DNA of 50,568 nucleotides from Deltaproteobacteria bacterium (GTDB lineage: Bacteria > Desulfobacterota > DSM-4660 > Desulfatiglandales > HGW-15), in the NCBI GenBank assembly GCA_019308985.1, contig JAFDHB010000006.1, forward strand, positions 1-50,568. The letters run 5' to 3'. Position 1 is the stretch's first letter. Each line of letters starts with the position of its first letter. The notes under the pieces were generated by a model, which worked only from the letters and a program-made list of their open reading frames with translations, was not told the DNA's origin and made no database searches. Below are positions 1 to 50,568 of the stretch, piece after piece. Both the position numbers and the translations under genes were made by a program.

Positions 1-98
1 AGTTGGCCATATATCACCTTTTTTCGGTACTTCGGCAAAATTACAACATGATACTTGCATTCCCACTTTACATGTGCTTGACTTCTCCAATCTTTCAT
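1..98 (-). CDS. tnpA: IS200/IS605-family transposase TnpA, N-terminal fragment cut by window edge
   Basis: The minus strand from 98 encodes 32 residues beginning MKDWRSQAHVKWECKYHVV and continuing ILPKYRKKVIYGQ before the window ends. The pattern W/S-H-x-V-x-W-x-x-K-Y-H-V-V-x-x-x-K-Y-R-K is the characteristic start of the Y1 HUH transposases of the IS200/IS605 family, which move as single strands using terminal hairpins. A consensus AGGAGG lies 5 bases before the ATG. The catalytic HUH and Tyr motifs would lie beyond the window, so intactness cannot be judged. The match is by motif only. Confidence 0.85.
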   Translation of the reverse strand, partial: MKDWRSQAHVKWECKYHVVILPKYRKKVIYGQ

Positions 99-185
99 TT
101 CGGTCCTCCTTGGCATTTGGGGCCTTCCTCACTGGAGGACCGTTTACTATTTTTTCGCCTGAAACGGTATAACCTTTTCAATTCT

Positions 186-202
186 CACCGGCATAGCCGG
201 TG
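186..202. mobile_element. Left-end stem-loop of the IS200/IS605-type element
   Basis: CACCGGC-ATA-GCCGGTG is a perfect 7-bp stem with a 3-nt loop, about 90 bases upstream of the transposase start. Subterminal hairpins of this kind are what TnpA recognises in this family. The element's outer end should lie a few to tens of bases further right (about 205-240), but I cannot place the cleavage site. Confidence 0.6.
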
Positions 203-240
203 GATTAGTGCCGATTTAATATTTAAGATGTGACCCTATG

Positions 241-300
241 CCCCATTTCTTGAAGCTTTTTACTTTGCCATCTCAATTTTGACTTTTTACGAGTTCGTCA
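241..300 (-). repeat. Dispersed repeat copy A (truncated), overlapping the 3' end of the MFS gene
   Basis: Read on the minus strand, this segment matches 6665-6716 over about 52 bases with roughly four differences, including the core GAACTCGTAAAAAGTC. It supplies the last codons and stop codon of the MFS gene at 273. The match ends near the IS200 left end, so the copy may have been cut by that insertion. Related cores occur at about 6664, 6910, 18521, 28218 and 38361. Confidence 0.75.
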
Positions 301-1466
301 ATGTTGTTGTGAACAGAATGCTCACTGCATTCCCGGCGTAGGATACCCCTTCCAAAAGCAAAGGCAACAATGGCAAGGATAGCCAGCACTGAAAAACCCG
401 ATGACAAGGAGCCCACCCTGTCCTTTGCCAGGCCGAAGGTAAGGGTGAACAGGACCGCTCCCAGGTTGGCCAAAAAATTGACCATCCCGATGATTGTACC
501 CACGGATTCCTGCTTGACCAAGGTGGAGGCCAAATGAAAGAAGGCCCCGAAATTGACACATGAAAACCACGCCGCCGACACGGCCAGGAACAGCAGGACA
601 AACGGTACCTGGACAAAAAAGATTCCTGCAAAGAGAAATGCCAGTATAAGGATGGAACCGTTGGCTATGAGCATGGGGGAAAATCTCAAGAGGATCAACC
701 CCCCTGAAACTCTCCCCAGGCCGCTCACGAACATCACGAACATACCGCCCCATGCAAGCTGGGTTGCCGTGGAGCCTGCCCAGAACTCTGCAAGCAGGCT
801 GGGTATCCAGTTGCCCAGGTTGATCATGGTGCCCCACGACAGGGCGTGGTAAAGGCCCAGGACCCATGCCGCACGAATCTTCATTATGCTACCGAGGCTC
901 ATGGTCGAAGGAAAACCTTGATTTGGATGCTCCACGTGGATGCCCACCCATAAGAGGAGCAGGAAAGAGGAAAAGATACCGGGCGCAAGATATATCCATT
1001 GCCATCCCATTGGGAGGAGCCTGGGTACCAGGAGGTAGGCCAAGATGTTCCCCATAGAGAAGATCCCCGCAAAAAAGGACTGAAACGCCCCTGCTCTCCC
1101 GCCAGGTGCATACAGGGCGATGAGTTTCATACTGGTCACGAATCCTAGGCCCGTACCTATTCCCGTAAGCACACGACCCAATATGGCCAACCCCATGGAA
1201 GGGAGTGCAGCCGGCAGGAAATTTCCCAGTGTCAAGGAGCTCATTCCCAGAATCAGGGCCCGTTTCATGCCCAGCTTATCTGCGATCATCCCGGCAGGGA
1301 TCTGCATCAGAGCGTGTGACCAGAGCAATGCGCTCAAGAGAATGGACATGCCCGTATAGGACACCCCGTACAACGCCATCAAGGTGTCAATGCCTGGGGG
1401 TATATTGAGGAACGTGATTCCCAAGTCAAGGGCTACTAGAAAGGCGAAAATGATCTTGATATTCAT
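273..1466 (-). CDS. MFS transporter
   Basis: A 397-residue, strongly hydrophobic protein with about twelve predicted membrane helices, typical major facilitator superfamily size. The first cytoplasmic loop has an MFS-like signature (LWSHALMQIPAGMIADKLGMKRAL, here noted as its A-G-x-x-A-D-K-x-G-x-K-R core). It probably moves a small organic anion or sugar derivative across the inner membrane, since it diverges from a LacI-type regulator and a catabolic operon; the substrate is unknown. The start is ATG 1466, with AGGA about 8 bases upstream. The last residues (DELVKSQN) are encoded by a dispersed repeat, so the native C-terminus was probably altered without harming the membrane domain. Confidence 0.9.
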   Translation of the reverse strand: MNIKIIFAFLVALDLGITFLNIPPGIDTLMALYGVSYTGMSILLSALLWSHALMQIPAGMIADKLGMKRALILGMSSLTLGNFLPAALPSMGLAILGRVLTGIGTGLGFVTSMKLIALYAPGGRAGAFQSFFAGIFSMGNILAYLLVPRLLPMGWQWIYLAPGIFSSFLLLLWVGIHVEHPNQGFPSTMSLGSIMKIRAAWVLGLYHALSWGTMINLGNWIPSLLAEFWAGSTATQLAWGGMFVMFVSGLGRVSGGLILLRFSPMLIANGSILILAFLFAGIFFVQVPFVLLFLAVSAAWFSCVNFGAFFHLASTLVKQESVGTIIGMVNFLANLGAVLFTLTFGLAKDRVGSLSSGFSVLAILAIVAFAFGRGILRRECSEHSVHNNIDELVKSQN

Positions 1467-1557
1467 GAGTTAATCCTTTTAAACAACAATAGGAGGGCCA
1501 CCTGGAATCTGTTTCGCCCCTTGAATATCACTTTCAATCCTCACTTTCAATCCACCC

Positions 1558-1586
1558 TTGACAACACACAAAAACAAAAATAGTGT
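1558..1586 (+). promoter_or_regulatory. Likely promoter of the LacI-family gene
   Basis: TTGACA (1558-1563) is a perfect -35 box. TAGTGT (1581-1586) at 17-bp spacing is a weak -10. The LacI-type operator follows immediately, which fits autorepression. Confidence 0.5.
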
Positions 1587-1587
1587 T

Positions 1588-1605
1588 GATGTAAACGTTT
1601 TCCCA
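1588..1605. promoter_or_regulatory. LacI-type operator O1 (MFS / regulator divergent region)
   Basis: GTAAACGTTTTCC (1591-1603) is centred on the AAACGTTT palindrome typical of LacI/GalR operators. The same 13 bases occur inverted at 2653-2665 in front of the downstream operon. The site lies between divergent genes and just downstream of the predicted promoter, so it could control both the MFS gene and the regulator. Confidence 0.75.
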
Positions 1606-1623
1606 ATAAAGGAGCCATCCATT

Positions 1624-2625
1624 GTGTCCACGATCAGGGATGTAGCCACCAGGGCCAATGTCTCCATAGCTACCGTATCCAGGGTAATCAACAACAGTCC
1701 CCACCGGGTGGGTCGAGAGACCAGGGAGAAGGTCCTCAAGGCGATACAGGAACTGGATTACAGGCCCAATGCCCTGGCCCAGGGCCTCATAATGAAGAGG
1801 TCCATGACCATTGGAATCATCATACCTGACATCTCCAACCCCTATTACGCCGAGATCGTAAGAGGCATCCAGGATGCGGCAGACAGGGCCGGGTATGCCA
1901 TAGTCCTGCAAAACACGGACAGGAAAAAAGAGAAGATCATCAAGTGCATCCACGTACTCAGGGACAAGAAGGCCGACGGTATCATATTCAGCGGCGGCAT
2001 CATACACGGCTACGAGACCCTCTCTGTACTGGGTGAACTCAACAGCCGCGTGGTGGTAATCGGCAGGCACGAAGTGGATTTCCCGGCCGTGAGGGTGGAT
2101 AATATCGGTGGTGCGACACAGGCCATCCAGCATCTGGTGGACCTGGGGCACGAGCGAATCTGTTTCATAAACGGCCCGGAGATGTCCACCACCAGTATCG
2201 ACCGCCAGCGGGGTTACAAGAATGCCCTGGCCAAAAACAACCTTCCCTTTGACAGGGAACTGTTGAAACGGGGAAACTTGACCGCTGAGAGCGGGTACCT
2301 GGCTGCAAAAGAGGTGCTCAAGTTGAGGCGCAGGCCTACCGCGATTTTTACGAGCAATGATCTTATGGCATTTGGGGCCATCTGCGCGGCCAGGGAGCTG
2401 GGCATGGAAGTTCCCGGAGATTTGGCGGTGGTGGGTTTTGACAACATCCCCCTGTGCACATACTTCGACCCGCCCTTGAGCACCGTGGAAATCCCCATGT
2501 ATGAACTCGGCCTGTCTGCCATGAGAATGCTCTTTGACTTGATTAATCAAAATGAGTTTGATCGATATAAAATACTCAAAACCAGGCTTATTATTAGAGA
2601 ATCTTCACAGGGAAAAAATGCTTGA
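1624..2625 (+). CDS. LacI-family transcriptional regulator
   Basis: Starting at GTG 1624 the product is 333 residues, the normal LacI length. An N-terminal helix-turn-helix (TIRDVATRANVSIATVSRVI) is followed by the hinge-helix region (YRPNALAQGL), then a periplasmic-binding-protein-like effector domain (IGIIIPDISNPYYAEIVRGI). GTG 1624 has AAAGGAG about 9 bases upstream. A longer frame opening at TTG 1558 is rejected because that codon is part of the -35 box and the operator would fall inside the coding sequence. It most likely represses the divergent MFS gene, itself, and the operon from 2700 through the two operators. The inducer is unknown but is presumably a sugar-like catabolite. Confidence 0.93.
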   Translation: MSTIRDVATRANVSIATVSRVINNSPHRVGRETREKVLKAIQELDYRPNALAQGLIMKRSMTIGIIIPDISNPYYAEIVRGIQDAADRAGYAIVLQNTDRKKEKIIKCIHVLRDKKADGIIFSGGIIHGYETLSVLGELNSRVVVIGRHEVDFPAVRVDNIGGATQAIQHLVDLGHERICFINGPEMSTTSIDRQRGYKNALAKNNLPFDRELLKRGNLTAESGYLAAKEVLKLRRRPTAIFTSNDLMAFGAICAARELGMEVPGDLAVVGFDNIPLCTYFDPPLSTVEIPMYELGLSAMRMLFDLINQNEFDRYKILKTRLIIRESSQGKNA

Positions 2626-2650
2626 CTTGGTGTCATGGATATATGATGTT

Positions 2651-2668
2651 ATGGAAAACGTTTACCAT
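2651..2668. promoter_or_regulatory. LacI-type operator O2 upstream of the catabolic operon
   Basis: ATGGAAAACGTTTACCAT is an 18-bp palindrome with one mismatched pair, centred on CG at 2659-2660. It shares 13 bases (inverted) with O1. A -10-like TATGAT (2642-2647) lies directly upstream, so a bound repressor would cover the start of transcription. It sits between the regulator's stop (2625) and the creatininase-family start (2700). Confidence 0.8.
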
Positions 2669-2699
2669 CAAATTTGCCTTGCGAGGGAGGAGTAAGTAC

Positions 2700-3563
2700 A
2701 TGCCGAGAAGAAAATCCTGGGATATATTTGAGATGAGCTACGATGAAGTGGCCGAGCAGATGAAGAGTAACGACGTTGTCATGCTACCCATGGGTTCCAC
2801 CGAGAAACACGGAAGCCACGTGGTACTGGGGACAGACTCCATGACTACCATGGGCGTGGTGAAGGTGGCAGCGGAAATATCCAAGACAATCTATACGCCC
2901 ATCATACCTGTGGGGTATTCACCCCACCACATGGGAGAAGTGGGCAAGGGATCAGGGACCCTGACCTTTTCGGGCAACACTTACAGGGCGATTGTCTATG
3001 AACTGGGCATGTCCATGATCTACCACGGGTTCAACAAGTTGGTCTTCGTTAGCCATCACGGCAGTAACACGAAAGTAATAGACGATGTCCTGAGGCGCTT
3101 GAGGTATGAGACCGGATGTTTCGTCTGCTGGTACAAGACGCCCACAGAGAGGACCTATTCCCTGATCGACGATATCATGGAGGGGCCCCCTGAGGAAACG
3201 CCCGGCTGGCATGCGGGTGAACTGGAGACCAGTACGGTTTGGGCATGGGACGAGAGCCTGATCGACATGGACAAGGCACAGCAGGACAGGACTCATGCCC
3301 CGAAGTGGATGGGGCCGGGATTCAGCAAACATGACGGTTCGGACAAGGTTACCTTCCTGGGCTCTGAGAACATATGGGTACCCATGGAACACCATGAATA
3401 CTCCGACACCGCCACTATCGGAAATCCCTTCCGTGGTACCAAGGAGAAGGGCGAAAAGTATTTCCAGATATCCGGGGAGGCCCTGGCAAAGTTCATCGAG
3501 GAAGTCAAGAAGTTTGACATCAAGGTGCCCGATGAGAAAAGGGAGTTCGCAAACCGGGCCTAA
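2700..3563 (+). CDS. Creatininase-family amidohydrolase
   Basis: A 287-residue protein with the metal-site motifs of the creatininase (creatinine amidohydrolase) family: GSTEKHGSHVVLGTD near residue 32, SHHGSN in the middle and WHAGELETS in the second half. Family members are metal-dependent cytoplasmic hydrolases opening cyclic or linear amides; they include creatininase, the formamide hydrolase ArfB and the peptidase MftE. The start is ATG 2700, with GGAGGAG 8 bases upstream; a longer in-frame extension from 2622 would run through the operator. As first gene of the LacI-controlled operon it probably acts on an amide or lactam in the imported substrate, not necessarily creatinine. Confidence 0.88.
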   Translation: MPRRKSWDIFEMSYDEVAEQMKSNDVVMLPMGSTEKHGSHVVLGTDSMTTMGVVKVAAEISKTIYTPIIPVGYSPHHMGEVGKGSGTLTFSGNTYRAIVYELGMSMIYHGFNKLVFVSHHGSNTKVIDDVLRRLRYETGCFVCWYKTPTERTYSLIDDIMEGPPEETPGWHAGELETSTVWAWDESLIDMDKAQQDRTHAPKWMGPGFSKHDGSDKVTFLGSENIWVPMEHHEYSDTATIGNPFRGTKEKGEKYFQISGEALAKFIEEVKKFDIKVPDEKREFANRA

Positions 3564-3605
3564 GGGCCGGCATTATCCCCCTGCCCCGGGCTTCTCAGTA
3601 AAGGC

Positions 3606-4847
3606 ATGGCAAAGAATATCGTCTTGATAGGGACCCTTGACACCAAGGGTCCGGAAATGGCCTATTTGAAGGGCTTTCTTGAATCCCGCGGTACCACCAC
3701 GACTGTCGTAGATGTTGGGACTCTCGGGCCGCCCTTCCTGGAACCTGATTATTCCGCTGAAGAGGTGGCTTCCCTCGCGGGTTTTGACCTCCCCGCACTC
3801 CTTCGAGAGAGAGAACGGGGCCATATCATGGAGGTCATGGGAAAGGGAGCGGCAATCCTCCTCCTGGACCTTTTTGAGAAAGGCAAGGTGGACGGGGCCC
3901 TCGGTCTCGGCGGAAACCAGGGGACCTCTATATGCGCCTCGGCCATGAAGGCCCTTCCCCTGGGACTCCCCAAGTTCCTGGTATCCACGGTAGCTTCGGG
4001 CGACGTCCGCCCCTTCCTTGGTCACAAGGACATAGCCATCATCTTCTCAGTGGGTGACATGCTCGGTGGGCCCAACGCCTTGACTCGATCAGTTCTTGAA
4101 AACGCCGCTTCAGCGCTGCTTGGGATGATTCACGAGGGCAGTGGAGCTCTTGTGGACACGGAAGAGAAAACGATCGGCATCACCGAGCTCGGGAACACTG
4201 AGAAGGGGGCTTCCCATGCAGTCAAGTTATTGAGGGGTAAGGGATACGAGGTGCTCCCATTCCACGCATCAGGTGCGGGCGGAAGCGCGATGGAGGAACT
4301 GGTGGAAGCAGGCTCGATCAAGGGCGTCTTTGATCTTACCCCCCATGAACTGGCCGAAGAGGTCATTGGGGAAGGTGTCTATGTGCCGGTGAGACCCGGC
4401 CGAATGACGGCCGCTTCCAAGAAGGGGATCCCCCAAGTCGTTTCAACGGGAGGCCTTGAATATCTGTGTTTTGGGCCGCGTGAATCCATCCCCTCGAGGC
4501 TGCGGCATCGAAAGATTTACATGCACAACCCCATGAACGCCAATCTGAAGCTTTCCAGGCGCGAGATGGGAGAGGTGGGAAGCACCATGGCTCAAAGGCT
4601 GAATCTCTCCCGGGGCCCCGTTGCCGTTATGATACCCCTGAGGGGCTGGTCTGTCTATGGGAGTGAAGGCGGACCATTTCATGATCCCAAGGGAAACAAG
4701 GCCCTTGTCGATGCCCTCAAGGAAAGCCTCATGCCTGACATCCAGGTGGAAGAGATTGATGCCCACATAAATGACCACTGCTTTATTGAACGCTGCATCC
4801 AAAAGCTGGTGAACTTCATGGAGGCCGGAGAAATTGGGAACCAATAA
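3606..4847 (+). CDS. Tm-1-like ATP-binding domain protein (UPF0261 family)
   Basis: A 413-residue protein beginning MAKNIVLIGTLDTKGPEMAYL, the hallmark start of the Tm-1-like/UPF0261 family. The glycine-rich ALGLGGNQGTSI segment follows near residue 100, and the C-terminal half contains PLRGWSVYG and the FxDP-like FHDPKGN. Length matches full-length bacterial members. The N-terminal part is related to the ATP-binding domain of the tomato Tm-1 resistance protein; the bacterial enzyme activity is not clearly established. It lies 42 bases after the creatininase-family gene and overlaps the aldolase start by 14 bases, so it belongs to the same operon and probably the same catabolic pathway. Confidence 0.85.
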   Translation: MAKNIVLIGTLDTKGPEMAYLKGFLESRGTTTTVVDVGTLGPPFLEPDYSAEEVASLAGFDLPALLRERERGHIMEVMGKGAAILLLDLFEKGKVDGALGLGGNQGTSICASAMKALPLGLPKFLVSTVASGDVRPFLGHKDIAIIFSVGDMLGGPNALTRSVLENAASALLGMIHEGSGALVDTEEKTIGITELGNTEKGASHAVKLLRGKGYEVLPFHASGAGGSAMEELVEAGSIKGVFDLTPHELAEEVIGEGVYVPVRPGRMTAASKKGIPQVVSTGGLEYLCFGPRESIPSRLRHRKIYMHNPMNANLKLSRREMGEVGSTMAQRLNLSRGPVAVMIPLRGWSVYGSEGGPFHDPKGNKALVDALKESLMPDIQVEEIDAHINDHCFIERCIQKLVNFMEAGEIGNQ

Positions 4848-5442
4848 GCAGGAAGAAGTGGAGATATTGAGGAAGGAACTGACCCGATACAGCAGGCGCT
4901 CCTATGAGAGGGGCCTCATATGCGGGACAGGAGGCAATCTCAGCGCAAGGATACCTGGAACCGACATAGTGCTTGTTACCCCCACAGGGGTTTCCCTGGG
5001 AGACGTGGAGCCCCAGGCGAACATCCTCGTAAACCTTGAGGGCGAAGTCCTGGATTCCCCTCTGGGACTGGTTCCTTCAAAGGAGACGTCCTTTCACCTC
5101 AGGGCTTACCGCCTGCGGCCGGAGATCAGTGCCGTGGCGCACCTCCACCCGCCCTATGCAACGGCCTACGCCAATAAGGGCGTCCCCTTGCCCCTCGTCA
5201 CCGTATCCGCAAGGGCCAACTTGAAGCACGTTCCAACCATAGAATGTGCCCTTCCCGGCTCCGAGGAACTCTGCGAACTGGTCACCAAGGGGCTGGAGGA
5301 TTATCCGGAAGCCCGGGCCGTACTGATGAAAGAGCACGGGATCCTCACACTGGGGAAGGACCTGAAGACGGCATTCTACCTGGCGGATCTGGTGGAGGAT
5401 ACGGCCAAGATTGCCTTTATAGAGGCCAATATCAAGCTTTGA
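4834..5442 (+). CDS. Class II aldolase/adducin-family protein
   Basis: A 202-residue protein of the FucA/AraD/adducin fold. Visible motifs are GTGGNLSAR for substrate phosphate or carboxylate binding, the metal-binding HLHPPYATAYA, and EHGILTLG with another metal histidine. Such enzymes are Zn- or Mn-dependent retro-aldolases, epimerases or decarboxylases of sugar-like acids. The start is TTG 4834, overlapping the preceding stop, with GAGG about 9 bases before it, suggesting translational coupling. Within the operon it is the best candidate for C-C bond cleavage. The exact substrate cannot be read from sequence. Confidence 0.9.
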   Translation: MGTNKQEEVEILRKELTRYSRRSYERGLICGTGGNLSARIPGTDIVLVTPTGVSLGDVEPQANILVNLEGEVLDSPLGLVPSKETSFHLRAYRLRPEISAVAHLHPPYATAYANKGVPLPLVTVSARANLKHVPTIECALPGSEELCELVTKGLEDYPEARAVLMKEHGILTLGKDLKTAFYLADLVEDTAKIAFIEANIKL

Positions 5443-5513
5443 TGGCTGAACAAAAAGCGCGGCCCCTTTTGGCACCATCTCTCCAGGGGTCCGGCGCCCA
5501 TGGGAGGATATTG

Positions 5514-6638
5514 ATGAAAACAACAGCAGATTCAAGAAAAAATTTCTCTGTTCCTAAGACCATGAAGGCCTGGGTCCTGGATGACCCGGAGCAACTCAGG
5601 CTGACGGAGAAGCCGGTACCTGAGCCTGGACCTGCCGAGGTCTTGGTGAGGATAGATGCGGTGGCGATCTGCGGTACCGACGTGGAAATAATCACCAAAG
5701 GGCTTCCGGCCTGGATGGAGGGAGGCCTCCCCTTTAACAAAAATTTTACTCCCGGCCACGAATACATGGGAACAGTGGTAAGGCTGGGCCCCGGGGTGGA
5801 CGAATATGAAATCGGCCAAAGGGTGGCAGTGGAAATCCATGCGGGCTGCGGTCGCTGTGAAAGGTGCAGGATGGGGATGTACACCTCCTGCTTGAACTAC
5901 GGAATGAATTACGGTGAGCACAACAAAGGACACCGGGCCAATGGTTTTACCACGGATGGCGGTTTTACCGAATATGCGGTCAACCATATCAACACTCTGG
6001 TCCCTGTTCCCGATGATATGAGCGATGAAGAGGCCACACTGATCGTTACTGCGGGCACGGCCATGTATGGACTGGATGTCCTGGGAGGACTGATAGCCGG
6101 AGAAAGGATAGTGGTGATAGGTCCCGGCCCGATCGGCCTTATGAGCGTTGCAGTTGCAAAGACCCTGGGTGCGCAGCTCGTCATACTGACAGGTACCCGC
6201 GAGTCCAGACTGGAGCTTGGCACCAAGTTGGGGTCTGACTATGTGATCAACGTGCGGAAAGAGGACCCCGTTGAAGCGGTAAATCGGATCACCAAGGGCA
6301 AAGGGGTCCACTATGTCATGGAATGCTCCGGGGCTCCGGACGCATTGAACCAGGCGACACGCATGGTCAACCGGGGCGGGAGAATCTGCCTTGCCGCCTT
6401 CCCCCAGGAACCGGTGCCCGTGGACCTGGCGGCGATAGTTCGAAACAATATTTACGTCTTCGGCATCCGCGGAGAAGGAAAGGGTGCCACTCACAGGGCC
6501 GCGGCACTCATGGCCCAGAAGAGGTTCGATGCCAAGCTGATACATACCCACACCTTCACCCTGGAAGAAGTCCCAACGGCCTTCCGGTATTTCCGGGAGA
6601 GGATCGAGGATGCCATAAAAGTCGTAGTCAAGGTCTGA
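5514..6638 (+). CDS. Zinc-binding medium-chain alcohol dehydrogenase
   Basis: A 374-residue MDR-family dehydrogenase. The catalytic zinc region includes AICGTDVE and TPGHEYMG. The structural zinc loop is C-G-R-C-E-R-C followed by a fourth Cys (GMYTSC). The NAD(P) Rossmann motif GPGPIGLMS lies near the middle. It resembles threonine, sorbitol or L-idonate dehydrogenases and would oxidise a secondary alcohol of the operon's substrate. The start is ATG 5514, with GGGAGG 6 bases upstream; a longer upstream in-frame extension overlaps the aldolase and is rejected. A 9-bp inverted repeat (6634-6661) begins at its stop codon. Confidence 0.93.
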   Translation: MKTTADSRKNFSVPKTMKAWVLDDPEQLRLTEKPVPEPGPAEVLVRIDAVAICGTDVEIITKGLPAWMEGGLPFNKNFTPGHEYMGTVVRLGPGVDEYEIGQRVAVEIHAGCGRCERCRMGMYTSCLNYGMNYGEHNKGHRANGFTTDGGFTEYAVNHINTLVPVPDDMSDEEATLIVTAGTAMYGLDVLGGLIAGERIVVIGPGPIGLMSVAVAKTLGAQLVILTGTRESRLELGTKLGSDYVINVRKEDPVEAVNRITKGKGVHYVMECSGAPDALNQATRMVNRGGRICLAAFPQEPVPVDLAAIVRNNIYVFGIRGEGKGATHRAAALMAQKRFDAKLIHTHTFTLEEVPTAFRYFRERIEDAIKVVVKV

Positions 6639-6661
6639 TGGCTTCTTACGTGGCCATCAGA
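6634..6661. repeat. Short palindrome at the dehydrogenase stop codon
   Basis: TCTGATGGC and GCCATCAGA form a perfect 9-bp stem around a 10-nt loop, starting at the stop codon. It looks like the two outer ends of the dispersed repeat joined together (TGATGGCTTC / TTACGTGGCCATCA). There is no T-run of terminator quality after it. Confidence 0.6.
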
Positions 6662-6663
6662 TT

Positions 6664-6920
6664 TGATGAACTCGTAAAAAGTCGAAATTGGGATGGTAAA
6701 GTAAAAAGCTTCAAGTTCAAGGCGCGCGAATCTCGTGTGATGAGGCGTACTTACCGTACGCCGCAATCATTTACCCCGTTAAATAACCCCCGATTCAGAG
6801 GCCATTGCCTCAACGATGTTCTTAGGTGCTCCTAGACCTCTGATTCAGCGCGACCAGTACCCATTTAACGGGGCAGGGATGAAGCGCAACGCAGAAATTG
6901 GACTTTTTACGAGGCCATCA
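6664..6920. repeat. MITE-like palindromic element with terminal inverted repeats
   Basis: The left end (TGATGAACTCGTAAAAAGTC) and the inverted right end (TGATGGCCTCGTAAAAAGTC) match in 18 of 20 positions and the similarity continues a few bases. Inside are further nested inverted pairs: CCCCGTTAAAT near 6774 with ATTTAACGGGG near 6862, GATTCAGAGG with CCTCTGATTC, and a hairpin GGCGTAC-TTACC-GTACGCC. The stretch carries no convincing gene, so it is a folded non-coding element, possibly a non-autonomous mobile element. It separates the dehydrogenase from the next operon gene. Confidence 0.7.
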
Positions 6921-6962
6921 GGTTTGATCCATGGATATTTCTTTACCCAGGAGGAACAAAAA

Positions 6963-7883
6963 ATGGAAAATTTCTCTATTTACCGGTACATGAAACTCGG
7001 GATAGTCCACTTCAAGGCGTTTCCTGAAGTGGCCCGTGGGGAAGGCCCGATCGTCGAGACTCTCAGAAAGATTGTGGAGGATGACTTCTGGACGGCCGTG
7101 GAAGTCGGATGGATGAAGGACATCAAGGTAAGGAATGAGGCCCGAAGATTACTGGAGACGTCTCACATGGAGGTGTGCTATGCAAACCAACCCCGGATGT
7201 TCAGCAACAAGCTGGATCTCAATTCCTTTGATCCCGCAGAAAGAAAAAAGGCCCTGAGCATGATGAAAAACGGGATAGACGAGGCCCTTGACCTCGGTGC
7301 AACGGCTGCAAGGGTTTTCTCGGGCAAGCATCCCGGGGAGGAAAAGAAAGAAGAAGCAAAAAAAATTCTCGTAGATTCCTTGAAGGAGATATGTGAATAT
7401 GCCGAGGAGCAGGGCGGCTTACCCCTCTACATGAAGATATTCGATTACGATATAGACAAGTGCTTTCTCATCGGTCATTTCAAGGATGCCGCCGACGTCG
7501 CCGCCGAGGTCCACAGGGAATACAAGAACTTCGGAGTCCTGGCAGACCTATCCCATTTCCCCCTCTTGAGAGAGAAGCCTGAAGAGGCGATCCCCCTTGT
7601 CAAGCAGTTTCCAATGCATTTCCACATAGGAAACTGCCTTTTCCGCGACAGGAGGCATCCCACTTATGGGGACAGGCAACCGAGGTTCGGAATCCCGGGG
7701 GGCGAAATAGATACCCCACAGGTGAGGGATTATTTCAAACTGCTCCTTGATCTGAATTTGCTGAACCCGGAAGACAGGCCTGTGTTGAGCGCGGAGGTAA
7801 GACCTCTCTTGGCTGAAGAGACCTCTGAGGTAGTGATTGCAAACACAAAAAGGGTCATCAAGGAAGCATGGGCGCTGGTATAG
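6963..7883 (+). CDS. Xylose isomerase-like TIM-barrel protein (sugar phosphate isomerase/epimerase family)
   Basis: A 306-residue protein with the alternating pattern of an AP-endonuclease-2/xylose-isomerase-like barrel. Candidate metal ligands lie in VLADLSHFP, FHIGNC and LSAEVRP in the last strands. These enzymes isomerise or epimerise sugars and sugar acids using a divalent metal. The start is ATG 6963, preceded by CAGGAGG; an upstream in-frame extension reads through the palindromic element and is rejected. It is co-directional with the LacI-controlled genes and followed by the TctCBA uptake genes, so a role in the same catabolism is inferred. Confidence 0.8.
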   Translation: MENFSIYRYMKLGIVHFKAFPEVARGEGPIVETLRKIVEDDFWTAVEVGWMKDIKVRNEARRLLETSHMEVCYANQPRMFSNKLDLNSFDPAERKKALSMMKNGIDEALDLGATAARVFSGKHPGEEKKEEAKKILVDSLKEICEYAEEQGGLPLYMKIFDYDIDKCFLIGHFKDAADVAAEVHREYKNFGVLADLSHFPLLREKPEEAIPLVKQFPMHFHIGNCLFRDRRHPTYGDRQPRFGIPGGEIDTPQVRDYFKLLLDLNLLNPEDRPVLSAEVRPLLAEETSEVVIANTKRVIKEAWALV

Positions 7884-7931
7884 GCATTTTCCCGTCCTTT
7901 GGGACAGGGGCGTCGTTAACCTAATTGCTTG

Positions 7932-7948
7932 GGTGGCTTGAAGCCGCC
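7932..7948 (+). other. Small hairpin upstream of tctC
   Basis: GGTGGC-TTGAA-GCCGCC forms a 6-bp stem (one G-U pair in RNA) 26 bases before the tctC start and just ahead of its AGGAGG. It has no T-run, so it is not an intrinsic terminator. It may be an RNA 5'-end stabiliser or chance. Confidence 0.3.
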
Positions 7949-7973
7949 TAAATCTAATCACAGGAGGTTAATT

Positions 7974-8936
7974 ATGGTTTTGAAAAGGACAGTTTTAGGA
8001 CTATTGGTGGTGATGGCAGTCTTGAGCTTCAGCTTGGCGGCCTCTGCGGGAGACTATCCCACAAAGCCGGCGAAGCTCTTGATCCCCTTCGGCGCAGGCG
8101 GGTCCGCTGATTTCATGGGTAGAGCGATCGCCAAGGCTACGGAAAAGTATTTTGGCCAGCCCATCGTGGCGGTAAACCGCCCCGGCGCGGGGGGCGGCAT
8201 CATGTACACTGCCCTCAAGAATTCCAAACCCGACGGTTATACCCTGGGATGGAGCTCCACGGGCCTCTTGACGGTCACAAACATCGGCAATGTGCCTTTC
8301 TTCTATGACGCCTTTGAGCACGTCTGCAGGATTGGATACAGCGCACTACCCATCGCAGTCCGGGCCGATTCCCCGTGGAAGACCTTTGAGGAATTCATCG
8401 ATTATGCCCGCAAGAATCCCGGCAAGATAAAAATAGGTAATGCAGGTACGGGCAGCGCAACCCACTTGACACCGATCGTCATAGAGAAACGCTTGGGGGT
8501 CAAGTTCATACACGTACCCCTCGGGGCGAAGCGGAGGGTCCCGAGCCTGCTCGGTGGCGAAGTGGAGGCGATCTGTGTCCCCCTTCCCGAGGTAGCCCCC
8601 CAGGTGCGAGCAGGAAAGGCCAGGGTCCTAGTGGTGCCGAGCGAAAGGCGTGATCCGGGTTTCCCCGACGTCCCGACACTCAAGGAACTGGGATATGACA
8701 TTGTTATTGAACTTTTCAGGGGTATAGCCGTGCCAAAGGGGACCCCTGAAAGTATCATAGGAAAGCTGGAGGATTCCTTTAGGAAGGGAGCCCAGGAAGC
8801 GAGCTTCGTGGATATCTCCAAGAAAAACAGTTTCAATGTGAGCTTCATGGACAGAAGGACCTTTGAATCCTATGTCAAGGACAAGAATGACATGATTGCG
8901 GAGATCATGAAGGCCGCCGGGCTGAAGAAAAAATAA
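7974..8936 (+). CDS. tctC: Tripartite tricarboxylate transporter substrate-binding protein (TctC/Bug family)
   Basis: A 320-residue periplasmic receptor. The signal peptide (VLKRTVLGLLVVMAVLSFSL, cleavage likely after ASA) precedes the Bug-family start YPTKPAKLLIPFGAGGSADF. Further hallmarks are RPGAGGGI, and PLGAKRRVPSLLGGEVEA where the family ligand loop normally has a G-G-A-R pattern. Bug proteins bind carboxylates or other small molecules and deliver them to TctAB. The start is ATG 7974 with AGGAGG 7 bases upstream. It is followed by a stable intergenic hairpin before tctB, which fits higher expression of the receptor than of the membrane subunits. Confidence 0.93.
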   Translation: MVLKRTVLGLLVVMAVLSFSLAASAGDYPTKPAKLLIPFGAGGSADFMGRAIAKATEKYFGQPIVAVNRPGAGGGIMYTALKNSKPDGYTLGWSSTGLLTVTNIGNVPFFYDAFEHVCRIGYSALPIAVRADSPWKTFEEFIDYARKNPGKIKIGNAGTGSATHLTPIVIEKRLGVKFIHVPLGAKRRVPSLLGGEVEAICVPLPEVAPQVRAGKARVLVVPSERRDPGFPDVPTLKELGYDIVIELFRGIAVPKGTPESIIGKLEDSFRKGAQEASFVDISKKNSFNVSFMDRRTFESYVKDKNDMIAEIMKAAGLKKK

Positions 8937-8945
8937 CCAGCATTC

Positions 8946-8978
8946 AGGGTGGCGCCGTTTCCCATCCGGCGCTACCCT
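8946..8978 (+). other. Stable mRNA hairpin between tctC and tctB
   Basis: AGGGTGGCGCCG (8946-8957) pairs with CGGCGCTACCCT (8967-8978): 12 pairs including one G-U, with a 9-nt loop. No T-run follows and the next gene starts 20 bases on. It is therefore more likely a 3'-end stabiliser for tctC mRNA than a full terminator. Confidence 0.7.
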
Positions 8979-8997
8979 GCTATCTTTGAGGACGCAA

Positions 8998-9453
8998 GTG
9001 AGAACCCCGAACCTGGTCATATCCATAGTCTTGATTCTTTTTTCAGCTTTCTATATTTCCATGATCATCAGGCTGCCTGATAGAAATCTCCCCCATACTC
9101 TTGGGGCCCAATTTGTGCCGTGGGTCCTTGCTTGCTGCCTGGTGTTTCTTTCCCTGCTCTTACTCCTGAAAGGGATCTTCGGGACTCAAGACTCAGAATC
9201 CAAGCCCGTGTTGCACGCAAAGGACCTCGGAGGGATACTGGGTCTCCTGGTCCTCATAATCTTCTATATCAAGGCAATGGACTTGTTCGGATTTCCCCTG
9301 ACCACGGTGTTTTTTCTGGCGGCCCTGGCCTTTATTTCGGGGGCCAGGAGTGTCTTGGAAATCCTGGTCTTCTCCATTGTTACAACTGCGGGAGTCTACC
9401 TGCTATTTCAACAGTTCTTCAAGGTTCAACTCCCGGCAGGACAATTCTTTTAG
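8998..9453 (+). CDS. tctB: Tripartite tricarboxylate transporter small membrane subunit TctB
   Basis: About 151 residues with four hydrophobic segments, as in TctB proteins. These are small inner-membrane subunits that pair with TctA. GTG 8998 is preferred because GAGG lies 6 bases upstream; TTG 8986 would add four residues. Its position between receptor and large-permease genes, 12 bases before tctA, supports the call more than the sequence, which diverges quickly in this family. Confidence 0.85.
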   Translation: MRTPNLVISIVLILFSAFYISMIIRLPDRNLPHTLGAQFVPWVLACCLVFLSLLLLLKGIFGTQDSESKPVLHAKDLGGILGLLVLIIFYIKAMDLFGFPLTTVFFLAALAFISGARSVLEILVFSIVTTAGVYLLFQQFFKVQLPAGQFF

Positions 9454-9465
9454 AGAGACGAGCCA

Positions 9466-10935
9466 ATGGGTGATGTCGCCATAGCCGCATTGTGGGATGT
9501 CATGCGGGCCCATAACCTTTTTGCCAGCATGATGGGAGTGATCTTCGGCCTTTTCATAGGGGCCACGCCGGGGTTGACCATCAGCCTCGGGATGGTCCTC
9601 CTCCTTCCCATGACATTTACCTTAAGCCCGGTGACCTCCTTCAGTCTCCTCCTTGGGCTCTATGCGGCAGGATTCACCGGCGGGTCAGTATCCGCGATAT
9701 TGCTCAACATTCCCGGGACCCCCTCAGCCGCCGCCACCGCCATAGACGGCCATGCCATGGCCAAGAGGGGAAAGGCAGGCGAAGCCATTGGGACTGCCGT
9801 GTCGGCCTCCTTTTTCGGGGGGATGTTCAGCCTCGTGTGCCTGGTGCTGATAGCACCGACCATCGCGAAGTTCGCCCTGCGTTTCGGTGCGCCGGAGCTC
9901 TTTGCCCTGGTATTGCTGGGGCTCACCCTTATCTGTAGTTTCGGGCAGAAATCCGTTGTCAAGGGTCTTATCTCCGGGGTAATAGGCCTTATTTTCATGA
10001 CCGCGGGTCTTGACCCTATGCTAGGAACGCCACGCTTCACCTTTGGCATGGTTGAACTCCAGAGCGGTGTCTCTTTCCTGCCCGCACTGATCGGGCTCTT
10101 TGCAATCCCTCAAATACTGGACGGGATAATTGTCGGTATCAGGGTGATCCCCAAATACCAGGCAAAGGTAGCCGGTGTCCTCCCCAGGCTCAAGGACATT
10201 GTTCGGCTCTTCAAACCCATGCTGCTGGGTGCCTCTGTGGGCACCGGTATCGGGGCCATCCCCGGGGCAGGTGGCCCGATAGCCGTATTCCTGAGTTATG
10301 ACTACGCGAGGAGATTCTTCCGATCAAGAGGGAAATTCGGCACCGGGGTGCCCGAAGGCGTGGCAGCCCCTGAATCGGCGAACAACGGCGTTGCCGGCGG
10401 TGCCATGATACCGATGCTCACCCTGGGAATTCCCGGTGACCCCATAACCGCTATTCTCCTCGGCGCCTTGATGATACAAGGGCTTACCCCGGGGCCTCTC
10501 CTCTTTGAAAACAACGCCCAGTTCGTATACAGCGTCTTTTGGGCCTACTTCGTGGCAAACGTAATGACCCTGTGCCTGACTTTCTTGACCATAAAGGCCT
10601 GGGTGAGAATCCACCAGGTGCCGTCGAGGATACTCCTTCCCATCATCACCGTGCTTTGTATCGTTGGATCCTATGCCCTCAGGAACACCTTCTTCGACAC
10701 CGGCGTCATGCTCTTCTTCGGCATCCTGGGGTACCTGATGAACAAGTATGGCTTCCCCATCGTGCCCATGCTCCTTGCCATCATCCTGGGACCTGCCCTG
10801 GAAGAACACCTCCGCATGTCCCTCATCATCTCCGAGGGCGACCCCTCCATTTTCCTCACCCACCCCATCAGCCTGACCTTTATCCTGGTTGCCCTGGTAT
10901 CATTTACACTACCCCTCGTGCGAAAGAAATCATGA
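9466..10935 (+). CDS. tctA: Tripartite tricarboxylate transporter permease TctA
   Basis: A 489-residue polytopic protein with the family's best-conserved regions: GVIFGLFIGATPGLT near residue 22, NIPGTPSAAATAIDGHAMAK near 80, and the repeated-half counterpart TGIGAIPGAGGPIAVF plus GVAAPESANNGVAGGAMIP near 265-310. TctA forms the transport path for a sodium- or proton-driven solute uptake system with TctB and TctC. ATG 9466 follows GAGACGAGCCA. This ends the LacI-controlled operon; the next gene is convergent. The 199 bases to that gene show no clear terminator. Confidence 0.95.
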   Translation: MGDVAIAALWDVMRAHNLFASMMGVIFGLFIGATPGLTISLGMVLLLPMTFTLSPVTSFSLLLGLYAAGFTGGSVSAILLNIPGTPSAAATAIDGHAMAKRGKAGEAIGTAVSASFFGGMFSLVCLVLIAPTIAKFALRFGAPELFALVLLGLTLICSFGQKSVVKGLISGVIGLIFMTAGLDPMLGTPRFTFGMVELQSGVSFLPALIGLFAIPQILDGIIVGIRVIPKYQAKVAGVLPRLKDIVRLFKPMLLGASVGTGIGAIPGAGGPIAVFLSYDYARRFFRSRGKFGTGVPEGVAAPESANNGVAGGAMIPMLTLGIPGDPITAILLGALMIQGLTPGPLLFENNAQFVYSVFWAYFVANVMTLCLTFLTIKAWVRIHQVPSRILLPIITVLCIVGSYALRNTFFDTGVMLFFGILGYLMNKYGFPIVPMLLAIILGPALEEHLRMSLIISEGDPSIFLTHPISLTFILVALVSFTLPLVRKKS

Positions 10936-11134
10936 GGGGAAAAATACCGGGTATTAGAACGGCTCGTACCTGAATACGGAGTGAGACCTAATTGACGAGA
11001 TCAATAGAGATTGATGCCGTCTCTTGGACCTTTTGTGGACCATGTAATCGCTCCTCAACCCATGCGGTGGAGGTTTGTGAGGCTTGCCTGATCCCCTCCT
11101 GACTTGCGATACCCCAATTCAAAGTACCAAGGTA

Positions 11135-11695
11135 TTAGGCCCGGAATTGATTTCTATGAAGCCAGCTCCCTTCGGGTCTCAGTGATCGGGGGCCTGGTTC
11201 CTCTCCAGGGACGCCAAAATGAATGGCGGCTGCAAGGGTCATTCCTTCCGGTGCCTTCACCATACTGTTGATCTTCTCCACCGCTTCACCACGAAAATAG
11301 GATATTTTTGAGCCCAGGCCTTCGGTCACGGCAGCAAGGAGCATGTTCTGTATGCAACACCAAGCACCGGCAGCATGTGCAGCCTCGTCCGGGTGATAGA
11401 CCAGGACGATGCTTGCATTTTGAAAGGTATCCTTCTGTCTCTGGGCTGCTTCCTCCAGTTCCGGCGGCACAGCCTCTCCCCGGGGCTTGTTTTCCCTGTT
11501 GAGGACATACTTTATTTCACTGATCTCTTCGATCAGCTTCGGATCATCAACCACGACGAATTCCCACCCCTGGGTATTCCTTGGGGAAGGGGCCTTGGTG
11601 CCCTCCTTTATGATCCTTCCAAGCTGTTCCTCCGTGGCAGGGGCCTTGAACTTTCTTATAGTCCTCCTCTTTTCATTCACCTCGTAGAAATCCAT
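11135..11695 (-). CDS. Nitroreductase-family protein
   Basis: A 186-residue flavin oxidoreductase-like protein. The start EKRRTIRKFKAPATEEQL and the FMN-phosphate region KAPSPRNTQGWEFVVVDD are typical of the nitroreductase superfamily. AAGAWCCIQNMLLAAVTEGL lies near residue 110 and the C-terminal IHFGVPGEEP follows. It probably uses FMN and NAD(P)H in the cytoplasm; members reduce nitro compounds, quinones or enones, or serve dehalogenation and cofactor chemistry. ATG 11695 follows AGGAGGA. It is monocistronic and divergent from the thioesterase gene, and unrelated in function to its neighbours as far as I can tell. Confidence 0.9.
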   Translation of the reverse strand: MDFYEVNEKRRTIRKFKAPATEEQLGRIIKEGTKAPSPRNTQGWEFVVVDDPKLIEEISEIKYVLNRENKPRGEAVPPELEEAAQRQKDTFQNASIVLVYHPDEAAHAAGAWCCIQNMLLAAVTEGLGSKISYFRGEAVEKINSMVKAPEGMTLAAAIHFGVPGEEPGPRSLRPEGSWLHRNQFRA

Positions 11696-11749
11696 TCAAA
11701 TCCTCCTTTGTCATGGTTTCTTTCCATCCGGGCAGCACCTATTAAATTC

Positions 11750-11777
11750 TTGACATCTCTAACCTTAGGACTAGAAT
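11750..11777 (+). promoter_or_regulatory. Sigma-70-type promoter for the YbgC-like gene
   Basis: TTGACA (11750-11755) and TAGAAT (11772-11777) are spaced 16 bp, about 80 bases before the start codon at 11860. Confidence 0.65.
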
Positions 11778-11859
11778 AGCGGCCCTGTGAAAGGCGATTC
11801 AATTTACGGCCCGCCACAGGTCTGCAAACTCTATTGAGAGGTACCATACATCAAGACCC

Positions 11860-12285
11860 ATGGAAAATCAACGGTGGCACGAGACAAAGATCAGGGTAAG
11901 ATACAAGGACACGGACAGGATGGGCGTGGTCTACTACGGCAACTACCTCACCTATTTCGAGGTGGGACGGACCGAGTATATGCGCCAACTCGGTCTCCCC
12001 TATTCTTACCTGGAGAGCCAGGGGTATTCCCTGGTGGTTATAGAGGCAGCGGCGAAGTACCACGCAAACGTGGGCTATGATTCCGTGGTCACCGTCCGCA
12101 CAAGGATCGCTGATGTAGACGGGGTTCGGGTCCGGTTTGAATACAGGGTCTTGGACGAGCAAGGAAAATTGCTGGTTAGTGGCCATACGGTCCATGCATG
12201 CATAAACGAGAACATGAAACCAGTCAGATTACCCTCCCAATTGAAACAGGTCATCCAGGACAAGGTTACGGACCAGGAAGACTAG
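11860..12285 (+). CDS. Acyl-CoA thioesterase, YbgC/4-hydroxybenzoyl-CoA thioesterase family
   Basis: A 141-residue hot-dog-fold protein. The YbgC signature is clear: D-T-D-R-M-G-V-V-Y-Y-G-N-Y (residues about 17-30) with the catalytic Asp in DRMG, then YFEVGRTEYM. Such enzymes hydrolyse short or aromatic acyl-CoA and acyl-ACP esters in the cytoplasm. In Gram-negatives ybgC often sits with tol-pal, but not here. It is flanked by the divergent nitroreductase gene and by the convergent HprK-like gene 43 bases away, so it is likely transcribed alone from the promoter at 11750. The particular acyl-CoA is unknown. Confidence 0.92.
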   Translation: MENQRWHETKIRVRYKDTDRMGVVYYGNYLTYFEVGRTEYMRQLGLPYSYLESQGYSLVVIEAAAKYHANVGYDSVVTVRTRIADVDGVRVRFEYRVLDEQGKLLVSGHTVHACINENMKPVRLPSQLKQVIQDKVTDQED

Positions 12286-12328
12286 GCAAGCAGCATCCTG
12301 CTTCTTGCCCTCAAGCCCTGTTCACGGA

Positions 12329-13225
12329 TTATGCATCCGGGTATGTAGTGCCCCTGATAAACTCAACGACTTCCTCGTCAGGCCTGAAATCAAGATTATA
12401 GCAGGGGACGGCATCTACCATGCGGTGGCAGAGTTCCAAGGTAAAATCCATGCCTTTCCTATCCCACAAGGGGGGGAAGGCCCTGGTCAAGATGCCTGAC
12501 AAGGCTTGTGATCTTTCGGCTCGGATAATGCTGTTCTGTTTTCCTTTGCCAAGGGAAAAGATCCTGGATACGGGTACCCCTTTAGGTGAGCATTCCTTGA
12601 AGGTCCCGTGCCAGGGGGTGCCATACATCCTGAATGCCCCCTTTTCTTCCCTGATGATGATCCTGTCGTCATTGAGCACCTGAGCACCTTTTCTGTGCCA
12701 GATCTCCCCCATGGTGGACTTGCCGTCACCAGAACGCCCGAGGAAAAGGTAGCCCTCTCCCCTGTCTTCTATTCCGCAGGCATGTACCAGTATTCCCCTG
12801 CCCTCCTTGAGGAGCAGGATGATCAAGAGCTGGTTCAGGGGATATCCCAGGGGATCCGTCGGCTGCCCGTAGGCGGGAGATTCATTTTCCAGGTAGAGAT
12901 ATCCGGACCTGAGATCGGGCTCAAGGACAAGCAGCCTGGTCGGTCGCGAATCGCCTTCAAGGGCATGATCCTGGAGGACATACCGCTTCTCACTCCTGTA
13001 AAGTGCCCAGGTGGTCCCGGAATCAAAGACCCTCTCCATAATCTTCATGCTGGGCAATGACCCCTTGACAACGTGCAGCCTGATATCCTCCCTCCCCTGC
13101 CCCGGAGCACCAAAGGCCCCACTGCGTCCCTGGAACAGGGATCCATGGATATTCCCCTCCAGGCAGAAGGATATGCCTATCCCCGCCAGGGCAACCCTGA
13201 ACACCCTTTTCCCATTGCCCTTCAA
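12329..13225 (-). CDS. HprK-like (serine/PEP-carboxykinase-fold) kinase of RiPP cassette 1
   Basis: A 298-residue protein whose C-terminal half is HPr-kinase-like. The Walker A loop GRSGDGKST lies at about 163-171, preceded by VHACGIEDRGEGYLFL, and a second acidic motif LNDDRIII near 184-191 corresponds to the metal-binding aspartates of HprK/PckA proteins. The N-terminal 140 residues resemble nothing I can name. HprK homologues occur in lasso-peptide and radical-SAM peptide clusters, where some phosphorylate the peptide. Here it is the last gene after PqqD, radical SAM and precursor, 9 bases downstream of the precursor stop. TTG 13225 is the likely start; a GTG seven codons later is possible. 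Confidence 0.82.
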   Translation of the reverse strand: MKGNGKRVFRVALAGIGISFCLEGNIHGSLFQGRSGAFGAPGQGREDIRLHVVKGSLPSMKIMERVFDSGTTWALYRSEKRYVLQDHALEGDSRPTRLLVLEPDLRSGYLYLENESPAYGQPTDPLGYPLNQLLIILLLKEGRGILVHACGIEDRGEGYLFLGRSGDGKSTMGEIWHRKGAQVLNDDRIIIREEKGAFRMYGTPWHGTFKECSPKGVPVSRIFSLGKGKQNSIIRAERSQALSGILTRAFPPLWDRKGMDFTLELCHRMVDAVPCYNLDFRPDEEVVEFIRGTTYPDA

Positions 13226-13234
13226 GGTCCTACC

Positions 13235-13402
13235 CTAGGATCCCGGCCTCTTGCAAGCAGGATGAGTACAATTCCGCTTCACCCTGGAAGGCTCTGCTGC
13301 ATTTACCTTGCAGGCCTGAAGGACCGCCTCTTCCATCTCAAGCCTCACCCTCTCGATAACGGGTCTTGCGTAAGGCTTCCTTGTCTTTCCTTCCCCGTCC
13401 AT
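13235..13402 (-). CDS. Candidate RiPP precursor peptide of cassette 1 (55 aa, three Cys)
   Basis: A 55-residue peptide lying between the radical SAM and kinase genes. The first part (MDGEGKTRKPYARPVIERV, then RLEMEEAVLQA) is charged and leader-like. The rest carries Cys31, Cys45 and Cys50 (ACKVNAAEPS; NCTHPACKRPGS). ATG 13402 has AAAGGAG 6 bases upstream and lies 19 bases past the radical SAM stop, fitting operonic translation. The PYxxP-x-hydrophobic leader pattern matches that of the 49554-49796 precursor. No homologue is known to me. A substrate role is inferred from position, leader pattern and Cys content. The frame could be extended upstream through other start codons, but the ribosome-binding site favours this one. 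Confidence 0.72.
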   Translation of the reverse strand: MDGEGKTRKPYARPVIERVRLEMEEAVLQACKVNAAEPSRVKRNCTHPACKRPGS

Positions 13403-13421
13403 TTCTTGCTCCTTTGAAATA

Positions 13422-14501
13422 TCACCCACCATGAAACGCCTCTGCCCTGAGGTGTGCGATTCTACAGAGGTATTCCACCGGTGTCTGGATCTCCCTATGT
13501 TCCAACCAGGCCATGCCCGGGCATTGCCCGCAAAGGTCAAGGAGTTCGCACCCGGAACAAGGGTAGTCCTTCCCTGCCCTTTGTTCCAGCAAACCGGGAA
13601 TAAACTCCCTCCATCCCTCCCTGAAGGAGCCCTGCCTCAAGCTATAGGTGCGAAAGCGACTCACCTCGCACGGAGCCAACTCCCCATAGGGATCAATGTG
13701 AAAAGTGGATACGCCTGCACCACAGGAAAAAAGCCTGCCCCCTTCCTGCTCGCCTATGAACTCTTCACAAAACAGTCGCCACTCCCTTGTCCTCTCCTCA
13801 TCGGAAAGATCCAGGTCCAGCACCTCCTCGGGGGACAGTCTCAACTTGCAGGGCACCCTGGATCCGTCGAGACGGGGATTTATCACGGGATCGAATCTGA
13901 ACTTCAGGCCCAGCCCTTCGGCCAAGGCCTTCATCTCCAAAAGTTCGTGTTTGTTCAGGGTCATCACCATGGTCTTGAGCTCTAGAGGGAGTCCTCTCTC
14001 AAGGAGGAACTCTATGCCCCTAATAGTATCCCTGTATGATCCATGGATCCCCGTGATTCTGTCATGGGTTTCACTGCTGGCCCCGTAGATGGAGATTTCT
14101 ATGGCCAGGGGGCTCCATTCTGCAAGGCAGTCGGCCTTTTCCTGCGTCACCAGGGTGCCGTTTGTAAAGAGGGTTATCAGGAACCCCTTTTTCTTCGCAC
14201 TTGCCAGGATATCCGTAAAATCTTTTCTGATCAGGGGTTCCCCTCCGGTAAAAAGCAGCCAGAGACAACCCTCTTCTGCCAATTGGTCAAGGATATCCAC
14301 TACTTCCCCAAGCGATAGCTCTCTTTTCATCGCCTCCCTGTCCAGGGCGGGCAGGTTACAATAACAGTGCACACACCTCAAGTTACACCGAAACGTCAGT
14401 TCCATGGAACCGTGCACGGGTATTCTCTTCTGTATGATCTCCCCGTACAAGCGATCGCCGAAATCGCCATAACTGATTTCAGGTATCTCGCCCAGGCCCA
14501 T
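13422..14501 (-). CDS. Radical SAM/SPASM peptide-modifying enzyme (cassette 1)
   Basis: A 359-residue enzyme. The radical SAM cluster motif CNLRCVHC gives Cys39, 43 and 46, and LLFTGGEPLIRKDF is the SAM-binding GGEP motif. The C-terminal SPASM region has spaced cysteines (FSCGAG, LAPCEV, YPCSGC, DLCGQC, YLCRIA) able to hold two further Fe-S clusters. PqqE-like SPASM enzymes abstract hydrogen from peptide substrates to make thioether or C-C links. It starts 6 bases after the PqqD gene and precedes the precursor, so it most likely modifies that Cys-containing peptide. Which bond is made cannot be told from sequence. Confidence 0.92.
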   Translation of the reverse strand: MGLGEIPEISYGDFGDRLYGEIIQKRIPVHGSMELTFRCNLRCVHCYCNLPALDREAMKRELSLGEVVDILDQLAEEGCLWLLFTGGEPLIRKDFTDILASAKKKGFLITLFTNGTLVTQEKADCLAEWSPLAIEISIYGASSETHDRITGIHGSYRDTIRGIEFLLERGLPLELKTMVMTLNKHELLEMKALAEGLGLKFRFDPVINPRLDGSRVPCKLRLSPEEVLDLDLSDEERTREWRLFCEEFIGEQEGGRLFSCGAGVSTFHIDPYGELAPCEVSRFRTYSLRQGSFREGWREFIPGLLEQRAGKDYPCSGCELLDLCGQCPGMAWLEHREIQTPVEYLCRIAHLRAEAFHGG

Positions 14502-14507
14502 AAGACC

Positions 14508-14804
14508 CTATATCTCCTCGATTGCCCCTATGGTCTCCAATTGGTTGAGGTGCTCTAGCAGGTCCTGTTCGGCCTCCGCGGGTGTAATATCGTATTCCTT
14601 CACGATCACGTCTCTTATTTCCCCAACCTTCGTCATTCCATCCACCATTTCCCATATGAAAGCCCCGGTTTCATTGAGCGTATAGATGTTTTCAAGGTCA
14701 GCCACGCCCTTTCCTATGGGGACCAGAACCATGTTATCCCCTATCCTCCTGGAGGCCATGGAACCCCTTTTCTTGTAGACCTTGTCCAGAATATCCATTT
14801 TCAT
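14508..14804 (-). CDS. PqqD-family peptide chaperone (cassette 1)
   Basis: A 98-residue PqqD-like protein with the typical core: YTLNETGAFIWEMVDG around residue 41, followed by an acidic helical stretch EIRDVIVKEYDITPAEAEQD and LEHLNQLETIGAIEEI at the end. PqqD proteins bind the leader of a ribosomal peptide (RiPP recognition element) and present it to the radical SAM partner. It is the first gene of the minus-strand cassette. The in-frame ATG two codons later (14798) cannot be excluded as start. An AT-rich promoter lies about 95 bases upstream. Confidence 0.9.
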   Translation of the reverse strand: MKMDILDKVYKKRGSMASRRIGDNMVLVPIGKGVADLENIYTLNETGAFIWEMVDGMTKVGEIRDVIVKEYDITPAEAEQDLLEHLNQLETIGAIEEI

Positions 14805-14896
14805 GGCTTTACCCGCCCATCTTTTCCTCTATCCCCGTTTTTCCGTGCCAGCACCTCATGGATCGCCAGGTCCGCAAACAGTCTAAAATTGTTATT

Positions 14897-14926
14897 AATA
14901 TAACAAAAAATAGATTAATTTGTCAA
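14897..14926 (-). promoter_or_regulatory. Promoter of RiPP cassette 1
   Basis: On the minus strand TTGACA (14926-14921) and TATATT (14902-14897) are 18 bp apart in a strongly AT-rich patch, unlike the GC-richer surroundings. It is the only good promoter I see in the 315-base gap 14805-15119. I see no clear plus-strand promoter for sucC there and no other feature. Confidence 0.65.
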
Positions 14927-15119
14927 ATCATTATCCCTAATATCTCCTTTCCCTTTCCTTGAAATTTACCATATAATTCCCGCGAACCACGAAGATATTC
15001 CAAGAATCACCCTTAACCGCCTTGACAAAATACCCGGAAAAACAGTAAAGAAGCCAAACCCGAGGTAGTTGTCACTGGGCCATTGGGCACCAGGACTGAA
15101 CCGGGACAGGAGAATTGAG

Positions 15120-16292
15120 ATGAAACTGCATGAATTCCAGGCAAAGGAACAATTCAAGAAGTTCGGAATACCCGTGCCGAAAGGATACGTGGCAACCTCG
15201 CCTGACGATGCCATGAAGGCAGCCGGAAGGATAAAGGGCCCTCCCTGGGTGGTCAAGGCGCAGGTCCATGCCGGCGGACGCGGAAAGGGAGGAGGCGTTA
15301 GGGTCGTGGACTCCCATGAGGAGGTGAGGGATGCCGCCGCTGAAATCCTGGGCAAACCATTGATCACAAGACAGACAGGCCCTGAGGGTAAGCGGGTCTA
15401 CCAGGTCCTGGTGGAAGAGGGTGTCGAGATCGATCGCGAGCTTTACATGGCCATGGTCATGGATCGTTCCAGGACCATGCCCGTCATGATCTTCAGCCAG
15501 GCAGGGGGCATGGAAATCGAAGAGGTGGCCGCCGAGACACCGGAGCTTGTCCTGAAGGAACTCGTTGACCCTCTGACCGGCTGGATGCCTTACCAGGGAA
15601 GGAAACTGGCTTACAGATTGAGCCCGTTGCCCGAAGCCGGTACCATCAAGTCCTTGATGTCCATAATGGCCGGCCTTTACAGGGCCTTTGTCACCCTCGA
15701 TTGCTCCCTGGCCGAGATAAACCCCCTCGTCATCACCAGGCAGGGGACTTGTCAGGCCGTGGATGCCAAGATCACGATAGACGATAACGCCCTGTACAGG
15801 CAAGGTGAGATGAAGGCCCTTGATGACCCCAGGGAAAAGGACCCCCTGGATGCCAAGGCAGATGAATACAACCTGAACTACATCCGACTGGACGGGAATA
15901 TCGGCGCCATGGTCAATGGTGCAGGCCTCGCAATGGCTACCATGGACATGATCAAACTCGCCGGGGCGGAACCCGCAAACTTCCTGGACGTTGGTGGCGG
16001 TGCCAGCGAAGAGATGATAACAAAGGGGTTCGAGATAATACTCTCCGATCCAAAGGTCAAGGCCATCCTCATAAACATCTTTGGTGGAATCCTTAGGTGC
16101 GACGTCCTGGCACGAGGCGTGCTCAAGGCGGCGGAGGAGACCGATATCAAAGTCCCCCTGATCGTCAGGCTCGAGGGGACCAATGTGGAGGAGGGGAGGA
16201 AAATATTGCAGGAATCGGGGCTGAAGTTCCTTGTGGCCAAGGATATGGCTGAGGCGGCAGAACTTGTCGCGAAGCAGGTAGAGGAGAGCTGA
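15120..16292 (+). CDS. sucC: Succinyl-CoA synthetase beta subunit (ADP-forming type)
   Basis: A 390-residue protein beginning [20 protein letters not shown], the standard SucC opening. It has an ATP-grasp domain ([20 protein letters not shown]) and the C-terminal ligase region [10 protein letters not shown] and [13 protein letters not shown]. With SucD it interconverts succinyl-CoA plus ADP and phosphate with succinate, CoA and ATP. In an anaerobe it may serve propionate or acyl-CoA metabolism as well as the TCA cycle. ATG 15120 is chosen over a 17-codon upstream extension because the family always starts here. sucD follows after 22 bases. Confidence 0.96.
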
Positions 16293-16314
16293 CTTCGAGG
16301 AAGAACGGAGAGGG

Positions 16315-17196
16315 ATGATGAGCATCATTGTTGACAAGAATACCAGGGTGGTGGTCCAGGGGATCACCGGCAGGGAGGGAAGTTTCCATACAAGACAGAT
16401 GTTGGACTATGGCACCATTGTTGCCGCGGGCGTAACGCCGGGGAAAGGCGGACAATCCGTGGAGGGGGTGCCGGTTTTCAACACCGTCCTGGAAGCCGTG
16501 GAGAATGAGGGTGTCAATGCTTCCTGCATTTTTGTCCCTCCTCCCTTTGCAGCAGACGCCATAATGGAGGCCGCAGCGGCGGGACTCGACGTGATAGTTT
16601 GCATCACAGAGGGGATACCTGCACTCGACATGGTGAAAGTGGCCCGTTTCCTGAGAGGGGGGAAAAGCGTCCTCATAGGCCCCAATTGCCCGGGCATTAT
16701 CTCGCCCGGGAAGACAAAGGTAGGAATCATGCCGGGTCCTATCCACATGCAGGGTTCCATGGGCGTCATTTCCAGGAGCGGTACCCTTACCTACGAGGTG
16801 GTGGACCAATTGACAAAGGTAGGACTCGGACAATCCACCTGCATCGGGATTGGTGGTGATGCCATCGTTGGGACAACCTTTGTGGATCACCTCAAGAGGT
16901 TCAAGAAAGACCCTGAAACCAAGGGAGTCGTGCTGATCGGAGAAATCGGAGGATCTGCTGAAGAAGAAGCGGCGGAATATGTGAAGGCCGAGTTTGATAA
17001 ACCCGTCATCGCCTTTGTTGCCGGGCAAACCGCGCCCCCGGGCAAGAGAATGGGCCATGCCGGTGCCATCATTTCCGGGGGTGAAGGCAAGGCCGAGGAC
17101 AAGATAAGGGCCCTCGAGTCCGCCGGGATCACCGTCGTCCGCAACCTGGGCAAACTCGGGGAAACGGCCTCTGAGGTGATGACCGGTCATTTATGA
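16315..17196 (+). CDS. sucD: Succinyl-CoA synthetase alpha subunit
   Basis: A 293-residue CoA-binding subunit. The N-terminal Rossmann region has [32 protein letters not shown] binds CoA, and the phosphorylated active-site histidine is in GHAGAI near residue 248. It pairs with the SucC product encoded directly upstream. The start is ATG 16315 or 16318 (double Met), preceded by GAGAGGG. Nothing is missing compared with standard SucD. Confidence 0.96.
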
Positions 17197-17355
17197 GCTG
17201 GTATGCCGTTTTCTTGACTTGCTTGATTATCGGTGTTAGACTCGAAAAAAGTTCGTATATCTCACCAAGATTCCTAATCAACAGAGCAATCGTAGGTCTC
17301 TGAAGGAGAACTTTTTATCTGGGAACATGTGCTTCCCAGGAAGGCTTGTGAGAGA

Positions 17356-17754
17356 ATGCAAAAAGTCATCAGCCTCAAGGAGCGTCTCAAGGGCAAGAAG
17401 CAGAAAGAACAAATCCGAAAATTCCGGGGAAAAATTGATACGATCCAGAAGATCATCCAGTGCTCATCCTGTCATATGAAGTGTGCCATGTGCGGCATGC
17501 ACTTAAGAGAGGAACAGCACGAGCCACATCCCGTCGAATCTTCCCTTGGCCTGTCCTTTTGTGAATGCTGTAGGGGTGAATTCGAGGATTTTATTGCCCT
17601 TTCCAGAGCGAAGAAAGATTCTGATATCTTCTGGCACAACAAGGAGTGGAAAAAGATGTGGGCCTCCTGGCTGAGCTACAGGAAGGCCTTGAACACCTTC
17701 ATGCAGTCCCCGGAATTCAGGTTGCTCCTGGAAGAACTCGATTTCCACACTTAA
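17356..17754 (+). CDS. Cys-rich small protein of unknown function, probably metal-binding
   Basis: About 132 residues. A basic helical N-terminus (KERLKGKKQKEQIRKFRGK) is followed by a Cys/His cluster: CSSCHMKCAMCGMH, then CECC about 40 residues later, and a Trp-rich C-terminus (FWHNKEWKKMWASWLSYRKA). The CxxC-CxxC arrangement suggests a zinc or Fe-S site. I do not recognise the family. It lies 159 bases after sucD and 18 bases before tatA, so cotranscription with tatA is likely. ATG 17356 is used; GTG 17329 would add nine residues but has no well-placed ribosome-binding site. Confidence 0.7.
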   Translation: MQKVISLKERLKGKKQKEQIRKFRGKIDTIQKIIQCSSCHMKCAMCGMHLREEQHEPHPVESSLGLSFCECCRGEFEDFIALSRAKKDSDIFWHNKEWKKMWASWLSYRKALNTFMQSPEFRLLLEELDFHT

Positions 17755-17772
17755 CTTCAATGGAGGTCATAT

Positions 17773-17976
17773 ATGTTCGGTATAGGCATGCCGGAGCTGA
17801 TCATAATACTTATCATTATCCTGATTATCTTTGGGGCGGGTAAGCTCCCTGAGATCGGCAGCGGAATCGGAAAGGGGATCAAGAATTTTCGTAAGGCCAC
17901 CCAGGAGGGCCAGGAGAAGCCCGAAAAGATAGCCTCTCCCCATGAAGATGACACGGACAAAGACAAGGAAGCCTAA
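17773..17976 (+). CDS. tatA: Twin-arginine translocase subunit TatA/E
   Basis: A 67-residue protein with the TatA layout: a short periplasmic start ([10 protein letters not shown]), one membrane helix ([11 protein letters not shown]), the [20 protein letters not shown] hinge and amphipathic helix, and a charged acidic tail. TatA oligomers form the transport path for folded proteins. No tatB or tatC lies nearby. GGAGG sits 8 bases before ATG 17773. Confidence 0.95.
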
Positions 17977-18073
17977 CTACCACCTTTGCGGAACTCCCCA
18001 AGGCTTATCGATTCTTCCCTTCCGTTGCCTCTGGGAATCTGCGAGGTTCGACTTCTCCTAAGGCCGGCCAGAC

Positions 18074-18490
18074 CTAAAAAGGGATATCATCGTCGGGAAC
18101 GGAAATGGGCTCCTCCTGGGGAAACTGCTCATCCGGGCTCTCCGCCTTGCCTTGCTTTCCGGGTGAACCGAGCATTTGCATTTGCAGGGCCACTATTTCG
18201 GTGGTATACCTCTTGTTGCCCTCCCGATCTTCCCAGGCCCTGGTCTGGAGCCTGCCTTCTATGTACACTTGGCTGCCCTTATGAAGGTATTCACCGCATA
18301 TCTCGCCCAGGCGGTCCCATGCCACTATCCGGTGCCATTCGGTACGTTCCCCTTTTTCTCCGTTCTTTCCGGTCCATTGCTCACGGGTGGCCACTGAAAA
18401 ATTGGCCACCGCCTTGCCGCTGGGAGTGTATCTCAGTTCAGGGTCTGCACCCAGGTTCCCGACCAGTATCACCTTGTTGACACTTGCCAT
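18074..18490 (-). CDS. ssb: Single-stranded DNA-binding protein
   Basis: A 138-residue SSB. The OB-fold starts [20 protein letters not shown] and includes [20 protein letters not shown] and [19 protein letters not shown] disordered Gln/Gly/Pro/Ser linker leads to the acidic tip PDDDIPF, which recruits replication and repair partners. Length and tip are canonical. GAGGGAGAAGGAG precedes ATG 18490. It stands alone on the minus strand, diverging from rnj across a 437-base gap that contains a dispersed repeat. Confidence 0.97.
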
Positions 18491-18518
18491 GATAAAGTCT
18501 CCTTCTCCCTCTCAAAGT

Positions 18519-18600
18519 TAATGGCTTCGTAAAAAGTCCAATTCCCTGCTGGGCGGGATCTAGCGATCTGCGTTGCTCTGCTTCTTGAATCCCTCCCCCT
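18519..18600 (+). repeat. Dispersed repeat copy C
   Basis: AATGGCTTCGTAAAAAGTCC at 18520 is followed by a stretch (GATCTGCGTTG and on) that resembles the copy at 28218 (GATCTTCGTTG) with interruptions. It lies about 30 bases upstream of the ssb start, unlike most other copies, which abut stop codons. The rest of the ssb-rnj gap holds only the likely rnj promoter. Confidence 0.7.
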
Positions 18601-18787
18601 CCGAGAAAATGGCTTGTCAAAGGGAAAGATCCGGGCCTGACGGACCAGGTTTCCCTGTAAGTAGTGGTTCATTATACGGCTACCGTAACAAATTTCAACA
18701 CATGAAGGCAATAAATGATGTATCAAAGGAAATCAGGGGTCCGCTTCTTCTCTTTTCCGGCATCCTCTGCTATCGGCCGGATTTTCT

Positions 18788-18817
18788 TTGTTGACTGATT
18801 GGATAAGAAGGTATAAG
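18788..18817 (+). promoter_or_regulatory. Possible promoter for rnj
   Basis: TTGTTG (18788) with TATAAG (18812-18817) at 18-bp spacing, or TTGACT (18791) at a short 15 bp. It is followed by AT-rich DNA and is the only plausible site before rnj. Confidence 0.4.
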
Positions 18818-18927
18818 CTATTGTAAATTCAATATAAATGTAAACAGATTTGGGACTTCCCTTGGGCCGCAAGACCGGGACGAACTATGATGGCAAGGGG
18901 ATGCCCGGAACGCAACAAGGAAAAGTC

Positions 18928-20577
18928 ATGGTAACACTTATTCCCCTAGGTGGGGTCGGAGAAATAGGACTCAATATGCTTGCCCTCTCCTGTGAGCAAT
19001 ATATGCTCATCATTGACGCGGGCCTCATGTTTCCCGAGGAATACATGCCGGGCGTAGACATAGTCATACCCGACTTCCAGTTTTTGAAGGACAACAGGGA
19101 CAAGGTAAAATCCGTCATCCTGACCCATGCCCACGAAGACCATATTGGGGCCATACCCTTTTTCTTGCAGGAAATCAATATCCCTGTGTACGGCACCAGT
19201 TTTACCATCGAACTCCTCAAAGAGAAGCTCAAGGAACATCATCTCCTGGGTGAAGCGGCATTGCACAAGGTCCGGGCCGGCGAAGTGTCACGATTCGGCC
19301 CATTCACCGTGGAGTACATAAAGGTCAACCACAGTACGGTAGAGGGGGTGGGACTCGCAATCCAAACACCCGAAGGCGTTATCATCCATTCCGGAGACTT
19401 CAAGATCGACCGCACCCCGGTGGACGGACACTTTACTGATCTGCGCCGGTTCGCCCAATACGGGAAGCAGGACGTCCTCTTGCTCCTCTCTGATTCAACC
19501 AATGCCGAGAAAGAGGGATTCACGCTCAGCGAGAGGGACGTCAAGGATACATTGGAAGAACTGTTCAGGACCTGCCCCGGAAGGCTGATCATAGCCGTAT
19601 TTGCCTCCAATATTGTAAGGATTCAGCAGGTAATAAACCTGGCCGTTGCCTACAACAGGAAAGTCTTGTTCAGCGGGAAGAGTATGTGCACCAATGTCAG
19701 GATTGCCAAGGACCAGGGATTGGTCAAGATGCCGCCTGACCTGGAGATCATTGAAAGGGAAGTCGACCGATTTCCTGACGACCAAATAGTGGTCATAACA
19801 ACGGGAAGCCAAGGCGAGCCCATGTCATCCCTTACCAGGATGGCCCACAATCAGCACAAGGGCCTGAAGGTGAAGAAAGGCGATACCATCATCCTTTCTT
19901 CCCGGTTCATCCCCGGCAATGAGAAGGCTATCACAAAAATCATCAATAATCTATACAGGATGGGGGCAGAGGTCGTTTACGAGAAGGTCTCTGATATCCA
20001 TTCCTCGGGGCATGCCTACAGGGAAGAGCTCCGGATGATGCTTGACCTTGTCAAGCCCAACTACTTCATGCCTATCCACGGTGAATACAGGCACCTGGTA
20101 AAGCATACCCAGCTGGCCCAGGAGGCGGGGATACCTCCAGAGAGGTTGATATTGGCTGAAAACGGCACCACGATAATAATTCGCGACGGGATTCTGAGCA
20201 TTGGAGAAAAAGTCCGGACCGGAAGGGTCTTCGTTGACGGCAAGGGTATCGGAGATGTAGATGAAATCGTCCTGAGGGACCGCCGCAGGCTGTCCGGTGA
20301 CGGTGTCGTTATAGCATTACTCGCCCTCGACGAACAGACGGGCGGGATCATCTATGGACCTGATATTATTTCACGGGGATTCGTATTTGAGGACCAGGGT
20401 GGATTCATCCTGGAGGAGGCAAAGAACGCCGTGCTCGATGTCTTGGATGAAATCGTGGCAGACAAGCCCATAGAATGGGCGGAGATGGAGTCCAGGATCA
20501 AGAAGAGACTCAGGCGCCTGTTCTATAAGATAGTCGAGCGAAGGCCCCTTATTCTGCCGATCGTGATTCCTGTCTAA
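18928..20577 (+). CDS. rnj: Ribonuclease J
   Basis: A metallo-beta-lactamase/beta-CASP ribonuclease of 549 residues from ATG 18928. The opening IPLGGVGEIGLNM and the zinc motif HAHEDHIGAIPFF (residue about 67) are diagnostic. SGDFKID, LLLSDSTNAEKEG and, in the beta-CASP part, TTGSQGEPMSSL and PIHGEYRHL also match. RNase J combines 5' exonuclease and endonuclease activity in mRNA decay and rRNA maturation, in place of or alongside RNase E. ATG 18928 has AAGGA upstream and gives the usual length; ATG 18901 or TTG 18850 would add a non-conserved extension. ftsK follows after 51 bases. Confidence 0.95.
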   Translation: MVTLIPLGGVGEIGLNMLALSCEQYMLIIDAGLMFPEEYMPGVDIVIPDFQFLKDNRDKVKSVILTHAHEDHIGAIPFFLQEINIPVYGTSFTIELLKEKLKEHHLLGEAALHKVRAGEVSRFGPFTVEYIKVNHSTVEGVGLAIQTPEGVIIHSGDFKIDRTPVDGHFTDLRRFAQYGKQDVLLLLSDSTNAEKEGFTLSERDVKDTLEELFRTCPGRLIIAVFASNIVRIQQVINLAVAYNRKVLFSGKSMCTNVRIAKDQGLVKMPPDLEIIEREVDRFPDDQIVVITTGSQGEPMSSLTRMAHNQHKGLKVKKGDTIILSSRFIPGNEKAITKIINNLYRMGAEVVYEKVSDIHSSGHAYREELRMMLDLVKPNYFMPIHGEYRHLVKHTQLAQEAGIPPERLILAENGTTIIIRDGILSIGEKVRTGRVFVDGKGIGDVDEIVLRDRRRLSGDGVVIALLALDEQTGGIIYGPDIISRGFVFEDQGGFILEEAKNAVLDVLDEIVADKPIEWAEMESRIKKRLRRLFYKIVERRPLILPIVIPV

Positions 20578-20628
20578 GGGACATACCCGGGGTTACGCCG
20601 ACAAGAGACGGAAATGGGTGAAAGATAA

Positions 20629-22842
20629 TTGGGTAAAAAGGCAAGATCCAAGAACAGCAAGGGAGGAAAAGGGCATCACGAACCCATGAGGAAGGAAATG
20701 CGCGGCATCATCCTGTTATTCGTGGCCGTTGTCCTGGGGGTCAGCCTCTTTTCCTATCACCCGGCAGATCCCCTTTTATGGCAAAAGGCCGGCAATGACC
20801 TCCTGAAGGCCAGAAACCTCTTCGGCCCGGTTGGCGCCCATCTCGCAGGAGGGATATTTCGGCTTCTGGGTTTTTCCTCCTTCTGGCTGGTCTTACTCTT
20901 CCTTGCACTGGCCGTTTTGTCCTTTCTGGGCCGCTCACTGATTTCGCCGCTCAGGGCCTTCTTCGCCGGACTTTTCCTCCTCCTCTCCTTTTCAGGGCTT
21001 CTCGCCCTTCACTGGCCTGGAATGATCCCCTACAAAGGGACCGCCATAATAGCCGGCGGCCTGGCAGGCCATATCATCTCCGGTTTTTTGAAAGGGTTCC
21101 TCAATACTTTCGGGGCCTATGTGTTGCTTGCCGTGGTGTTCATCATATCGCTCATGTCGATTACCAGGATCTCCTTCGGCTGGCTGCTTTCAAGGTTCTA
21201 TCTCTGGCTGGTCCTGCTAACAAAATCCATGAGGGAATTCCTAGTCAAGAAAAGGGAGAGGAGGCGCAAGAAGAAGGCACGGCAGAAACTATTCCGGGAA
21301 GAGAAGTCCAGGCCCAAACGGAAGATGACCATAGTCGAGCCCAAGAAAGAGCCCCTGAAGAAGGCCGATCAAGAGTCCTTCCCCTTCATGAACGTGGCAG
21401 GAGAGTTCAAGCTCCCAACCCTGGACCTTCTGGACCAGCCCCCCAAGGCTGAGGGGGTTGAAATCCAGAAAGAGAGCCTGGAAATGAATGCCAGGCGCCT
21501 GGAAAAGAAATTGGCGGACTTTGGGGTGGAAGGGGAAGTGGTTGAGATCCAGCCGGGCCCTGTCATCACCATGTACGAATTCAAACCTGCACCCGGGATA
21601 AAGATAAGCAAGGTCGCCGGACTCTCCGATGACCTGGCATTGGCCCTGAGGGCGCCCAGCGTAAGAATTGTGGCCCCCATTCCCGGAAAGGCGGCCATTG
21701 GTATCGAGATACCCAATAACAAGAGGGAGCCTGTATACCTGTACGAGATCTTTTCCAGTCCGGAATTCAAGAATTCAACCTATAAACTTACCATCGCCCT
21801 GGGAAAGGATATCACCGGAGCCCCCGCCATAGCAGACCTTGCAAGGATGCCGCACCTACTGGTCGCCGGGGCCACCGGAACAGGAAAGAGCGTCCTGCTG
21901 AATGCCATGATAAACAGTCTCCTCTTCAAAGCGTCCCCTGAAATGGTCCGGTTCCTCATCATTGACCCAAAGAGGATCGAGCTATCCGTATACAAGGACA
22001 TTCCGCACCTTCTCTATCCGGTCATGACACAACCAAAGGAGGCCACCAGGGCGCTCAGGTGGGCCGTTGAAGAAATGGAGCGCCGCTACATGCTCCTCTC
22101 GGACAGGGGGGTAAGGAACATAGAAACCTACAATCGAAAAATTCTTAGGGAGAAAAGAGCTATCTCTACCAGCGATCCTGAAGGAACGGACAAGCCCCTT
22201 CCCTATATTATCCTGGTAATAGATGAGCTGGCTGATCTGATGATGGCATCCTCCAGGCAAGTGGAGGAGGCCATTACGCGCCTGGCCCAAATGGCACGTG
22301 CCGCAGGCATACACCTGATCATCGCCACCCAGCGACCTTCAGTGGACGTGTTGACGGGGATAATCAAGGCCAACTTTCCCGCCCGCATCTCCTTCCAGGT
22401 CTCTTCGAAGTTCGACTCCAGGACCATACTGGACACTATCGGTGCAGAGCACCTCCTGGGCGAAGGAGACATGCTGTTCTTGCCGCCCGGGGTGGGCAAG
22501 ATGATCAGAATACACGGGGCCTACATCTCCGAAGAAGAGGTGAAAAGGGTGACCAACTTCTTGAGGGCCCAGATGAAACCCGATTACGATGCCACCATCT
22601 TGAGCCTGGTAAGCCGGGACGAAGAGTCCGAGGATCAAGAGATTGAGCTTGACGATAAATACGATCAGGCGGTTGACCTGGTGATCAAGACAAGGCAGGC
22701 CTCTATTTCCATGATCCAAAGAAAACTCCGGGTGGGATACAACAGGGCGGCAAGGATGATCGAAGCCATGGAAAGGGAGGGTATCGTAGGCCCCTCGGAC
22801 GGAGTAAGGCCCAGAGAGGTATTCGGGAGAAAGGGGGAATGA
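20629..22842 (+). CDS. ftsK: DNA translocase FtsK/SpoIIIE
   Basis: A 737-residue protein. About four N-terminal membrane helices (residues about 25-200) are followed by a short basic linker (KKRERRRKKKARQKLFREEK) much shorter than in E. coli. The RecA-like motor has Walker A GATGTGKSV (about 414-422), LIIDPKRIELSVY and Walker B ILVIDELADLMM. The C-terminal winged-helix gamma domain (YDQAVDLVIKTRQASISMIQ onward) recognises KOPS-type DNA. It pumps chromosome termini through the division septum. The likely start is TTG 20629, with no strong ribosome-binding site. It overlaps the next gene by 4 bases (ATGA). Confidence 0.96.
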   Translation: MGKKARSKNSKGGKGHHEPMRKEMRGIILLFVAVVLGVSLFSYHPADPLLWQKAGNDLLKARNLFGPVGAHLAGGIFRLLGFSSFWLVLLFLALAVLSFLGRSLISPLRAFFAGLFLLLSFSGLLALHWPGMIPYKGTAIIAGGLAGHIISGFLKGFLNTFGAYVLLAVVFIISLMSITRISFGWLLSRFYLWLVLLTKSMREFLVKKRERRRKKKARQKLFREEKSRPKRKMTIVEPKKEPLKKADQESFPFMNVAGEFKLPTLDLLDQPPKAEGVEIQKESLEMNARRLEKKLADFGVEGEVVEIQPGPVITMYEFKPAPGIKISKVAGLSDDLALALRAPSVRIVAPIPGKAAIGIEIPNNKREPVYLYEIFSSPEFKNSTYKLTIALGKDITGAPAIADLARMPHLLVAGATGTGKSVLLNAMINSLLFKASPEMVRFLIIDPKRIELSVYKDIPHLLYPVMTQPKEATRALRWAVEEMERRYMLLSDRGVRNIETYNRKILREKRAISTSDPEGTDKPLPYIILVIDELADLMMASSRQVEEAITRLAQMARAAGIHLIIATQRPSVDVLTGIIKANFPARISFQVSSKFDSRTILDTIGAEHLLGEGDMLFLPPGVGKMIRIHGAYISEEEVKRVTNFLRAQMKPDYDATILSLVSRDEESEDQEIELDDKYDQAVDLVIKTRQASISMIQRKLRVGYNRAARMIEAMEREGIVGPSDGVRPREVFGRKGE

Positions 22843-23540
22843 TGAACAGGGCACCGAACTGCCGTGGCAGGATTCTCCTTGCTGTCCTCTCTTTTTTCCT
22901 CCTTGGCGCGGTGGAAAAATCATGGGCCGGGAGAGAGATAGACCACATCCTGGACGGCATACTTGAAAGGTACGGCGCGTTGCCCGGGCTCTTTCTCACA
23001 TATGAAAGGGAAATCATAACCAAGTCCATGACGTTTTTGGGAAATGCTGCAAGAAAGGACTCCGCAAAGGGTCGCATCTATTTCAAGCCTCCCCATTATC
23101 TGAGGGTTGAACAAGAGACCCCCACCCGGGAACTGGTGGTATCGGACGGGAAGACCCTCTGGTGGTACATCCCTGACAAAGAGATGGTCTACAGGTACCC
23201 GGCCCGCAAACTGGGGGAAGAAATGGAGCTCCTGAGCAGTATCTTCCAAGGGCTCAAGCAAGTAGAAGAACGCTTTGATGTATCTGAGATCCCGAAAGCG
23301 GACAGCGCCTTTTACCACATACGGCTGACACCTCGTCCCCCCTGGCCCCAGATCGAGTATGTCGAGCTCGCCATTGCTCGAGATGACTACCACATCAGGA
23401 TGGTGGGGATATTCAATTACCTTGGGGATGTCACCCGCTTTGTCCTGGGAGTACCTGTATCCAGGGATGTGTTTCAGAGGGGGTTTTTCCAGTTTGATAC
23501 GCCCCCCGGAACGAAGGTGATCGAGGAAGGGGATCAGTGA
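22839..23540 (+). CDS. lolA: LolA-like outer-membrane lipoprotein carrier protein
   Basis: A 233-residue exported protein: an N-terminal signal (ILLAVLSFFLLGAVEKSWA) and then the LolA-like half-barrel pattern (FLTYEREI, GRIYFKPPHYLRVEQETP, LVVSDGKTLWWYIPDKEMVY). LolA shuttles lipoproteins across the periplasm from LolCDE to the outer membrane. It follows ftsK with an ATGA overlap, an ftsK-lolA order common in Gram-negative bacteria. Its 3' end overlaps the convergent VWA gene by 7 bases. The family is divergent, so the call rests on pattern and gene order together. Confidence 0.85.
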   Translation: MMNRAPNCRGRILLAVLSFFLLGAVEKSWAGREIDHILDGILERYGALPGLFLTYEREIITKSMTFLGNAARKDSAKGRIYFKPPHYLRVEQETPTRELVVSDGKTLWWYIPDKEMVYRYPARKLGEEMELLSSIFQGLKQVEERFDVSEIPKADSAFYHIRLTPRPPWPQIEYVELAIARDDYHIRMVGIFNYLGDVTRFVLGVPVSRDVFQRGFFQFDTPPGTKVIEEGDQ

Positions 23541-24733
23541 ATGACCAGGTTGGAGAGGGTCTTCCCTACCCTCTTCAGGCTTTCCATGGTATTGGCGGGG
23601 AAGAAATAGTCCACATAAGGAAGCGCGGTTTGCATGCCCATGCAGATGGGCCTGTAATCCGAGTCACCCGCCAGGGGATTCAACCAAACAACCGCATGGA
23701 CCTTGCGGCTGAGGTTCTCCATTTCCCTCTTGAGAATATTTCTTCCGCCCAGGTCCCAGCCGTCACTCAGGATCACTATCACTGTCTGTTTGTTCAAAAA
23801 CCTGTCCCCGTATCCCCTGTTGAACTGGTAGAGTGAATATCCGATTCTCGTGCCCCCGGACCAGTCAAGCACCCTGTGGGAGATTGTTTCCAGGGCCCTG
23901 TTGATATCATACCGCCTCAAGATTGGTGTTATGGGGGTGAGCGAGGTTGAAAAGACAAAGACCTCCACGGGAGACCCCATATCGGCCAAACCCATAATAA
24001 AGGGCATCACGAACCTTGCATAGCGGTCCATGGAGCCGCTCACATCCGCTAGGACCACGAGTCTCTTGAGTCTCTTCTTCTTTTTCCTGTAAAAAAGCTC
24101 CAACGGCACACCGCCTGCCTTCAGGCTATGCCGTATGACCCTGCGAAAATCTATGTCCCCGACTCTCTTGGACCGCTTATAGCGCCTTCTCGCCACGGTC
24201 TTGAAAGGGGATATGATATTCCTCAGGATAAGCTGTGCTGTCAGGATATCTTTCCTGGAGATCTCGGAAAAGTTCTTTCGCTCCAGCCTTGAAACGGGGC
24301 TGTAAGTGGCAGGCCTCCCTGAATCATCTCCGGCAGGATCTCTTAAGGTCGAACCCGCCTGAACTTCGGATTCCACTCGAATCACGCCGGAGGAGTCACT
24401 CTCTCCACCATCGATTGGTTCGTAGATCTCGTCGTCTCCCTTACATTCGTTTTCCCGGATATCAAAATCCTGCCAGAATTCTTCAAACAGTTCTCCAAAG
24501 AGCTTCCACTCCATGTCATTTGTCACAAAATTGGCCCGCAGAGAAGAAAAAAAGTCCTCCCTACTGGAGATCCCCGCTCCCTCAAGGGATCTCAGGGCGT
24601 CCACTACGCTGGAAGGGAAGACCTTGAATCCCTTGTCTTTCAAGAAGCGAGAAAAAAGAATGACCCTTTCGCTCAGGGAGAGGTGTTCATTGGACCTGCT
24701 GTGGTATCCTGAGAAACTCTTTTCTTTGATCAT
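23534..24733 (-). CDS. VWA domain protein, CoxE-like
   Basis: A 399-residue protein. The first 120 residues (LSERVILFSRFLKDKGFKVF) match the helical N-terminus of CoxE-like proteins. A low-complexity acidic linker follows, then a von Willebrand A domain with the MIDAS motif DVSGSM and later VILSDGWDLG. CoxE-type proteins work with MoxR AAA+ ATPases in metal-centre insertion or complex assembly. The gene start overlaps the end of the MoxR gene by 47 bases, supporting a pair. No CO dehydrogenase genes are visible, so the client is unknown. Confidence 0.9.
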   Translation of the reverse strand: MIKEKSFSGYHSRSNEHLSLSERVILFSRFLKDKGFKVFPSSVVDALRSLEGAGISSREDFFSSLRANFVTNDMEWKLFGELFEEFWQDFDIRENECKGDDEIYEPIDGGESDSSGVIRVESEVQAGSTLRDPAGDDSGRPATYSPVSRLERKNFSEISRKDILTAQLILRNIISPFKTVARRRYKRSKRVGDIDFRRVIRHSLKAGGVPLELFYRKKKKRLKRLVVLADVSGSMDRYARFVMPFIMGLADMGSPVEVFVFSTSLTPITPILRRYDINRALETISHRVLDWSGGTRIGYSLYQFNRGYGDRFLNKQTVIVILSDGWDLGGRNILKREMENLSRKVHAVVWLNPLAGDSDYRPICMGMQTALPYVDYFFPANTMESLKRVGKTLSNLVIH

Positions 24734-25610
24734 GGTCCGACCAAATTTCCTCGTTGAATCGGCTTATGTCTTCCTGGTACTTCAGGATACACCCAAGGGT
24801 CTCCAAGACTATGTCTTCGTCCAGGTATTTCCGTTGCATGGCAATCAGGGCCGCTGCCCAATCAAGGGTCTCCGAGATACCAGGTTTCTTCAGGAAGTCC
24901 ACGGTCCTCAGCTTCTGCATAAAATGGGTAATTTGACTTGCAAGGTTCTCGTCGATCCCGGGGACCTTCGCCTTTACGATCCTGCACTCCTTCTCAAAAC
25001 TCGGGTAGTCGATCCAGTGGTAAAGGCATCTCCTCTTGAGGGCGTCATGGACATCCCTTGTCCTGTTGGAAGTAACGACTACAGCGGGCCTTTTTTCCGC
25101 CTTGATGGTTCCTACCTCAGGGATCGTTATCTGAAAGTCCGACAGGATCTCTAACAGGAAGGCCTCGAACTCTTCATCTGAACGGTCTATCTCGTCTATC
25201 AGGAGGACAGGGGGACGCTCATTGGAGTTCAGAATAGCCTCCAGCAACGGGCGCCTTATCAGGAATTCGGGGCCGTATATTGCCTTTTCTATCTCTTCTT
25301 TCCCCTTCTTCTCCAGCTCCCCTATTCTGATGTGGAGGAGCTGTTTCGGGTAATTCCACTCGTAAAGTGCCGTCGAGACATCCAGCCCCTCGTAACACTG
25401 AAGCCTGATGAGCTTGGTGTTGAACAAGGAGGCCAGCACAATGCCAACTTCTGTCTTGCCCACACCAGGTTCTCCTTCCAGGAAAATCGGCTTCTCCAGC
25501 CTGGATGCCAAAAAAAGGGCTGTTGCCAGAGACCGGTCGGCAATATATTGTACTTTTTCCAGCTCCTTCTCGATCTGGTCTATGGATTCAAACTGTTTTT
25601 CCAGAGCCAT
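24687..25610 (-). CDS. MoxR-family AAA+ ATPase
   Basis: A chaperone-like ATPase of about 307 residues from ATG 25610. Walker A is GEPGVGKTEVG, Walker B PVLLIDEIDRSDEEFEAFLL, followed by sensor 1 VVTSNRTRDVHDAL and an arginine-finger region RRCLYHWIDYP. It pairs with the overlapping CoxE-like VWA gene. The reading frame stays open upstream to GTG 25769, which would overlap the zinc-ribbon gene's stop (GTGA) and add 53 residues. I prefer 25610 because MoxR proteins normally begin here, but AAGGAGA lies a rather long 14 bases upstream, so the longer form is possible. Confidence 0.9.
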   Translation of the reverse strand: MALEKQFESIDQIEKELEKVQYIADRSLATALFLASRLEKPIFLEGEPGVGKTEVGIVLASLFNTKLIRLQCYEGLDVSTALYEWNYPKQLLHIRIGELEKKGKEEIEKAIYGPEFLIRRPLLEAILNSNERPPVLLIDEIDRSDEEFEAFLLEILSDFQITIPEVGTIKAEKRPAVVVTSNRTRDVHDALKRRCLYHWIDYPSFEKECRIVKAKVPGIDENLASQITHFMQKLRTVDFLKKPGISETLDWAAALIAMQRKYLDEDIVLETLGCILKYQEDISRFNEEIWSDHDQRKEFLRIPQQVQ

Positions 25611-25765
25611 GCCAGTGTGAAACTCTCCTTTTCGCGGTTTGGTGTAAGGCACAACACCTATTGCTTTCAGATTAGCGAAAATTTCTTTTATTTTCAATGA
25701 AATTTCCGGGATGTCCCGGATTCCAGGAGCATGGCTCTGGGAGGAAGGCGTGCCGTAGGCACTGC

Positions 25766-26053
25766 TCACTTTTTCTTGAAAAGGGCCTCGAGGGCCTTTT
25801 TTGCCTCCTTGGTCCTGTTATGGCTGCCGCCGCCCTGTTTGGAGCCCCTGATTACAAAGTAGTCGCAAAAATTTGCCCTCTCCTTGTCCAGGATTCGTTC
25901 GGCAGAGACCTCCCTGCATTCATTGTAAGCATTGGGATCATAGAATTTGCACTGTTTGCAACACCGAAGATCCCTGTGGCAGTGGGGACATGTATCCTGC
26001 CTGCTTACCCTTCCTTCCACCTCAATGATCTGATGACAAAAAGCACACTGCAT
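25766..26053 (-). CDS. Small zinc-ribbon-like protein of unknown function
   Basis: A 95-residue protein with paired metal motifs: CAFCHQ and CPHCHRDLRCCKQC in the first 35 residues, then YDPNAYNECREVSAERILDK and ANFCDYF, and a basic tail (KEAKKALEALFKKK). It looks like a conserved small zinc protein, but I cannot name the family. It is first in a three-gene minus-strand operon with MoxR and the CoxE-like protein. ATG 26053 has GAGG 9 bases upstream. Confidence 0.75.
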   Translation of the reverse strand: MQCAFCHQIIEVEGRVSRQDTCPHCHRDLRCCKQCKFYDPNAYNECREVSAERILDKERANFCDYFVIRGSKQGGGSHNRTKEAKKALEALFKKK

Positions 26054-26338
26054 GACACTTACCTCTTCATCTCAAGTATTCTGTCCGGTTCCATAGGAGG
26101 CCCTTACAGAGAGGCATGTTTTCCTCTCGGTCCGGGCACAAAACCCATGAATCGCCTAAATGTTATCCTTCCCTTCAGGTATTTACCCGAAAACGGGTAG
26201 GAGCACCTTTGACAAACCCCTTTACAGTAATTAATTTTATTATGTCCAAATTGCTCAAAGCACCACAGATACAAGCCGTTACGATCCAAATGCAGACTTG
26301 GGCGAAGCCCCGGCCCCTTTTGACTGTGTACCCTGATC

Positions 26339-26767
26339 ATGAATGTGAGAGCGAAGAAATATACTGTTCTTGATCATACTGCAGATCTAGGAATTGAGGT
26401 CTATGGTTCCGATCTCCAGGATCTCTTCAGGAATGCCGCGCTGGCCCTCATGGATCTCATGATCAAGGGTGAAAGTAAAGACAGGGCCATGTCAAAGGAC
26501 ATCTCGGTACCGGCGCAGGATCTCTCTGACCTCATGGTTCGGTGGCTCGGGGAGATTCTCTACCTCTTTGAAGGAGATGGCCTTGTCGTAAAAGATATCA
26601 CCATTACAGGTATGGATTCATTCACCATTGATGCCCTTGTCTACGTTACCCCATTCGACCCCAAGTCCCATGAAATACTTTGTGAAATAAAGGCCGTCAC
26701 CTATCACCAGATCCAGGTAGGGAATCTCGGTGATAGATGGGAGGCAAGAATAATCTTTGACCTATAG
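26339..26767 (+). CDS. Archease
   Basis: A 142-residue protein with archease hallmarks: the opening YTVLDHTADLGIEVYG (metal-binding Asp residues), SDLMVRWLGEILYLFE in the middle and a C-terminal IFDL. Archease accelerates guanylylation of the RNA ligase RtcB and broadens its nucleotide use. It is followed after 10 bases by rtcB, a frequent pairing that supports the assignment. The 285 bases upstream contain a TTGACA (26209) without a convincing -10. Confidence 0.95.
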   Translation: MNVRAKKYTVLDHTADLGIEVYGSDLQDLFRNAALALMDLMIKGESKDRAMSKDISVPAQDLSDLMVRWLGEILYLFEGDGLVVKDITITGMDSFTIDALVYVTPFDPKSHEILCEIKAVTYHQIQVGNLGDRWEARIIFDL

Positions 26768-26777
26768 GTAATACACC

Positions 26778-28217
26778 ATGGAAATAAAGTTAGAAAAACT
26801 CGATGAAAACCGCTGGCTCATCCCCAAGAAAGGGGATATGCGCGTACCCGGTCTTATTTTCTCAAACCAGGTCCTCATTGATGAAATCAAGAAGGACCAG
26901 AGTCTCCTTCAGGTTGCCAACGTGGCCACGCTTCCGGGCATCGTCAAATATTCCATTGCCATGCCCGACATACACTGGGGCTACGGATTTCCCATCGGTG
27001 GCGTGGCTGCCTTTACCATGGAAGAGGGCATTGTCTCTCCCGGGGGCGTGGGCTATGATATCAATTGTGGCTGTCGCCTCATGACCACTGATCTAAAGGC
27101 CCAGGACGTCTTACCTGTCATCAAAGAACTCGTCACAGCCCTCTTCAAGGATATCCCGACCGGCGTCGGCTCTACCAGCCCGATCCGCCTTTCCAAGAGA
27201 GATGAGGCAAAGGTTGCCGTTGAGGGCGCCGCATGGGCGGTAAAAAACGGGTACGGCGAACCTCAAGACTTGGAAAGGACGGAAGACGGCGGCGCCATGG
27301 AAGGCGCCGATTCCTCTGTGCTCAGCGAACGGGCCATCAAAAGAGGTTTGGACCAACTGGGAACCTTAGGGTCTGGAAACCACTTCCTCGAAGTCCAGGT
27401 GGTAGATAAGGTCTTTGATGAGGACATAGCCCGCGATTATGACCTCTTTGAAGGGCAGATCACGGTTCTCATCCACTCGGGCTCCAGGGGCTTCGGTCAC
27501 CAGATATGTGACGATTTCCTAAAAGAGATGGCCCAGCACGTTTCCACGACTGGAATTCCATTACCTGACAGGCAGTTGGCATGTGCGCCTCTCAAGTCGG
27601 ACCTGGGCCGCCGGTATCTCTCCGCTATGGCTTGCGCAGCCAATTACGCCTGGGCAAACCGTCAGGTCTTGATGCACTTTACCAGGGAAATCTTTCAAAA
27701 AGTGCTCTCCATCAGCCCCAGGGAACTGGATATGCGGCTCCTTTATGATGTGTGCCACAATATTGCCAAAAAAGAGCTCCACGAAGTGGATGGACAAGAG
27801 CTGTTGCTATGTGTCCATCGGAAGGGCGCGACACGTTCCCTGCCGCCCGGCCATGAAAAGGTCCCGGAAATTTATCGTCATGCCGGACAACCGGTCCTCA
27901 TCCCCGGAGATATGGGTACCCTTTCCTATGTGCTTGCCGGCTCCGAGGGCGCCCTGCAAGACAGCTTTGGGTCCAGCTGTCACGGTGCTGGGCGTGTCCT
28001 GAGTCGCAACCAGGCGGTCAAGGCGGCCAAGGGCCGGGCCATAAACCGCGAGCTCGAAGACAAGGGTATATACGTACAGTCCAGGGGCAAAAAGACGCTT
28101 AAGGAAGAAATCCCTGAGGCCTACAAAGATGTATCCCAGGTGGTAGACGTCGTCCACAACGCAGGGCTGGCCAAAAGAGTGGCCAGGTTGAGGCCTATAG
28201 GGGTAATCAAAGGCTAA
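26778..28217 (+). CDS. rtcB: RNA-splicing ligase RtcB
   Basis: A 479-residue RtcB. The Mn-binding Cys motif GGVGYDINCGCRLM lies near residue 94. LGSGNHFLEVQVVD, IHSGSRGFGHQI and CHGAGRVLSRNQAVK follow, the last holding the histidine that becomes guanylylated. It joins 2',3'-cyclic-phosphate or 3'-phosphate ends to 5'-hydroxyl ends of RNA using GTP, in tRNA splicing or RNA repair. It is translated just after archease. A dispersed repeat begins at its stop codon. Confidence 0.97.
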   Translation: MEIKLEKLDENRWLIPKKGDMRVPGLIFSNQVLIDEIKKDQSLLQVANVATLPGIVKYSIAMPDIHWGYGFPIGGVAAFTMEEGIVSPGGVGYDINCGCRLMTTDLKAQDVLPVIKELVTALFKDIPTGVGSTSPIRLSKRDEAKVAVEGAAWAVKNGYGEPQDLERTEDGGAMEGADSSVLSERAIKRGLDQLGTLGSGNHFLEVQVVDKVFDEDIARDYDLFEGQITVLIHSGSRGFGHQICDDFLKEMAQHVSTTGIPLPDRQLACAPLKSDLGRRYLSAMACAANYAWANRQVLMHFTREIFQKVLSISPRELDMRLLYDVCHNIAKKELHEVDGQELLLCVHRKGATRSLPPGHEKVPEIYRHAGQPVLIPGDMGTLSYVLAGSEGALQDSFGSSCHGAGRVLSRNQAVKAAKGRAINRELEDKGIYVQSRGKKTLKEEIPEAYKDVSQVVDVVHNAGLAKRVARLRPIGVIKG

Positions 28218-28290
28218 TGGCTTCGCAAAAAGTCCACTTCCCCGCATGGCGGACTGTTGGGATCTTCGTTGAGCCGGCCCTAACGTATTC
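28217..28290 (+). repeat. Dispersed repeat copy D
   Basis: ATGGCTTCGCAAAAAGTCC starts at the last base of the rtcB stop codon. It is followed by CCGCATGGCGG and GATCTTCGTTG, which resemble the body of the copy at 18521. Confidence 0.7.
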
Positions 28291-28352
28291 AAATTTATCA
28301 ATTGGAGTGTCCCCGGGTCAACAAAAAAATGCCCGCCTGGAGAAATCCTCTG

Positions 28353-28589
28353 ATGCTGGATTCCCCCCTGAAGAAACTTCTTGCCGACATGGTCCTATTT
28401 GTCGTAACATTTCAGCCCTGGGAAGAACAGTATTATTACGGGGCCTCGGGGATCCCTTGGGATTTTGCGGGAGCGATGCTGTGCGGATGGGAAGGAATCG
28501 CTGGGGCTCCGAATCCTTGCGGCGCACTTCTTCTCTATGGACACCTCTTGAAGGCAGGGAATATCGCGGCGGTGATTGTTGAAGGGTGA
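28353..28589 (+). CDS. Small protein of unknown function
   Basis: About 78 residues from ATG 28353 (GGAG 10 bases upstream); ATG 28329 would add eight. The sequence is hydrophobic and Gly/Pro/Trp-rich (FVVTFQPWEEQYYYGASGIP, CGALLLYGHLLKAGNIAAVI) with no motif I recognise. It overlaps the start of the nucleotidyltransferase gene by 14 bases, and the coding-like composition suggests a real gene coupled to it. Function unknown. Confidence 0.5.
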   Translation: MLDSPLKKLLADMVLFVVTFQPWEEQYYYGASGIPWDFAGAMLCGWEGIAGAPNPCGALLLYGHLLKAGNIAAVIVEG

Positions 28590-29418
28590 ACCTTTCTTGG
28601 AAACGAGCACGGAAATCGCATCCATAGTCTTTGCGGCGGGCAAGGGCACGAGAATGGAAGGCTTCCACGGCAACAAGACCTTGCTTCCACTTGTCCCTGG
28701 GCCTTCGCCCTATCAGGGCTCCTATCCCATACTGATTCATATCCTGAGGCAATTGCCTGCCGGGCCAAAGGCACTGGTAGTCAATCACGAGAGCGAATCG
28801 GTCATAGCCGCTACAAAGGATTTCGACCTGACTTACTGTTTTCAGCCCTTGCTGAACGGCACCGGTGGGGCCCTTCTTTGTGCGAGAGACTTCCTGGAGT
28901 CCATCAAGACTCCCCAAGTTATCATCACCATGGGAGATGTCCCGAACGTTAGGGCGACCACCTACCTGAGCTTGGCCCAAGGCCTGGAGCAGGCAAGTTT
29001 GGTGATTCTTGGTTTTCGGCCCAAGGACAAAAAGAAGTATGGTGTGTTAGAGACACAGGGCGGAATGGTGAGGCGAATCATAGAATGGGAATATTGGCGT
29101 CAGTACCCCAAAGAGCGACAAGATGCACTCAAGATCTGCAACTCTGGAATCTATGCAGCAGGGAGGGACGATCTCCTGCAATATTTTCCCCTGCTGAAAA
29201 AACGACCCCATAAGGTTCGCAAGGAGCGGAACGGAAAGGTGCTGGAGATCCAGGAATTCTTTATCACAGACCTCGTGGAGCTGATGGCCCAAGATGGTCT
29301 CTCCGTCAGATATGTACTTGCTCGGGACGAGCGAGAGGTGAGCGGCGTGGATGACCTTACCGGCCTGAGAAGGGCCCAGGAGATATTCCGGGCCTTAAAG
29401 AACAGAGGAGACACATGA
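28576..29418 (+). CDS. NTP transferase-family nucleotidyltransferase (GlmU N-domain-like)
   Basis: A 280-residue sugar-nucleotidyltransferase-like protein. The nucleotide-binding loop AAGKGTRM is near residue 20, followed by the GlmU-like NGTGGALLCARDF and the metal aspartate motif ITMGDVPNV. It resembles the pyrophosphorylase half of GlmU without the left-handed helix acetyltransferase domain. It would transfer an NMP group to a phosphorylated sugar or related compound; the substrate is uncertain. TTG 28576 or 28579 is the likely start. The next gene, an acyl-CoA ligase, starts 2 bases after its stop. Confidence 0.82.
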   Translation: MLKGEPFLETSTEIASIVFAAGKGTRMEGFHGNKTLLPLVPGPSPYQGSYPILIHILRQLPAGPKALVVNHESESVIAATKDFDLTYCFQPLLNGTGGALLCARDFLESIKTPQVIITMGDVPNVRATTYLSLAQGLEQASLVILGFRPKDKKKYGVLETQGGMVRRIIEWEYWRQYPKERQDALKICNSGIYAAGRDDLLQYFPLLKKRPHKVRKERNGKVLEIQEFFITDLVELMAQDGLSVRYVLARDEREVSGVDDLTGLRRAQEIFRALKNRGDT

Positions 29419-29419
29419 C

Positions 29420-31198
29420 ATGGGAGCAGAAAGGAGCCTAGGTGAGAGGATATGGTACAAGAAATGGCCGCCCCAGGTGCCCAAATGTCTGGATTACCCG
29501 GACTATAGCCTCGGGGATTTTCTCAAGGAATCCGTCTCCAAATACCCTGCCCAAACAGCGGTCAATTTCCTTGATTCCAAGATCACCTATGGAGAACTGT
29601 GGGACCTTGTAAAAGGCCTTGCCGCCGGCCTTTCGAGGCTCGGTCTCAAGAAGGGCGACGTCTGTGCCTTGCTCTTGCCCAACTCTCACCAGTATGTCGT
29701 AAGCTACTATGCATGCCACCTCCTGGGGGTGACCGTAACTGCCATAAACCCTACTTACAAGGCGCTTGAAATTCAGCACCAGCTCAAAGATTCTGGGGCA
29801 AAGGCCTTGATCCTGTTGGACGCTGTTTACGATGAAGCAGAAAGGGGCATGCAGGGAACAGGGGTCCAACATGTGGTGAGTACGAATATCGTGGACCTTT
29901 GCGGTTTTTCGCCCCTCAAGCGGTGGGTGGGGAAGCTCATCAAGAAGATCCCAAGCGGAAAGACACCATCCGAGGTCCACAGTTTTACGAGGCTCTCGCA
30001 GGCATCCGGCTCCCATTTGCCTCCGGCCAAGATAGATCCCTCCGAAGACATAGCCGTACTTCAATATACCGGGGGTACGACAGGTCTCCCCAAGGGCGCC
30101 ATGCTCACCCACAGAAACGTCATAGCAAATGCAGTCCAGTGCGAGGCATGGCTCTGGAAAAGGAGACCTGGTATGGGAATCATAGGCGTTCTCCCTCTCT
30201 TTCACTCCTATGCCATGACGACGGTGATGAATGCGGCTATACGCTTGGCCGGTTTCCAACTCTTGCTGCCGAGACCTCCGGCAGACATGGTAGATCTGTT
30301 TAAATTGATCGGGAAATACGGTCCCGACCATGGCTTCATAATGCCCGGAGTAAGTATCCTTTTCAACAAGATCAACAATCACCCGAGGGCCGGAGACTTC
30401 GACCTGAGCTCCCTGATCATGGCGGTATCAGGGGCAGGGCCTTTGCCCCTGGATGTCCAAGACCGTTTCGAGGAAATCACCGGAGCCATAATCGTTGAAG
30501 GTTATGGTCTCAGCGAAGCTGCACCGGTGACCCATGCAAACCCGATGGTCGAAGAACTCCGCAAGCAGGGGACTATCGGTCTACCCTATCCCGATACGGA
30601 TGTCAGGATCGTGGACAGGGAAGGAGGCGCCCGGGAAATACCACCGCTGCCCTTTGCCGTGGCCGAGACCGGCGGTTTGACTCCTGAACAATCCATCAAG
30701 GCGGATGATTACACAGGGGAACTTGTTGTAAAGGGTCCCCAGGTGATGAAGGGCTACCTGAACAGGCCCGAGGAAACGGCGCTCGTCCTCAGGGACGGCT
30801 GGCTATATACGGGTGATATGGCCTGTATGGACGCTGAGGGTTTTACCATTATCCGTGACAGGGCCAAGGACATGATAAAGTTCAAGGGTTACCCGGTCTT
30901 CCCGGCAGAGGTGGAAGACTTGCTCCACAGGCATCCCCATATCCGCGAGGCAGCCGTAATAGGTATCCCTGACAAGGAAGTTGGTGAGAAGGTCAAGGCA
31001 TTTGTTGTGCTGGACCCCGAGAAAAAAGGTCGGATATCTCAAGAAGATATCATCGAGTGGGCAAGAGAGAAGATCACCCGTTACAAGATCCCGTCGGTCA
31101 TTGAATTCCGTGACGCCCTTCCGACCACCATGGTGGGGAAGGTCCTCCGCCGTGCCCTAAAAGAAGAAGAGGGGCGGGGCGGTTCGCCTGCCTCATGA
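29420..31198 (+). CDS. Long-chain fatty-acid-CoA ligase-like acyl-CoA synthetase
   Basis: A 592-residue ANL-superfamily adenylating enzyme. The P-loop-like motif YTGGTTGLPKGAMLTHRN is central, followed by GYGLSEAAPVTHANPM, WLYTGDMACMDAEGF, the hinge DRAKDMIKFKGYPVFPAEVE and the C-terminal lysine region TMVGKVLRR. It activates a carboxylic acid with ATP and CoA; length and motifs fit medium- to long-chain fatty acids, though aromatic acids cannot be excluded. A short insert near residue 410 (REIPPLPFAVAETGG) is unusual. It starts 2 bases after the nucleotidyltransferase gene. Confidence 0.9.
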   Translation: MGAERSLGERIWYKKWPPQVPKCLDYPDYSLGDFLKESVSKYPAQTAVNFLDSKITYGELWDLVKGLAAGLSRLGLKKGDVCALLLPNSHQYVVSYYACHLLGVTVTAINPTYKALEIQHQLKDSGAKALILLDAVYDEAERGMQGTGVQHVVSTNIVDLCGFSPLKRWVGKLIKKIPSGKTPSEVHSFTRLSQASGSHLPPAKIDPSEDIAVLQYTGGTTGLPKGAMLTHRNVIANAVQCEAWLWKRRPGMGIIGVLPLFHSYAMTTVMNAAIRLAGFQLLLPRPPADMVDLFKLIGKYGPDHGFIMPGVSILFNKINNHPRAGDFDLSSLIMAVSGAGPLPLDVQDRFEEITGAIIVEGYGLSEAAPVTHANPMVEELRKQGTIGLPYPDTDVRIVDREGGAREIPPLPFAVAETGGLTPEQSIKADDYTGELVVKGPQVMKGYLNRPEETALVLRDGWLYTGDMACMDAEGFTIIRDRAKDMIKFKGYPVFPAEVEDLLHRHPHIREAAVIGIPDKEVGEKVKAFVVLDPEKKGRISQEDIIEWAREKITRYKIPSVIEFRDALPTTMVGKVLRRALKEEEGRGGSPAS

Positions 31199-31236
31199 CC
31201 AAGTATACGGGGGGTCATGCAATCATGTCGCATCTA

Positions 31237-32265
31237 TTACCTGCCGGAAAGGACCTCCTTGAGCCGCTCCAGGTTCTCGCTGTTTCCAAGACAGATCAAG
31301 GTATCCCCTGCCTCTATCCGGGTCTTGGATGAAGGGTTGAACTTCATTTCTCCGTCTTTTTTCATCACGGCCACAATAATGATGTCCATTTCCTGCCTGA
31401 TACCTGACTCGATCAGCGTAAGGCCCTTGAGTCGGGACTTCTCACTCACTACTATCTCTCCCAGCTCAAGACTGATATCCTTGTTGTGCACGGTAAACTC
31501 AAGAAAGTCCGAGACTGCCGGTTTCAATATAGTGTGGGCCATCTTCTGTCCGCCCAAGAGATAGGGCATGACAACCCGGTTGGCACCTGCCCTGAGGAGT
31601 TTTTTTTCGGTCTGCTCTTCGTCTGCTCGGGCAAGAATGAATAGTTTCGGGTTCAGGCCGCGAGCGCTCATGGTTATAAAAAGGTTGTCAGCGTCAGAGG
31701 CCACCACTGACACGAGCCCTTTTGCCCGCTCTATTCCTGCCCTCATGAGGACGTCTTCACTGGTCGCATCACCATGGATGTATGTGAAGCCTTCGTTTTC
31801 CAAGCTCTGTATCGCATCGGGGTCGTTTTCTATGACAACAAAAGGGACATTGTGCGCCCTCAGTTCACGGCATATGATCCTGCCGATCCTTCCGAATCCA
31901 CAGATAATGTAATGGTCCTTCATGGCCTTTAGTATTAATCCCAATTTTCTCCTCCCTATTATGGTCCTCAACTGAAGGTCAATCATGGCCTGGGCGAACA
32001 CCCCCAGGATGTATGCTATGATCCCCATCCCGGAAAAAATGATGATTATCGTAAAGATTTCTCCACCTGGTGAGAGTGGTCCCACCTCCCTGAACCCTAC
32101 CGTAGTGATGGTGATAACAGTCATGTATAGGGAATCCAGGAAACCCCAGCCCTCCATGATCATGTAACTCAGGGTGCCGGATAGCAGGATTACAATGAGG
32201 ACGCTGAAACCCTTGACCAGTTTCCTAGGCTGGAGGGAATTTCTCTCATCCATTGTTGATGGCAC
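31237..32265 (-). CDS. K+ channel with TrkA-N and TrkA-C regulatory domains
   Basis: A 342-residue protein. Two membrane helices flank a pore loop (ITITTVGFREVGPLSP). A RCK/TrkA-N domain follows (HYIICGFGRIGRIICRELR, with an NAD-type GxGxxG) and then a TrkA-C domain ending TLICLGNSENLERL. The architecture is MthK-like: ligand-gated K+ flux across the inner membrane. The filter reads TVGFR rather than TVGYG/TVGFG, so conductance or selectivity may differ. GTG 32265 or ATG 32253 could be the start. Confidence 0.88.
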   Translation of the reverse strand: MPSTMDERNSLQPRKLVKGFSVLIVILLSGTLSYMIMEGWGFLDSLYMTVITITTVGFREVGPLSPGGEIFTIIIIFSGMGIIAYILGVFAQAMIDLQLRTIIGRRKLGLILKAMKDHYIICGFGRIGRIICRELRAHNVPFVVIENDPDAIQSLENEGFTYIHGDATSEDVLMRAGIERAKGLVSVVASDADNLFITMSARGLNPKLFILARADEEQTEKKLLRAGANRVVMPYLLGGQKMAHTILKPAVSDFLEFTVHNKDISLELGEIVVSEKSRLKGLTLIESGIRQEMDIIIVAVMKKDGEMKFNPSSKTRIEAGDTLICLGNSENLERLKEVLSGR

Positions 32266-32339
32266 TCTTGCTGATCTCCTGTGGTTCCGTCTGAAGAAAC
32301 AATCCGGTTGGCAAAAGACGAGGGCCAGGAAGGAATAGT

Positions 32340-33281
32340 CTATCCGCCCGGTGACGAGCGCACCGCCTCAACTTGAAACTCGCTCAAGTTAGGTGGCAGA
32401 TTGCCGAGAATAATCATAAAAGGGATGGATGACCCCGGCGGGATGTTGACATTCATGTTCCCCCTGCCCAGTCGGTTCTTGAGCACCTTTTGTATCTCCT
32501 CGAGTGTCATTTCCCTTATCTGCTTCTCTGTCAAGACATTGCCTCCATAGGCCATTTCTGTTCTTACGGCCTGGCCTCTGTCGTCCAGGAGGGTACCCTT
32601 CACCAGGACAAAGCTCCGGGCCTTGGGGTATTCATTCTTGACCATACCCCTGATGACAAAGAGTTGCCCGGCCTTGTCGGACTGGACAAAGGAGCCGCTC
32701 ACGCCGCTGAACGTAAGCCGCCTGGTTCCTGGGTCGCTGATCTGCTGCTTGCTGGCCGGCCTGAGAAAGGAAAGGGGCTCGGGGATCAATTCCGGGAGGA
32801 AGTAGTATACCCCACCAGCGGCAACTACCAACAACAATACAATGGCCAAGACAACGGGGAGAGGACGAATTCCCCTCCTCCCTTTCTCCTCTAAGCCCTT
32901 CTTTTCGGTAGGTGGAACCTCCGTTGATTCCTCTTCTGGCACGTCCTCTCCAGGGGACAAGCCTGCTGCTGTCTTTTCCGTGATATCCTCTTCCAAGAGC
33001 TCCTTGAATGCTGAGTCGAACTCGTGGAAATCGGCTTCCTGCTTGCCTTTTGCCACCCTGTCTTCCTCTGTCTTCAATGATGACAAGGCGGCGGTCTCGG
33101 TGTAATCCTCTTCGTCCTCAGGGGACAGACCGGTACCTTGTCCAAGGCCCGCATCCTTCTTTGGGGGGTATACTACAAAGACGTTCTTGCACACGGAACA
33201 TCTTACCCTGGATCCACCTTTTTTTATGAGAGATTCATCGAGTCGAAAAGTCGATTCGCACTTCTCGCATTCAACTATCAT
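32340..33281 (-). CDS. MJ0042-type zinc-ribbon, DUF3426 membrane protein
   Basis: A 313-residue protein. An N-terminal zinc ribbon (MIVECEKCESTFRLDESLIK, then RVRCSVCKNVF) of the MJ0042 type is followed by an acidic low-complexity region, one membrane helix (VVLAIVLLLVVAAGGVYYFL) and a DUF3426 domain (FVIRGMVKNEYPKARSFVLV). This layout is common in delta- and gammaproteobacteria; the molecular role is unknown. ATG 33281 is chosen because GGGAGG lies 5 bases upstream; ATG 33296 would add five residues. It ends 74 bases before the channel gene start. Confidence 0.88.
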   Translation of the reverse strand: MIVECEKCESTFRLDESLIKKGGSRVRCSVCKNVFVVYPPKKDAGLGQGTGLSPEDEEDYTETAALSSLKTEEDRVAKGKQEADFHEFDSAFKELLEEDITEKTAAGLSPGEDVPEEESTEVPPTEKKGLEEKGRRGIRPLPVVLAIVLLLVVAAGGVYYFLPELIPEPLSFLRPASKQQISDPGTRRLTFSGVSGSFVQSDKAGQLFVIRGMVKNEYPKARSFVLVKGTLLDDRGQAVRTEMAYGGNVLTEKQIREMTLEEIQKVLKNRLGRGNMNVNIPPGSSIPFMIILGNLPPNLSEFQVEAVRSSPGG

Positions 33282-33311
33282 GCGCGCCTCCCTCATTGGA
33301 AAGGGTTACCC

Positions 33312-33830
33312 CTATCCCTGTCTTAACTCGTAAATATCCCTGAGGCACCTATACTCCTCGTTATAGTCCAAGCCGTAACCGACCAGGAATCCCTCCTTGA
33401 TTTGAAAACCGCAGTAATCGATCCTGACCTCTTCCTTCCTCCGTTCGGGTTTGTCGATAAGGGCGCAAATCCTCAAGGATCTCGGGCCCCTTCCCCTCAG
33501 CTTAGCAGCGATATAGTTCAGGGTCAATCCTGTATCCACGATATCTTCGACAAGGATCACATCCTCGCCCTTGATGGGTATCTCAACGTCCTTGGTCAGT
33601 ACGACCTCGCCGCTCGATACCGTACCAGGCCCGTAACTCGCCGCCCTGACAAAATCTATCTTCGCAGGGATGGTAAGTTCCTTCAAGAGGTCAACATAGA
33701 AAAAGACTACTCCGTTCAAGATACCGATCATTACGGGTTTCTTCCCCCCATAATCCGCAGATATCTCCTTGGCCAATTCCTTGACCCTGGAGCGGATGGT
33801 TTCTTCTTTCAACAAAAGGACCTTCTTCAT
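33312..33830 (-). CDS. hpt: Hypoxanthine phosphoribosyltransferase
   Basis: A 172-residue purine salvage enzyme. The PRPP-binding motif VILVEDIVDTGLTL lies near residue 92, with PVMIGILNGVVFFYVDLL in the N-terminal part and FLVGYGLDYNEEYRCLRDIY at the end, as in Hpt. It converts hypoxanthine or guanine plus PRPP to IMP or GMP. The likely promoter lies about 260 bases upstream (34119-34091) with a perfect hairpin in the leader. Confidence 0.96.
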   Translation of the reverse strand: MKKVLLLKEETIRSRVKELAKEISADYGGKKPVMIGILNGVVFFYVDLLKELTIPAKIDFVRAASYGPGTVSSGEVVLTKDVEIPIKGEDVILVEDIVDTGLTLNYIAAKLRGRGPRSLRICALIDKPERRKEEVRIDYCGFQIKEGFLVGYGLDYNEEYRCLRDIYELRQG

Positions 33831-33888
33831 GGGCGCGAGCGATGGCCCCCGATTCTATATACTAACTAATGATAAATACGACTATTGC

Positions 33889-33917
33889 CCTAATTGAGCG
33901 AAAGACCCTCAATTAGG
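33889..33917. other. Perfect inverted repeat in the hpt leader
   Basis: CCTAATTGAG (33889-33898) and CTCAATTAGG (33908-33917) form a perfect 10-bp stem around a 9-nt loop, about 60 bases upstream of hpt. No T-run follows in the hpt direction. It could be an RNA leader structure or a protein-binding palindrome. Nothing else recognisable is seen in the 359-base gap except the promoter at 34091-34119. Confidence 0.45.
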
Positions 33918-34090
33918 CGGTACCAGTTACCTGTTATCCGTTATTTCCTGATCGCCCTTCCCTACATCTCTACCAAAGGCGGGTATCATCTCAGATATCG
34001 CGCTTCCTAGACTTACAACCAATAACGATTAACAAATAACACCTCATCGAGTTTTGGATCGATTAGGTATTGTATTACTAATGTGACGTT

Positions 34091-34119
34091 AATTTACTAA
34101 ATAAAGCAAATTAAGTCAA
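34091..34119 (-). promoter_or_regulatory. Likely promoter upstream of hpt
   Basis: On the minus strand TTGACT (34119-34114) and TAAATT (34096-34091) are spaced 17 bp in AT-rich DNA downstream of the PaaI-like gene. Confidence 0.5.
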
Positions 34120-34189
34120 CCTAAGTTTACCTTACCCACCTCGAGAAAACTTCCCCAACATGGCTTTCCGCCCCAGGGGAACCAATTTC

Positions 34190-34627
34190 CTATTGTTTTT
34201 CCCCTTGATCAAGAAAGGGCAGCCTGTCACCCTTCCTGTAAGCAAGGGCAAGGCATGAAGCGATGAGATTTCCATTCTCGTCAGTGACACGTATTTGATA
34301 GGTGCCGGTCTTCTTGCTGCAATGCACTTCTCTTGATTCCGCCACCAACTTACACCCTACTTGGGGGGCGCGGTGGTAAGTCAGGGTTACGTTAAGGGCC
34401 ACGGCTACCTGGCCATGGGAATTGCAGGAGGCCTGAAACGCTTCATCCACAAGGGAAAATATGGCACCACCATGGATCATTCCGAAAATATTTGTCATAT
34501 CCTCTTCCATCCCCATTTCCACCACCGCGCGACCCGGCTCCACGCTTATCAGTCTCATACCGAGCTTTCGCGCATAGGGTTCCATCGCCGACGCCCCTGT
34601 CAATGCCTCTATTACGTCCTTTGCCAT
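34190..34627 (-). CDS. PaaI-family hot-dog thioesterase
   Basis: A 145-residue hot-dog protein. The PaaI signature N-I-F-G-M-I-H-G-G-A-I-F-S-L-V-D-E-A-F (about residues 47-65) includes the catalytic Asp/Glu region, and VALNVTLTYHRAPQVGCKLV follows. Such enzymes hydrolyse aryl- or acyl-CoA esters in the cytoplasm. Its start codon lies 2 bases after the SPOR gene's stop, so it is cotranscribed with that gene. The link to envelope genes looks incidental. Confidence 0.9.
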   Translation of the reverse strand: MAKDVIEALTGASAMEPYARKLGMRLISVEPGRAVVEMGMEEDMTNIFGMIHGGAIFSLVDEAFQASCNSHGQVAVALNVTLTYHRAPQVGCKLVAESREVHCSKKTGTYQIRVTDENGNLIASCLALAYRKGDRLPFLDQGEKQ

Positions 34628-34629
34628 AG

Positions 34630-35322
34630 CTACCGTTCAGCAACCCTCCCTTGTATACCTTGTGACATGAGCTCTTTCAGCTTTCTCTCGGCACCGTCCC
34701 TTGTATTAAAGGTTCCTACGCAAAGCCTAAAGCCTTCCCTCTCATCTTCCATCCAGTAGGGGTGACACCCCAGCGTTTTCAAGGACTCCCACTTTTCCTG
34801 ACCGTCTCTCTTTGTCCGGTAGCTGCCTAACAAAACGGTGTACGGCACCCTTACGACAACCGTCTCCGGGAGCCCCATGTCCCGCTTGAATCTCTCAGCC
34901 TCCTCTTGGTCTTGGAAGCACCCCATATAGACCCTGTACCACAGTCCTGTGCTAAGGGCAACCCTGACGTAATACGCTGCCAAGCCGTTCTTTGCATAAC
35001 GGGAGACCGCTTTCCCCGCCTGCTCCAGGCTTCTAAAGGAGCCCACTTTCAACGAATAGGGATACCTGGTCTTGTATGCTGTTCTTAGAGCTTCTCTCTT
35101 TTGCACTGCCATAGCGGCCTCTCGACGCATCTCCTTGGGTACGTCCTTGATTCGCTCATCAGGAACAGCTTTGGATTGATTCGGTGGTTCTCTCGGCGTT
35201 GAGATTTGGACCGCCTCCTTGGGGACCTCGGTGGTTGTCCGGGTGCCCTCCTCTCCTTGCTGAACTCTTCTCTCCCCTCCAGGGCTACCGGGCCCCTGTG
35301 GCGATACCCTTACGGGCAACAA
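34630..35322 (-). CDS. SPOR-domain protein with two repeats
   Basis: A 230-residue protein. A Pro/Glu/Arg-rich N-terminus (about 80 residues) is followed by two SPOR-like repeats: YSLKVGSFRSLEQAGKAVSR with YRVYMGCFQDQEEAERF, then YTVLLGSYRTKRDGQEKWES with FRLCVGTFNTRDGAERKLKE. SPOR domains bind denuded peptidoglycan. Unusually it lacks a membrane helix or signal. It begins at TTG 35322, inside the last codons of the kinase gene in another frame, so it may be the tail of a formerly longer protein. The C-terminal half resembles the SPOR region of the 41069-42619 protein. Confidence 0.75.
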   Translation of the reverse strand: MLPVRVSPQGPGSPGGERRVQQGEEGTRTTTEVPKEAVQISTPREPPNQSKAVPDERIKDVPKEMRREAAMAVQKREALRTAYKTRYPYSLKVGSFRSLEQAGKAVSRYAKNGLAAYYVRVALSTGLWYRVYMGCFQDQEEAERFKRDMGLPETVVVRVPYTVLLGSYRTKRDGQEKWESLKTLGCHPYWMEDEREGFRLCVGTFNTRDGAERKLKELMSQGIQGRVAER

Positions 35323-37019
35323 CTCAGAACACCCACAGCCGTCTCTATCCCCAGGACCTTGGCTACGCTCGGCTTCCTCAGGTCGCAGTCTACCAAGAGG
35401 GCCTTTACTCCGGCCTGGGCCATGGTGATCGCCAAGTTGATCGCGACCAGGGTCTTGCCCTCCTCGTTGGTAGAACTCGTCACAGCGATGGACTTTAGCT
35501 TTTGGTCCGCATCCTTGAACTGGATATTGGTCCTAAGACCCCTGAAGCCTTCTGCCATCATGGACTTAGGTAACAAGTGGGCGATAAGATTCACGGATTC
35601 CTTCAGAGCATGCTCCTTGAGCTTTCCCCCGTACTTTTCCTTCAGTCCACCCCTTATGTCCTTTGCGTTGACCTGGGGAATCACTCCCAGCACCTGGACA
35701 CCCAGGGTCTCCTCCACATCCTCTATTGCTCCCAGGGAGGTGTCGAAGGTTTCTACCATAAAGGCGGCCACCAAGCCCACTATCATGCCTATCAGGGTGC
35801 CTGTGGCACCCACCATCCCCCTCTTGGGCGGGTTGATGGGCTTCGCGGGCAATAGGGCCGGCTTGATTATGTTGACGACTTCAGGCCTGTCCGCCCTCCT
35901 TATCATGGCCTCCTGGTTTTTCTTTTCCAGCAGGACGGTCATGTTATGGTACAGATCTACCTTCCTTTTCAATCGCTCGAATTCCAGCTTCTTGTCCATC
36001 AAGACCTTTGTCTTCCTGTTTACTTCACGGAGTTCCTCTTTTAGACCATCCACCCTGCCGCTTATCCTGTTTATTTCCAGCTTGAGGATAAACAACATTT
36101 TTCTTGCGGTCTCGACAATATCCCTGTTTATTCCCACTACCTGGGGATGTCGCTCCGTATAATCTTCAAGGAGTGTGTCCCTCTTGATCAATAGTTCCAC
36201 CAGCCTCTCGTTGACTGATTTGTATCTGCTCCCTCCTCTTTCAGAATAGTAGTCATGATCGGAAATAGAGGGATCTCTGACGAATATTTCCAGCCGTGCC
36301 CGGATTGATTCCAGCTCCTTTCTGTCCTCCTCCAGACCCCTTATCTCTTTCCTGATTGTCTTGGCCCTCACCAGGAGGTCTTCACTTTGGAGATCAATGG
36401 ATATGAGTTCATTTTCCCGGCTGAAACGATTGAATTCGTCCTCGGCCTCCTTGAGTTTTCTTCGTACTTCCTTGAGTTGATCCCTGATGTACCTTATGGT
36501 CTCCCTAGTGCGCCTCATCTGCTGTTCTGCAAGTACCTCTTTGTACGTAACCGCAATGGTGTTGGCCAGTTTCTGGGCGAAAACGGGACTGCTGTCCGTG
36601 ACCTTGATATTCAGGATGCTGCTGAATCTCTCCCTGGTCACCTCTACCTTTGACTGCAGGCCCTTTATGACGGGAAACGCGGAGCTATTTGGTATTTCTT
36701 GTAGCGGGGCATCCCTCGGCGGAATAAGGCCCATCTTCTCTGCGACCCGCAGGAACACCGGATATCCCTTGATCACTGAGATGTGTGTCTCCATCAGATC
36801 GGATCCGGACCACGTCCACGCTTCACTGTAAATTCCCTCCGCGGTTTGGGGCTTTTCGAACTCTATCACACATGTGGTGGAGTAAAGGGGTTCAGGAGCC
36901 CTGAGTGTGGCAAAGGTGGTACTGAATATGCCGAGTGCTATGGCAATGGTGATTACGATGAATTTCCTCTTTTTGAAAATCCACCAATACTCCCTCAGGT
37001 TGATGTCATACTGCGGCAA
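35310..37019 (-). CDS. Wzz-type chain-length determinant with truncated BY-kinase domain
   Basis: A 569-residue protein. An N-terminal Wzz domain with first membrane helix (IVITIAIALGIFSTTFATLR) precedes long coiled-coil stretches (about residues 160-380), a Pro-rich second helix region (GMVGATGTLIGMIVGLVAAF) and a P-loop domain. The latter has Walker A SSTNEEGKT (about 515) and Walker A' LLVDCDLRKP (about 541), then ends abruptly after ETAVGVLSCCP. The Walker B motif and Tyr-rich tail of bacterial tyrosine kinases are missing, about 150 residues. TTG 37019 has GGGAGAG upstream. It would span the inner membrane and regulate polysaccharide export length; kinase activity is doubtful. Confidence 0.88.
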   Translation of the reverse strand: MPQYDINLREYWWIFKKRKFIVITIAIALGIFSTTFATLRAPEPLYSTTCVIEFEKPQTAEGIYSEAWTWSGSDLMETHISVIKGYPVFLRVAEKMGLIPPRDAPLQEIPNSSAFPVIKGLQSKVEVTRERFSSILNIKVTDSSPVFAQKLANTIAVTYKEVLAEQQMRRTRETIRYIRDQLKEVRRKLKEAEDEFNRFSRENELISIDLQSEDLLVRAKTIRKEIRGLEEDRKELESIRARLEIFVRDPSISDHDYYSERGGSRYKSVNERLVELLIKRDTLLEDYTERHPQVVGINRDIVETARKMLFILKLEINRISGRVDGLKEELREVNRKTKVLMDKKLEFERLKRKVDLYHNMTVLLEKKNQEAMIRRADRPEVVNIIKPALLPAKPINPPKRGMVGATGTLIGMIVGLVAAFMVETFDTSLGAIEDVEETLGVQVLGVIPQVNAKDIRGGLKEKYGGKLKEHALKESVNLIAHLLPKSMMAEGFRGLRTNIQFKDADQKLKSIAVTSSTNEEGKTLVAINLAITMAQAGVKALLVDCDLRKPSVAKVLGIETAVGVLSCCP

Positions 37020-37054
37020 GGCTTCTCTCCCACCAGAGCGCGTCCATGACTGCT

Positions 37055-38128
37055 TTATTGCGGGCTCACAGAGTCAGGCCCGCTGCCGCCGACCTCTTCG
37101 GCGATATACAAGAGGGGATTTTCAGCCAAGTTGAGGATTTCTTCTCCTTCTGACGGCCGCCCTGCTCCGTTACGCAGGACTTGGATCGTGGGTCTAACCG
37201 CCTGGTTCCGGTTGGTCAAAACCACACATCCGACGGTACCGTTGTTCAGCTTGACACAGGTGCCCACGGGAAAGAGGGATATCCTCTCCAGGAAAGCCTT
37301 GCGGACCCTTGAGGGGAATAGGGTCTTTGTCTCTCCGACAATATACTTGATCGCCTCTGTCTTGGGGATTCTTCTTCTATAGGGTCTTTCTCGAATCATC
37401 GCAGTGTACATGTCAACCAGCCCGATAAGATATGAGAGTGTAGGAACCTCCTCTCCGGAGCGGCCCTTGGGATATCCTGATCCGTCCATTCGCTCGTGCA
37501 CGCACAGGGCGGCTTCCGCCAACCAATGGTATTTGTCACCCAGAGCCCTCAGGATTTCATAACCCTCCATTGGGTGTGCCTGGATGGCGGAAATATCTTC
37601 CTTTGTAAGTTTCTCCCTCTTTTCCAGTATACCTTTCGGAATCCTGTACATCCCCACATTCTCAAGGTATCCTGCAAGACCCGCCTTGAGCAGTGCTTTG
37701 ATGTCGAACTTCAATCCCAATCCGACCATCAACGAGGTACACATAACGTCGATCCCGTGGGTCAGCAGGTCATCCCTGTCCTGGTGCGCAAACATGCAAT
37801 AGCCATACAGCTCCTCTGTTAGCCCATTATTGATTATGGAGTAGAGGTCCGACAGGATCGGAGAAGGGCTGATACTCCTGTTCCCCCGGACACGTTCCCT
37901 TATCTCTTCTCCTCTCTGATAGAAGAGATCGTAATACCTTTCCACCTCCGGTCCCCAGCGCCTGGGAGTCCCCGGGCCAAGACACAAGGTATCCTCGTCC
38001 TTTCCGTAGTCTCTCAGTCCCCCTTCAACCAGACCGCTACACTGCCGGAGATTCACCTCCACTGGAGAGGCTTCCCGCAGCGCCCTCCCAGTTCCTACCT
38101 TGACACCAAGAATATCTGCAATACGCAT
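37055..38128 (-). CDS. Degenerate HD-GYP domain protein
   Basis: A 357-residue protein with an unassigned N-terminus (about 100 residues) and an HD-GYP domain. The fold markers are present (YRIPKGILEKREKLT, IQAHPMEGYEIL, HERMDGSGYPKGRSGEEVP, and the VDMYTAM helix). The metal-binding residues are altered: the HD pair is E155-N156 (LENVGMYRIP instead of LHDIGKIGIP), and the usual HHE is VHE at 210-212. It is probably unable to hydrolyse cyclic di-GMP and may act as a binding or scaffold protein. It lies 35 bases before the Wzz gene start, so a regulatory role in polysaccharide or adhesion is plausible. Confidence 0.85.
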   Translation of the reverse strand: MRIADILGVKVGTGRALREASPVEVNLRQCSGLVEGGLRDYGKDEDTLCLGPGTPRRWGPEVERYYDLFYQRGEEIRERVRGNRSISPSPILSDLYSIINNGLTEELYGYCMFAHQDRDDLLTHGIDVMCTSLMVGLGLKFDIKALLKAGLAGYLENVGMYRIPKGILEKREKLTKEDISAIQAHPMEGYEILRALGDKYHWLAEAALCVHERMDGSGYPKGRSGEEVPTLSYLIGLVDMYTAMIRERPYRRRIPKTEAIKYIVGETKTLFPSRVRKAFLERISLFPVGTCVKLNNGTVGCVVLTNRNQAVRPTIQVLRNGAGRPSEGEEILNLAENPLLYIAEEVGGSGPDSVSPQ

Positions 38129-38297
38129 CGCTCGATTTCTCCTATCTCCCTCCCCTCTCGCTCATAGAGGCGCCAGTATCTACAGGCAGGGACACTTTTC
38201 CAGCATCACTCGTCAACATCATTCTTCTAACAAAATACACATTGCAATTGCTTATTTAATTATAATAACACATAAAATCATATATTTGTCAATATCT

Positions 38298-38303
38298 ATT
38301 ATA
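38298..38303 (-). promoter_or_regulatory. Possible -10 box upstream of the HD-GYP gene
   Basis: A perfect minus-strand TATAAT lies in a very AT-rich tract (about 38220-38330), with no good -35 at standard spacing. A TTGACA is close by (38292-38287) but its spacing to the next TATAAT is too long. Only the AT-rich character is certain. Confidence 0.3.
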
Positions 38304-38360
38304 CAATTCATATAATTTACATTAAGAACCAAGGGGACTCCTTCTCCCTTCCCCCCCAGC

Positions 38361-38390
38361 GGAGAATTGGACTTTTTGCGAAGCCATCAA
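38361..38390 (-). repeat. Dispersed repeat copy E
   Basis: Minus strand TTGATGGCTTCGCAAAAAGT followed by CCAATTCTCC. It ends 2 bases from the ABC-transporter stop codon, repeating the pattern of copies placed directly after genes. Confidence 0.7.
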
Positions 38391-38392
38391 CC

Positions 38393-40186
38393 TTACTTGA
38401 CCAAAGCCCTGTAAAGTTCGCTGGATTCCCACAACATGCCGTGCGTTCCTCTTACCAGCGCCCCATCTTCCCTCAAGAACAGAACCATAGACATGCCCTC
38501 CAGAGCCTCCAGGCGGTTTGTCACAAGGAACATGGTCTTACCCCTTGAAAACTCCGGGAGACTTTCCATGATGGCCCTCTCCGTCTTTCCGTCCTGGGAG
38601 GAGGTGGGCTCATCCAGGACAAGGATATCCGGATCACGTACCAGGGTTCTAGCGAGGGCGAGCCTCTGCTTCTGCCCCTCCGAGAGTAATACCCCCTCTT
38701 CTCCCACCTGAGTTTCGTAACCACCGGGCAGGTTGACGATGAACTCATGGATTCCCGCCGCCTGGCAGGCCCGGGCCAGGTCCTCTTCGGTGGCATCGGC
38801 TCTTCCAAGCAAGAGGTTCTCCTTGATCGTTCCTGAAAGCAAGCGAACATTTTGGGATACATAGCCGATCCTCTCACGCAGGGACCCGATTTCATACTCT
38901 GAAACAGGTATACCGTCAAAGAAGATTTCTCCCTGTGCAGGCCTGTAAAGGCCCATGATTAAGCTCAGCAGCGTCGTCTTCCCGGCTCCGCTCGGGCCCA
39001 CGACACCGACATGCTCCCCGGCTCTGACGTGGAAAGAGCAATCTTTCAGCAAGGGCTCGCGCCCGTCATAGGAAAAGGAGACATCCCTAAACTCTACTTC
39101 CCCTTCCAGTCTGTGGGCAACCTTGCCCTTTCCGAGACCCTCTTCCGGCACGAGAGCGAAGAGGTTTGATATCCGCTGGAGACCAGCAACGGCCTCCTGC
39201 ATCTGGAGGTTTGCCGTTGCCAGGGCCTGTGCCGGCCCGAAGACGTATCCCGTGTACGCCTGAAATGCAAGAAGGGAGCCTAGGCTCCACTCCCCTCTTA
39301 TGACCCATGCGGCCCCTATTCCCAGCACCACCAGGCCCATCAGGCCAGGGATTGAATTAACCGCCAGATTTGCGACAGAGCCGACGGCGACGCGTTCCAT
39401 GGCCAAGTGAAGGGCCTCTTTGAGGCCTGAAACCAGGCCGGCGACGGTCTTTTCCTCCGAGGCGGAGGACTTGATCAGGGCGGTTGAGGATAGGGCCTCC
39501 TTGAGATTCATGGTGACTTTGGCCTCCCTTTCCATGCCATGGTGACTGAGAGAGAGGACCTTGGCGGAAAAGTATTTGAGGCACAAGAGGATTGCCGGCA
39601 CGAGCAGGATAACGGCCGACGCCAGTCGCCATTCCAGGTAGAACAGCAGCACAGTACCACCGAAAAAGCGAAAGACGTTGCCGATTATGTGGACGATGGT
39701 GCTGGAAAAAAACCAGCGCAGTTCTTCCACGTCGGAGGAGAGCCGGGACATCAAATAACCTGTCTGATTCTCGTCAAAAAATGCCTTGGGCAGCCTCAAG
39801 GTGTGTTCTACAAGATCTGTTTGTATGTCCAGGGTAATTCTCTTTTCAAGATTCGCAAAGCTGAATTCTCCCAGCATTCTCGCCGCCTTTGACCCTAGCG
39901 TGATGCAGACCAACAAGGCCAGGGCCCCTAGGAGAAGTTCTCTTTGACGCTGAAGCATGACTTCATCCACGATGTAGCGTATCACTAGGGGCTGAGGCAG
40001 GGCCAAGAGGGAAGTCAGGACAACCAGGAGGAGGCCTGTAGTGATCATCGGGCGGTAGGGGCGGACATAGGGACGCAGGGTCCTGAACGTCTCCCCGAGG
40101 CCGGGGTACTCTTCCTTACCCCCGAACCTGTCCCGGGGGAGTTTCCGGGAAAGTCCCTGTTTAAGATATGTTAACCAACTATTCAC
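38393..40186 (-). CDS. ABC transporter, fused membrane and ATP-binding domains
   Basis: About 597 residues from GTG 40186. Six membrane helices lie in the first half. The ATPase has Walker A GPSGAGKTT, signature LSEGQKQRLALARTL and Walker B ILVLDEPTSSQD. The switch-loop histidine of exporters (normally xAHRL) is Asn here (VTNRLEAL). It is an MsbA/lipid- or peptide-exporter type half-transporter with no peptidase domain. The frame is open up to TTG-like codons and 40270, but a TATAAT-containing promoter at 40239-40267 makes a start downstream of it likely. It diverges from a signal-peptidase-like gene near the RiPP locus, so peptide export is a possible role. Confidence 0.88.
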   Translation of the reverse strand: MNSWLTYLKQGLSRKLPRDRFGGKEEYPGLGETFRTLRPYVRPYRPMITTGLLLVVLTSLLALPQPLVIRYIVDEVMLQRQRELLLGALALLVCITLGSKAARMLGEFSFANLEKRITLDIQTDLVEHTLRLPKAFFDENQTGYLMSRLSSDVEELRWFFSSTIVHIIGNVFRFFGGTVLLFYLEWRLASAVILLVPAILLCLKYFSAKVLSLSHHGMEREAKVTMNLKEALSSTALIKSSASEEKTVAGLVSGLKEALHLAMERVAVGSVANLAVNSIPGLMGLVVLGIGAAWVIRGEWSLGSLLAFQAYTGYVFGPAQALATANLQMQEAVAGLQRISNLFALVPEEGLGKGKVAHRLEGEVEFRDVSFSYDGREPLLKDCSFHVRAGEHVGVVGPSGAGKTTLLSLIMGLYRPAQGEIFFDGIPVSEYEIGSLRERIGYVSQNVRLLSGTIKENLLLGRADATEEDLARACQAAGIHEFIVNLPGGYETQVGEEGVLLSEGQKQRLALARTLVRDPDILVLDEPTSSQDGKTERAIMESLPEFSRGKTMFLVTNRLEALEGMSMVLFLREDGALVRGTHGMLWESSELYRALVK

Positions 40187-40238
40187 CTGCGCCTTGTCCG
40201 ACTCTTCCTCCGCCTTATTGAGCAAAAAACAACGACAA

Positions 40239-40267
40239 ATTATAACATAATACTTGGCGCTTTTTAA
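40239..40267 (-). promoter_or_regulatory. Promoter of the ABC transporter gene
   Basis: On the minus strand TTAAAA (40267-40262) and a perfect TATAAT (40244-40239) are spaced 17 bp. Transcription would start near 40232, which decides against translation from 40270. Confidence 0.6.
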
Positions 40268-40292
40268 CAAATGGGTCCTACCTCTAATTTAA

Positions 40293-40321
40293 TTGACATT
40301 ACAGAGAGTTAACGCTATTAT
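40293..40321 (+). promoter_or_regulatory. Sigma-70-type promoter for the signal-peptidase-like gene
   Basis: TTGACA (40293-40298) and TATTAT (40316-40321) at exactly 17 bp, about 38 bases before ATG 40359. It is among the best promoter matches in the window and is back to back with the ABC-transporter promoter. Confidence 0.75.
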
Positions 40322-40358
40322 CAATACAACGAGCATTCCCGGTGGACCTTGATGGATC

Positions 40359-40808
40359 ATGGTGGTCGGCAACAAATTCCAAGATCTCTGCACTCAACTC
40401 CTGGTAGAAGGCCTTGGCATCAGGTTCATGGCCCTGGGCCGAAGTATGTATCCCACTATAAGGGAAAAAGATATCATCACCATCGCGCCGATCGCACCCT
40501 CTGAAGTTAAGAGGGGGGACATAATCCTGTATCGGTCCGACAGCGGCATTGTGGCCCATCGGGTCCTGAGGGTGACAACGTTCCAAGGCACCAAAAATCA
40601 GTTCACCATGGGCCCCGACACTTGGGGTAAGCCGAGGGAGGTAATAGGGGTTGAAAACGTCCTGGGAAGAGTCCTCCATATTGAAAGGGATGGCATGAGG
40701 TTGGACCCCTATTCCGCGAGGGCAAAGGTGAGATTGGCACTCCACAAAATCGCATCCAGGACTAAACGCCTCCTTAGAAATCCACACCCCTTCGGTTTCA
40801 GGGGATAA
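40359..40808 (+). CDS. S24/S26-family signal-peptidase-like protein
   Basis: A 149-residue protein with the signal peptidase I nucleophile motif ALGRSMYPTIREKD near residue 28 and a second-box region KRGDIILYRSDSGIVAHRVL. The His in AHRVL would be the general base, as in SipW/ER-type enzymes. The third box is altered (FTMGPDTW instead of the usual F-x-T-K-G-D). No clear membrane helix is present. Similar small S26-like proteins accompany RiPP clusters and may cut leaders or exported peptides. It is divergent from the ABC exporter; a paralogue is at 49830-50375. Activity is uncertain given the altered third box. Confidence 0.8.
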   Translation: MVVGNKFQDLCTQLLVEGLGIRFMALGRSMYPTIREKDIITIAPIAPSEVKRGDIILYRSDSGIVAHRVLRVTTFQGTKNQFTMGPDTWGKPREVIGVENVLGRVLHIERDGMRLDPYSARAKVRLALHKIASRTKRLLRNPHPFGFRG

Positions 40809-40900
40809 GACCCTTTGCCCCAGACTCTGTACCTCACACGGAAACTATGTTTTTGCTAATTGGCCTAATTCTTGGCGCAAATGGGATAATTTCTAATAAA

Positions 40901-40930
40901 TTGACAATATTTGCCTTTTTGTTATATCAT
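40901..40930 (+). promoter_or_regulatory. Promoter upstream of the SPOR protein gene
   Basis: TTGACA (40901-40906) with TATATC (40923, 16 bp) or TATCAT (40925, 18 bp), in an AT-rich patch about 140 bases before ATG 41069. Confidence 0.55.
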
Positions 40931-41068
40931 ATGACGTTAGGGAGACAACGGGAACCGGGGCTGGAGGTAGTTTCGGGATTTGCCGTCAAAGTCCGGAAAC
41001 CGGCAGTTCCAGTGGTCCCTGTTGATAGGGTCCCAAACGTTGGGATGGATGGATAGGGAATTTTGCCC

Positions 41069-42619
41069 ATGGCTACCAAAAAAACAAGTCCTGGCTCTTC
41101 CAAAAAAGCTGAGCCTGACACCTTGGAAATGTTTGATAGGCTCTTCAAGCAAGAGCTTGAAAAGATCGACGCAAAAGGTGGAAAGGTAAAGCCTCCTGCG
41201 CCCGGAGACAAGGCTTCCGCCACCCAAGGATCACTAGTTGTACCCAAGCAACCTCCACAGCCTATCAAGAAAACCGAGAAAAAGCCTCAAGAAACTCCTC
41301 CCAAAGGCGCGACTCAAACCAAGACAGCCCCCGCACCAAAGGGAAAGCCCGACCGGGCCCAGGTAGCTCCCGTCAAACCACCGGCCCAGTCCCTGCCCAA
41401 AAGGCCGGCTCCTGTGAGCGAGAAAAGCTCACCCCGGGCAGCCCCAAGAAAGGTTGCCACAGCAAGCGGGGAGGTCCGTTCTTCCACCGGGGCTATGAGG
41501 CGCCCCAAGCCAACTCAGGGGAAAAAGGCGCCACATCCGCAAGCGGGCCTGACCGGAGAGATGAGAACAAAGATCGGTGGAAAAGGTGAGGCTCCACTCC
41601 GCAAGGTGACCCGAGGGGAAGCATACTTTCCCAATACTACCTCCAGGGGCAAAAACCTGGGCCTCCTCAAAATAGCCTTGCCCTTGTTGGTCCTTTTCCT
41701 CCTGGCCGGGTGGTTGTTACGTCAATACGATTTCTTTGGCAGAGAGCAATTTGAGGATACGGCAGTAACCGTCAGGAAAAAGATCGTGGCAACACCGCTG
41801 CCTAGGACAAAACCAACCGGTCCAAAGACCACGTCAGCCGAAGGGTCAAAAATGGGTCCAACAGGTACTGGGAAAGAGCCTGTTGCTATTTCCCAGGCCG
41901 CTAAGACCGGTGCTCCTTCTCCCATCCTTTCCCACGGGGAAACGAAGGCGGCTACCGCGGCTGGACAGAAGACCCCGCAGCCGGCCACGGCGACCGCCAC
42001 CCAAGGCGCGGGTCCTGTCGAGAAAACGGGAGCCCAACCTGGACCCCAGGAAAAAAAGACAGAACCCCAACCCGGGAAATCCGTAGCATCAATCCCGGCC
42101 AGACCAAGAGAACACATCAAGCCAGGAGGCGCTCAAGCAAGACACCGGGCGACTCCTTTGGCCGCCGCCTGGACCCCTTCCTATCCCTTTTCCGTGTACT
42201 TGGGATCCTATAAGAATATTCCCAGGGTTGAAAAGGCCGCTTCGGAATACAAGAATCGAGGAATTGGAACCTATTGGACCAAGGTGGACCTGGGAGAAAA
42301 GGGGACCTGGTACAGGCTCTTTACCGGATCATTCCGAACCCGTAAAGAGGCCGAAGCATTCATCACAAAGCACCGCCTAAAAGAAGGGGCCGGCCGGAGA
42401 ACCAGATATGCCCTCCTCCTGGGCCTTGATAAGTCAGCCAGCGGGCTGGAGGCAAAAAGACGCTCCCTCCTCAAGGCGCGTTACAGCCCTTATGTACTCA
42501 AGGACTCAAAGGGGCGGTATGGGCTTTTCCTGGGGGCCTTTTACCGGAAGGAGCGGGCCAACAAGACAAGTGCGTTGCTGGCAAGAATGGGCTTCTCCAG
42601 TAACGTTGTCATGCGCTAA
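41069..42619 (+). CDS. SPOR-domain membrane protein with long Lys/Pro/Ala-rich linkers
   Basis: A 516-residue protein. A basic, Pro/Lys-rich cytoplasmic region (about 190 residues) is followed by one membrane helix (LLKIALPLLVLFLLAGWLLR), a low-complexity Thr/Ala/Pro/Gly-rich periplasmic linker, and two SPOR-like repeats at the end (YPFSVYLGSYKNIPRVEKAA with WYRLFTGSFRTRKEAEAFIT; the second is degenerate). It probably anchors in the inner membrane and binds septal peptidoglycan. ATG 41069 (AGGGA upstream) is preferred to TTG 41063. It lies between the signal-peptidase-like gene and the RiPP locus; involvement in that system is not evident. Confidence 0.82.
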   Translation: MATKKTSPGSSKKAEPDTLEMFDRLFKQELEKIDAKGGKVKPPAPGDKASATQGSLVVPKQPPQPIKKTEKKPQETPPKGATQTKTAPAPKGKPDRAQVAPVKPPAQSLPKRPAPVSEKSSPRAAPRKVATASGEVRSSTGAMRRPKPTQGKKAPHPQAGLTGEMRTKIGGKGEAPLRKVTRGEAYFPNTTSRGKNLGLLKIALPLLVLFLLAGWLLRQYDFFGREQFEDTAVTVRKKIVATPLPRTKPTGPKTTSAEGSKMGPTGTGKEPVAISQAAKTGAPSPILSHGETKAATAAGQKTPQPATATATQGAGPVEKTGAQPGPQEKKTEPQPGKSVASIPARPREHIKPGGAQARHRATPLAAAWTPSYPFSVYLGSYKNIPRVEKAASEYKNRGIGTYWTKVDLGEKGTWYRLFTGSFRTRKEAEAFITKHRLKEGAGRRTRYALLLGLDKSASGLEAKRRSLLKARYSPYVLKDSKGRYGLFLGAFYRKERANKTSALLARMGFSSNVVMR

Positions 42620-42642
42620 TTTCCGAAACCGCCCTGCCACCA

Positions 42643-43977
42643 TCACCTCTTTTCAAGGATCAAGACATAGAACCCTTTGGGATAGACAATGCCGTCCTGG
42701 GTCTCCAGTCTAACGAAATCTAGGTTCTCTATCTTCGGCAGGATATGGGGTATCTTCTCCATCAACATCTCCCGGGTATACACCCTGGAGGATGGCATCT
42801 CGATACCAAGAAATGGGAGCAGGTGATCCAACAGAGACCTATGACACCGGCCCTCCAGTACTACCAGGTCCCCTCTAAGTTTAAGAAAAGAGGGCAAATC
42901 CACTAGCCTGGCTCCAAGCCCCAATTCTCGGGCGGCCTTCAACAGGTGGCCGAAATGGATTGAGTGCTCCCTGTGATTCACCACCTGGTAGGCCTTGGGA
43001 TAGGCCCAGGTGCTGCCATATTCCACGATATAGCCACGACCTCCAGGATTAAGCAGGCCGGCAAGATGGGCGATAAACTCCAGGGCACCTAGGTTCACTA
43101 TGAACAATGGGGGTGCATCGGAGAAATCCAGACCAAGCCTCTTTCCGATAGTCCAACCCTCTGATGCTGTTCCGTCCTGGTCCAATTCGTCTCTTGCCAT
43201 TTTGACCACGGGCAGGTCCGCTATCATCTCATTTGCAATGACAAGATCATAGCTGGTATCCAAGCCCTGCCTTTTGCGGATATTGCCCATCCGAAACAAG
43301 ACCCTCCCTCCATGTTCTCTGTTATTCTCCCCCTGGGATTTCAGCAGGACCGGGGAAATGTCAAAGAAAGTATACTGCATGGTCCCATAGACCTCCGGGG
43401 CACTCCTTTTCACTTCCCTTAGAAACTCCCTGCCGAATATACCCGTGCCTCCGCCCACCTCCAGAACCTTCATCCCCTCCCCCAACCTGTCTTCATCCAT
43501 GATAATCCTGGCAAATCTTGCGCCATAGCTCATGTTGTCAAGCGCGGGATGGGGATCTCGGTAGAGATGACTTACGGTCATTTCCACTTCCTCGAATTGG
43601 TTCCCTGGGTCAACTATCTCTGACCCGTAATAGTGGCAGAGGTCATGCTGATCTTCCATGGACCTCGCTGACACGTATTCTTGAAAAGAGCTTAGAGCCA
43701 ATTGATTCGGCAGGTTATCAGGTGGATGATCTTTGACCTCTTCGATTATTTGAAACTCGGGCTTCAGCCACCTCCGTGCTATCTCCATTTGGTCCCGGCC
43801 CAGGCAGCCCTTGCCTCCCCCCTGGGGTCTCAGGAGCTTGTCAAGGACGGCCTTTTCCTCCTTTCCTATCAATAGACATTTTTCCTTTAAGGAACGATTG
43901 GGCGACACCAATATCCAGGCACCCTCATTCAGGGCATACCAGATCACACCGTCCGAAATTACCATTCTCTGATCCAT
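42643..43977 (-). CDS. MidA-like SAM-dependent methyltransferase (RiPP locus 2)
   Basis: A 444-residue protein. A non-standard N-terminal region of about 170 residues contains a PqqD-like or winged-helix-like stretch (KEEKAVLDKLLRPQGGGKGC) and an HxxxxG-type middle. A class I methyltransferase fold follows: VLEVGGGTGIFGREFL (motif I), YTFFDISPVLLKSQGE, NEMIADLP, and GGRGYIVEYGSTWAYP. The order resembles the MidA/NDUFAF7 family, whose best-known member dimethylates an arginine. It starts 1 base after the PqqD stop (ATG 43977, GAGGAATGAG upstream), so it is coupled to PqqD. A tailoring role on the peptide is inferred, not shown. Confidence 0.75.
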   Translation of the reverse strand: MDQRMVISDGVIWYALNEGAWILVSPNRSLKEKCLLIGKEEKAVLDKLLRPQGGGKGCLGRDQMEIARRWLKPEFQIIEEVKDHPPDNLPNQLALSSFQEYVSARSMEDQHDLCHYYGSEIVDPGNQFEEVEMTVSHLYRDPHPALDNMSYGARFARIIMDEDRLGEGMKVLEVGGGTGIFGREFLREVKRSAPEVYGTMQYTFFDISPVLLKSQGENNREHGGRVLFRMGNIRKRQGLDTSYDLVIANEMIADLPVVKMARDELDQDGTASEGWTIGKRLGLDFSDAPPLFIVNLGALEFIAHLAGLLNPGGRGYIVEYGSTWAYPKAYQVVNHREHSIHFGHLLKAARELGLGARLVDLPSFLKLRGDLVVLEGRCHRSLLDHLLPFLGIEMPSSRVYTREMLMEKIPHILPKIENLDFVRLETQDGIVYPKGFYVLILEKR

Positions 43978-43978
43978 C

Positions 43979-44281
43979 TCATTCCTCTTCAAGGACAAGT
44001 GCGCCTAGTTTCAGGAGTTCCTCCAGGAATTTCCTGGTGTCAGAAAGGGCCGTGTCAAGGTCCACCTCGTAGCCTTCCGAGATCCTGGAGCACAGGTCCA
44101 CAAGATCCTTCGCACTGTCAATGGACTTCCAGATAGCCCATCCCATACCATTGAGCCTGTATATCTTCCGTATCTCTTCCCTGTCATGGGAAACGGGCAC
44201 AAGATACCCTTCCCCGTTGACCATTCGAGCCACAAACATGGAATTTTTTTTGAGTTGTCCTGCCCCTGCTAACTTAACCAT
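43979..44281 (-). CDS. PqqD-family peptide chaperone, divergent copy (RiPP locus 2)
   Basis: About 100 residues. The PqqD pattern is recognisable in YLVPVSHDREEIRKIYRLNG and MGWAIWKSIDSAKDLVDLCS, with the acidic tail EELLKLGALVLEEE. It would bind the precursor leader. ATG 44281 is chosen; an internal Met (MFVARMVNGEG) is an alternative, and an extension upstream is open but AT-rich and unlikely. It is coupled to the methyltransferase gene and divergent from the B12 radical SAM gene across 128 bases. Confidence 0.82.
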   Translation of the reverse strand: MVKLAGAGQLKKNSMFVARMVNGEGYLVPVSHDREEIRKIYRLNGMGWAIWKSIDSAKDLVDLCSRISEGYEVDLDTALSDTRKFLEELLKLGALVLEEE

Positions 44282-44309
44282 GACGGCTATCCAACGAAAC
44301 ACTCTCCTA

Positions 44310-44338
44310 TTGAAAGCAATACTAAAATAATTTAAAAT
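44310..44338 (+). promoter_or_regulatory. Promoter of the main RiPP operon
   Basis: TTGAAA (44310-44315) and TAAAAT (44333-44338) at 17-bp spacing, 70 bases before ATG 44410. A minus-strand TATAAT (44345-44340) nearby suggests a facing promoter for the PqqD/methyltransferase pair, so the two units could be regulated together. Confidence 0.7.
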
Positions 44339-44409
44339 GATTATATCACGTTTCGATTCATGGAGAAAGAGCAGGATATTGCCTGCGAATTTCATTTGAT
44401 GGTAGAGTT

Positions 44410-45822
44410 ATGAAGATTCTGTTGATTAATCCGCCTTCCAAAGAACTGCACCAGATCTTTTTCCCCCTCGGCCTCGCATCCATCGCAGGGGCCCTCCTAG
44501 GGGCTGGACATGAAGTCAAGGTGTGGGACATAAATGCCCTTAAGTCGAGCAAGGAAGAGGTCCTTGAAAATATTGACAATGAGATAGACTCCTTTTTCTT
44601 AGTGGGCATTACTGCCCTTGCGGGCGACTACCCGTACGTAAAATGGCTAACGCGAAGTATCAAGAATATCAGTCCGGATTCAAGGATAGTGGTGGGCGGA
44701 CACCTGGCCTCGGCCCTTCCCGAATTTCTCATGGAAAAACTGCCTGTAGACATTGTGGTAAGGGGTGAAGGGGAAGAAGCTATCACGGATTTGCTCGATG
44801 CCCTAGAGAAGGGCTCAGACCTTGGTCGGGTTAGAGGGATCTATTACAGGAGCGGCCATGGAGGAATAAGGGCCACGAATACCAGGCCGCCCGTGGAGGA
44901 CCTCGATCGACTGCCGCTCCCTCCGTGGCATTTATTCCCCATGACCACTTATCTATCCGAACCACACCGAGGTTTCAACCAGCAGGGCAGTCGTGAAGAT
45001 CATGGCCTCATGAGCATAATGGCCAGTCGGGGATGCCCCTTCCATTGTCTATACTGTGACCATACGATCAAGGGCTACAGGCCCAGGTATCGTTCCGTTG
45101 AAAGGGTAATCCAGGAAATAAAGGCCTCATTGATGGAGTACGGGGATCGTATAAAAACCTTCCATTTTTGGGACGATATACTGATTTGGGACAAGGAGTG
45201 GACAAGGAAGTTCTGTGAGTGCCTCTTGCAAGAAAAGTTAGACATGAAATGGTCATGCAATGCCCATGTAAACCTTGTCGAATATCCTCTCATTTCATTG
45301 ATGAAGGAGGCGGGTTGTACCAATGTGCGTTTCGGAATCGAGTCGGGCAGTCAGGGAATTCTGGACGCCCTTAACAAGGGGGTCAATGTTGATAGGGCCT
45401 TGGATGCCCTGAAGACTTGTCTGGAGGCGGGCCTTTCCCTCACCCTTTACTTCATGGTGGGCATGGAAGGTGAGACCGACCGGACCGTCAACGAGACAAT
45501 CGCATTTCTCGACCGGTTGATAACGCCCTTTAATGTTTACCAGTTCAACAAGATCCATTTGTTCATGCTCACCCCTTTTCCCGGCACGGAGCTTTTTGAT
45601 CTGGCATGCCAAAAGGGGCTCATTCCTGATATTGATGCATTTCTTCACAGGGGTTGCGACGCCTACTTCGATATCCCGCTGAATATCTCTGGCTGCCCGG
45701 ACCAGAAGCTCTCTGCACTGAAGCAGAAGCTTGAGAGGGAAGTGGGCTTGATAATTGGCGACAGAAGAAATAGGCTCCACAATGCACTGTTCGCGATAAA
45801 GAAGAGGAGCTTGGGGGAGTGA
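44410..45822 (+). CDS. B12-binding-domain radical SAM enzyme (RiPP locus 2)
   Basis: A 470-residue protein. An N-terminal B12-binding-type Rossmann domain (MKILLINPPS, later VVGGHLASALPEFL) precedes a radical SAM core with CPFHCLYC (Cys209, 213, 216), then FGIESGSQGILDALNKGVN and the YFMVGMEGETDRTV segment. Enzymes of this class methylate unactivated carbons, rearrange rings or epimerise peptide residues. The DxHxxG cobalamin ligand motif is not seen, so cobalamin may bind base-off without a protein ligand. It opens the plus-strand operon after the promoter at 44310 and overlaps the next PqqD gene (GTGA). Confidence 0.88.
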   Translation: MKILLINPPSKELHQIFFPLGLASIAGALLGAGHEVKVWDINALKSSKEEVLENIDNEIDSFFLVGITALAGDYPYVKWLTRSIKNISPDSRIVVGGHLASALPEFLMEKLPVDIVVRGEGEEAITDLLDALEKGSDLGRVRGIYYRSGHGGIRATNTRPPVEDLDRLPLPPWHLFPMTTYLSEPHRGFNQQGSREDHGLMSIMASRGCPFHCLYCDHTIKGYRPRYRSVERVIQEIKASLMEYGDRIKTFHFWDDILIWDKEWTRKFCECLLQEKLDMKWSCNAHVNLVEYPLISLMKEAGCTNVRFGIESGSQGILDALNKGVNVDRALDALKTCLEAGLSLTLYFMVGMEGETDRTVNETIAFLDRLITPFNVYQFNKIHLFMLTPFPGTELFDLACQKGLIPDIDAFLHRGCDAYFDIPLNISGCPDQKLSALKQKLEREVGLIIGDRRNRLHNALFAIKKRSLGE

Positions 45823-46085
45823 CAACTTTCCGAATCAAAGACGGCATTCTTTTCCAAGAGTTGGGCCGGGACCTGGTCCTCTTCGACCTGGAAACCAATC
45901 TCCCTTATGCCTTGAACCCTGTTGGCTCCCTTATCTTTCGGATGATTGATGGGGAAAGGACTCTTGAGGAGATCGCGGAAAGAATAAGCCGAGAATATGA
46001 CGTGGGTTTCGACCAGGCGATGAAGGACCTCCTCAAGCTGTCTGAAGCCCTGATCCAGAGGGGAATTATCAAGCAAGTGAGGTGA
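45819..46085 (+). CDS. PqqD-family peptide chaperone (second in locus 2)
   Basis: An 88-residue protein with a clear PqqD core: LVLFDLETNLPYALNPVGSL, IFRMIDGERTLEEIAERISR and a C-terminal leucine-rich helix (LLKLSEALIQRGIIKQVR). It serves as leader-binding element for a radical SAM partner. GTG 45819 overlaps the preceding stop codon (GTGA), so translation is probably coupled. Confidence 0.87.
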   Translation: MTTFRIKDGILFQELGRDLVLFDLETNLPYALNPVGSLIFRMIDGERTLEEIAERISREYDVGFDQAMKDLLKLSEALIQRGIIKQVR

Positions 46086-46092
46086 TATCATC

Positions 46093-46377
46093 ATGGATTT
46101 CGATGGCAAGATCCTTCTCCTCAATCCTGATTTCGTATTCAGGGAAGAAGAGAATGGGGCACTCCTTTTCAATCCCAAAACCAACGCACTCCACTGTGTA
46201 AACCCTGTCGGTGCCTTTATATGCAGGTTGTGTGACGGCAAGAAGAGCATTGACCAAATCACCCGCGGGCTCTTCGAGGAGTTCGATATTGGAGGAAACC
46301 GTGATGGGGTAATAAAGGACATAGAGGACTTTGTTAACAAGATGATTAACCTCAACCTTTTGTTGGCGCGGGGGTAA
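46093..46377 (+). CDS. PqqD-family peptide chaperone (third in locus 2)
   Basis: A 94-residue PqqD homologue: LLFNPKTNALHCVNPVGAFI, CRLCDGKKSIDQITRGLFEE and DFVNKMINLNLLLARG. It is a paralogue of its neighbour and lies 2 bases before the next radical SAM gene. Three leader-binding proteins for three radical SAM enzymes suggests dedicated partners. Confidence 0.87.
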   Translation: MDFDGKILLLNPDFVFREEENGALLFNPKTNALHCVNPVGAFICRLCDGKKSIDQITRGLFEEFDIGGNRDGVIKDIEDFVNKMINLNLLLARG

Positions 46378-46379
46378 GG

Positions 46380-47465
46380 ATGGAGGTCCTTTCAGCTCCC
46401 ATATCTGTCTTCATCTCCGTGACATACAAGTGCAACCTGCGCTGCAGACACTGCGCGGTTTACTGGGGCGAGAATACCAACGGGGACGTTGACACTTCTA
46501 CATGGCTTCGTTTTTTCCAGGAGCTTTCGGATTTGAAGGTTTTCAGAGTGAGAATAACCGGCGGTGAACCGCTGATGCGGGACGATATATGGCAGTTGAT
46601 GGACTCGATCCATGAACTACCCATGAGGTTCGCCCTTAATACCAATGCCATCCTGGTAGATCGGCCATGTGCCCAAAGGTTGAACCAGTATGACAAGATA
46701 GATGAAATAATGGTGAGCCTGGACGGTTCCTGCCCGGAAACACATGACCCCTTAAGAGGGCAAGGCACTTTTGAGACGGTACTCCTCGGGATCGAACAAC
46801 TGGCACAGACCCCTGTCCCCCTTTCCTTTTACTGCACCGTCAACCATTATAACCTAAATGACCTGGAAGGCATAACCAAGCTGGCAAAGGAATTCAACCC
46901 CCTAGCCATCAAGTTCAACGACCTGTTGCCCGAAGGCAGGGGTTTGGGAAACTATAGGGAACTGGGGCTGAGCAGGGAAGAATGGGGAGGGGCACTGGAG
47001 CAACTGAGAGAGCTCCGCGAAACCTACGGTCCCATGATTTCAGGAACAATACTTGACCAGGGAGAGATATACCAGACCTTGAGCCAACTGACCTCGGAAA
47101 ATAAGGTGGCGGCACCACCCAATAACCTTTGCGGGTGCGGTGCCCTCATTCAGGAGTGTGCCGTGCGGCCCGATGGCTGGATCGTCCCATGCGATCGACT
47201 ACCCAACCTGAAGGCCGGCCACATAGTTGAAAGGCGATTTGCCCAGATATGGCGATCATCAGAGGTGTTTACCCGATTCCGAAAAAGAAGGGAAATATCC
47301 CTGAGCGATTTACCTGAGTGTCAAGATTGCCTGTATAAGTCAAGGTGCACAGGAGGTTGCCCTGCGGTGCCCAATGCCCTCTTCGGTAGCTTCGCTGCGA
47401 GGGATCCTTTAGGGTGCTTCCGTGTGTACAGCGGGATGGAGGATTTCAGTGGGATCTGGACCTAA
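46380..47465 (+). CDS. Radical SAM/SPASM peptide-modifying enzyme A (RiPP locus 2)
   Basis: A 361-residue enzyme. The radical SAM motif CNLRCRHC (Cys18, 22, 25) and ITGGEPLMRDDI are followed by LPEGRGLGNYRELG and a C-terminal SPASM region (NLCGCGALIQECAVRPDG, WIVPCDRLP, ECQDCLYKSRCTGGCPAV, LGCFRV) with enough cysteines for two auxiliary clusters. It probably forms a crosslink on the Cys-rich peptide encoded downstream. Its end overlaps the next enzyme's start by 17 bases. Confidence 0.92.
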   Translation: MEVLSAPISVFISVTYKCNLRCRHCAVYWGENTNGDVDTSTWLRFFQELSDLKVFRVRITGGEPLMRDDIWQLMDSIHELPMRFALNTNAILVDRPCAQRLNQYDKIDEIMVSLDGSCPETHDPLRGQGTFETVLLGIEQLAQTPVPLSFYCTVNHYNLNDLEGITKLAKEFNPLAIKFNDLLPEGRGLGNYRELGLSREEWGGALEQLRELRETYGPMISGTILDQGEIYQTLSQLTSENKVAAPPNNLCGCGALIQECAVRPDGWIVPCDRLPNLKAGHIVERRFAQIWRSSEVFTRFRKRREISLSDLPECQDCLYKSRCTGGCPAVPNALFGSFAARDPLGCFRVYSGMEDFSGIWT

Positions 47466-48552
47466 CTATTACCCCTTGAAGGCCATTTATCTTAACCCGA
47501 TCGACAGCTGCAACTTGAAATGTAGGCACTGCTGGTTGTCTCCTGATGCCCTGATTGCCGGGAGCACCTTGACAGGCCGGAACTCAGGTGTTGAATCAGG
47601 ACCCTCCCTGGATGCTATGAAAAGGGTGATAACCGAGGCAAAGCCCTTGGGCCTGGATTCCATAAAGCTTACCGGGGGAGAGCCCTTCTTGAGAAAAGAC
47701 ATCTTGGATTTGATAGACCTCTTTCACGATGAAGGACTCTATGTGGATATTGAAACCAACGGGACCCTGATAGACAGATCGGTCGCAAGAAGGTTGGAGC
47801 AGGCCCGGGTCAGATACATCAGCGTAAGCCTTGACGGTGCATCAGAAAAAACACATGACGACCTCAGAGGCGTTCAAGGGGCATTTCGCAACGCAATACG
47901 GGGAATCGGGCATCTCAGAGAATGCGGGCTTAATACCCAGATCATTATGTCCCTTTCAAGGGCAAACTGCAGAGAGATAACTGACATGGCTGAGCTCGCG
48001 TCTGAGTTGGGTCTTCAATCATTGAAGATTAATCCGATACTCCCTATCGGCCGGGGATTGGCAATGCACAGAAAGATGGAGACCCTGACCGTGGAAGAGA
48101 TCCTTTACGCGGCGGACCGCGTCCGTGACGAACTACAAACAAAAGTGAGCATCCCCATCAATTTCTGCATACCAATCGCCTTTCTTCCCTTGAAAGACAT
48201 AATGGAAGGCAATCACTCCGAGTGCGCTATCCTCAATATCTTGGGCATTGTGGAGAACGGTGATATCTCCTTTTGCGGAATACAGAAGGTAGAAAAAGAC
48301 CTGGTAATGGGAAACATTCACAGGGACTGGCTGCCGGAAATTTGGATACATCACCCTCTCCTTACCTTCATGAGGGAAGCAATCCCTGGCCAGTTGAGAG
48401 GAATTTGCAAGAAGTGCTTCTTCAAGAAAACGTGCATGGGAAATTGCATCGCCTGCACTTACCACCTCAGCAAGAGCCTAACTGAACCTTACTGGTTTTG
48501 CCAGGAGGCATACAGGAAAGGGCGTTTTCCTGAAACGAGGTATATTCATTGA
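47449..48552 (+). CDS. Radical SAM/SPASM peptide-modifying enzyme B (RiPP locus 2)
   Basis: A 367-residue enzyme. CNLKCRHCWLSPDALI gives the cluster cysteines (Cys21, 25, 28), LTGGEPFLRKDI binds SAM, and ILPIGRGLAMHRKM is a paralogous counterpart of the LPEGRG segment in enzyme A. The SPASM region has SECAILNIL, ISFCGIQ, ICKKCFFKKTCMGNCIACTY and FCQEAYR. GTG 47449 follows GGAGG at 8 bases and is preferred to GTG 47422. Two SPASM enzymes plus PqqD plus HprK-like kinase resemble the SynChlorMet (ScmE/ScmF-type) arrangement as I remember it. Confidence 0.92.
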   Translation: MGSGPNYYPLKAIYLNPIDSCNLKCRHCWLSPDALIAGSTLTGRNSGVESGPSLDAMKRVITEAKPLGLDSIKLTGGEPFLRKDILDLIDLFHDEGLYVDIETNGTLIDRSVARRLEQARVRYISVSLDGASEKTHDDLRGVQGAFRNAIRGIGHLRECGLNTQIIMSLSRANCREITDMAELASELGLQSLKINPILPIGRGLAMHRKMETLTVEEILYAADRVRDELQTKVSIPINFCIPIAFLPLKDIMEGNHSECAILNILGIVENGDISFCGIQKVEKDLVMGNIHRDWLPEIWIHHPLLTFMREAIPGQLRGICKKCFFKKTCMGNCIACTYHLSKSLTEPYWFCQEAYRKGRFPETRYIH

Positions 48553-48553
48553 T

Positions 48554-49603
48554 ATGGCGGATAACATGGATTTGGACATTTCAGGCCTTATACTTCGCAT
48601 CTCCCTTTTGGAGGTAGAGACCAAGTTGAAGGATGATCTGGTAGACATATTTGACCCCTTCGTGACTGGGGATGGGAGTGAACACCATGAGATTTTGTGC
48701 GTCGTACCCGTCAAAACCAGAAGATGGAGAGGTGTGAATCAGGAGCGGATGTCTCTCATTAAGGAAGTGTTGGAGGAACCCCTAAACAAATTTCCCTTTG
48801 TAGAGGACACAGAAAAGATGATTGGCTGCCTCCTTAAAAGGGTCAGGCCCTTTCTCGCAAGCCCGGAAACGAAGGGCTACCTTTCCAGGGTAAAACACCG
48901 CCGTGATATCCAGGTCTATCATCTGCCAGGAGGCCTGCTGATCAGAAGGCTCCATGGCAGGGAGTCTGTCCTCTTCCTAAAGGTCAACGCCCGTCGGAGA
49001 TTCAAGGCAGCCTCCCTGTACGGCGCGGCCTACTTTATCGCCTCTAATGCTATGCCCATCCAGGACGGGCTCATGCTCCATGGCGTGGGTGTCTCGAGGT
49101 TCGGCTCGGGCGTATTGTTTCTAGGTGCCTCGGGCGGAGGGAAGACGACCGTGGCAGAACTCTCGCCCCCGGGGAATGTCATTTCTGACGATTGCATTAT
49201 AGTAAAGAGAAAGGGAGAAGAATATTTTCTTCACCCTTCTCCTTTTAACCAATATTTGGGCTCCAATGTTGGACTAAGAAGGAGGCTGGCCATTGGGCTC
49301 TTTTTGGAGAAGGACAGAAGCGTGTATTTACAGGAAATCTCTCCTTCAGAGGCATGTGCACGGATCCTCATGAATTATATACACTTCTTTCGACACTACC
49401 CTTCCGACACCGCAGAGAAATCATTTGAACTGGTTACGTCCATGTGCAACCAGACCCCGTTTTATGTCCTCCATTTCAACAAGACTCCCTCCTTTTGGAA
49501 ATTGTTGGAGGATAGGCTCTTTATGCTTAAACCCAAGATAAAGGAGCAATACTATGGCTTCGAAGAAGAAAAAACAACCCTACGAACCTCCCAGGGTCTA
49601 TGA
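48554..49603 (+). CDS. HprK-like kinase of RiPP locus 2
   Basis: A 349-residue protein. An N-terminal 170 residues I cannot assign are followed by an HprK/PckA-type P-loop, GASGGGKTT (191-199), an acidic ISDDCIIVK motif (210-218) and HPSPFNQYLGSNV in the region where the substrate would sit. It shares layout with the cassette-1 kinase at 12329-13225. HprK-type proteins phosphorylate serine, and homologues in other RiPP clusters modify peptide serines; the downstream peptide is Ser-rich. ATG 48554 begins right after the preceding stop. The precursor gene begins inside its last 50 bases. Confidence 0.82.
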   Translation: MADNMDLDISGLILRISLLEVETKLKDDLVDIFDPFVTGDGSEHHEILCVVPVKTRRWRGVNQERMSLIKEVLEEPLNKFPFVEDTEKMIGCLLKRVRPFLASPETKGYLSRVKHRRDIQVYHLPGGLLIRRLHGRESVLFLKVNARRRFKAASLYGAAYFIASNAMPIQDGLMLHGVGVSRFGSGVLFLGASGGGKTTVAELSPPGNVISDDCIIVKRKGEEYFLHPSPFNQYLGSNVGLRRRLAIGLFLEKDRSVYLQEISPSEACARILMNYIHFFRHYPSDTAEKSFELVTSMCNQTPFYVLHFNKTPSFWKLLEDRLFMLKPKIKEQYYGFEEEKTTLRTSQGL

Positions 49604-49796
49604 ACTGAATGTGGACCTATCACAGGCAATGGGACAGACCCAGTGTGCGCGAGGGGCGAGCGCTTCCGGAAGCTGTAGCCCCGGGCGGGGTCCCGCCTCT
49701 CCAAATTGTGCCAGCGGTCGGTCGGCCAGCAGCCAGTGCGCAACAGGTCAAACTCCGGGCACGTCTTGTGGTGCTGGTGGATCTCCGGCAATGTGA
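49554..49796 (+). CDS. Candidate RiPP precursor peptide with five periodic CxxG repeats (80 aa)
   Basis: An 80-residue peptide. The leader is basic then hydrophobic (KKKKQPYEPPRVYELNVDLS, QAMGQTQ). The rest consists of five tandem units starting with Cys31, 41, 52, 62 and 72, each with Gly three residues later: CARGASASGS, CSPGRGPASPN, CASGRSASSQ, CATGQTPGTS, CGAGGSPAM. Spacing is 10, 11, 10, 10. The units are rich in Ser, Ala, Pro and Gly and share no long identical DNA, so periodicity is kept at protein level. ATG 49554 has AAGGAG 8 bases upstream, inside the kinase gene end. Sole small peptide between modifying enzymes and protease, so it is the expected substrate. Confidence 0.85.
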   Translation: MASKKKKQPYEPPRVYELNVDLSQAMGQTQCARGASASGSCSPGRGPASPNCASGRSASSQCATGQTPGTSCGAGGSPAM

Positions 49797-49829
49797 ATAG
49801 GGGCCCCTATCACAAATGCTCTCGTAACC

Positions 49830-50375
49830 ATGGCCATCGAATCATTGTCCAAACTATTGGAACCGGGATCTATGAAGAACGTGCCTCGATCCTATTCAAG
49901 CTCTCCTCCTCGAGGGGAAAGGAGCTCTGACAGCCCTTCCTCAAGCGAATTCGTCATGTTTTCCTTTAAGGGATTCAGCATGTTTCCTTTCTTGAGGCCT
50001 GGCGATAAACTGGTTGTAAGGGGGGGATCCCACATGAGGTTTAAGGTAGGCAACATCGTCGTTTACCGGGACCACCATTCCCTGACCAGCCCCTCTCTGA
50101 TGGCACATCGGATCGTGAGAAGGGTTTCCGACAAGCATTTTGTCACCAAGGGAGATAACCTTGTCAGGGCCGACCTCGGGTTATGCCAGTTGGATGACCT
50201 AATAGGTCAGGTGATATTCATAATCAGAAAGGGACGCATAGTCTCCCTCACCAGGGGGCTGCCTGCATGGTTCCAGGGATGGATAGCCCTTTTTTCCAGG
50301 ATAAATTGCACCCCAGGAATTATCCTTAGGAGACTGAAAAGATTCATTCATCCCTACTATCGGACCTATGGCTAG
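49830..50375 (+). CDS. S24/S26-family signal-peptidase-like protein (RiPP locus 2)
   Basis: About 181 residues. A Ser/Pro-rich variable N-terminus is followed by the nucleophile box FKGFSMFPFLRPGDKLVV and FKVGNIVVYRDH, then AHRIVRRVSDKHFVTKGDN, which has the His base and K-G-D-N box of SipW/ER-type signal peptidases. It probably cleaves a peptide bond after modification, with leader removal as the obvious candidate. There is no clear membrane helix and the true start may be ATG 49872 or 49956. It lies 33 bases after the precursor gene. It is better conserved than the 40359 homologue, whose third box is altered. Confidence 0.82.
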   Translation: MAIESLSKLLEPGSMKNVPRSYSSSPPRGERSSDSPSSSEFVMFSFKGFSMFPFLRPGDKLVVRGGSHMRFKVGNIVVYRDHHSLTSPSLMAHRIVRRVSDKHFVTKGDNLVRADLGLCQLDDLIGQVIFIIRKGRIVSLTRGLPAWFQGWIALFSRINCTPGIILRRLKRFIHPYYRTYG

Positions 50376-50483
50376 CCTTTGCTCTCCACTTTTGTCGTTG
50401 ATTCTTGGTGTTCCCGCATATCATCTTGACCGGGGATAGGGTTTCTAAGGCCCCCATTTGACAGCTACGACCGGATTATATTG

Positions 50484-50568
50484 ATGTATAAAACCATTGA
50501 GGCACAGATCCTCGCTTGCATATCAAGAGCAGAGCTCAGAGCCCCAGACATGGAGAGGATAGAGGTCC
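50484..50568 (+). CDS. Start of a nucleotidyltransferase-like gene, cut by the window edge
   Basis: The last 85 bases stay open from ATG 50484 and read YKTIEAQILACISRAELRAP then DMERIEV. The E-A-Q-x-L-A-C-x-x-R-x-E-L-x-x-x-x-x-E-R-I pattern resembles the N-terminus of the uncharacterised nucleotidyltransferases often found in lasso and other RiPP clusters beside HprK and S26 genes. Only 28 residues are visible and the ribosome-binding site is weak, so the call rests on pattern and context. Confidence 0.5.
   Translation, partial: MYKTIEAQILACISRAELRAPDMERIEV

Follow-up and report, generated by a model that had tools for sequence, protein, structure and literature searches.

What product is made by a cluster encoding three radical SAM enzymes, three PqqD proteins and an HprK-like kinase, and does the cluster belong to a named peptide-modifying system? 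The question is raised by a 50,568-nucleotide stretch of DNA, analysed as a whole and called the window here. The original prediction described a RiPP-type locus resembling the Scm cassette, with a protease, a methyltransferase and a Cys-rich peptide beside these proteins. Pfam and NCBIfam scans of the ten cassette proteins located every part of that list between positions 42643 and 50375. ScmE, ScmF, ScmD and ScmC were the best or second-best NCBIfam matches, which supports the likeness to Scm, although all five Scm cut-offs were missed. The gene criteria for a RiPP are a linked precursor with leader and core, a PqqD-type leader binder and modifying enzymes, and all are present. PqqD, ScmE-like, ScmF-like and HprK-like proteins also occur together with a YxxP/C-x-x-G precursor, the combination that defines our own wide-sense Scm grouping. 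A conserved precursor, an enzyme set whose order is largely conserved and a grammar that the precursor has in common with related cassettes identify the locus, with a probability of about 0.88 that applies to this core claim and not to each step of the chemistry, as an enlarged Scm-type RiPP cassette with an 80-residue peptide as its precursor.

The precursor gene (49554..49796, + strand) encodes 80 residues with 5 Cys, a leader containing QPYEPPRVYELNVDLSQAMG and a core of five C-x-x-G-x-x-[A/P] units. An AAGGAG stretch, read by eye, lies just 5' of the ATG. The peptide is the sole ORF of 30-260 residues with at least three C-x-x-G motifs in the 50.6-kb window, and its gene follows the kinase gene in 5/5 of the closest genome loci (L001-L005). 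Chance is excluded by this uniqueness together with conservation in other genomes, and the 80-residue peptide is a real gene. The same five loci contradict the suggestion, set out beforehand, that homologous loci never carry a small peptide at this position. The precursor dN/dS against L001 was about 0.05 with dS near saturation, the lowest of eight genes with a usable value (the set omits ScmE, split in L001, and the ScmF value was saturated), and the constraint spans the whole core. With E values as high as 1 allowed, the window peptide matched no NCBIfam model and so fell short of the ScmA cut-off of 35 bits; its L001 orthologue scored 7.5 and the canonical Scm locus L046 scored 69.1. The peptide claimed to go beyond Scm is real, but it is less new than was thought because NCBIfam already models an Scm precursor, ScmA (TIGR04252).

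The two SPASM proteins both contain Radical_SAM and SPASM domains above Pfam gathering scores. The ScmE-like enzyme (46380..47465, +) scored 238.7 bits against TIGR04250 (cut-off 400; L046, 583.6), and the ScmF-like enzyme (47422..48552, +) scored 335 bits against TIGR04251 (cut-off 400; L046, 591.1). The ScmF tree unites the window with L001-L005 in one clade (100/98) that excludes the five canonical rows. Comparison of the ScmF profile with the PDB returned SkfB (1.5e-22), PqqE (1.3e-16) and the anaerobic sulfatase-maturating enzymes (2.5e-14). The last of these matches bears on the reading in which the SPASM enzymes oxidise Cys in a formylglycine-like manner rather than cross-link it, as does the sequence CSPGR in the window (CSAGR in relatives), which resembles the sulfatase motif C-x-P/A-x-R. 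The motif Arg is not conserved, and SkfB and PqqE outscore the sulfatase-maturating enzymes. Oxidation is unlikely, and cross-linking is the preferred reading.

The precursor grammar, a YxxP leader followed by repeated C-x-x-G-x-x-[A/P] units, was traced through 43 genome loci defined as relatives of the ScmF-like enzyme. A matching ORF was present at 36/43 loci using selection criteria that included the YxxP motif and three C-x-x-G. Forty ORFs satisfied the criteria, against 0-2 apiece for 20 residue shuffles, and none of the 40 is more than 553 bp from a cassette gene. The peptide in L027 has no YxxP, and no precursor was found in L009, though a methyltransferase, a kinase and an S26-nucleotidyltransferase protein are present there. 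The window peptide was the best of 16 phmmer queries for 24 ORFs. C-x-x-G occurs at 262/273 core Cys (mean 60, maximum 80 in shuffles), and the +6 position is Ala or Pro for 30/30 Cys in the window group and for 72% in other peptides. The number of units per precursor ranges from 3 to 20. Such variation would suit a secreted matrix or metal-binding protein rich in Cys, these residues being free or disulfide-bonded and the radical SAM enzymes then using another substrate, as would the presumed exopolysaccharide-type genes near the cassette in the window and several related loci. This alternative is very unlikely: the unit itself is fixed, peptide and enzymes are kept together in those 36 loci, and the YxxP leader is of the type reported with PqqD-like proteins (PMC10368454). 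Release of a small cofactor with degradation of the remainder, as for PQQ and mycofactocin, is highly improbable, since a variable repeat number fits poorly with one small released unit and constraint covers the entire core, even though cofactor pathways, too, can contain PqqD and SPASM enzymes and the mycofactocin maturase model gives 159.7 bits against SPASM1 (cut-off 265).

The gene order of the RiPP cassette is a divergent methyltransferase-PqqD pair followed by B12 enzyme, PqqD, PqqD, ScmE, ScmF, kinase, precursor and S26 protease. It is complete in L001, where ScmE is split in two ORFs, and in L003, and most of it is common to L002, L004 and L005. In L004 a single PqqD gene, instead of two, separates the B12 gene from the ScmE-like gene, and L005 carries one extra PqqD. 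The ScmE-like enzyme is 61-74% identical in L001, L003 and L004. No ScmE-like gene was found beside the cassette in L002 or L005, where the best matches elsewhere in the genome are 33% and 29% identical, respectively. The synteny proposed in the original prediction, PqqD-PqqD-SPASM-SPASM-HprK-peptide-S26, is therefore not universal even in the nearest relatives.

The SAM-dependent methyltransferase (42643..43998, -; 451 residues, Methyltransf_28/23-like) scored 37 bits against PF02636 (cut-off 23.3), and five Pfam methyltransferase models were at or above gathering scores. Relatives with 49-70% identity occur in L001, L003, L005 and L009, each adjoining a PqqD. A PDB search with its profile returned mainly generic methyltransferase domains, and its predicted structure was not used for function because of low confidence (pLDDT 59.8). 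The neighbouring PqqD1 (43979..44395, -), which pairs with the methyltransferase as a putative leader-binding RRE, scored 49.9 bits against PF05402 (cut-off 23.4). Its ORF overlaps that of the methyltransferase, and its start is probably overcalled; an in-frame ATG near 44281 would give about 100 residues, like the 100-residue PqqD of L001. PqqD2 (45819..46085, +) and PqqD3 (46093..46377, +) are also putative leader-binding RREs, with PF05402 scores of 56.1 and 45.0 bits against the same cut-off. The ScmD model gave 17.6, 40.6 (PqqD2) and 41.2 bits (PqqD3) for the three proteins (cut-off 100; L046, 119.7). The B12-binding radical SAM enzyme (44410..45822, +; 470 residues, HpnJ/BchE/ApyD-like) has B12-binding (PF02310, 69.9 bits) and Radical_SAM (PF04055, 80.7 bits) domains above gathering scores. 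Its best NCBIfam match, HpnJ, reached 177.3 bits, below the cut-off of 577.6, and close relatives occur in L001, L003, L004 and L005.

The kinase (48554..49603, +; 349 residues) contains a Walker A sequence, GASGGGKT, and an ISDD motif. Hpr_kinase_C (22.6 bits) was below its gathering score of 33.3, and ScmC gave 22.9 bits (cut-off 125; L046, 266.6). The model of its structure (pLDDT 92.4) matches both PEPCKs and HPr kinases; fold and Walker A together place the protein in the HprK/PEPCK fold. Three loci with a precursor (L033, L035 and L036) yielded no kinase. The soluble S26 (signal-peptidase-like) protease (49830..50375, +), a candidate leader peptidase, scored 46.7 bits against TIGR02228 (cut-off 51.85). 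Ser50 (G-x-SM-x-P) and His93 (HR) are invariant in 10 aligned proteins, and no 19-residue stretch exceeds 1.6 on the Kyte-Doolittle scale. S26 was found in 20/43 loci. By leader type, it was nearby in 8/8 loci with QAMG-type leaders versus 2/15 with AHA/AYA-type leaders, uncorrected for relatedness, and in 9/13 loci with other leader types (L017 counted in two groups; examined DNA only). With this distribution, S26 cannot serve every Scm-like cassette as its linked leader peptidase.

A possible nucleotidyltransferase start (50484..50568, +; 28 residues) is cut by the window end. Its alignment to nucleotidyltransferases is weak, with 98 (L001), 361 (L004) and 7 (L005) of 500 shuffles scoring as well. 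An NTP_transf_5 gene follows S26 in L001, L002, L004 and L005, and by analogy the locus may extend beyond the window end into such a gene. S26-nucleotidyltransferase fusions occur in six ORFs, one each in L003, L004, L009, L017, L031 and L034. The kinase is fused to S26 in L040 and to a SPASM enzyme in L041, the SPASM part there being of the type found in the window's second cassette. A second S26-like protein, possibly linked (40359..40808, +; TIGR02228 55.9 bits, above the 51.85 cut-off), is encoded upstream of the cassette and is syntenic in L001; its counterpart in L004 forms a fusion with a nucleotidyltransferase. An ABC exporter (38393..40270, -), likewise upstream and possibly linked, is in synteny with L001 and has counterparts close to the cassette in L001 (76% identity) and L004 (57%). 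Genes homologous between the window and several related loci lie near the cassette; we take them, from reading of their sequences, to be of exopolysaccharide type. Scans of the window for promoters (3 found, 6.6 expected) and terminators (13 found, 9.4 expected, sd 3.0) gave nothing usable, and an Rfam search gave no match at gathering scores. A DNA repeat search in the locus revealed no convincing family, the longest repeat being common to the two SPASM genes.

We infer the chemistry of the cassette, including the nature of the modified product, as follows. PqqD2 and PqqD3 would bind the YEPPRVYEL leader and present the core to the SPASM enzymes. The targets of these enzymes would be the repeated C-x-x-G-x-x-[A/P] units, in which each Cys sulfur would most likely be joined to a nearby carbon. 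A thioether is a tentative assignment for the main product of the SPASM enzymes. Of the two, the ScmF-like enzyme is expected to be indispensable, because L002 and L005 have cassettes without the ScmE-like enzyme. The B12 enzyme would probably add C-methyl groups, and the PqqD1-methyltransferase pair is expected with like confidence to add a further methyl group. Phosphorylation of core Ser/Thr by the HprK-like kinase is likely, and in relatives the nucleotidyltransferase may then attach a sugar to the phosphate group, as happens in pseudomycoidin, a lasso peptide. Removal of the leader by the soluble S26 protease at the small-residue site AMG/QT is slightly favored, and the ABC transporter would export the product. 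A broader picture is doubtful when taken jointly: Scm-like cassettes would form one broad RiPP class across several phyla, with products that are tandem strings of identical units made by radical chemistry, each of the 3 to 20 C-x-x-G-x-x-[A/P] repeats giving one unit, and that are then phosphorylated and phospho-glycosylated, the window subtype adding B12 C-methylation and a second methylation, with co-export alongside exopolysaccharide.

The Scm family is catalogued by NCBI and chemically unexplored. Haft and Basu reportedly gave what is likely the first description of such cassettes in 2011. A literature search whose coverage excluded most subscription journals found no paper naming the Scm cassette or its model accessions and none combining HprK, PqqD, radical SAM and RiPP; SCMF appeared only in other meanings among the matches listed. 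The clear precursor grammar makes the Scm-type cassette testable by naming a substrate, a repeat unit, a likely cleavage site and an enzyme set. The fusions linking SPASM enzyme, kinase, S26 protease and nucleotidyltransferase suggest that radical-SAM peptides, too, may carry the phosphorylation or phospho-glycosylation known from lasso peptides.

The sactipeptide and ranthipeptide maturases (StsB, PapB, AlbA and SkfB) resemble the cassette in having SPASM enzymes that act on Cys-rich peptides. Their models were far below cut-off among the best 25 matches listed (StsB, 111 of 625 bits; PapB, 83.3 of 340), and the window core lacks Asp and Glu, the ranthipeptide acceptors. The GeoRSP system (TIGR04302-04303) likewise combines PqqD with SPASM enzymes; membership was rejected on TIGR04303 scores of 112 and 132.6 bits for the SPASM proteins (cut-off 400). 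The phosphorylated lasso peptides (BsfA/BsfK, paeninodin and pseudomycoidin) share an HprK-like kinase, a PqqD-like protein and, in BsfA, a YxxP leader. The HprK-like kinase BsfK, aided by the PqqD-like BsfB1, phosphorylates a precursor at Ser3 whose leader contains YxxPxL, and mutation of YxxPxL residues did not abolish phosphorylation, which counts against our reading (PMC10368454); PadeB1 binds its own leader with nanomolar affinity (PMC5067487); and pseudomycoidin involves a kinase plus a nucleotidyltransferase, nucleotidyltransferase-protease fusions being known (PMC8498205). The nucleotidyltransferase is sometimes fused to a protease both in these systems and in relatives of the window. 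The window departs from them in its radical SAM enzymes, its S26 protease and its Cys-repeat core. Lasso peptide membership was rejected, there being no lasso cyclase (asparagine synthetase-like) among the ten cassette proteins by Pfam and NCBIfam.

The nearest named system is Scm (SynChlorMet, NCBIfam TIGR04248-TIGR04252), which shares two SPASM enzymes, PqqD, the HprK-like ScmC and a Cys/Gly precursor. In canonical Scm locus L045, where ScmD, ScmE and ScmF are above cut-off, the precursor likewise has a YxxP leader and C-x-x-G units, and no kinase was found beside the cassette. Compared with what canonical L045 and L046 show, the window has two further PqqD proteins as well as a methyltransferase and a B12 radical SAM enzyme. 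The B12 enzyme and the methyltransferase are both additional to NCBIfam's Scm cassette, as had been predicted, and we regard the locus as an Scm variant that has been enlarged by the B12 enzyme and the PqqD-methyltransferase pair.

The cassette comprises ten genes within window positions 42643-50375. A methyltransferase gene (42643-43998, minus strand) is overlapped by a PqqD gene (43979-44395, minus strand). Divergent from this pair is a co-oriented row encoding a B12-binding radical SAM enzyme, a pair of PqqD proteins, two radical SAM/SPASM enzymes (ScmE-like, 46380-47465, and ScmF-like, 47422-48552), an HprK-like kinase, an 80-residue candidate precursor peptide (49554-49796) and an S26 signal-peptidase-like protease (49830-50375). 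Genes of this row mostly overlap or touch. The kinase ORF runs to 49603 and contains the peptide ATG (49554) near its 3' end; the same holds in the related loci L001 and L003, and this position suggests that translation of kinase and peptide is coupled.

Several observations bear on whether the peptide is a gene. A search of 5.8 billion proteins (E up to 1, four candidates scored) returned only two relatives, 80% and 67% identical. The closer one is JRH06_05085, and the adjoining gene number, JRH06_05090, is a relative of the kinase. The peptide is immediately 3' of the kinase in the five closest genome loci (L001-L005). Comparison with L001 gave dN = 0.09, dS = 1.91 and a ratio of 0.05, a value that is approximate because dS is high and that includes first codons overlapping the kinase; the seven other cassette genes with a usable value range from 0.09 to 0.37. 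No other window ORF of 30-260 residues carries at least three C-x-x-G motifs.

An ScmF-like profile scan yielded 43 genome loci, which were scanned over their full length for ORFs of 35-260 residues carrying Y-x-x-P ahead of three or more C-x-x-G. This combination was found in 40 ORFs from 35 loci, each no more than 553 bp away from a cassette gene, versus 0 to 2 ORFs in each of 20 residue shuffles. Counting an L027 peptide that lacks Y-x-x-P, 36 of 43 loci have a precursor. The ORF scan found none in L007, L009, L015, L029, L032, L042 and L043; by their coordinates, all of these except L009 and L042 end about 0.4 kb or less from the ScmF-like or kinase gene. Because Y-x-x-P and C-x-x-G were themselves search criteria, the phmmer and Cys-position results, which depend less on them, carry weight. 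The window peptide was the top phmmer query among 16 for 24 ORFs in related loci, to which composition may contribute. Across 41 peptides (the 40 ORFs plus the window's, three motifs per peptide being required), C-x-x-G occurs at 262 of 273 Cys, compared to a mean of 60 and maximum of 80 in shuffled cores. The +6 residue is Ala or Pro at 30/30 Cys in the window group (window plus L001-L005) and at 72% in the remaining peptides, and Cys spacing is 10 or 11 in 24/24 and 161/208 intervals, respectively. Many leaders have a small-residue site ahead of the first Cys: QAMG in the window and eight loci, AHA/AYA-type in 15 and neither in 13, with L017 falling in two groups. A Delongbacteria MAG encodes a precursor with 20 C-x-x-G units (L020:3026-3736), and the L012 precursor (11981-12643) has a charged C-terminal extension of ~100 residues after its Cys repeats.

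The canonical reference locus L046 exceeds the SynChlorMet (Scm) cut-offs for ScmA, C, D, E and F, and the window reaches none of these five. Despite the missed cut-offs, the window has the same gene set and precursor grammar in kind. Another canonical locus, L045, exceeds the cut-offs for ScmD, E and F, has no kinase in the 18 kb examined, and encodes a precursor of window-like grammar scoring 26.9 against the ScmA cut-off of 35. An ScmF tree of 52 rows places the window in one clade with L001-L005 (100/98) and the five canonical rows in a separate group. A B12 enzyme adjoins the cassette in six loci from two well-supported clades (L001, L003, L004, L005, L029 and L031); in L024 and L032 it lies 5-8 kb from ScmF, a putative link. 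ScmF matches at 1e-60 or better occur in 16 of 85 genomes in the class of genome G001, five being over cut-off. The window cassette is well supported as a RiPP cassette, in line with the original prediction of a modified peptide, and is classed here as a novel variant within the Scm kind. A literature search, with most subscription journals outside its reach, found neither SynChlorMet nor the Scm accession numbers in any paper.

The full window gene order is present in L003 and L001, the latter with its ScmE-like gene in two ORFs (L001:8915-10020), perhaps a frameshift or assembly error. L004, whose contig begins just ahead of B12, carries a single PqqD between B12 and ScmE, together with ScmF, kinase, precursor and S26. 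The L005 set comprises methyltransferase, a PqqD plus an additional one, B12, a PqqD pair, a split ScmF, kinase, precursor and S26. ScmE is missing from the cassettes of L005 and L002, whose contig begins within a PqqD; the best matches to the window ScmE-like protein in these genomes are 29% and 33% identical, respectively, versus 61-74% for the counterparts in L001, L003 and L004. Judged by these absences, the ScmE-like enzyme is dispensable in some members of the window clade. L002 and L005 have precursor cores distinct from the L001 and L003 cores, and this contrast could reveal the role of ScmE. Of the 43 loci, 35 have a kinase, 26 have a nucleotidyltransferase and 20 have S26; a B12 enzyme reaching 400 bits is present in eight and the window-type methyltransferase in four, all counts being lowered by contig ends.

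Other genes accompany these cassettes. In a second small window cassette (12329-14804, minus strand), a SPASM-type radical SAM enzyme is accompanied by PqqD (63.2 bits), an HprK-like protein and a short peptide (ORF 13235-13540, containing KPYARPVIERV); relatives of this SPASM gene are found close to Scm-like cassettes in L030 and L041. A LynF/TruF/PatF-like peptide prenyltransferase (L017:4752-5621, minus strand; PF19156 74.8 bits, over cut-off; TIGR04445 80.7, cut-off 140) is near an Scm-like precursor. A PrmA/PRMT-like methyltransferase, identified by a scan, sits next to the precursor in the second B12-bearing clade (L031:13161-14120), with a putative counterpart, by resemblance, at L034:13540-14490. 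An exopolysaccharide-type protein, presumably Wzc-like, is encoded at window 35310-37019 and near cassettes in L004 (57% identical) and in L006, L008, L010, L013, L014 and L026 (36-40%).

A nucleotidyltransferase (NTP_transf_5) is immediately 3' of S26 in L001, L002, L004 and L005, and six ORFs in L003, L004, L009, L017, L031 and L034 fuse the two; the assignment comes from Pfam in L001 and L004 and from a local profile in the others. Kinase and S26 are fused in L040, and a SPASM enzyme belonging to the type in the second window cassette is fused to the kinase in L041. These fusions suggest that SPASM enzyme, kinase, S26 and nucleotidyltransferase act in one pathway. Lasso peptides offer a parallel. 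One report describes phosphorylation of Ser3 of a YxxPxL precursor by BsfK with the help of a PqqD-like protein, although phosphorylation persisted when the YxxPxL residues were replaced, which counts against the parallel (PMC10368454). A second describes phospho-glycosylation of pseudomycoidin by a kinase and a nucleotidyltransferase, and fusion of the nucleotidyltransferase to the protease in several clusters (PMC8498205).
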